Notes: generated by a model from the sequence alone, not told the origin. Positions 1 through 37,290 are shown, counted from the first letter of the stretch. The stretch is DNA of 37,290 nt from Candidatus Poribacteria bacterium (GCA_009845545.1 VXZK01000370.1:1-37290), one strand, 5' to 3'. Numbers and translations are program-made.

Positions 1-21
1 GAATGATAGGATATTATTATA

Positions 22-1371
22 ATGAATCCAATGGATTTGCCCCTGAATTGGCGGATTGTGAGATTTGGGGAGGTTGCTACGTTTACCAAGAAACCGAAAG
101 GCTTAAGATATTCTGAGTATGACGAAGTCTCGTTTGTGCGGATGAACCTGATCCCAATTGCCAAGTTATATTCTAAGGCATTTAACCTTAAATCGACCGA
201 TGAACTCAGCAGCGGAACTTACTTTGAACCCGGGGATATTCTTCTGGCAAAAATTACACCCTCTTTTGAAAATGGGAAACAGTGCATTATTCGCGAATTG
301 CCAACACCGTTTGGCATCGCAACGACTGAAGTAATTCCAATTCGTGAGGTTGAAGGTGTTAGTGATAAAATTTATCTTTTCTATTATTTGTTGGTTCCTG
401 ATGTCCGCGCTTTGCTTACGGGGAAAATGAAAGGAACAACAGGAAGACTTCGATTAGGCGCAGAAGCACTCGCCGACTTGGAAACCCCGCTTCCGCCGCT
501 GGCAGAACAACACCGCATCGTAGCCAAATTAGAGGTGTTGTTTACACAATTAGACGCGGCCGTTGATAACCTGAAAGAAGCACAAGCGCAGCTGCAGCGG
601 TATCGTCAATCAATCCTCAAAGCCGCCTTTGAAGGGGAATTGACAAAGGAATGGCGCGAAGCGGATCGCGAGGTCGTTCAACTCAGAGATATAGTCAATT
701 TAAGACGTGAAACAGTGCAACCTGATGACGGTAACAAGGAACTGAACTTTGTTGGACTTAAGTATATTGATTCAGGTGTCAGTATTCTGAAACGTTGGGG
801 AGATGCTTCGGAAGTAAAAAGTGCGAAAGCCCGCTTTTATCCTAATGACGTTTTGTACGGTAGATTGAACCCTCATTTGGATAAGGCAGTTATTGCTGAA
901 ATAGAGGGCATTTGCTCTACCGATATTCTTGTTTTCACTGCAAACTCAAAAATGATACCAAGATTTCTGGTCTATCTTCTTCATAGTTACCCATTTAGAA
1001 GTCACGCTATGGCAACAGCATCAGGTATAACCCTCCCAAGAACTTCATGGAATGCTTTAGGAGAATTCACTTTCACACTTCCATCGCTTACAGAACAGGA
1101 ACAGATTGTCTCTGAACTTGAGCGACACCTTTCAGTTGCTGATCAAATTGAAGCAACCCTTGATGCCGAACTTAAAAGCGCGGAGCGTTTGCGGCAGTCT
1201 ATCCTCAAGCATGCGTTTTCTGGTAAGCTTGTCCCACAAGACCCCAACGATGAACCGGTAAACGTCCTATTGGAGAAAATCCAAGAGGAAAAAGGACATC
1301 AGCAACCGAAACGAAAAAAGACAACAAAAATAGCATCTCCGACAAAGCAATTGTCCTTACCTTTCAACTGA
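22..1371 (+). CDS. hsdS: Type I restriction-modification system specificity subunit (HsdS)
   Basis: 449-aa ORF with two TRD-type halves, each ending in the conserved HsdS repeat (LPPLAEQHRIVAKLEVLFTQLDAAV...RYRQSILKAAFEGELT and LPSLTEQEQIVSELERHLSVADQIE...RLRQSILKHAFSGKLV). Confidence 0.93.
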   Translation: MNPMDLPLNWRIVRFGEVATFTKKPKGLRYSEYDEVSFVRMNLIPIAKLYSKAFNLKSTDELSSGTYFEPGDILLAKITPSFENGKQCIIRELPTPFGIATTEVIPIREVEGVSDKIYLFYYLLVPDVRALLTGKMKGTTGRLRLGAEALADLETPLPPLAEQHRIVAKLEVLFTQLDAAVDNLKEAQAQLQRYRQSILKAAFEGELTKEWREADREVVQLRDIVNLRRETVQPDDGNKELNFVGLKYIDSGVSILKRWGDASEVKSAKARFYPNDVLYGRLNPHLDKAVIAEIEGICSTDILVFTANSKMIPRFLVYLLHSYPFRSHAMATASGITLPRTSWNALGEFTFTLPSLTEQEQIVSELERHLSVADQIEATLDAELKSAERLRQSILKHAFSGKLVPQDPNDEPVNVLLEKIQEEKGHQQPKRKKTTKIASPTKQLSLPFN

Positions 1372-1404
1372 AATGCCTCTTTCGTCAAGATCGAAGAGTT
1401 AGCA

Positions 1405-1433
1405 TTGCATTTGAGACGGACTTGTGTTAAAAT
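1405..1433 (+). promoter_or_regulatory. Candidate sigma70-type promoter TTGCAT-N17-TAAAAT upstream of the TA pair
   Basis: Direct read: TTGCAT (1405-1410), 17-nt spacer, TAAAAT (1428-1433), located between hsdS and the ORF at 1560. Confidence 0.4.
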
Positions 1434-1559
1434 AGCAGTATGCAAACAGCGTACCGCTTAGTTAAAAATGTATGTAAGGAAATTATCCGATTTATCCAAA
1501 CTCCAAAGGAGAATCTGCTGATGATTAAGTCGTCCTAAATAAAACAACGGAGAAAAACT

Positions 1560-1826
1560 ATGAAAAAATCAAAAACACAGAAGACCGATCCGCTTCTCGC
1601 CTTAGCAGGCACGTTGGAATTCGATGTTGCAGAAATAAAGAAACAACTCAAGATTTCTGTCCGTCCAAAAATACGCGTGGTTAAAGGACGATACGAAGAG
1701 CACCCCGATCCGCTCATTGCCTTAGCGGGAACCCTAGAATCTGATGTTACAGACATCGGTGAACGCCACGACGATTATATTGGTGACGCGTTATTAGCAG
1801 AATTATGGGAGGATGAGGATGAATGA
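1560..1826 (+). CDS. VapB-like antitoxin with an internally duplicated motif
   Basis: 88-aa ORF immediately upstream of and overlapping (14 nt) a PIN-domain ORF; contains DPLLALAGTLEFDV and DPLIALAGTLESDV. Preceded by ACGGAGAAAA (SD-like). Confidence 0.75.
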   Translation: MKKSKTQKTDPLLALAGTLEFDVAEIKKQLKISVRPKIRVVKGRYEEHPDPLIALAGTLESDVTDIGERHDDYIGDALLAELWEDEDE

Positions 1827-2232
1827 GGTTTTCGTTGATACATCCGGATGGGCGAGTTTTTTTATGAAGAAAGATCCCTATCATGCGAAAGCCTTAAGAT
1901 TAATGGCACAGTGGCAACAACAAAACCGGCGCGTCGTCACAATAAACTATGTGCTGACTGAACTGATTGCACTATTCACCCGGGATCGCGTGCCGCGTTC
2001 AACAGCTCTCGACTATATTGAGACTATCCGATCAGCCGATTGGGTCGAAATCGTCCACATAGACGAGTCATTAGACGAGAAAGCATGGCAGCTGCTTGAA
2101 AATCGGTTGGATAAAGAATGGAGCCTCGTTGATGCTGCGAGTTTTGTTGTAATGCAAGATAGCGGTATAACTGAAGCTTTGGCAACTGATCACCACTTCG
2201 AGCAGGCGCGGTTTGTATATCTTTTAAAATAA
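1813..2232 (+). CDS. PIN-domain ribonuclease toxin (VapC-like)
   Basis: 139 aa; VFVDTSGWASFF N-terminal Asp motif, NYVLTELIAL, SLVDAASFVVMQDSGITEALATDHHFEQARF: typical PIN acidic residues. A start at MNEVF (1819) is also possible. Confidence 0.85.
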   Translation: MRMNEVFVDTSGWASFFMKKDPYHAKALRLMAQWQQQNRRVVTINYVLTELIALFTRDRVPRSTALDYIETIRSADWVEIVHIDESLDEKAWQLLENRLDKEWSLVDAASFVVMQDSGITEALATDHHFEQARFVYLLK

Positions 2233-2261
2233 CGTAGCCACTCTTAGGCAGGAAATACATT

Positions 2262-2684
2262 ATGGAAATTGGGCAAAAGGAACATAATCTCCCTTTACCG
2301 CCTGCAGATAAAGTGCTGCTTCAAAAACAGGTGCAATGCAAATTAGACGAAATCCGTCAAGAAGCCGAGGAAGCTTATGCCTTGGATAAAGAGATTGCCC
2401 GTGTGCCAGATTCTGCCTATCAGGATGCGTTTTTGTTATTAGAAATTCTTTTTAATTACGATGTTCCCACGACTGACATTGGTTGGTTGATGGATGGAGG
2501 AATCGGATTTGAATGGCGTTCAACGGATAGTAACAAGATAGCAACAATGAGCATATATGGTGACAACCAAGTCGTTTACGGAGCCTCTTTAGGAAGTGCG
2601 TGTAAAGTCAAAGGAACTTGCTTGTTAACTGATTTAGTCTCACTTGCTCGTTTCCTTCCAACGTTAAAGGTCTTGTATTCTTAA
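2262..2684 (+). CDS. Hypothetical protein (140 aa)
   Basis: Intact ORF with little intergenic space, between the TA pair and hsdM; motif GWLMDGGIGFEWRSTDSNKIATMSIYGDNQVVYGAS; no function assignable from sequence. Confidence 0.65.
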   Translation: MEIGQKEHNLPLPPADKVLLQKQVQCKLDEIRQEAEEAYALDKEIARVPDSAYQDAFLLLEILFNYDVPTTDIGWLMDGGIGFEWRSTDSNKIATMSIYGDNQVVYGASLGSACKVKGTCLLTDLVSLARFLPTLKVLYS

Positions 2685-2746
2685 TAGTGTGTTAGTTTCT
2701 ATCCTACCTGAACAAATTTCTTTCCCTACATTATTGAGGTCTGTCT

Positions 2747-4213
2747 ATGTCAAATGAATCCGCAACAATCGTCCAAAAACTCTGGAATTTCTGTAACGTC
2801 CTCCGAGATGACGGGGTCAGTTACGGAGATTATGTTGAACAACTCACCTATCTGCTGTTCCTCAAACTCGCTGACGAACAGACGAAACCCCCCTTCAATA
2901 AACCTTCAACAATTCCGGCTGATTTGGATTGGGAAAGCCTACGCAAGGAAAGCGGTACAGCGTTAGAAGATCAATACGTCAAAATCCTCCGAGAATTGAG
3001 TAATGCGCAAGGTTTACTCGGCGTAATTTTCCGAAAATCGCAAAATCGTATTCAAACGCCCGCGAACCTACAACGCTTGATCCATCTCATCAACGCTGAA
3101 AACTGGAGCGGGATGACTGCCGACATCAAAGGCACCATCTACGAAGGGCTTCTACAGAAAAACGCCGAAGATACTAAAAGCGGCGCAGGACAGTACTTCA
3201 CACCGCGTGCCCTCATCAAGGCGATGGTTACCGTGATGCACCCCGAACCGATGCAAACGATCTGTGATCCGGCGTGCGGTACGGGTGGTTTCTTTCTCGC
3301 CGCACACGACTACATTTCCGAGAATTACGGCAGTACGATGCCCCGCGCACAGAAGGAGTTCCTTAGATTTAACACCTTCGCTGGCACAGACATCGTTGAT
3401 AACGTCGTTCGCCTCTGTGTGATGAATCTATACTTACACGGAATCGGTGGCACCGAGAGCCCAATTACAACCGATGATAGCCTTAGCCGAGACACGGGGA
3501 CCCGCTACGATGTGGTGCTTACCAATCCACCCTTTGGGAACAGGAGTAGCATTACAATTACTGCTGATGGCGGTAAACGCAGCAATACATCGCTTACTTA
3601 TGAACGCGATGATTTCTGGGCAACAACTTCAAATAAACAGTTCAACTTCCTCCAACACATCAAAACCATACTGAAAACAGATGGACGCGCCGCTGTCGTC
3701 CTTCCAGATAACGTGCTTTTTGAACGCGGTGCGGGGGAAACGATCCGTCAGCAGCTCCTCAAACAATTTGATGTCCATACCCTCTTGCGATTACCGACTG
3801 GTATCTTCTACGCCCAAGGGGTCAAGGCGAATGTGCTCTTTTTCGACAAGCGTCCTGCGCGTGAAGAACCGTGGACCCAAAAACTCTGGATATACGACCT
3901 GCGAACGAACAAAAACTTTACGCTTAAGACAAATCCACTACAAGATACCGACCTGCAAGACTTTATCACCGTCTATAACCCAGAAAACAGAGAGGCACGC
4001 GTTGAAACCGATCAATTCCGGGCCTACACTTACAATGAACTTATTGAACGCGAACATGTCAATCTTGACATCTTCTGGCAGAAAGAGGATTCGCTTGAGG
4101 ATGCAGCAGATCTTCCGACCCCAGACGTATTAGCAGCGGAAATCACCAAGAATTTAGAGTCCGCGTTGGGACTGTTTCAGAACATTCAAGCAGAATTGGA
4201 CAGTAAGAACTAA
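2747..4213 (+). CDS. hsdM: Type I restriction-modification system DNA methyltransferase subunit (HsdM)
   Basis: 488 aa; GAGQYFTPRALIKAMV, CDPACGTGGFFLAA and VVLTNPPFG (NPPF motif IV): canonical N6-adenine HsdM motifs. Confidence 0.95.
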   Translation: MSNESATIVQKLWNFCNVLRDDGVSYGDYVEQLTYLLFLKLADEQTKPPFNKPSTIPADLDWESLRKESGTALEDQYVKILRELSNAQGLLGVIFRKSQNRIQTPANLQRLIHLINAENWSGMTADIKGTIYEGLLQKNAEDTKSGAGQYFTPRALIKAMVTVMHPEPMQTICDPACGTGGFFLAAHDYISENYGSTMPRAQKEFLRFNTFAGTDIVDNVVRLCVMNLYLHGIGGTESPITTDDSLSRDTGTRYDVVLTNPPFGNRSSITITADGGKRSNTSLTYERDDFWATTSNKQFNFLQHIKTILKTDGRAAVVLPDNVLFERGAGETIRQQLLKQFDVHTLLRLPTGIFYAQGVKANVLFFDKRPAREEPWTQKLWIYDLRTNKNFTLKTNPLQDTDLQDFITVYNPENREARVETDQFRAYTYNELIEREHVNLDIFWQKEDSLEDAADLPTPDVLAAEITKNLESALGLFQNIQAELDSKN

Positions 4214-6643
4214 ATGAAAACACACCTCCTTGAAAACCTACTCGGTTGCGAATTAGAAGAGACGCTCATTGCGATCTCTGCAGATGCAGACACATTTGAA
4301 ACGTTCCTCGCCACACTCCCGACAGATTCTGTCGAAAACTACCTCACACCGCAGTGGGTCGTCCTTGCTGCGGGTAAAGGCACGCGGATCGATCCTACGG
4401 GACGTTTGAGCAAAACGTTGGACATCACCTTCGGGGAACAGAACACGCTCCAACACTCGCGGCGTTATCTGCCCGGCAACCGTCCCGACATCGTTGTGAT
4501 CAACCCACAGATGGCATCGCGTATTGAGAACAGTGAATCTGCAGAGCAGTTGTTAGGTCCCAATGCTACTTTTTGTATTCAAGCAGAGATGAACGGCACA
4601 GGGGGCGCGCTGCAAGCAGCACTCCCAGTACTTCAAGATTCCGATGCCGAATGGATCGGCGTGGCGTTCGGTGATGAACCCTTTTTGGAACGCGAGATTT
4701 TTGCACAGACGCTGCTCTCGCATTTTCTCTCTGGTGCGGATGTTACGCTCTGCGGCAAAATCCCTGAAACTGTTGAGGATAAGGGCGGACTTTTCTTCGA
4801 TGCTGGAGGAAAACTCACACGGACGAAAGAGTGGTACGATATGACAGGAGCCGAAAAACAGGAGATGTGGGACCGATGGCACAACGGTGAAGCCTATACC
4901 AACACAGGTATCACACTCATTCGGAAAAGTGTGTTGTTAAATCGGATACATCGCTTAGAACCGCATGCAAATCGGAACGATGAACTCCATCACGTCGATC
5001 TCATCCGACACTGCTATGAAGATGGACTGAAGACAAACGCCTTTATCTATCGGGGTAATGTGTTGTCTGGCGTGAACCGCTGGTCGAATGTTTTATCGGG
5101 TGAAGCGGCACTGTATGCGCAGGTTCGGGAATCCCTCACGCGAAAAGGCGTTCGCGTCGATCCGGCTGCACAGATAACATTGGCGGGTGATGACATCGAA
5201 ATCGGCACGGCGTGCTATCTTATCGGTCGCGTGCATCTCGGCGAAAAGGTTCGGATCGGAGATTACTGCAGGCTTGAAAACGTTACATTGCTTGGTGCAA
5301 CAACAGTAGAGGATGCAGTTGGATTGGAAGGCGTTTCTGCGAAGGATACCGTATTTGCAGCAAACCCGATCCCAGAAACATTGGCGGCACCCGTGCAAGG
5401 TCTCGCGACTGTAAGTACAATCAGAAATTGCACGTTTGACGCGGTAAACGTTGGGAGTGGTGTTCAACTTTCAGGTGTTGTCGCACATGGCACAGTGATT
5501 CCGTCCGGTATCGTTTTGACAGATCGGACACTCGGTGTCCCACCAACACAAGTCCCGCCAGCCGTGCCAAAGTCGTTATTTGATCAGATTGTGCCTTCGG
5601 ATTATAGCCCAGGTGTTTTCACCTTTGGGGAAAAGCGAGAATTACCAGATTGGGAGCACCTCCGACGACACGTGCAATCGCATAGTGCTGCGGAGCTCAT
5701 TCCGCGTGCGACACACGATGCGCAGTTACAGCAGACAACCTGTGACGCGGTAAAGACTCTCTTGGATCTGCGATGCGCAAATTCGGATTATCTGATTGAA
5801 TCGCTCACACCAGAAGAACTATGGGGCAGCATTTTTGAGTTGGTAACGCTTCATACCGGCAATCCGAATCCATATCATCACGATAAACTGAAAGCGCGGC
5901 AGACGGCACTCGACCTACTGCCAGAATTTTGGGATAATAATTGGCTGACGCGTCTGAAATTGGTTGTCGCTGGGAATATCATCGACTACAGCAGCGAGCG
6001 GGTTGTAAAAAAATTAAAAGCGAATCCGGACTATTTCTCTGAAGCACTACGCGCAGCAGTCAAAACATCTTTCGCTATCGACTGTTACGAAGTGCTCCGA
6101 GAAAAGGTGCTTGAAGGGACACCCCTGCAGATTCTCTGGCTCGCTGATAACGACGGGGAAGTGATATTTGACATCGCCTTCATTCAGGAACTCGTCGCGT
6201 CTGGACACCACATCTCCCTTGTTGGCAAAGCGGACAACGCCAGCAACGACGCGACCGTGGCAGATCTGCACGCAATTGTCAACTATCCGCAATTTCGGGA
6301 ACTTCAGGCAGCCCTTCGGGACGGTATGCTCCAATTGTTGTCATCAGGTGCGATAACGATTGGGAGCAATCTCTATCAGGCGACTCCAGAATTCATCAAC
6401 GCGCTGTCGGCAGCAGACCTTGTTATTTCAAAAGGACAGGGAAATTTCTATACCACACCGGGATGGGGGAAGGATACTTTCTATCTTTTACTCTCCAAAG
6501 GTTTAACTGCTGAACGGAGTACAGGTGTTATTGCAGATCGGAACCTACCGATTGACGGGATGATCTTGGCTTATGTGCCAGCAGGCACAAGACGGGACGC
6601 GCCTTTGTTGGATATTTGTCGAGAATGGACGACGGAAAACTAA
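4214..6643 (+). CDS. Fusion protein: GlmU-like sugar nucleotidyltransferase + left-handed beta-helix + DUF89 (damage-control phosphatase/ARMT1-type) domain
   Basis: 809 aa; N-terminal VVLAAGKGTRIDPTGRLSKTL nucleotidyltransferase motif; middle hexapeptide-like repeats (IGTACYLIGRVHLGEKVRIGDYCRLENVTLLG); C-terminal DUF89 motifs (LWLADNDGEVIFDIAFI, NDATVADL, ADLVISKGQGNFYT). Start ATG directly follows the hsdM TAA. Confidence 0.85.
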   Translation: MKTHLLENLLGCELEETLIAISADADTFETFLATLPTDSVENYLTPQWVVLAAGKGTRIDPTGRLSKTLDITFGEQNTLQHSRRYLPGNRPDIVVINPQMASRIENSESAEQLLGPNATFCIQAEMNGTGGALQAALPVLQDSDAEWIGVAFGDEPFLEREIFAQTLLSHFLSGADVTLCGKIPETVEDKGGLFFDAGGKLTRTKEWYDMTGAEKQEMWDRWHNGEAYTNTGITLIRKSVLLNRIHRLEPHANRNDELHHVDLIRHCYEDGLKTNAFIYRGNVLSGVNRWSNVLSGEAALYAQVRESLTRKGVRVDPAAQITLAGDDIEIGTACYLIGRVHLGEKVRIGDYCRLENVTLLGATTVEDAVGLEGVSAKDTVFAANPIPETLAAPVQGLATVSTIRNCTFDAVNVGSGVQLSGVVAHGTVIPSGIVLTDRTLGVPPTQVPPAVPKSLFDQIVPSDYSPGVFTFGEKRELPDWEHLRRHVQSHSAAELIPRATHDAQLQQTTCDAVKTLLDLRCANSDYLIESLTPEELWGSIFELVTLHTGNPNPYHHDKLKARQTALDLLPEFWDNNWLTRLKLVVAGNIIDYSSERVVKKLKANPDYFSEALRAAVKTSFAIDCYEVLREKVLEGTPLQILWLADNDGEVIFDIAFIQELVASGHHISLVGKADNASNDATVADLHAIVNYPQFRELQAALRDGMLQLLSSGAITIGSNLYQATPEFINALSAADLVISKGQGNFYTTPGWGKDTFYLLLSKGLTAERSTGVIADRNLPIDGMILAYVPAGTRRDAPLLDICREWTTEN

Positions 6644-6654
6644 AGCCCACCTGC

Positions 6655-7977
6655 CTATACTTTTGAAATCGTGTATTCCCGCTTGCCTGACGCTGGAAGC
6701 GGAATAGAGTCTACAAATTTCACAGTGACAACGACATCACTACCGAGTGCCTTCTGGATACACTGAACGAGAGAACGACGCGATGCTTCTGTCCACAGCC
6801 TGTTAACAACCACTTTCAAAACACAATGCTTAAGAGTCTCTTGGATTATCTGGAACTGCTCCACACCTTTGACACCGTAGAACTGGCGTGTGAAATAACC
6901 CGCGTGTATCAATGTTCCAGTTCTTGTGCGGAAAGTTGCAGTACTGCGTCCAAGCAGGTCAGCCAAAACAGGTAAGTCATTACCACAGGGGCACGGTTCA
7001 GCTGAGAACATACCGACATCTCCAATGCGATACCGAATAAACGGCATAGCATAATTATTCAACTGTGTGATCAGAATCTCTCCGGGTTCAGCGTACGGGT
7101 CAGGACTGTCTATTTCGAGGTAAAGATCGCGACAGTTAATATGCATCCTGCCTTCTGCGCATTCCATCCCGATTAACCCAACTTCGCGTCCACCATAGCG
7201 ATTATAGACTTTCGCTTTAAAAATAATCTCAGCTAAAGCGCGGTAATGTGGGTATAACATCTCAGCGGAAGATATAATGCCCTTTAATTTCCATTTCGGG
7301 ATCAAGCCGTTATCGGAGAGGAATGTAGCAAATTGATAAAGCGATGACGGGTAAGCGAGGATAGTCTGTGGGAGGTCCTGATTCATCTGTTCAAACATTG
7401 CGAGCATCGCTGCGTCTGTAAGGCGAAACCCGTTGAGCCAATACTGATTCCGCCAGAAGGTGCTGAGCCAATGTTTCCTGTGTCTATCGTCTTCCAAATC
7501 TACCGGTGCCCCCCATATAATGAGTTGCGGCTCACCAAAATTCCAGCCTGCCCATCGATCGAAATAGTAAACACTCAAGTTGCGTTGATTCCAATAGTTC
7601 CTATCCTGATAGAACGTCAGGGGCGTACCTGTTGAGCCGCCAGTGGCGTTCTCAATCCGCTGCTCCGCTGTAAAGGCTGTGGAGCAGAGTCTCCCCAATT
7701 GTTCGCGGATATCTTGCTTCTCAAGTGGTGGAATTTGCGATATATCAGGTGTCGCCGTCTTGAATAATTCACGGTAATAAGGTGTTGTCTGGTAAGCGTG
7801 CTGGAAGAGTTTTTCTAAACGTTTTGCCTGAAATGCTTCAATAATTTCGCGCGGGGCATCTAACAGCGCAGCTGCTTGTGAGAGTTTGAGGTGGTAGTGC
7901 ACACCTTTACGATAAGTGTTATAGGCGTACCATCCTGTCTTTGAAATTAACGTTTTAATAGCGCGATGAATAGGCAT
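6655..7977 (-). CDS. PaaK/CapK-like phenylacetate-CoA ligase family (adenylate-forming) protein
   Basis: 440 aa; ENATGGSTGTPLTFYQD (AMP-binding P-loop type), YNRYGGREVGLIGMEC, MPFIRYRIGDVG: PaaK family motifs. Confidence 0.85.
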   Translation of the reverse strand: MPIHRAIKTLISKTGWYAYNTYRKGVHYHLKLSQAAALLDAPREIIEAFQAKRLEKLFQHAYQTTPYYRELFKTATPDISQIPPLEKQDIREQLGRLCSTAFTAEQRIENATGGSTGTPLTFYQDRNYWNQRNLSVYYFDRWAGWNFGEPQLIIWGAPVDLEDDRHRKHWLSTFWRNQYWLNGFRLTDAAMLAMFEQMNQDLPQTILAYPSSLYQFATFLSDNGLIPKWKLKGIISSAEMLYPHYRALAEIIFKAKVYNRYGGREVGLIGMECAEGRMHINCRDLYLEIDSPDPYAEPGEILITQLNNYAMPFIRYRIGDVGMFSAEPCPCGNDLPVLADLLGRSTATFRTRTGTLIHAGYFTRQFYGVKGVEQFQIIQETLKHCVLKVVVNRLWTEASRRSLVQCIQKALGSDVVVTVKFVDSIPLPASGKREYTISKV

Positions 7978-8242
7978 AATTCAAGATTGTATATGTAGGT
8001 AAGATGTCCGAACTTGTTTTTTATTTACAGGAAAACGAAAAATCATCAAAATAGTTTCAAATAATATTCAATTATTAATTTTAACATGCTTCAACATGAC
8101 AATTACCTAAGCACTGATCAAATTTCACGCCAACAGTTAAAAAAAAGACATATTTGTATTGCAACATCTAAAACGCTGAGAACATTTTATTCTCATCCGC
8201 CTAAAACATAGGTATCAATTAGGGGAACTACTGCATTCACGC

Positions 8243-9724
8243 TCAATTTCTGAGTGTGTCCACATTCGGCAGATACCCCGGTGGAAACTGATCACTCACA
8301 GAACGTCCATCTTGGAAGAGTTGCCCCGCATCCGGATTCTCATGTTCAACAGGGGGCGGGAAGTCTCGCCATCTATTACCATCAAGTGGGCGTTCGTAAC
8401 CGTCGTCTCGGAGCCATTCAATCAAACGTTTTCGATAAGCACTCAGAATCCTACCATATCCCGAATTACCAGCAAGGCTCCGCTCGTCAAGTCTGCCGTG
8501 TATACGTCTGAAAAGCCATTCTTGCCGATCAGCGGCGGAGTAGATGTATTTGTATTCATTTGTCAGGAGCATATAGACACCTGTGCTTTCTTGTCCCAAT
8601 TGACCGACGATGGCATCTCGTTGCACATTTCCGGTGGCAAGGTCCGCGAGGTCCATACCGCTTCGATCCGTCTGTGCTGGTAACCCCGCTGCGCCGAGAC
8701 TGGTCGGTAGCACATCCACAAGACTCGTCGGTGTATCACACTGCATGCCTGCTTCAAAACGCTCGGGATAGCGGACAAGCAGTGGTATGCGGGCAGCGGC
8801 ATCAAGGAACGAGCGTTTCCCGTAGCAGTCGTAGTCCCCGAGCAGTTCGCCGTGGTCGGAAGTGTAAAGGATTAACGTGTTGTCCAACTCGCCTTCGGAT
8901 TCCAGGTAATCAAGGATCCGCCCGACCTGATAATCAATAAAGGAGATGGCTGCGTAGTAAGCAGCGCGCATCGTCCGAAGGAGATTCATATCTCGTCCTT
9001 GGTCCCGATATTTGTAGCGATTTTGGTATCGATTCCAGTAGGTATGCAGATGCTCGTAATCTGGCGGTAGGAACGGTAACGGCATCTCCGCGGTACGGTA
9101 GAGCCTGCTCCACGGCACGGGTGATTCAAACGGTGGATGTGGCTTAATAAAACTACTCCAACACAAAAACGGGCGGTCAGTATCTCGCTGTGAGAAGAAT
9201 TCAAGCGTTTTATCGCCGACCCACTGCGTATGGTGTAGACGCGCTGGGAGTTGTGAGGGTTGCGGGATATAATAGTATTCACTCCGTTCACCGTGCGGTG
9301 CTACAACATGGTCATAGCCGTTTTCACGCAGAAATTCCGTGAAATCGTCAGGACCGGCTCCCTCTTCGGAATAGTCTCGCGTCTCAAACCCCCACATTTT
9401 ACGTCCTTGCGGCGTGAAGTGCATCTTGCCGATCCCGTGTGTCTGATAGCCTACCTCATTGAGCAGCTCCATCACTGAGGTGCGATCTTGGGGCATGGCG
9501 GAATTGCTCGTGCACTCCGTCTGATGCGGCCATTGTCCGAGTAGGAAACTACAGCGCGATGCGACACATACCGGTGATGGACAATATGCCGAAGTGAAAC
9601 TTGTACCGTCTCGCACAATTCGGTCTAACGCCGGTGTCTGGATAATAGGGTTGCCGAGTGCACCAACGGTATCAAAACGCTGCTGATCGGTCATAAGATA
9701 AAGGATATTGGGCTGTTTTGTCAT
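8243..9724 (-). CDS. Sulfatase (alkaline phosphatase superfamily, formylglycine type)
   Basis: ORF extends to 9793, but MTKQPNILYLMTDQQRFDTVGALGNP is the natural start at 9724. C-V-A-S-R formylglycine motif in SPVCVASRCSFLLG; YTSDHGELLGDY. Confidence 0.92.
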   Translation of the reverse strand: MTKQPNILYLMTDQQRFDTVGALGNPIIQTPALDRIVRDGTSFTSAYCPSPVCVASRCSFLLGQWPHQTECTSNSAMPQDRTSVMELLNEVGYQTHGIGKMHFTPQGRKMWGFETRDYSEEGAGPDDFTEFLRENGYDHVVAPHGERSEYYYIPQPSQLPARLHHTQWVGDKTLEFFSQRDTDRPFLCWSSFIKPHPPFESPVPWSRLYRTAEMPLPFLPPDYEHLHTYWNRYQNRYKYRDQGRDMNLLRTMRAAYYAAISFIDYQVGRILDYLESEGELDNTLILYTSDHGELLGDYDCYGKRSFLDAAARIPLLVRYPERFEAGMQCDTPTSLVDVLPTSLGAAGLPAQTDRSGMDLADLATGNVQRDAIVGQLGQESTGVYMLLTNEYKYIYSAADRQEWLFRRIHGRLDERSLAGNSGYGRILSAYRKRLIEWLRDDGYERPLDGNRWRDFPPPVEHENPDAGQLFQDGRSVSDQFPPGYLPNVDTLRN

Positions 9725-10014
9725 GAGGTGTTCCTGTCCTTTCAGAGAAAATGCGTCTTGGTTTATGTCTGAAATATATGGATAGCATAGCACTTTTTCG
9801 TATAGGATGCAACCAATGTTTTTTAATTGTTTTCGGTTATCAGTTGTCTAAAAGGGGCTTTGATAAATCACATCTCTGTGTGACGAAGGATCTTTAACTG
9901 CGTACTTCTACGCGTTTTCTGTTGACACTTAATGCTGTATATGGTATCATTTTTACTGTTAGCACGGTGTAGAAACAATCTCTCTGAATCCATTTGGAAA
10001 AATAATATAAACAG

Positions 10015-10239
10015 ATGCAAAAGTGGTATGAAAATAGAAAACTCCTGAATACATTCATTGCTTCGATGTGTGTTAGTTTTATCACCTATTTTTTCTTTCA
10101 ATGGAAATGGGGATTGCCTTTAACGCTGTTTCTTGGTACAGCGATTATGGTGAGAGGTGTCGTAAAAATCACGATGCGGATGCGAATGAATAGAGGGAAA
10201 AATGAAAAGACGAACGTTCATAAAACTGAGCGCGATTAG
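10015..10239 (+). CDS. Possible small membrane protein preceding the molybdoenzyme
   Basis: 74 aa with a hydrophobic segment (ASMCVSFITYFFFQWKWGLPLTLFLGTAIMV); overlaps the next CDS by 38 nt; no clear SD. Confidence 0.35.
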   Translation: MQKWYENRKLLNTFIASMCVSFITYFFFQWKWGLPLTLFLGTAIMVRGVVKITMRMRMNRGKNEKTNVHKTERD

Positions 10240-11191
10240 TGCCGCAGGGATGGTCTTACCCCTTCAACTGGAAGGATACGCAGCAGCGAAACCGCTCCTT
10301 AAACCGAGTACACTGATTACACCCAATGCAGACTTCTATATCCTGCAGATTGGGGAGCCGGTTGAGCTTGATGCTAAAACGTGGCGGATGCCAATCACTG
10401 GCTTAATCGAGACACAGATGACCTTGCGGTTTGCGGATATCACAGCGATGGAATCCGTTGAGGCGATGCGAACCTTGAAATGTATCGGTGACCCGATTGG
10501 CACGGAACAGATGAGTAATGCGAATTGGAAAGGCGTTCGACTCCGTGATCTGATTGAGAAGGTCCAACCCAAACCCGAAGCGAAAGTGGTTGTCTTCCGT
10601 TGTGCGGATGGCTATCATACGGCGATACCGTTGAAAGACGCAATGCATGAAGAAACACTCCTGGCTTACGAGATGAACGGTGTCCCGCTTCCAACTGAGC
10701 ACGGTTTCCCTATCCGACTGCTGAACCCGGGGCACTACGGCACAAAGAACCCAAAATGGATCGTGAATATCCACTTAGCAGCAGCACATGAAAGTTATTG
10801 GGAGAAACGGGGTTGGGATCCGATTGCGAATGTGAAACTTGCTACAATGATTGGCACACCGAGTGATGGTGAAGAAATTACTGGCGGCAAGGTTTATACA
10901 GTGAGCGGCGCGGCCTTCGATGCGGGCAACCATGGCGGTATCAAAAAGGTAGAAGTTAGCGTTGATTACGGGCAGACATGGGAAGCAGCAGAAATTTGGG
11001 CACAGGATACGTCACTCGCGTGGGTGCTCTGGAAATGGGATTGGCACGTCCCCGCAGAAGAGGATCCTGTCGAAATCTATGCGAGAGCGACAGCGAATAG
11101 CGGCCTCAGACAAGATGAAATCGGTATTGAAGTGGAGCCCGTTGGTGCTACGCCCTATCACATGATTGATGCGAAGATTGTGGAACCCTAA
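10202..11191 (+). CDS. Sulfite-oxidase-like molybdopterin-dependent oxidoreductase with Tat signal
   Basis: 329 aa; MKRRTFIKLSAISAAG Tat-type RR signal; MRTLKCIGDPIG (Mo-ligand Cys region); GVPLPTEHGFPIRLLNPGHYG; C-terminal Mo-co dimerisation-like domain (GGIKKVEVSVDYGQTWEAAE). Confidence 0.9.
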   Translation: MKRRTFIKLSAISAAGMVLPLQLEGYAAAKPLLKPSTLITPNADFYILQIGEPVELDAKTWRMPITGLIETQMTLRFADITAMESVEAMRTLKCIGDPIGTEQMSNANWKGVRLRDLIEKVQPKPEAKVVVFRCADGYHTAIPLKDAMHEETLLAYEMNGVPLPTEHGFPIRLLNPGHYGTKNPKWIVNIHLAAAHESYWEKRGWDPIANVKLATMIGTPSDGEEITGGKVYTVSGAAFDAGNHGGIKKVEVSVDYGQTWEAAEIWAQDTSLAWVLWKWDWHVPAEEDPVEIYARATANSGLRQDEIGIEVEPVGATPYHMIDAKIVEP

Positions 11192-11214
11192 CTTTCGGTG
11201 CGGAACGACATAAT

Positions 11215-12444
11215 ATGCGCCAACTTTGGTCGGGCAAGTTTTGGCTGGCGATCGCCGCTAAAATATGCCAACTGTTTATAGTTTATCTCCCTGTCCTGCT
11301 CATCGATCTCGCTTTTAGCGGTATCATCACCAACACCTCCTTTTATACCAGTTACTTAGGGCTCTCCTCAACCTTCTTAGGCGTGCTGAAGGCAGTCATG
11401 ACTGCCTTTTTCGTGGTACTTGCGATCCCGTTCGGACGGTTATCGGATCGAATAGAGCGGCGATATGTGCTTTACGCGGCGTGTCTGGTGCTCGGTGCTG
11501 TCAGTATCGCACTACCGCTATGCCGAAACAGCCTGCACCTGATGCTTATTTTCCCCGGCATCGGTATCAGCATGGCACTTTTTTGGCCCGCTTACGAGGC
11601 GTGGCTTGCTGAACGCGAAGGTGAAGGACAACTGATCCAACGGGTTATGCTCTTTAACCTTTTCTGGAGTGTTGGTGTCACTTTAGGACCAGCACTTTCA
11701 AGTTACCTCTATGGCGATACGAACCCGTTCCGATCGTTCTATCTCGCAGCGGTCTTCAGTTTACTCACCTTAGGGACACTTGTCGCGAACAGTCTGCGAA
11801 CATCCGATGTGCCACAAACCGATGCATCCGCTGAAATCGCCTCGGAACCTCCTGAAACGCTTTATCCACCCCAACCTGTGCGAACGACCTATCTTAACCT
11901 TGCGCGGTGCGCGAATTTTACTTCGTGGTTTCTCCTTGGCGTGTTGCGTCGCCTTGCGCCGAAACTCACAAAGGAAATGGGGATACCGCCGACAACATTC
12001 GGCAACCTGATGTTGACCCTTGGCGGTATGCAGACGTTAGCCTTTCTCGTGCTTGGCACCGGCTACTCGACCCGATGGCACTACCGTTTCGCTCCCATAT
12101 TGATCGTTCAGGTGTTGGCAGTTGTCAGCTTCCTCGGAATATGGAAAATCCAACACACGACGCTCTGGGTATTCGCGTTCGGAGTCATCGGCGTGTCTGC
12201 CGCTTTCACCTATTTCAGTAGCCTCTACTACGGTTTGGATCGGCATGCGGACAAAGGAAATAAGAGCGGCTGGCATGAGGGGATATTGGGGTTAGGGATT
12301 CTGTTGGGACCACTCTTAGGGGGCATTCTGGCGGATTCGCGATTCGGGACACAGAGTCCGTATCTGCTCTGTGCAGTGGCAATCCTTATCGCTATTCTAA
12401 TAGAGGTCTTCATCTATTTTCGGGCAGGAGACCCAATCCTTTAG
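11215..12444 (+). CDS. Major facilitator superfamily transporter
   Basis: 409 aa, many hydrophobic segments; IPFGRLSDRIERRYVLYAAC (MFS motif A-like). Confidence 0.85.
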   Translation: MRQLWSGKFWLAIAAKICQLFIVYLPVLLIDLAFSGIITNTSFYTSYLGLSSTFLGVLKAVMTAFFVVLAIPFGRLSDRIERRYVLYAACLVLGAVSIALPLCRNSLHLMLIFPGIGISMALFWPAYEAWLAEREGEGQLIQRVMLFNLFWSVGVTLGPALSSYLYGDTNPFRSFYLAAVFSLLTLGTLVANSLRTSDVPQTDASAEIASEPPETLYPPQPVRTTYLNLARCANFTSWFLLGVLRRLAPKLTKEMGIPPTTFGNLMLTLGGMQTLAFLVLGTGYSTRWHYRFAPILIVQVLAVVSFLGIWKIQHTTLWVFAFGVIGVSAAFTYFSSLYYGLDRHADKGNKSGWHEGILGLGILLGPLLGGILADSRFGTQSPYLLCAVAILIAILIEVFIYFRAGDPIL

Positions 12445-12451
12445 GTTTGGG

Positions 12452-12467
12452 AGGAACGCCCGTTCCT
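12452..12467. repeat. Small hairpin AGGAAC-GCCC-GTTCCT between convergent genes
   Basis: Direct read of inverted arms at 12452-12457 and 12462-12467. Confidence 0.5.
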
Positions 12468-12600
12468 GTAGTTAAAGTTAAGGCGTGAATCAGGCGAGGG
12501 GAGTATCCGAAACGTTGCTTATGCTACCACGCACGGATACCGCGATATTTTACTGTAGAAAACTGTTTAACTTGTGGAGTGGACGTTGGGTATACGCTTC

Positions 12601-13230
12601 TTACAGGTTTCCCAAGTCTTTAGACTTGGGTAGTTGACCTGAAAGTAGTTTAAAGGTGTGTCGATGAATATCAGAGGCACCAAACTGAGCAATCGCATGT
12701 CGATGCTGTGATGTGGGGTAGCCTTTGTGTTGGGAGAATCCGTAGTCAGGATAGGTGCGATCCAGCGCAATCATGTGTCTATCACGGGTCGTCTTGGCAA
12801 TAATGGAGGCGGCCGCAATAGAATAACTTCGACGATCGCCCTTCTTAATTGCTTCACCTTGGATATGTGTTACAGGAAAATTGATGCCGTCAACGAGGAG
12901 ATAATCGGGTTGGAGGGTGAGTTTTTCGATCGCTTGCCGCATTGCCAATAAGCTCGCTTCAAGCACATTCAACTTGTCGACAAGGTGGTTGTCCACGGAG
13001 CCAATTCCGACAGACACGGCGACACTGTAAATTTCATCGGACAAGCGGTCGCGTTGCTTGGGTGTTAACTGCTTGGAATCGTTTAAACCCTCGATCCTGC
13101 AATTGATCGGTAAAATGACTGCGGCGGCAATGACGGGACCGGCCAAAGCACCTCGGCCCGCCTCGTCAATGCCCGCAATCTGTCTATAACCGTTTTGTTG
13201 GCAATTGCGTTCAAAAACGTCCATCTCCAT
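12601..13230 (-). CDS. rnhB: Ribonuclease HII
   Basis: 209 aa; GIDEAGRGALAGPVIAAAVIL, LNDSKQLTPKQRD, GDRRSYSIAAASIIAKTTRDR, YGFSQHKGYPTSQH. Confidence 0.95.
   Translation of the reverse strand: MEMDVFERNCQQNGYRQIAGIDEAGRGALAGPVIAAAVILPINCRIEGLNDSKQLTPKQRDRLSDEIYSVAVSVGIGSVDNHLVDKLNVLEASLLAMRQAIEKLTLQPDYLLVDGINFPVTHIQGEAIKKGDRRSYSIAAASIIAKTTRDRHMIALDRTYPDYGFSQHKGYPTSQHRHAIAQFGASDIHRHTFKLLSGQLPKSKDLGNL
12611..12630. repeat. 20-bp palindrome CCCAAGTCTTTAGACTTGGG inside the rnhB 3' end
   Basis: Direct read; arms CCCAAGTC/GACTTGGG (9-bp stem, 2-nt centre), nested in outer AGGT...ACCT. Confidence 0.75.
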
Positions 13231-13245
13231 CTGTACTGTATCAGG

Positions 13246-13590
13246 TTATTCTCGGCGTTCTTTTACACGGGCGGCTCTACCGGTACGCTCGCGTAGGTAA
13301 TACAACTTCGCGCGCCGGACTGCGCCGTATCGGACCACCTGAATACTTTCAATATTAGGTGAATGAAGAGGGAACGTCCTTTCACTTCCGGCACCAAATG
13401 CGACGCGTCGGACAGTAAAGGTTGCCCGGAGTCCACCGTGTGCGCGACGAATAACGGTTCCTTCGTACGCCTGAATCCGTTCCTTCTGTCCTTCGCGGAT
13501 ACGTGTATTTACCTTAACAATATCCCCAGGACCAAACTCCGGGATATCGCTCTTCATATATTGATTCTCAAAAGATTCGATCAAATTCAT
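13246..13590 (-). CDS. rplS: 50S ribosomal protein L19
   Basis: 114 aa; [94 protein letters not shown]. Confidence 0.97.
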
Positions 13591-13666
13591 TTTTATTTCT
13601 CCTTTTCGCTAACGTATAAAATCAATTTTATGATTCCGTATAAACGCAAAATACACTATTTTTGCT

Positions 13667-14395
13667 TTACTCCGCTAAACCCGCCGCTTTAAGTATTGCG
13701 GTATCTTCCTCGCTGAGTTCCAGTTTCTGGAGTAAATCTGGACGGTGTTTCGCTGTGCGTTTGAGTGCCTCGGCATACCGCCACTTCTCAATATTTTCAT
13801 GATGCCCACTGACAAGCACCTCAGGAACACGCATACCAGCAAACTCCGCAGGGCGTGTGTAGTGCGGATGGTCAAGCAATTCTTGACTAAATGAATCAAC
13901 GTGTGCAGACTCGTAATCACCAAGCGCACCCGGCAGTACACGACCGATAGCATCAATCAAAACAAGGGCTGCAATTTCACCGCCGCTCAAGACATAATCG
14001 CCGATGGAAAGTTCAGTCGTTACCAATCGGTCACGCACCCGTTCGTCAACCCCTTTATAACGCCCGCATAAAAGCAGGAGATGTGTTTCCAAAGAGAGCG
14101 ATTCCGCGACCCCTTGGGTTAAAGGTGTCCCTTGAGGGGTCAGGTAGATAATATGTGCTGTTTCTCCCGAGTTCAGCGCTGCAACCGCCGCGAAAATAGG
14201 TTCAGGTTTAAGAATCATTCCCGCGCCACCACCATAAGGATAGTCATCAACCGACTTATGTTTATCAGTTGCCCAATCGCGAAGGTTATGAAGATTAACG
14301 GTGAGTTTATCTGCCTCCTGAACACGTTTGAGGATTCCGGTCTCTAACGCCGGGGCAATTATCTCTGGAAATAGGGCGAGAACATCGATTTTCAT
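13667..14395 (-). CDS. trmD: tRNA (guanine-N1)-methyltransferase
   Basis: MKIDVLALFPEI start at 14395; PYGGGAGMILKPEPI, LLLCGRYKGVDERV, SIGDYVLSGGEIAALVLIDAIGRVLPG. Confidence 0.97.
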   Translation of the reverse strand: MKIDVLALFPEIIAPALETGILKRVQEADKLTVNLHNLRDWATDKHKSVDDYPYGGGAGMILKPEPIFAAVAALNSGETAHIIYLTPQGTPLTQGVAESLSLETHLLLLCGRYKGVDERVRDRLVTTELSIGDYVLSGGEIAALVLIDAIGRVLPGALGDYESAHVDSFSQELLDHPHYTRPAEFAGMRVPEVLVSGHHENIEKWRYAEALKRTAKHRPDLLQKLELSEEDTAILKAAGLAE

Positions 14396-14539
14396 TTTTA
14401 TTGGCTTTCGGCTTTCGGAAACCATCAGTCATCAGTTAAAGACGGATATGATAGTTCTGGGGGAAACACCCAAGCCAAAACACGTCTTTTCTGACTGCTA
14501 ATTGCTGAAAGGAAAACCTGAAGGTTTCTGTCCTGACTG

Positions 14540-14803
14540 CTATTCTTCAATCTGCCCATCCGGCCTCGGTTCATCAATCAACTCAAGAATCACCTTTTTA
14601 TTTGCTCGCAATCCGGCGGTATAGAGGACACTCCTAATGGCTTTCAGTGTTCGTCCGTATCTACCGATGATTTTCCCCAAATCCTCATCTGTGACAGTCA
14701 GTTCAATAATAACCACCGTTTCGCCAGTTACTTCCCGAACCACCACCTCGTCAGGATAATCAACGAGAGATTTTACGATGTATTCAATCAAATCTTTGAA
14801 CAT
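14540..14803 (-). CDS. khpA: KH-domain RNA-binding protein (KhpA/YlqC family)
   Basis: 87 aa; LTVTDEDLGKIIGRYGRTLKAIRSVL (GxxG KH loop), between rpsP and trmD. Confidence 0.9.
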   Translation of the reverse strand: MFKDLIEYIVKSLVDYPDEVVVREVTGETVVIIELTVTDEDLGKIIGRYGRTLKAIRSVLYTAGLRANKKVILELIDEPRPDGQIEE

Positions 14804-14868
14804 AGTTCACTTTCAGATTTCAGTAGATATGCCCACCGCCTGTATTTCCAACACTTGTCAAACGGGTG

Positions 14869-15279
14869 CTATTCTTCTTCATCGGCGGACTCGTCGGATG
14901 TTTCTTCAGTCAGCAGGGTATCTGCTTCAGATGCTGTTTCTTGTGCTTCCGTAGGTTCGGTATCATCCGTTTTTGCGTCTTCATCGGCGGTTTCAGTTTC
15001 CGGCATCGGTTTCCCCAATTTTTCGTATTCAAATTTCATCAAAATTCCACTTTTGGAGAGTAAACGTTTTGCCGTATCCGAGGGCTGCGCGCCCCGCCTC
15101 AACCATTTCAAAGCTTTCTCTTCATCAATGAAAACATCTGCGGGATCCGTTAACGGATTGTAATGGCCGAGACGTTCTAAAAACACGCCATCTCTCTGCG
15201 CTCGTGCGTCAGCCGCGACGAGCCGATAAAAAGGACGTTTCTTTCTACCGTGTCGTTGTAATCTAATTCTAACTGCCAA
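14869..15279 (-). CDS. rpsP: 30S ribosomal protein S16 with acidic C-terminal tail
   Basis: 136 aa; [44 protein letters not shown]-terminus ~45 aa rich in D/E/S/T. Confidence 0.96.
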
Positions 15280-15340
15280 AAAATACCTCCTAATGGTATC
15301 TGTGCCGCTTTCTTTTATGGACAGGCGTTCTTACCTATCG

Positions 15341-16756
15341 CTATTTGCGGCGTTTGCGCTTCCGGGGCTTTCGTGACGCCTTCCGCTTCGGACGAGGCAT
15401 TGCGCCGATCTTCCGCCCCATCTTTTTGTTTAAAGATGCTCCCATTTGCGGCATTGCCATTGCCGCTTGCTGGTTTAACATACGGTTCATCATTTGGAGT
15501 TGTGAAACCAGCATATTTATCTGATTTACAGTCGTGCCGCTTCCTTTGGAAATACGGAGTTTTCGACTTCTATCTAACAGTCGAGGGGCCTTTCGTTCCT
15601 CAAGCGTCATTGATTGAATGATCGCTTTTGCGGTTCGCAAATGGCTTTCGTCTGGTGTAAGGTTCTTGACAGGCAACTGGTTCTTAAAGGGCATTAGATC
15701 CATCAATTGGTCCAAAGGTCCCATATTTTTCAGCTGCTCAAGTTGTGTAAGAAAATCGTTAAAATCGAGCCCTTTGTTTTCTACAAGTTTACGCTCAAGT
15801 TCCTTCGCCTGATCTTCGGTGAAGACTTCCTCCGCCTTTTCAAGCAGCGTTTGGAAATCGCCTTGTCCGAGAATCCGAGAAGACATCCGTTCTGGATGAA
15901 ATTCTTCAAGGGATGCTGCCTCAATTTTCTCGCCGACACCGATGAATTTGATCGGTTTCTCTGTGATGTGCCGAATCGAAAGTGCTGCACCGCCGCGAGC
16001 GTCTCCATCCATTTTCGTCAGTATAACACCGTCAATGTCGAGGGCGTTGTTGAAGTTCTCTGCTACATTTACGGCATCTTGTCCGGTCATCGCATCAACG
16101 ATGAGCAAAATTTCAGAAGGGTTGACCTGCGCTCTAATTTGTCGAAGTTCACCCATCAATTCATCATCGACATGCAAACGCCCGGCAGTGTCAATAATAA
16201 CGCAGTTATGTCCGTGTGCTAAAGCCTCTTTGACAGCTGCCTCCGCGATCTCGACTGGAGTAACCGCTGTTCCCATTGAAAACACCGGCGTTTCCGTCTG
16301 TTCACCGAGCACTTGTAACTGCTTAATAGCAGCGGGACGATATACATCGGCCGCAACGAGGAGCGGCTTCCGTCCCTCTTTGCGAAATCTAAGGGCTAAT
16401 TTCGCTGCCACAGTGGTTTTACCGGCACCTTGTAAGCCGACAAGCATCACGACTGTCGGACCGTTGGGCGCGATTTGAATCTTTTCCGCCCTGTTGCCCA
16501 TCAATTGGGTCAGTTCTTCGCCGATAATTCGGGCGATCTGCAACTCAGGTGTAAGGCTACCTAACACCTCTTGACCGAGGGCACGCACCTTAATCCGCTC
16601 TATAAACTCACGTGTGACTTTATAGTTAACATCAGCCTCCAGAAAAGCGCGCCGCACCTCACGCAAGGTGTCAGAGATATTGTTCTCTGTAAGTTTCCCT
16701 TGCCCTTTGAGTTTTTTGAAAGTGCTTTGCAACCTATCGTTTAAGCTCTCAAACAT
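15341..16756 (-). CDS. ffh: Signal recognition particle protein Ffh
   Basis: 471 aa; GLQGAGKTTVAAKLA, DTAGRLHVDDELM, LTKMDGDARGGAALS, Met-rich C-terminal M domain. Confidence 0.97.
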   Translation of the reverse strand: MFESLNDRLQSTFKKLKGQGKLTENNISDTLREVRRAFLEADVNYKVTREFIERIKVRALGQEVLGSLTPELQIARIIGEELTQLMGNRAEKIQIAPNGPTVVMLVGLQGAGKTTVAAKLALRFRKEGRKPLLVAADVYRPAAIKQLQVLGEQTETPVFSMGTAVTPVEIAEAAVKEALAHGHNCVIIDTAGRLHVDDELMGELRQIRAQVNPSEILLIVDAMTGQDAVNVAENFNNALDIDGVILTKMDGDARGGAALSIRHITEKPIKFIGVGEKIEAASLEEFHPERMSSRILGQGDFQTLLEKAEEVFTEDQAKELERKLVENKGLDFNDFLTQLEQLKNMGPLDQLMDLMPFKNQLPVKNLTPDESHLRTAKAIIQSMTLEERKAPRLLDRSRKLRISKGSGTTVNQINMLVSQLQMMNRMLNQQAAMAMPQMGASLNKKMGRKIGAMPRPKRKASRKPRKRKRRK

Positions 16757-16930
16757 TGTTTCTGTGTCCTTTTTCTGTAGGTGCGGTTGTGCTCGTAATT
16801 TCTATTTGGTGCCTAAAATGGGCAATTGCCGAGATGTATTATTTGCAGCTTTATCAAAGCAGTGTAGCAAAATGCGAAGAAATGTGTAAAGACACACTAA
16901 CCCCTAATTATAAAATTATAGCAAATTTAA

Positions 16931-16983
16931 CGGCTGATGTCAAACTTTTTTTCAAGAAGCCTTCAGCCATCAGCCGTCAGCGG
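16931..16983. repeat. CAGCCATCAGCCGTCAGC-type short repeat with inverted arm
   Basis: CGGCTGATG (16931-16939) pairs with CATCAGCCG (16968-16976), embedded in TTCAGCCATCAGCCGTCAGCGG. Confidence 0.6.
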
Positions 16984-17083
16984 TTCGTAAACGTTACGAC
17001 GAAAAAATCGTTTCTACAAGAAATATCCTACGATTGGAAAACCTAAATTATGGAAAACTGAATGGCTTTGCTTTCTTTGATAC

Positions 17084-17112
17084 TTGACAGGATTCCTGAC
17101 CTATGGTAAAAA
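17084..17112 (+). promoter_or_regulatory. Candidate promoter TTGACA-N17-TAAAAA directly upstream of ATG at 17119
   Basis: Direct read: TTGACA 17084-17089, 17-nt spacer, TAAAAA 17107-17112. Confidence 0.45.
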
Positions 17113-17118
17113 TATAGC

Positions 17119-18210
17119 ATGAAAATAACACCTATCAAACAACAACATAAGAAATTCACGCCTTATACCCTTCTAATTTTCCTGATCTGTGTCCTATCGG
17201 CATTTTATTGCGGATGCCAAAGCGAGATGTTTAACTTCAACATAGACGGTGCAAGTTTTGAGATTGTAGAGAAATCCGGCGAGTTGACTGAGAATGAAGT
17301 CTGGGACGGACGCATCTATATCACCAGCACCGTCGTGGTGCCGGAAGGAATAACATTGACCATCCGTTCGGGAACTATTGTCGGTTTTGAACCGATGGAT
17401 ACCCCGAGCGAACTCATCGTGCACGGTGAACTCTATGCCGAAGGGTCACCAGAGCGTATGATCGTCTTCGGTTCCTTAGGGAAACAGCGGAAAATCGAAC
17501 AATCACCAATAGCAAAAACAACGACGCCTACATTTGCGACAAATCCGTCTGCAATGGAGGGACACGGGGATACCGATCCCCGGATTCCGAAAACGGTAGC
17601 GGCAGCTCCGCCAAGAGCCGGAGATTGGGCAGGCATCCAGATTGAAGCCACAAGTCCGAATAGCCGTCTAACATATTGCCGGATTCAACACGCGACTGTC
17701 GGTATCAGAGCACGAACGGACGCACTCCAAATCGAAAGCTGCCTTTTTAGCGAGAATAATACAGGCGTACTTTGTGAAAGCACCAATCCGACGATTAGCC
17801 GCAACGAATTTAACAGGAACGGCATCGGCACAAAATTACAGGGCAGTGCTTCACCGGAAATCGAGTACAACGAATTCACCGCCAACGAATACGGCATTTC
17901 ATGTGAAGATGACTCCCGACCGCGTATCCAGTATAATATCCTTCGCGCTAATTATCAAAATGCGATTACTTGCTATTCTACTGCCTCCCCAGAAATCGTC
18001 TCTAATAACATCACGATGAACATCGGTTGGGCGGTCTATGATGGTGGTAGACTCCGGGACAATTTCATTCAAGGCAATAAGCAGGTTGGACCGAATATAA
18101 CAGAGCTCGGCATGGGCACGCAGAGCGATCAGTTCTACGGCGTAGAGGAATCCTTTGAACCGAGAAATTCTCCGGTGACAGAGGCTGGTGTGCCGCGAGA
18201 AAATTTCTAA
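17119..18210 (+). CDS. Secreted/lipoprotein-like right-handed parallel beta-helix repeat protein
   Basis: 363 aa; N-terminal signal (LLIFLICVLSAFYCGCQSE); repeated beta-helix turns (NPTISRNEFNRNGIGTKLQGSASPEIEYNEFTANEYGISCEDDSRPRIQYNILRAN). Confidence 0.8.
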   Translation: MKITPIKQQHKKFTPYTLLIFLICVLSAFYCGCQSEMFNFNIDGASFEIVEKSGELTENEVWDGRIYITSTVVVPEGITLTIRSGTIVGFEPMDTPSELIVHGELYAEGSPERMIVFGSLGKQRKIEQSPIAKTTTPTFATNPSAMEGHGDTDPRIPKTVAAAPPRAGDWAGIQIEATSPNSRLTYCRIQHATVGIRARTDALQIESCLFSENNTGVLCESTNPTISRNEFNRNGIGTKLQGSASPEIEYNEFTANEYGISCEDDSRPRIQYNILRANYQNAITCYSTASPEIVSNNITMNIGWAVYDGGRLRDNFIQGNKQVGPNITELGMGTQSDQFYGVEESFEPRNSPVTEAGVPRENF

Positions 18211-18224
18211 TAGGAAATTGATAT

Positions 18225-19148
18225 ATGAGCCGCCTCAAAGCCTATCTTGAACTCGTCCGCTATCCGCTCTTTGCGATTCCGATCGTCGCGACGCTTCCAG
18301 GCGCGCTCATCGCAAGTCACGGACAGTTGACGTGGCGTGTTACGGTAGCATTGGTCATCGCGCTTTTTGGCTACTTCGCCGGAATGATAAAAAACGACTA
18401 TTTCCATCACGAAACGGACAAACAGACAAACCCAGAACGTCCACTGCCCTCTCAGCGACTCACACCGCGACAAGCCATCATACCCGCAAGCCTTATCTAC
18501 GGATTATGTGTTATCGGCGGTTTCCTGCTCAATCCGCAAACCGGTTTCCTTGTCATGGGGTTGGTCGCGATTTCGCATCTCTACAACGCTATTTTCAAAG
18601 CGAAAGGCATCTTAGGAAGTCTCACACTGCCTTTGGGAATTGGGTTACTGAGTATCTTCGGCGCATTAGTCGTTAGTGGGACTGTGCCCCGTTTGGTGTG
18701 GTACGCCTTTGCTGCGACGACGCTTTACGATTTAGGCACACATATCACAACGACGTTCAAAGACATTTCACGCGACAAACACCTCGGCATCCTAACCACA
18801 CCGCTTCAGATTGGGATCCGGCCCGCGCTCTGGGTTTCTGCGATTGCGACGGTACTCGCTTTCGCTATCGCACTTTTACCATACTGGCTGGAGCCGGATG
18901 TTCAGAAGTCTTATATTGTTTGGGTAATTTTGGGTGTCGTTGCCACTGTTAGCACCCGTATCTCACTCTATTTGGAACCCAACGAGAAAAACGGTTATTT
19001 CGCACTGAAGGGTTCGATGGTGGGTTCTATTCTCTTTTTTCCGTGCCTTATCGGCGCGCAGGTCTCTATCGTTATTTCCGCAGCGGTCATTCTGCCGTTG
19101 CTATTGATTACACTGTTTCTGTTAAAAACGACGCGCCAAGAGGTTTAA
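18225..19148 (+). CDS. UbiA-family prenyltransferase
   Basis: 307 aa, polytopic; KNDYFHHETDKQTNPERPLPSQRLT (first Asp-rich motif) and YDLGTHITTTFKDISRDKHLGILTTP (second). Confidence 0.85.
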   Translation: MSRLKAYLELVRYPLFAIPIVATLPGALIASHGQLTWRVTVALVIALFGYFAGMIKNDYFHHETDKQTNPERPLPSQRLTPRQAIIPASLIYGLCVIGGFLLNPQTGFLVMGLVAISHLYNAIFKAKGILGSLTLPLGIGLLSIFGALVVSGTVPRLVWYAFAATTLYDLGTHITTTFKDISRDKHLGILTTPLQIGIRPALWVSAIATVLAFAIALLPYWLEPDVQKSYIVWVILGVVATVSTRISLYLEPNEKNGYFALKGSMVGSILFFPCLIGAQVSIVISAAVILPLLLITLFLLKTTRQEV

Positions 19149-19194
19149 GGCGCGACTTTGTGTAAGACGCATTAAAGGAGGCAAATTATCAGAT

Positions 19195-20643
19195 ATGAAA
19201 AACATTGTTTTGTTGATTACGGATACCTTTCGGTATGATAACTTAGGTGAACGCGCGAGACGCACCATTCGCACGCCAATGCTCGATAAATTTGAGGCGG
19301 AGCGCGCAACGGCTATCGACAAATTCTATATGAGCAGCTTCCCCACCGTCCCACACCGGACGGATATTATGACAGCAACAGTCGGGTGGCCCCACTATCC
19401 GTGGCAGCCCATCGATCAAAGTGGACGGACGGTCATCGCGAGACTTCTGAGCCAGCAGGGGTACGCAACGCAGCTGATATGTGATACGCCACACTTGTTC
19501 AACGTCCGTTTCCAGCACTGTTTTGAAGCCGCGTTCCAGCATCGGGGTCAGGAAGGAGACAAACCGCTTCTCCATCTCAATGACGAAATAAAAGTCGTTA
19601 TGCCGAATGAGAAGACACGACCGCATCCAGCGTTCCGTGGGCACACACTGCCGAACACGCACCGTTGGACGAACCGGTACTACCAGTATGAGTCGGAGAC
19701 GTTCTCCGGTAGGACCTCCGAGACCACAATCCGATGGTTGGAGGAGAATCACAACTCGGGGCCCTTCTTCCTCTGGGTAGATTTCTTCGATCCGCACGAA
19801 CCCTGGGATCCACCGGAATACCTCGTCAAACGCTACGATCCGGATTACACCGGTCCGCCGATGCTCCATCCGAACTACGGTCTGTCCTCCCTCTTTACGG
19901 ATGCGGAGCTGCACAACCTATGGGCACACTACGCCGGTGAATCCGAACTCGTTGACCGCCACATCGGACGTGTTCTGCAGAAAGTGGAAGATTTAGAGTT
20001 ATGGGACGATACGCTCGTTGTTGTGTTGTCCGACCACGGGATGTCTATCGGTGAACACAGTCGGACAGGTAAATCCAACATTGATCCAAAGGATGAACGC
20101 TACTGGCCCACGTACCCGGAAATTAACCACGAGATGTTCTTGGTTGCTGGTGGTGATGTCCCGCAAGGGCAACGTCTGGATCTCATCGCGCAGCCGATGG
20201 ATATTATGCCGACACTCTGCGAATTGGCGGGTGTTACCTTGGATCCACCAAAACCGTTTGAGGGACGTTCCTTCGCGAATGCGCTCCTTAATGGCGATAC
20301 ACAGCACAGGGAATACGCCGTAACCGGTTGCCATATCGGTGCCCGCGATGGAAGTGTCCCGCGCCGTGCGACAACACCGTTCCTCGTTACCGAACGCTGG
20401 GGATACGCACCTGTCGGTGAATATGGCAGACCGGAGTTGTTTGATTTGACTGTAGATCCGATAGCCGAGAACAATATTGCTGGAGATAACATGGAACTCG
20501 TCAAGGAGTTGCATGAACTGTTTATGTCGCATCTTACGGAGCATAACGCACCTGAGAAGTTCCTTGATCTCTGGAAAGAAGAACCTTCCGGTGATGGGCG
20601 CGGCAAATGGTCGATTGACTATCCAGAGGAGTCGGATGAATAG
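19195..20643 (+). CDS. Sulfatase-like alkaline phosphatase superfamily hydrolase (Thr at nucleophile position)
   Basis: 482 aa; NIVLLITDTFRYDNLG, FPTVPHRTDIMTA (T-V-P-H-R in place of C/S-x-P-x-R), VVVLSDHGMSIGEH. Confidence 0.88.
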   Translation: MKNIVLLITDTFRYDNLGERARRTIRTPMLDKFEAERATAIDKFYMSSFPTVPHRTDIMTATVGWPHYPWQPIDQSGRTVIARLLSQQGYATQLICDTPHLFNVRFQHCFEAAFQHRGQEGDKPLLHLNDEIKVVMPNEKTRPHPAFRGHTLPNTHRWTNRYYQYESETFSGRTSETTIRWLEENHNSGPFFLWVDFFDPHEPWDPPEYLVKRYDPDYTGPPMLHPNYGLSSLFTDAELHNLWAHYAGESELVDRHIGRVLQKVEDLELWDDTLVVVLSDHGMSIGEHSRTGKSNIDPKDERYWPTYPEINHEMFLVAGGDVPQGQRLDLIAQPMDIMPTLCELAGVTLDPPKPFEGRSFANALLNGDTQHREYAVTGCHIGARDGSVPRRATTPFLVTERWGYAPVGEYGRPELFDLTVDPIAENNIAGDNMELVKELHELFMSHLTEHNAPEKFLDLWKEEPSGDGRGKWSIDYPEESDE

Positions 20644-20663
20644 GAAAATCGAAGGTTAGAATG

Positions 20664-20701
20664 AAAAAAGAGGCTTTAGGTAACGCTAACCTAAAGCCTC
20701 T
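20664..20701 (-). terminator. Intrinsic terminator of the minus-strand binding-protein gene (possibly bidirectional)
   Basis: 13-bp perfect stem AGAGGCTTTAGGT (20669-20681)/ACCTAAAGCCTCT (20689-20701); on the minus strand the stem is followed by a T tract (A6 at 20664-20669 on +). Confidence 0.88.
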
Positions 20702-20738
20702 CTGTGTATGTCAGGCTTGACTTAATTGAGACACACGC

Positions 20739-21911
20739 CTACTCAAAAATCTCAAATTCACCATCTTTGACAATCAGAACAATCGGGTCGTAGACAGCAT
20801 CTCCAACTTCGTTAAAGGAGAACGGACCGAGGATTGTTTCAAAATCTCGAATTTCCGCGAGCGCAGCAGCAATCGCCTTTGGATCGGTTGATTCGGCATC
20901 GGCTATCCCTTTGGCGAGAATATGAACAGCGGCGTAAAATTGCGCCGCCCAAATATTCGGTTCAATTCCGTATTTCATGCTGTAGTTCTGAACAAAGGTT
21001 TGATTGCCCGGTGTATCCGCTGTGCTATCCCAACTCGTAAAAGTGATGGCTCCCTCAGCAGCATCTCCTGCAGCTGCTACTAAATCTCTGGACAGCGTGA
21101 GGTTCACAATGAACGGAATATCAGAAGGAACGCCGAGTGCACGTCCTCGAATCAGGATATCGGAAATATCCCCGACAGTGGCTGAGATAAAGATGGCATC
21201 CGGATTCAATGCTTTGATGCGAGTGAATTGGGTGGATAAGTCAGTCTCGTCGGTTTGGAAGCTCTCCGCCGTGAGAATCTCAACACCGTTATCGGTAAGT
21301 GCTTCCCTCAACTCCGCATCGCTGGTCCGGGAAAAGAGATCAACCTCATCAAATAACGTAGCCACTTTTTGGTACCCGAGTTTCTCCTGTGTCACTCTGA
21401 CCCCGTTCGGGATAAGTACACCCGTGGTCAGATTGGTTCGGAAAACAAAATCGCTAATTGCGCTCAAGCCAGAAGCGGCTGAGGAAGGGCTAATCGCTAC
21501 GACCTGATTCTGGTGCGCGATCGGAAAAGCCTCTTGTGCCTGACTTGAGGATCCCGGACCGAGGATTACAGAAACTTTATCTTCATGAATCAGTTGGTTA
21601 AAAGCTTCAACCGCGCCCTCTACGGTACTCTGACCATCCTCCGTGATGAGTTTGATTTTCACGTGGCTGTGTTGTGAATTGTTAATCTCTGAAACAGCGA
21701 GTTCAATACCGTATTCTAACGGAGAGCTTGCCAAACTGGATGGTCCTGTCATAGGGTAGACAGCACCGACTAAAATTTCTCCGTCAACCGCTTCCATCTG
21801 TGGCACGGTAGGTTGGACAATCTGCTGGACCCGTTCACAACCTATAAAACCCACAATTAACACAACAATAGCTGATACAAACGCGAATGTTATGATTTTT
21901 TTACTGTTCAA
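20739..21911 (-). CDS. ABC transporter substrate-binding protein, Leu/Ile/Val-binding type (lipoprotein)
   Basis: 390 aa; VVLIVGFIGCERV lipobox-like; EILVGAVYPMTGPSSLASSPLEYGIELAVSEINNS; VILGPGSSSQAQEAFPIAHQNQV. Confidence 0.9.
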   Translation of the reverse strand: MNSKKIITFAFVSAIVVLIVGFIGCERVQQIVQPTVPQMEAVDGEILVGAVYPMTGPSSLASSPLEYGIELAVSEINNSQHSHVKIKLITEDGQSTVEGAVEAFNQLIHEDKVSVILGPGSSSQAQEAFPIAHQNQVVAISPSSAASGLSAISDFVFRTNLTTGVLIPNGVRVTQEKLGYQKVATLFDEVDLFSRTSDAELREALTDNGVEILTAESFQTDETDLSTQFTRIKALNPDAIFISATVGDISDILIRGRALGVPSDIPFIVNLTLSRDLVAAAGDAAEGAITFTSWDSTADTPGNQTFVQNYSMKYGIEPNIWAAQFYAAVHILAKGIADAESTDPKAIAAALAEIRDFETILGPFSFNEVGDAVYDPIVLIVKDGEFEIFE

Positions 21912-21934
21912 GTTATCTCCTTGTTTTCATGTAA

Positions 21935-22056
21935 TAGGACTTACGCATGCTGCTCTTTTGTAGCACAAACTTCCCAGTTTGTGGCAGGAGACCGCTGTGT
22001 TTTCCAGAAATTCTCATCTAACAGAACGGGCTGCAGTCAAAATTGCGTAAGTCCTG
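21935..22056. mobile_element. MITE-like element with 12-bp TIRs AGGACTTACGCA / TGCGTAAGTCCT
   Basis: TIRs at 21936-21947 and 22044-22055; flanked by ATGTAA direct repeats (21929-21934 and 22057-22062); internal hairpin CACAAACT-TCCC-AGTTTGTG (21964-21983); no coding capacity. Confidence 0.75.
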
Positions 22057-22073
22057 ATGTAACTGGTTTTGCT

Positions 22074-24476
22074 TCAATCAAGATTTTGGGAAAGTTTTGC
22101 TCGAATGGCATCAAAATCAGGTCCCTTGGGCATGATGAACAAGCAACTTCCATCGCTACGCGCCTCCCATAGCCCACCGATTTCACGTTTTTCTTTTGCA
22201 TCGTCGGCAGACCAGAGATGGTCACCTTTGTATTCAACAATGAGGTAACGTCCGTCGGTTAAAAGACATACAAAGTCAGGATAAAACTTATCCGTTGCAG
22301 TCTGAAGCCAGAAGGAAAACTTGGGTTGGCGTTCAAGATTTCGCACCCAAAATTTAACTTCAGGCAACCTGTCAATGAACTCCGCGCATTTGAATTCTTC
22401 ACCCTCCGACTTCAAATCGCCGACGTGTTGATAGTAGTGCTTCTGAAATTGATAATGCCCTGTATAACGGGTGTTGTAGGGATAACTGTGTGGTTCAAAG
22501 GAGAAGCAGTGGTCCGGTGAAACCACAACCGGAGTTGCACATTCAGGCAGAAGGTAGCTTTCGTAGGCAGTTTTGTGCACATTTTGGCGATGGCTATCAA
22601 TTTTTGCCGCAGCGGCATCCTTCAAAGCATATTTATTGCGGATGAGGACCTCTATTGGAATGCTGCGCTCCTCAACAAGATACTTGACTAACCGTTGCAG
22701 AAAAGGCAAAGATTCACGCTGTAAAATATCAAGATGTTTAATGGTTCTATCGAGCCAGTTTGCGAGGTGTGTGGCATCCCAGTTGTCATCTGGTGCGAGA
22801 AAAGACATCTGTTGATGGAGTTGCCCCAAGAAACGCATCTCTACTCTACCCTCTTGAGAAAGCCCTATTTCGCCGCGCTCCCCCGTGTTAAATTCGGATG
22901 GAAACTCTTCTTCAGTGAGTTCAGCGTCACATTCAGACAACTGCCACGGGGTTTGTAAAAATCGTGACTCTTCAAACTCAAGGTGCCCCTGTTCCCCTTG
23001 GACCATTAATTTAGGCACCTTAAAAATTTTACCACGTTCAGCGGGCGTGGGCTCAGTATCAGACTGTGTCATACCTTCAAAGAACGGTAACTCATCTTGC
23101 TGCTCTTCCGTAGGACGAATAAGCTCGGCAGCTGCCTGCTTCTCAAATCCATTCTGGACAAGCCCATCGGTTAAGGCAGAGGCAGCTTCGTAGAAATTTT
23201 GGGATGCAACAAAAGCGTAAGCACTATTGAGCGATTCCTGTTTCTTTCGCTGTGCCTTCGGGAGACGCATGACCCTACCCAATATCTGTTCAACAGCAGT
23301 AGAAGATCTCATTTCAGCGACAGAGCAGAGGACATAGGCAAACGGGCAATCCCACCCTTCTCGCAACGCTTGAACAGTAATCACGTAACGAATTGGACAT
23401 TTTCGATCGTTGATGTCAACATCGTCAAGTCCTCTGTCTTCGCCTGTGGCACGCGCGATCTGCTCTTCTGGAATGTTGTGTTCTTCAAGTAAGCATCTCT
23501 CAACGACTTCGACAGTTAAAGTCTCTCGGTCTTTATTTTTCGGCTGCGCCTGAATGAGCATAACAGGACGGATATATTCACCTGTCTCTTCCCGTTCTTT
23601 CTCGGCATCTATTTCAAGCGCGCTGCGTTGTGTAATGGCGGCAGCGAGTAGCCGTTTCCACTCCGGTATAGTCTCTAACTGAATCGGCATTTTGATCATG
23701 TCTTCCGCTTGAAGTTCAGCGGCAGAGACGGTATAGAGAACGTTGGAAGGGTTTTGCTCCATATCGGGTGTCGCAGTGAATTCAATGATTGCAGATGGAT
23801 TGAAACGGGTAAGCGTTTCAAAAGAGAGTGGAGTCCGGGCGTTATGCGCTTCATCAACGATGATGATCGGACGTTTGACGCATAAGAGGTTTGCGAGTGA
23901 ATAGGCGGGTTTACCGTTGTCGCTCTCAAGTTCTGAAAGGATATCGTCTGAAAGGTTTGCGAAATGTCCCATTAGCGCGCCTGAATCTTCATAAACCTTG
24001 CGTCCCTCTGTATCTTCAACGCGGAACGCTTGCATCGTGGAGACAATAATCGTGATTTTTGTATTAAGAATGTGGGGTTGCAGATGAAGGGCCTCGCCAA
24101 CAGTACGGATCTCCACGTTGTGACCGGCAGATCTAAAAGCATCTCTGTACGGATGATCGGGTTCTTTAAGGGCTTTGAGTGTTTGGTCGCGTATGGCATT
24201 TGAAGGGGTCAACCAAAGCACAATCGGACTTTCAGTCTTTAAGAGTTCAGAGGCAGTAATCCCGACAGCGTGGCACGCAACGAAAGTTTTACCACCGCCC
24301 GTAGGGAGTCTAAGACAGACATAAGGCATACCGGGTAAGCCTTCAACGGCGGCATAAGGTCGCTGGGTAAGGTCGTAGAACGCGGTGTTGGCATTCTCAT
24401 ACCGCAGGCATTTTTGGTAGTATTCCGTTAATGTTTCAAGCGTACGTTCTTGGTATTCTTTGAGCGGTAGGTGCAT
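22074..24476 (-). CDS. res: Type III restriction enzyme, Res subunit (DEAD/DEAH helicase + PD-(D/E)xK-like nuclease)
   Basis: 800 aa; LPTGGGKTFVACHAVG, IIVDEAHNARTP, EQILGRVMRLPKAQRKK, C-terminal FYPDFVCLLTDGRYLIVEYKGDH. Confidence 0.9.
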   Translation of the reverse strand: MHLPLKEYQERTLETLTEYYQKCLRYENANTAFYDLTQRPYAAVEGLPGMPYVCLRLPTGGGKTFVACHAVGITASELLKTESPIVLWLTPSNAIRDQTLKALKEPDHPYRDAFRSAGHNVEIRTVGEALHLQPHILNTKITIIVSTMQAFRVEDTEGRKVYEDSGALMGHFANLSDDILSELESDNGKPAYSLANLLCVKRPIIIVDEAHNARTPLSFETLTRFNPSAIIEFTATPDMEQNPSNVLYTVSAAELQAEDMIKMPIQLETIPEWKRLLAAAITQRSALEIDAEKEREETGEYIRPVMLIQAQPKNKDRETLTVEVVERCLLEEHNIPEEQIARATGEDRGLDDVDINDRKCPIRYVITVQALREGWDCPFAYVLCSVAEMRSSTAVEQILGRVMRLPKAQRKKQESLNSAYAFVASQNFYEAASALTDGLVQNGFEKQAAAELIRPTEEQQDELPFFEGMTQSDTEPTPAERGKIFKVPKLMVQGEQGHLEFEESRFLQTPWQLSECDAELTEEEFPSEFNTGERGEIGLSQEGRVEMRFLGQLHQQMSFLAPDDNWDATHLANWLDRTIKHLDILQRESLPFLQRLVKYLVEERSIPIEVLIRNKYALKDAAAAKIDSHRQNVHKTAYESYLLPECATPVVVSPDHCFSFEPHSYPYNTRYTGHYQFQKHYYQHVGDLKSEGEEFKCAEFIDRLPEVKFWVRNLERQPKFSFWLQTATDKFYPDFVCLLTDGRYLIVEYKGDHLWSADDAKEKREIGGLWEARSDGSCLFIMPKGPDFDAIRAKLSQNLD

Positions 24477-24519
24477 TTTTTTATTTTTCGTGTTGGGGAG
24501 TTAGAATTATTTATACGTT

Positions 24520-24649
24520 GTGTTTACATTTCATCATCAAAATCGTCGGGCAGTCAGTATCTACCGGAATTTGCGTCTATAGATCAAATGTACTTTTCAG
24601 AACTATGGAAGCCTTACCGTGACTGGATCCAGAGCCAAAATGTAAACAC
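24520..24649. mobile_element. MITE-like element with 12-bp TIRs GTGTTTACATTT / AAATGTAAACAC
   Basis: Perfect inverted arms at 24520-24531 and 24638-24649 bounding 130 bp of non-coding sequence; disrupts the RelE-like ORF. Confidence 0.7.
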
Positions 24650-24732
24650 TACCTAAGAATTTGCCTCTGAATTTTGGCATCCAAACGCTGCAAATCCCGC
24701 CTGGCACTTGAGGCCAATATCAATTCATACAT
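24649..24732 (-). pseudogene. Truncated RelE/ParE-like toxin (27 aa)
   Basis: Minus-strand ATG at 24732 overlaps the 3' end of the 236-aa ORF; translates MYELILASSARRDLQRLDAKIQRQILR*, resembling RelE-type N-termini, with the stop formed at the TIR junction. Confidence 0.65.
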
Positions 24733-25430
24733 TTCAAGTCGATTCCTAATTCTTCGGCAACCTCCTCAAGTGTATACATTTTACCGCCAGACCGGATATA
24801 TTCGTCTTCGCGTTCTAATTCTTCAATGAATTCTGGTCGCAATTCCAATCCATCGTCAGGGTCGTAATCATAATTCTCAAGAAACAGTTCCATTTCCAAA
24901 TAACAGACAAAAAACTCATAGAATTCAGCACGTAGACGTTCCGCTATTTCAATAGACTTTTCCGTTCCCATTAACTTAACGAGACGTTCCCGCGATGCAA
25001 AAAGCTGCCAATTTCCGAGTGTCCGCATGAAAGTTTGGAAGTCATCAACAGATAATGCTGCCACCTTTATCTCTGGCACAGGGTCAGTATCTAAGGATAA
25101 CCCCAGTCGCCGCGCTTCACGCCCTAAAGGTGAACTTCTCCGTTGCGCTTCTACAGCAGAAACCCGATGTTTCAGATGTGCCAGGGCATCAGTAGTCTTT
25201 ATGATCTCAAGAACAGACTCCTCATGCTCTTCCAATTCTAAGGCGAGCGCATAATAGCCGTTGAAGAACTCTCGAAACTCGTCTTCAAGTGCCTCGTGCG
25301 GGCTGTTCTTTGCAAGGAGCGCGGTGAGTCGTTCGCGCGATATGAATATATCTTCATTGACAATAGACACAACCCAGTCGCTGAACTGTTGAGACGTTAT
25401 TTTTTTTCTATTTGGTGTCATTGGGTTCAC
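24720..25430 (-). CDS. 236-aa duplicated-domain protein with antitoxin-like C-terminus
   Basis: Two similar segments (IFISRERLTALLAKNS...EFREFFNGYYALALELE / LFASRERLVKLMGTEK...AEFYEFFVCYLEMELFLE); C-terminus GGKMYTLEEVAEELGIDL like RelB/Phd-type tails; followed by overlapping RelE-like ORF. Confidence 0.7.
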   Translation of the reverse strand: MNPMTPNRKKITSQQFSDWVVSIVNEDIFISRERLTALLAKNSPHEALEDEFREFFNGYYALALELEEHEESVLEIIKTTDALAHLKHRVSAVEAQRRSSPLGREARRLGLSLDTDPVPEIKVAALSVDDFQTFMRTLGNWQLFASRERLVKLMGTEKSIEIAERLRAEFYEFFVCYLEMELFLENYDYDPDDGLELRPEFIEELEREDEYIRSGGKMYTLEEVAEELGIDLKCMN

Positions 25431-25481
25431 CTGTATCTTATCTGCGATTAGATTATTTTGCGCATTTGTCAGAACATGACA

Positions 25482-26483
25482 TTAAACGGAAGCATCCGGC
25501 AAATTGCGACATTCCCTCAAGTGTGAGCTCTCCATCATATTTAGCGTAAAAAAATTTCTCCGAAACTCACCATTTGGCTTGAAGAGATCAAAGCCGTGAT
25601 CGATTCGGATAATAGCGTGCTGCGTCTCTAAATACCTTGCATGAAAGATACCATCGGGATCGTCTTTCACAGATAACCTTATCGGCCAAGGAAAGTCTTC
25701 ATTTAATGGCTCTACGAGTTCGCGGACAACTTTTTGGTAATTTTCCTGATTCCGCTCTAATTTGCTTTCTTTGGCAGAATCTGTCTCATCGTCCCGAATC
25801 TGCTCAGCAGGACACGTAAATATTTCCACGCTTCCAACACCTTGCTGAGATGCGAAAAAACCGTGTTCACGCCAGAGCGATAAAATGTATTCAATACCTT
25901 TTCGGAAATGGCTCGTATTCTCTCCTGTTCCAATGTATGCATCATAAAGCTTCAACCATTTTGAGAAACGGGCTGAACGGATGACGATCTCATCCACTTC
26001 CGATCTGGCGAGTGTATCTATTGGTCCCAATCCGTCGCAATACCTTTGACGTTCTTCCTCAAAATTGCTGTCGCGGTATTCAGATAAAGGAACAATGCCA
26101 TGCCTATGTTCTGGGTCAAATCTTAGTTTTTCAAAGTTTTCGTTCCCTACAATCAAACCATCCGGTTCGGTATCTCTTTTCAGATGACACGTTAAGTCCA
26201 AAAGATCCCTTGATGATATATTACTTGGCAAAACAGAAGGCACAGTGACTCGTTTTGATTTCTCTTTTAGGAGGTCGGTGAGTAAAGTTCTCAATCGATT
26301 GCCCTTAATTGGAAGCGATGCAGCCTTTTTGAAGAGTTCCTCTTGTAATTTTCTTTCTGAATCAACAATCAGCACTCCATTTCTCCATATCCCTTGCAAG
26401 AAATCCTCCGCTTGAATCCTATAAAGATCATTAAAATCCTCGGCATCAAATGCAGAAGGATCAAGCACTGCACTCATTAGCAT
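25482..26483 (-). CDS. Uncharacterised 333-aa protein, possible PLD-like C-terminal domain; partner of the upstream AAA ATPase
   Basis: Starts 21 nt after the ATPase stop with SD GAAGGAG; C-terminal ...DEIVIRSARFSKWLKLYDAYIG...IFHARYLETQHAIIRIDHGFDLFKPNGEFRRNFFTL (HxR-type motif). Function is inference. Confidence 0.7.
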   Translation of the reverse strand: MLMSAVLDPSAFDAEDFNDLYRIQAEDFLQGIWRNGVLIVDSERKLQEELFKKAASLPIKGNRLRTLLTDLLKEKSKRVTVPSVLPSNISSRDLLDLTCHLKRDTEPDGLIVGNENFEKLRFDPEHRHGIVPLSEYRDSNFEEERQRYCDGLGPIDTLARSEVDEIVIRSARFSKWLKLYDAYIGTGENTSHFRKGIEYILSLWREHGFFASQQGVGSVEIFTCPAEQIRDDETDSAKESKLERNQENYQKVVRELVEPLNEDFPWPIRLSVKDDPDGIFHARYLETQHAIIRIDHGFDLFKPNGEFRRNFFTLNMMESSHLRECRNLPDASV

Positions 26484-26503
26484 TAACTTAACTCCTTCTG
26501 TTA

Positions 26504-28045
26504 TTACAGTTCCCGAAGGCGTTCCAAGAAAAATCCGCCGGGCCAGTCATCAATAAAATCGCCTGCCTCATCAAGATGTAAACGTTCTGCTTTCGCTCCC
26601 TCAGACCGACGACTGACATAGATAACCGATATGTCCTCTGGTTCGATTTGCTTTTGGCGGACTAAACGTTGCAAACGTAAAATCAGATGTTCACTATGGG
26701 TCTCGATGAGGAATTGATTTGGGTTCTCTTTTTTAATTGCTGCGGCTAAAAGGTCCCCGAGATCCGCTTGTAACCTTGGATGCACGTGAACTTCAGGCTG
26801 TTCAATGGAAATAATTTGCCCCTCTGAAACCAAACTCTGGACAACAAAAGGGAGGAGTTGACTAATGCCAAAACCTACATCTGGAAGTGCTACACTTACA
26901 GGGTCCTTTCTACGCGTATCTATGAATCTCACCTCAAATAGATCACCCGAATTAGCCTCCATTGATTTTACCGTGAGTTTATGGCCTGTGTTGAGTTTTT
27001 TCAGCCATTCATTGGTTTCTTCAACTAGCTCAGGACGACGGAGGAGTAGATCTGGAAGTAAATTCCCTTGGTATCCGACATCCTGAGGGCTAGTTCCTCT
27101 GAAGATGTACCATCTTTCCGGAGGTCTTTGAAAAGGTCCCATAGGAAAAAGAGCCTCTAAAGTTCGGCCCAATGTACTGGCCGCCAACATAACTAATTGA
27201 GCGACATCAAATATAATAAACTCATCAGACTGACGATGAAAGAAAAATCGGAATTCATCTATCCAAGCACTTCTTTTACCAGTCATAATTTCAACTGGAA
27301 AAAAACCTTGTATATCTAAAACTGTGTTCATCTCTTCATTGCGCCGTCTGGAAACATAGGTTTCCAAATCAAAATTTGATAATAAAAATTTCATATCATC
27401 TTTGAAAGAGTTGGCTCCTTCCTGAATTCCCTCACTGTGCTGTTTCAAGTCTACCAATTTTTCCTCAAGTAGGTTACGTATCTTTTCCTTATTGTCTATA
27501 TACCATTCAAACTCCGGAATCCAATACTCCATTGCTTCTGCTAACCAAACACATTTTACTGCAGCCAATTTTGAAACCGAAATACTTCGTGAATTACTGA
27601 GAAACCTTCTCCTCTCGAATTCTTTAGGTTTTTCAGTTGATCCCAATGGTTGAAACTTGACGAGACACTTGGATGATTTACCATCATAAATGTCAATTTG
27701 GTCTAAAAGAACTTCTTCCTCAAGAGAGGGTCTTTTGAAACTAAATTCAATCCCTAATTTCCGAGCCAAATCGGTGTCCACCCGAATTGAGAGCGTCCGT
27801 TCCAAGTCGTGGTCGAAAAGCATCTCCTGAAAACTGCCGAGATCTACAATGCCATTTTCAGTTCGAGGGAGTAAGAGAGCATCTGACTCTCGGCTCTCCA
27901 TCGTCTGTTTGAGGAGATAAAGTACTTGCAGAATTGTGCTCTTTCCCGCGCTGTTTTCGCCAAAAATCAGTGTTATTGGGGCAAACGGAATGCGTGCACG
28001 TTTTCCAAAGGCTTTGAAATTTTCTAATTCTAATGCATGAAGCAT
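26504..28045 (-). CDS. AAA family ATPase (OLD/AAA_21-like with DUF3696-like C-terminus)
   Basis: Start MLHALELENFKAFGKRARIPF at 28045 with SD AGGAG; GENSAGKSTILQVLYLLKQ Walker A; DVGFGISQLLPFVVQSL signature; IISIEQPEVHVHPRLQADLGDLL Walker B; FLIETHSEHLILRLQR H-loop; GGFFLERLREL C-terminus. Confidence 0.9.
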   Translation of the reverse strand: MLHALELENFKAFGKRARIPFAPITLIFGENSAGKSTILQVLYLLKQTMESRESDALLLPRTENGIVDLGSFQEMLFDHDLERTLSIRVDTDLARKLGIEFSFKRPSLEEEVLLDQIDIYDGKSSKCLVKFQPLGSTEKPKEFERRRFLSNSRSISVSKLAAVKCVWLAEAMEYWIPEFEWYIDNKEKIRNLLEEKLVDLKQHSEGIQEGANSFKDDMKFLLSNFDLETYVSRRRNEEMNTVLDIQGFFPVEIMTGKRSAWIDEFRFFFHRQSDEFIIFDVAQLVMLAASTLGRTLEALFPMGPFQRPPERWYIFRGTSPQDVGYQGNLLPDLLLRRPELVEETNEWLKKLNTGHKLTVKSMEANSGDLFEVRFIDTRRKDPVSVALPDVGFGISQLLPFVVQSLVSEGQIISIEQPEVHVHPRLQADLGDLLAAAIKKENPNQFLIETHSEHLILRLQRLVRQKQIEPEDISVIYVSRRSEGAKAERLHLDEAGDFIDDWPGGFFLERLREL

Positions 28046-28101
28046 AAGATTGCTCCTAATCCTGAAAATTCTATAATCTTGTAAATCCGTGTTCAGAGAA
28101 T

Positions 28102-28130
28102 AGGATACGACATCCAACCCAATTTGTCAA
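28102..28130 (-). promoter_or_regulatory. Candidate sigma70 promoter TTGACA-N17-TATCCT for the ATPase cassette
   Basis: Minus-strand TTGACA (28125-28130), 17-nt spacer, TATCCT (28102-28107), about 57 nt upstream of the ATPase ATG. Confidence 0.6.
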
Positions 28131-28192
28131 CCTGCAAAGTCATAAAAACATCGGGGATACAATTCCATCCGACAAGTTGCCTACTGCTGCTC

Positions 28193-29815
28193 CTATACAA
28201 GGTTGTAAGGCATTTGACGAAAGGTAATGCCCAACTGTTTTAAGGTAGCTTCGGTGAGTTGGGTGCCACCACAATGGATGACCCTGCTACCATTATGAGG
28301 TGGTAAGTGATCTATGAGATCCTCGGTAAGGATGTCTTCACTGTTAAGCAGATAGACACCGACACCGTCCGCGCTTCCTAAAAAGGCACGTTTGTATCTT
28401 TCAGCAGCATTACAAGCACCATACGATGGGCTATCTCCCTCCACAAGGGATACTACAGTGTTTACCGCCATCGGGGTTCCCGTTTCCTTGAAAAAGAGTA
28501 ACTGCGCCATTTCACTAAACGGAATTTCCTGTTTTTCCAAGAAAGTTTCGCCTACGTGATAATAAGAAAATGTGCCTTCAGTGCCGAATACATGTTGTAG
28601 TCTACCCTTCTGCTCATAGGTATAGCCTTCACTGACACGTTCAAGACGGACAGCCGTAATTTCACGGGCTATTTTCGGCTCTACCTCAACCAAAATGAAA
28701 CGCCGACTACCGCCATCCTCACGGTTTTGTTCCATAACCGCGTGTGCCGTTGTTCCACTGCCAGCGAAGGAGTCAAGGATAATGGCATCTTTACTGCGTA
28801 GCAGTTCCAGCAAAAACTTAATAAATTTTACAGGCTTGGGTTGGGGGAAAACACCGCCTTCACCAAATATATTACGAAGTTCAGTTGTGCCTTCTTTGTT
28901 GAAACCTACGATTTCTGGTGAGAGGAATACGTCTGGTGGTTGTCCTTCTTGTACCTCAGAGAGGTAGCGTTTTGCCCGCGGTTCGTTCCCAGAGAAATCA
29001 ATGCGACCCTCGCGTTCCATCCTACGTAATGTATCTTGCGAATAACTTGGATAACGTCCTGAAGGCGGGGACCATTCAACGCCATTTTCAAAGGTGAATG
29101 TGTATGGTTCGTAATAGTTTCGTGCACTGAGTGGATCAAGTTTATATTTACCTCTACCATCGTTATCATCATGAGGATATTTCTTTGATTTATCAGTAAT
29201 GTAACGAATATATCGACTTTTGTCTTCACCAAACCATGATTTTTCTTTGGCATAAACCAAGGTGTAGTCAGCATTGTGATTAAAATCTTTACTGGAGTTA
29301 CGCACGGTGTGCATTGCTCTTCTTGTGAGAATTGCAAAAAAGTTCTTTTCTCCGAAAATCTCATCCATTAGCATTCGTAAATGATGCACTTCATTATCAT
29401 CAATTGAGATGAAAATCACACCATCCTCTCGAAGAAACTGATGAATGAGGCAGAGGCGAGGGTACATCATACAGAGCCATTTATCATGTCGGGAGAGATC
29501 TTCAGAGAGCTTGCCAACAGTTTTTCCGAGCCATTTCCGGATGGTTGGGTTGTTGACATTATCGTTGTAAATCCAATTTTCGTTGCCTGTATTATAAGGC
29601 GGATCAATGTAGATGCATTTGACCTTACCAGCATAATAAGGTAGGAGTGCTTTGAGGGCAAGAAGGTTATCGCCTTCGATGAGGAGATTACCGGTGCCGA
29701 TCGGTTCGTTCTCGACACCTAAAGAGCGATCAGGGTCGTGCGTGAGCGTGTGTATCGGTACCTCATCGTGGTGGTTGATGACGGCTTCTTTTCCGATCCA
29801 GTTTAGTGTTGGCAT
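28193..29815 (-). CDS. mod: Type III restriction-modification system DNA methyltransferase (Mod)
   Basis: 540 aa; NLLALKALLPYYAGKVKCIYIDPPYNTGNENWIYND (DPPY motif), DGVIFISIDDNEVHHLRMLMDEIFG, DSFAGSGTTAHAVM: beta-class N6-adenine MTase order. Confidence 0.93.
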   Translation of the reverse strand: MPTLNWIGKEAVINHHDEVPIHTLTHDPDRSLGVENEPIGTGNLLIEGDNLLALKALLPYYAGKVKCIYIDPPYNTGNENWIYNDNVNNPTIRKWLGKTVGKLSEDLSRHDKWLCMMYPRLCLIHQFLREDGVIFISIDDNEVHHLRMLMDEIFGEKNFFAILTRRAMHTVRNSSKDFNHNADYTLVYAKEKSWFGEDKSRYIRYITDKSKKYPHDDNDGRGKYKLDPLSARNYYEPYTFTFENGVEWSPPSGRYPSYSQDTLRRMEREGRIDFSGNEPRAKRYLSEVQEGQPPDVFLSPEIVGFNKEGTTELRNIFGEGGVFPQPKPVKFIKFLLELLRSKDAIILDSFAGSGTTAHAVMEQNREDGGSRRFILVEVEPKIAREITAVRLERVSEGYTYEQKGRLQHVFGTEGTFSYYHVGETFLEKQEIPFSEMAQLLFFKETGTPMAVNTVVSLVEGDSPSYGACNAAERYKRAFLGSADGVGVYLLNSEDILTEDLIDHLPPHNGSRVIHCGGTQLTEATLKQLGITFRQMPYNLV

Positions 29816-29865
29816 GTATGCCCAATCTCCAAGATTCCTTTTTCGATTATGTCATGACAAAACGA

Positions 29866-30090
29866 ATTAGTGCTTCCGCTTTGAGAGTTGATCTTCGCTG
29901 AGGTTATGTCGGAGAACCCCACACTTCCGCTTGTGAACTTTCATTGTCAAGTGCTTCAAGAACAACTGATGCTTTAAACTCAGCAATGAATCTTTTTCGC
30001 TTGGCCATCGGATACTCCTGTCACTGAGATTGTTATTATGTCACAATCTTGGTTGAGACGATGGCCCAAATTTCCGATGGCAGTACATAA
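29866..30090 (-). mobile_element. IS3-family-like left-end/orfA remnant
   Basis: Minus-strand ATG at 30008: MAKRKRFIAEFKASVVLEALDNESSQAEVWGSPT*, then after a frameshift RHNLSEDQLSKRKH*; matches the typical IS3-type OrfA N-terminus. Upstream TGTACTGCCATCGGAAATTTGGG may be the IS end. Boundaries approximate. Confidence 0.7.
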
Positions 30091-30172
30091 ACTGTAATGT
30101 TTAATAGCCTGGAATTTGGATTTCTAAGTTTTTATGAGGACTGTTGGAACATAAGCATTTGGTGAATTCCAT

Positions 30173-30649
30173 TCATAACACTGTTGTATGCCCAGGAGGG
30201 TTTGTGGGGAGCCAGATTCCCAGTTTTCTGTCAGGGATAAAATAAATGCCATCATGTTTGATAACTGGTACAACATCCATGTCCGCTTTGTTGGTTTCTA
30301 TGCCTACTGACCGGTCTTGGCGGCGAATTTCTGTATATTTTTTTGCCAATGTGTTATAGAGAAGGTCTATAACCTCTTCCGCTGCATCCTCACGAGTGTG
30401 ATTTGTCTCAACAATGATATCAACATCAGGACGTTCTGTCTCATCTTCCCTTTTTTGTGGTCGGATAGCCGTATCGCGCTTGTAAGACCCTGATAAAAAG
30501 GTGTCTTCATGGTATTCTTTGAAATCCTCTTCGTTTTTAAGAAAATCTCGTAGTGTGGTATGGGCAGAAGCGGCATCGTTTTTAGTTGTGGTGCTCGGTT
30601 CAATGTCACTTAGGAATTCAGTGAACCGAGCTTGTGGGATCGTTCGCAT
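30173..30649 (-). pseudogene. Truncated cGAS/DncV-like nucleotidyltransferase (CD-NTase, SMODS-type) fragment
   Basis: 158 aa; [14 protein letters not shown] (GS motif), RPDVDIIVE (DxD), ADMDVVPVI (third Asp), [19 protein letters not shown]; ends where such proteins normally continue; another frame continues WNSPNAYVPTVLIKT*. SD AAAGGAG precedes ATG. Confidence 0.75.
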
Positions 30650-30813
30650 GGTTATTCTCCTTTGTTAGAAGATCTTATGGAATGGGCGTTCTCGGGGCAA
30701 GGAGGTCCAAACTGAAATTTGTTTCTGGAGTGTTGTCTCACGCAAATCAATGCCTCTAAAGAGGATAAAGCATTGAGATAAGGCAAGATTAAATCACTTA
30801 ATTATTAATGCAA

Positions 30814-30842
30814 ATTATACGATATTTTTTATCGTTTGTCAA
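30814..30842 (-). promoter_or_regulatory. Full-consensus sigma70 promoter TTGACA-N17-TATAAT with palindromic spacer
   Basis: Minus strand: TTGACA (30837-30842), 17-nt spacer, TATAAT (30814-30819); ACGATA-N5-TATCGT palindrome at 30819-30835. Confidence 0.7.
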
Positions 30843-31175
30843 GTCTGTTTACCGTGTTATGCTGGGTTATTTAATTTTCGGTTTTCGTCAAGGAAGTCGA
30901 GATCCAGAGGTCACTCAGATAGGCTTTAATGTGACGTTTAAAGGGACGTTTAAAACGTCACTGTGACGTGCAGAATCCACGTGTGGCATCGGAATGTGAC
31001 GTAATTTCGTGTTTTTTGCGGAGTACGGATTCCCTCCCCATGCTTGGTTAACATAATTTACCTTGACAAATATATGATAACATTTTTGGCACAAAAAGTC
31101 AAGGTTATTTTTTGTTTCCGTACCTAAGGAATGAAAACTATAGTGAAGTTTAAAATTAATTGAACTCTGTGCACC

Positions 31176-31197
31176 GGCAAGGTTAGGAAACCTCGCC
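31176..31197. repeat. Intergenic hairpin GGCAAGGTT-AGGA-AACCTCGCC
   Basis: Direct read; arms AGGTT/AACCT and flanking GGC/GCC. Confidence 0.5.
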
Positions 31198-31269
31198 TGT
31201 TGGAGAGGAAAATGTGTTTTTATTTTCGTTTCATTGTAATAACGTAATAACGCAAGTTGCCACCTTTTT

Positions 31270-31296
31270 ATAGACATAGTACTCCGCTGGAGTGCT
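31270..31296 (+). repeat. ATAGACATA-tagged hairpin repeat, copy 1
   Basis: ATAGACAT followed by AGTACTCC-GCT-GGAGTGCT stem-loop (31278-31296). Confidence 0.55.
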
Positions 31297-31397
31297 GCGT
31301 TTTTCGCTCCGTTCTCCTATGAGCAAAACTCACAGAAAATAGACCTTCCCTTGAAAACTCAACATCAAATAGACAGAAACTATCCAAACTTTAGCAA

Positions 31398-32141
31398 TTA
31401 TTGACTTTTGCCCCTTGAAGTGTTTTCTGTTGAAGATTTTTGTCGTGTGGCATCGCAGTTGATTTCTTTTTTTTGTTTACGCTTCTCCGGTGGCACATAA
31501 TACGAAACAACCTTCATACCTTTCCGTCGGCATTCCTCTTGAACTTTTCGCAAATGCGCGGAGAGCTCTTCAACGGAGTTGAATTGGGCGTTGAATTCTT
31601 CTTTCATTCGATAGCATTCTTCAAGGATGGGGTCTGTATAGTTTTCAAAATCTTCTTCTTTCATCTGAAATTCCCCTATTAAATCTGTCGGTGTGCAGAT
31701 AGTTGTTGGTTTGAAACCTGCTTCTCTACAGACTTGATTGATATACTCACGTTTATTGGCATTCACAATATGCTTATGATTCCACGACGCGAGATATTCA
31801 ACCTGATGTACTGTAGCAATAGCGATATGTTCTGCATCAGACCGGAAATTTTGTGGTACTGCACCGGCATCAAGCAATTTCTGTGTGAGTATATCAGCTT
31901 CCGATAATATTTCCAATACCGTTAGATGCGATAATACTTCAAGCCGCCGCTGCACTGCCTCTGGATTACCCTGACTTACCTCGGCGAGAACTATTGGTGA
32001 AATCACAAATGCGAATCTATCCGTATAGTTCTCCCACAACTGCCGAGTTATCTGTTGCCAAGACGCTAACGTTGGATCGTTACTTGGTCTACCTACCAGA
32101 TAACTGATAACGGTGGTTTCAAGGTAGACCCTTGGTTTCAT
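31398..32141 (-). CDS. PIN-domain toxin fused to its downstream partner-like domain
   Basis: Natural start MKPRVYLETTVISYL (32141); ISPIVLAEVSQG, RSDAEHIAIATVHQVEYLASWN PIN motifs; C-terminal MKEEDFENYTDPILEECYRMKEEFNAQFNSVEELSAHLRKVQEECRRKGMKVVSYY resembles a separate small TA partner. ORF extends to 32159. Confidence 0.8.
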   Translation of the reverse strand: MKPRVYLETTVISYLVGRPSNDPTLASWQQITRQLWENYTDRFAFVISPIVLAEVSQGNPEAVQRRLEVLSHLTVLEILSEADILTQKLLDAGAVPQNFRSDAEHIAIATVHQVEYLASWNHKHIVNANKREYINQVCREAGFKPTTICTPTDLIGEFQMKEEDFENYTDPILEECYRMKEEFNAQFNSVEELSAHLRKVQEECRRKGMKVVSYYVPPEKRKQKKEINCDATRQKSSTENTSRGKSQ

Positions 32142-32196
32142 TTTTCTATAGTGTATCATGAAATATTGTCGGTTTCAAGGAAATAATTGATACAGT

Positions 32197-33486
32197 TTAG
32201 GTGGTCTCTGGCGCATCAAGCACGGCATCCAGTTGCTCCATCACTTTGTAGAACGCTTCAACATAATAGGACATCAACCCAAAATCGTTGGGCGGATTGA
32301 CATCAAAGACGTAGCAGTGGGAGTCAATGAATTCAACAGCTTTCGGATAGTCCTCAGTCTTGTATTCAACCGTCGAATTGTTGCATCGCCACGGGCAACC
32401 TGTACCGTAACCGACTTGATTCTGGAAAATCTCTTGCGATGGCACGGGTAACCGTTGCCATTGTCCCGTCGGGACACCTTCCGCGCGTAGGGCTTCCTGT
32501 AACTTCTCACGCAGGGTGCGTGCTGAAATGTCTAACCCCAACGCTTCCGGATTAAAACCGACGACGTAGTTGTAATATACCGGTTCACATCCCTCTGGTG
32601 TAAAAGGTGTTTCGATGCCATCAAGTTCGCTAAGATGCTTCGTGAGATAGTTGCAATTCTCGATACGCAGTGCGTTGTTCGCATCAAGTCGTTTGAGCTG
32701 GCTACGGATGAATGCCTGACTGAACATATCGCCGCGATACATCCATCCGAGCCCATACGCGTTGTATTCCTGCTCCTCACGTTCTCTGCCCGGCACGACG
32801 ATCTCCCCGAAATACTGTAACAACGCCGCGCGTTTATAAGTTTCCTCATCGTCTGTGGTGAATAGACCGCCTTGGCAACCGCTGCTGAGCGTTTTTGATG
32901 CCTGTGTACTATATCCTGCTGCATCACCGAAAGCACCACACAGTTTACCTTTATAGCGCGCCCCGTGCGCTTGCGCAACGTCCTCAATGACTTTTAAATT
33001 GTGCTTTTTAGCAATAGCAAGGATTGGGTCCATATCGGCAGGCATGCCGTGAATATGCACCGGCAAAATCGCTCGCGTTCTTTCGGTAATCTTTGCCTCA
33101 ATCTCATTTGGATCAATACAATAGGTCACCGGGTCGATATCCACAAAAACGGGGATAGCGTTGTGATGGAGCACAGCTGCCGCAGTTGCCCAGAAAGTGA
33201 AGGCGGGAATGATAACCTCGTCACCCGGTTCAATGCCGACCCCGGCGACGCAGAGGTGCAGCGCAGCGGTGCCGCTGTTAACAGGAATACAGTACTGAAC
33301 GCCCATGTATTCCGTCCATTCCTTGGCGAGCCCTTCGGATTGGACCCGTTGCTGTTCCGTAATTCTTTCGGATGCGATGACCTCGGCAATCGCGTCTCTG
33401 TCGGATTCGGTAACCTGTGGCCACGGTTGAATTAATCCATCTGGGATCGTCCGTTTGCCACCGTGTATTGCGAGTTTCCCTGCCAT
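32197..33486 (-). CDS. DegT/DnrJ/EryC1/StrS family PLP-dependent aminotransferase
   Basis: 429 aa; VNSGTAALHLCVAGVGIEPGDEVIIPAFTFWATAAAVLHHNAIPVFVDID; VIEDVAQAHGARYKGKLCGAFGDAAGYSTQASKTLSSGCQGG (PLP Lys). Confidence 0.92.
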   Translation of the reverse strand: MAGKLAIHGGKRTIPDGLIQPWPQVTESDRDAIAEVIASERITEQQRVQSEGLAKEWTEYMGVQYCIPVNSGTAALHLCVAGVGIEPGDEVIIPAFTFWATAAAVLHHNAIPVFVDIDPVTYCIDPNEIEAKITERTRAILPVHIHGMPADMDPILAIAKKHNLKVIEDVAQAHGARYKGKLCGAFGDAAGYSTQASKTLSSGCQGGLFTTDDEETYKRAALLQYFGEIVVPGREREEQEYNAYGLGWMYRGDMFSQAFIRSQLKRLDANNALRIENCNYLTKHLSELDGIETPFTPEGCEPVYYNYVVGFNPEALGLDISARTLREKLQEALRAEGVPTGQWQRLPVPSQEIFQNQVGYGTGCPWRCNNSTVEYKTEDYPKAVEFIDSHCYVFDVNPPNDFGLMSYYVEAFYKVMEQLDAVLDAPETT

Positions 33487-33546
33487 GAGCGTTCTCCTTA
33501 ACGCCCCAAAATGAGTGAGGCGTTTTTCACGCCGCTATGCAGTGCC

Positions 33547-35025
33547 TTATAGATGTGCTATCGCTCTTGGGATTCGCTTTAAAACCTCGTCTCTGCCGAG
33601 CAGGGCAACAATATCAAAGAGACTCGGTCCGAACGATGTCCCCGTCAGTGCAATCCGCAATGCCTGCATCGCTGCGACGCGTTTGATATCGTTCTCATCT
33701 GTGTATTTCCAAATTGTCGTTTCAATGGTTTCTACGTCAAACAAAGGGACTTCTTCCAAAATCTGTAAAAGGTTCGTCAGAATCTCGGCGGTTTTCTCTC
33801 TCTTTTCCTCTGAACCGCCCCACCATTTCTTAACCGCTTTCGGTTCATATTCAAATGCATCGGTAAAAAAATAACGGGTCTGTGGAATAATGTCTTGAAA
33901 TGTTGTGAGGCGTTCACCGACCGCTTCCACAATATTTTCCAACCAGTCGCGCTTCTCCGTTGAATCGATTAAGCCTTCTTCCTGCCAGAACGGGATCACT
34001 GCGTCTGTCCGTGCCGAAACGCTGAGTTGATTTATGTAATGGGAGTTGAGCCATTCAAGTTTCTTAATATCAAAGACGCTGCCGCTTTTGCCGACCCGTG
34101 CGAGATCGAACTTTTCTATGAGTTCATCAACGGAGAAAATCTCTTGTTTGTCATCATAGGACCAACCGAGTCGGACAACGAAGTTCAGCACCGCTTCAGG
34201 TAAATACCCCTGCTCACGGTAGCGGTTTACAGCAACGAGATCACCGTGATGGCGCTTGCTCATCTTTCTGCCACTACTATCCAGCACCAATGGAATATGT
34301 GCAAACTGTGGAACCTTCAAACCGAGGGCATTCGCAATTGCAATCTGCTTCGGTGTGTTATTGAGATGCTCTGTCCCCCGAATGACGTGTGTTATCTGCA
34401 GCTCCGCATCGTCGATAATTGAGGTGAGATTATAGTTCGGCATCCCGTTGGAACGGACAATTACTTCGTCCTCTAAGGTATCGGGATCGATACTGCGTGA
34501 ACCGAGCACGATGTCCTCAACAAGGATCGGTGTGTCAGGCATCTTTATGCGAACGGCAGGCTTTCTGCCCTCGGCAACAAAGCGTTCTACGTCTTCCGAT
34601 GTCAGGTGTCGGTGCCTTCCATCGTAGGAACGAGTTAGCTTATCGGCACGAGCCTGTGCGCGGATCTCTTCAAGTTCTTCAGGTGTGCAATAACAATGAT
34701 AGGCATTACCACTTTCAAGCAATTGCTCGACGTAACCCTCGTAGATGCTTTTTCGCTCCGATTGGACATACTGTTCATCCCAATGGATGCCCAACCATTT
34801 CAGCGCATCGTAAATCTCGTGCATGGATTCATCAGTGGAACGTGCCGTGTCCGTATCGTCGATTCGGAGGATGAATGTGCCGTTATGATGTTTGGCGAAT
34901 AGCCAATTGAACAGTGCTGTGCGTGCGCCACCGATGTGTAAGAAACCGGTAGGCGAGGGTGCCATCCGGACGCGGACCGTATCTGTCGCACCGGAAACCG
35001 ATGGCACGCTTGGTGTATCGTTCAT
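33547..35025 (-). CDS. gltX: Glutamyl-tRNA synthetase
   Basis: [27 protein letters not shown] (HIGH), [12 protein letters not shown] (KMSKS). ATG at 35025 overlaps the glnS TGA (ATGA); the ORF extends to 35052. Confidence 0.95.
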
Positions 35026-36737
35026 TTCTGCCCCTTCTGGATCTTTGCCCAAGTATCTCTCAGCGGTACTGTACGATTAAAAACCAATTTCTCCGGCGTT
35101 GTATCCGAGTCAACACAAAAATAGCCCATCCGAAGGAATTGATACCGACTTTCGGGTAGTGCATCACCGAGACTCGGTTCAACTTTGCAATTGTTTAGAA
35201 TCTCTAAGGAATCCGGATTCAGGAACTGTATCCAGTCTTCGCCTTCTGCCGCACTTTCCGGTTCACGTTCTGTAAACAGCGAATCGTAAAGTCTGACCTC
35301 AGCGTCAACGGCGTGCTCAGTAGAGACCCAATGCAATGTCCCCCTAACTCTGCGTCCATCTTCGGACCAGCCGCCACGTGTTTCTGGATCATAGGTGCAG
35401 TGTATCTCAACGATTTCACCGGTGCTTTCATCTTTAACGACGCGTTCGCATTGGACATAATAGGCGTGCTTCAGTCGTACCTCTCGTCCGGGTGCTAATC
35501 TGAAGAATTTTCGAGGCGGATCTTCCATAAAATCTTCACGTTCAATGTAAATTTCTCGTGAAAATGGTATTTTCCGTGTGCCTGCGTTCTCATCTTCGGG
35601 GTTATTTTCCGCGTCAAACATCTCGACTTGCCCCTCTGGGTAGTTATCGATAATCACCTTAACCGGATCGAGAACTGCCATGACGCGTGGGGCGCGACGG
35701 TTCAGATCATCTCGGATAGAATACTCAAGTTGCCCCATCTCAATGAGGTTATCAGCCTTTGAAACGCCGATGCGGTTACAAAAATCTCGGATAGATTCAG
35801 GCGTGTATCCACGGCGGCGCATCCCTGCAAGTGTCGGCATTCTCGGATCATCCCAACCACTGACGTGCCCACCTTCTACCAGCACCCGAAGTTTCCGTTT
35901 ACCCAGAACGGTATAGGTAAGATTCAGTCGTGCGAATTCAATCTGCCGAGGCCGATAAATCTCTAATGATTCTAAGAACCAGTCGTAGAGCGGACGGTGA
36001 TCCTCAAAATTCACATCACATAGTGAGTGCGTAATGCCTTCAATGGAATCGGATTGTCCGTGTGTAAAATCGTAGGTCGGATAGATGCACCAATCGTCGC
36101 CGTGGCGATAGTGATGGGCGCGCAGGACGCGGTACATCACAGGGTCACGCATATTTAGATTCGGGCTTGACATATCAATTTTTGCGCGAAGTGTGCGGGC
36201 ACCGTCTGGGAATTCGCCGTTACGCATCCCTTGGAACAACACTAAGTTTTCCTCAACCGATCGGTCACGGTAAGGGCTGTTTGTCCCAGGGGCGACTAAG
36301 GTGCCACGGTAAGTGCGCATTTCCTCCGGGGTCAGATCACAGACGTAGGCTTTTCCTTTTTCTATGAGCTTAACCGCATACGCATAAAGCGTCTCAAAAT
36401 AGTCAGAGGCGTGGTATTCGCGATCTTTCCAATCGAATCCGAGCCACCGGACATCTCGCTTAATCGCTTCTACGTATTCACTCTCTTCTGTGAGGGGGTT
36501 GCTGTCATCGAATCTTAAATTGTAAAGTCCGTCATAATCTTCGGCGATGCCGAAACTAATACAGATAGCCTTGGCGTGCCCGATATGGAGGTAACCACTC
36601 GGTTCTGGAGGGAATCGGGTATGCACCCGACTCTCATATCTATTTGTCTGGAGGTCTTTTTTAATCTCTTGACGGATGAAGTTTGTATCGGCAGTGCTGT
36701 TGATATCTTCTTTTAAAGGAGGATCTGAATGCTTCAT
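35022..36737 (-). CDS. glnS: Glutaminyl-tRNA synthetase
   Basis: 571 aa; [89 protein letters not shown]. Confidence 0.95.
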
Positions 36738-36791
36738 ATTTTATACCGTATTAACCATATGTGTCCTATTTTGGGCGTGTTACAGAGACCG

Positions 36792-36816
36792 CCGCTCTTG
36801 GGAGCGGTATGTCTAT
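36792..36816 (-). repeat. ATAGACATA-tagged hairpin repeat, copy 2 (inverted)
   Basis: Minus strand ATAGACATA followed by CCGCTC-CCAA-GAGCGG; parallels 31270-31296. Confidence 0.55.
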
Positions 36817-37290
36817 TGCGGTTGGAACATCTGATTAATATATTATACCCTCAAAACCCGCTAAAGTCAAGGTTATGGTCCGCTTTCAAATCGCATTTAC
36901 CGAGGTCACAAAGTATTGCGCGAAAATCCACCTTGATCGCGTAAAAAATAGGCAGATATGTACCGTATAAACGCCAAAGGGTATTCTCTTGATGAACAGC
37001 AAAACCGATAGTTGCTGAGATACACTAAAATACAACAATTTTTGCGTACTGGCAATAGGAAGGGAAACGACAAGCGGATTCAACTGTGATTTATGAAAAA
37101 AAGTGAAGGTGGATCCCCTTACGGATAACTAAGTTGTGTAACTGTATTTTGGGCATCTTTGGCAGAATTTCTGATACAAATGCTGTATCTTCTTACGGTA
37201 TTGGCACAAAACTTGCTACGACTTCAACAAATGTAGAATTGGGTTTTAGCATTTTTGATTTTTTTTTGAAAAAAGTGTAACTATTTCGCC

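Follow-up and report, generated by a model that had tools for sequence, protein, structure and literature searches.

A predicted type III restriction-modification (R-M) locus of Candidatus Poribacteria carries, between its mod and res genes, a two-gene module that encodes an OLD-type ATPase and a partner with a PLD-like domain. The restriction system itself looks intact. Judged by gene content, the placement recurs in three kinds of R-M operon, and the sequences suggest that the ATPase-PLD-like pair is an uncatalogued back-up anti-phage device. The DNA analysed, hereafter the window, is a complete contig of 37,290 bases from a genome of 5.57 Mb, and 85 genomes of the phylum formed the comparison set.

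An earlier note on this DNA described five co-directional open reading frames on the minus strand in the order mod, ATPase, 333-aa, 236-aa and res, and both order and coordinates match ours. The mod gene (28193..29815, minus strand) encodes a type III N6-adenine DNA methyltransferase of 540 aa (PF01555; PADLOC MTase_III, 2.8e-152) with the DPPY and FAGSGTT motifs of a beta-type methylase intact. The res gene (22074..24476, minus strand) encodes a type III restriction subunit of 800 aa (PF04851; PADLOC REase_III, 7.9e-152) in which the SF2 helicase motifs GGGKT and DEAH and a nuclease motif of the PD-(D/E)xK type, PD-x-EYK, are likewise intact. A sixth gene, absent from the earlier list, is the remnant of a ParE-type toxin. 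Adjacency of mod and res is usual in type III systems, if not strictly defining; here the genes are 3.7 kb apart, compared to 51 bp in two other genomes of the phylum (G032 and G034). An assembly accident was rejected as the source of the gene order because the single-contig genome G082, of 6.66 Mb, has the same order. Purifying selection acts on the genes of the locus by the measure of dN/dS, which is well below 1 for every one of them (0.24 for the ATPase and 0.22 for the 333-aa protein, window against locus L032).

The ATPase gene (26504..28045, minus strand) specifies an OLD/ABC-type protein of 513 aa with a DUF3696-like C-terminus and a hypervariable centre at approximately residues 85-335. 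AAA_15 and AAA_21 are the Pfam matches, the DUF3696 match falling below threshold. The OLD/ABC motif set is present, with Walker A GENSAGKS, signature DVGFGISQLLPF, Walker B EQPEVHVHP and His switch ETHSEH, and is kept in 31 sequences. Motifs and family matches together uphold the earlier assignment as an OLD/DUF3696-like ATPase. The ATG at 28045, which gives the 513-aa product and is preceded by the conserved ATTAGGAG, is more likely to be the start than the TTG at 28117. A putative sigma-70 promoter, TTGACA-17-TATCCT, lies at 28102..28130 (minus strand), and an equivalent site is kept in most relatives, with or without an upstream mod. When at least 10 of the 12 consensus bases are required, 62% of 32 loci have a promoter-like TTGACA-17-TATACT site some 75-120 bases before the start codon of the ATPase, as against 3.6% in base-shuffled controls, a contrast that is inflated by the relatedness of the sequences. 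Loci without mod and res also have the site (L046, L050 and L051). Upstream of the 333-aa gene and of res no site of that strength was found.

The partner, P333 (25482..26483, minus strand), comprises an N-terminal domain of no assigned family, residues 1-160 or thereabouts, and a PLD-like/MIT_C C-terminal domain, approximately residues 161-333. Pfam, PADLOC and NCBIfam assign no family to P333 or to P236 (the product of the 236-aa gene), and PHROGs yields no meaningful match for either. Searching PDB sequences with profiles of the two returned matches at chance level only, and Foldseek comparison of their models with the PDB gave nothing significant. The AlphaFold model of P333 is confident only in the C-terminal domain, the N-terminus being poorly modelled. 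The MIT_C family (PF16565) matches weakly, reaching 11 of 19 P333 members when E-values up to 5 are allowed, with a best value of 0.0016 and 13.5 bits for the window protein against a cut-off of 25. When the P333 family is aligned as a profile (hhalign) with four distant partners, its C-terminal domain gives a probability of 95 and an E-value of 2.3e-8. For the same domain, alignment with three distant partners scores 40.5, compared to 21.5 or less in 60 column shuffles; a Pseudoalteromonas partner (L111), which has no recognizable HAR motif, was excluded. The possible nuclease proposed in the earlier note thus appears, on these predictions, as a C-terminal domain of a nuclease superfamily.

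The signature of catalytic PLD proteins is HxK(x4)D, that is HxK and then an aspartate. In P333 the arrangement is H281-x-R283, with both residues invariant across the family; HxR replaces HxK and a glutamine occupies the position of the catalytic aspartate. The four distant partners also carry HxR, and the aspartate is present in that of Methylocella. With HxR and no catalytic aspartate the domain of P333 may bind rather than cleave, and its activity is uncertain. The N-terminal domain displays no detectable similarity to the N-termini of the type I partners. A PIN-like reading of this domain, considered from the invariant Asp8, Asp41 and Asp108, was backed by no search and is at most a possibility.

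The 236-aa gene follows (24720..25430, minus strand). Its antitoxin-like product belongs to a family that reaches seven copies per genome; the sequence shows an internal duplication, and the model is a two-repeat helical protein with no match in the PDB. In relatives an intact ParE-family toxin gene (PF05016, 3.4e-13 in L053) comes after it with a short overlap. The window copy is truncated (24649..24732, minus strand); 27 codons remain, overlapping the 236-aa gene at its end. At the truncation lies an imperfect 23-nt inverted-repeat element (24509..24660, no strand assigned), which was considered as a mobile family and rejected as such, there being one copy in the genome. We conclude from these arrangements that P236 pairs, in the antitoxin-like role, with a ParE toxin that is broken in the window, and that it stands outside the ATPase-P333 pair. 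The earlier note had treated the ATPase, the 333-aa and the 236-aa proteins as one cassette. With its many paralogues and its place in a toxin-antitoxin pair, the 236-aa gene gives no support to a single unit of three genes.

A fused variant links the two pairs. Five loci have the N-terminal half of P333 joined in frame to the 236-aa protein and lack the PLD-like domain. All five carry an intact ParE gene, as opposed to five of the 24 loci with the PLD-like domain (Fisher p 0.002), or five of 12 when only those PLD-like loci that keep the 236-aa gene are counted (p 0.04). Relatedness among the five fused proteins makes the association a lead rather than a test. Might P236-ParE and the ATPase pair form an addiction or regulatory cassette that stabilizes the R-M locus and does not fight phage? 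The toxin genes that are intact in several relatives and in every fused locus, and the fusion of the P333 N-terminus to P236, are what such a cassette would lead us to expect. However, the toxin has been lost or truncated in at least seven loci that keep the 236-aa gene, and a sensor-like diversification of the ATPase centre, described below, would not be predicted by this explanation, which we consider very unlikely indeed.

The pair recurs inside type III loci. Of the 85 genomes, 33 have P333 homologues, nearly always directly downstream of the ATPase and usually with a spacing of approximately 20 bases. There are 19 full-length orthologues of res. The pair is placed between mod and res in 16 of these (one of them, in G070, divided between two contigs) and directly upstream of mod in one, the other two being the closely spaced genes of G032 and G034. 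Elsewhere in the phylum, 22 mod/res pairs are separated by an estimated 124-1849 bp (median 166 bp, distances derived by hand from coordinates), which leaves no room for a pair that occupies 2.6 kb. In G035 (L045) the same ATPase-P333 pair is found at another chromosomal site, between different type III genes encoding a Mod of 1100 aa (PADLOC MTase_III, 5.5e-165) and a Res of 1004 aa (REase_III, 2.9e-50). G029 has a remnant of P333 flanked by relatives of the G035 mod and res. The earlier note would have been refuted by homologues that lack a defence neighbourhood, an outcome that was not seen.

The chromosomal site is a hotspot, flanked in the genus of the window by glnS-gltX-degT and a sulfatase-ubiA pair, and located in a sister genus ahead of a pyridoxal-dependent decarboxylase gene. 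It may be empty or hold a toxin-antitoxin pair, mod-res or the ATPase pair, or all of them together. In eight hotspot loci the pair is present without mod and res, and together with a related pair that stands alone in Deinococcus this indicates that R-M is unnecessary for its maintenance. The idea that the pair needs R-M is not supported, given these eight loci and the promoter that the pair carries itself.

The pair could then be a stand-alone defence module with its own trigger, sharing the gltX/degT site with R-M, CBASS and toxin-antitoxin genes and lying between mod and res for historical reasons. Hotspot states that include the pair alone, mod-res alone, the toxin-antitoxin genes alone and an empty site are consistent with this, as is the retention of the promoter where mod and res are absent. 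Against it, the second type III backbone, at another site, has the pair in this same place, between mod and res, and, besides the toxin-antitoxin pair, the sole other gene found between mod and res in the hotspot is a Fic-like open reading frame in one locus. We regard this explanation as possible but rather doubtful.

Evidence from type I systems bears on the same point. The survey outside the phylum covered plasmids, phages and E. coli. On plasmids four related ATPases are followed by a PLD-like protein of approximately 300 aa. In Methylocella (L106), Azotobacter (L108) and Vibrio (L112) the distant pair immediately follows hsdS in a type I operon, whilst that of Deinococcus (L107) has no R-M genes nearby. 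These four are the only independent distant pairs found, all on plasmids, in a plasmid sample that is small; no relatives were detected in the E. coli and phage collections. As described, the rlo ORFs of Campylobacter type I loci are accessory ATPase genes inside R-M operons too. The earlier note had drawn an analogy with ATPase insertions in type I loci, and the analogy holds given the relatives of the pair in three type I operons. That three of the four plasmid cases are adjacent to hsdS also counts against a module placed independently of R-M.

In diversity the ATPase centre matches the target-recognition domain (TRD) of Mod, and both ends of the ATPase are conserved. Mean identity is 45% in the centre compared with 84% at the ends, the corresponding values for Mod being 40% in the TRD and 83% elsewhere. 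Between the window and L032 the mod products are 93% and the P333 proteins 94% identical, as opposed to 25-58% in most 40-residue blocks of the ATPase centre. Sequence comparison indicates that the centre has been exchanged. Genera are mixed in the ATPase tree and mostly separate in the res tree. There is no correlation between ATPase centre and Mod TRD across 17 loci (Mantel r -0.19, p 0.93), and eight loci that have one Mod TRD in common possess eight different ATPase centres. This lack of correlation argues against an ATPase that recognizes Mod specificity and fits the sensing of something external. If the ATPase is a sensor as proposed, the eight loci also provide a natural experiment, in which that sensor could be mapped by exchange of one region.

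Two of the alternatives are affected. The stand-alone reading draws further support from the contrast between the two trees and from the independence of ATPase centre and TRD. A different proposal, that the ATPase and P333 are auxiliary subunits which associate with Mod or Res and change how the enzyme cleaves or translocates, would suit the co-directional arrangement and the possibility that res, with no recognizable promoter of its own, is transcribed from that of the ATPase. However, the pair exists without R-M, G032 and G034 have mod-res without the pair, and the ATPase allele is independent of the Mod allele. We consider auxiliary subunits distinctly unlikely.

Is there a precedent for an effector of this type? 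In PARIS an ATPase and a nuclease are triggered by the anti-restriction protein Ocr (PMC9122126). PrrC is kept silent by the type I R-M enzyme to which it is linked, until a phage anti-restriction factor activates it (PMC2610378). A third paper describes pairs of an OLD-ABC ATPase and a nuclease as back-up effectors of BREX and RM-like systems (PMC12839542). The pair resembles PARIS (AriA and AriB) in having two genes, for an AAA_15/AAA_21 OLD-type ATPase and then a small effector, and in its proposed position as a second line behind R-M. It differs in that the effector is PLD-like and no DUF4435/TOPRIM domain, the mark of AriB, was detected by Pfam or PADLOC in P333. The ATPase also matches AriA (2.5e-29) less well than HEC-03B, NsnB and PDC-M55A; the best PADLOC profiles are those of the HEC-03, PDC-M55 and Nsn candidates, at 3.6e-59 to 5.6e-54. 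By analogy the pair may nonetheless work as PARIS does. In common with PrrC of EcoprrI it would be an ATP-dependent effector encoded within an R-M operon; however, PrrC unites an ABC ATPase and an anticodon (tRNA) nuclease in one polypeptide and is tied to a type I system, whereas the window has two proteins, no nuclease domain matched in the ATPase, a PLD-like partner and a type III system. The OLD-ABC modules are comparable in that an OLD-type ATPase and its nuclease add a further layer to a system based on modification, but the partners named in the accessible part of that account are TOPRIM, HNH, PD-(D/E)XK and PIN, with no PLD partner mentioned (PMC12839542). Septu and Gabija are ABC-type ATPase effector systems with HNH or TOPRIM/helicase partners, domains of which none was detected in the neighbours of the ATPase.

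Whether the pair had already been catalogued was a further question of the earlier note, and the answer extends to one catalogue. No model of PADLOC-DB 2023, those of the HEC-03, PDC-M55 and Nsn systems included, covers P333. In the literature we found no paper on an ATPase-PLD pair in R-M loci; a prior description in a review of ABC-ATPase conflict systems (Krishnan 2020, cited in PMC12839542) is possible.

On the basis of these sequences and analogies we put at about an even chance the proposal that the ATPase and P333 form a back-up effector behind restriction, resembling PARIS and PrrC. The OLD-type ATPase would hold the PLD-like partner inactive and would sense, by way of its hypervariable central region, a phage product that beats the first line, such as an anti-restriction protein, or some other phage product. 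Once triggered, it would release or activate the partner, which would cleave or bind nucleic acid and stop the infection. Defence, sensing, activation and nuclease activity are all putative. Several observations sit uneasily with the proposal: the pair without mod and res in eight hotspot loci and alone in Deinococcus; the altered HKD motif, with HxR and glutamine for aspartate, and the loss of the PLD-like domain from the five fused loci; the poorly modelled N-terminal half and the failure of P333 to find a significant PDB match with Foldseek; and the restriction of the distant pairs to four independent, plasmid-borne cases. An improbable extension is an R-M-guarding module with an interchangeable effector, pluggable into type I and type III systems, in which the ATPase centre would read anti-restriction factors and the P333 N-terminal domain would be an adaptor, either to the PLD-like domain or, in the fused variant, to antitoxin-ParE.

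If the back-up proposal is true, effectors that guard restriction would extend to type III loci and would include a PLD-like type that is absent from the 2023 PADLOC catalogue.

Five of the compared loci (L056, L057, L059, L060 and L061) carry the N-terminal half of P333, the 333-aa partner of the ATPase, joined to the antitoxin-like P236 in one in-frame fusion. The PLD-like domain is absent from these fused loci and ParE, the toxin partner of P236, is intact in all five.

Other arrangements are seen at type III loci. At L048 (positions 4375-12986) mod is present twice, in tandem, and a Fic-like ORF separates the P333 and P236 genes. At a second modB/resB locus in genome G029 (L062:7522-16796), the space between modB and resB is occupied by what is left of a P333 gene, a pair of near-identical ORFs and one 384-aa ORF. 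At L105:781-2052 (contig G000:C239), in the genome of the window itself, a further type III mod/res pair is followed by a distinct AAA_15/AAA_21 ATPase. The type I operon of a Methylocella plasmid (L106), ordered hsdR-hsdM-hsdS-ATPase-PLD-SIR2-DUF87, is a densely packed defence cluster.

The hotspot is bordered in the window by a 253-aa gene (31398-32159), disrupted in several relatives (L038, L057 and L058, for example), the product of which has no Pfam match and reads as PIN-like. Upstream of mod lie a truncated CBASS cyclase (SMODS, 158 aa, 30173-30649), itself preceded by a perfect, 12/12 sigma-70 consensus site on the minus strand (30814-30842), and then an apparent IS3-type transposase fragment (about 29900-30010). 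The cyclase and transposase fragments are relics of a further defence system in the same hotspot as the ATPase-P333 pair.
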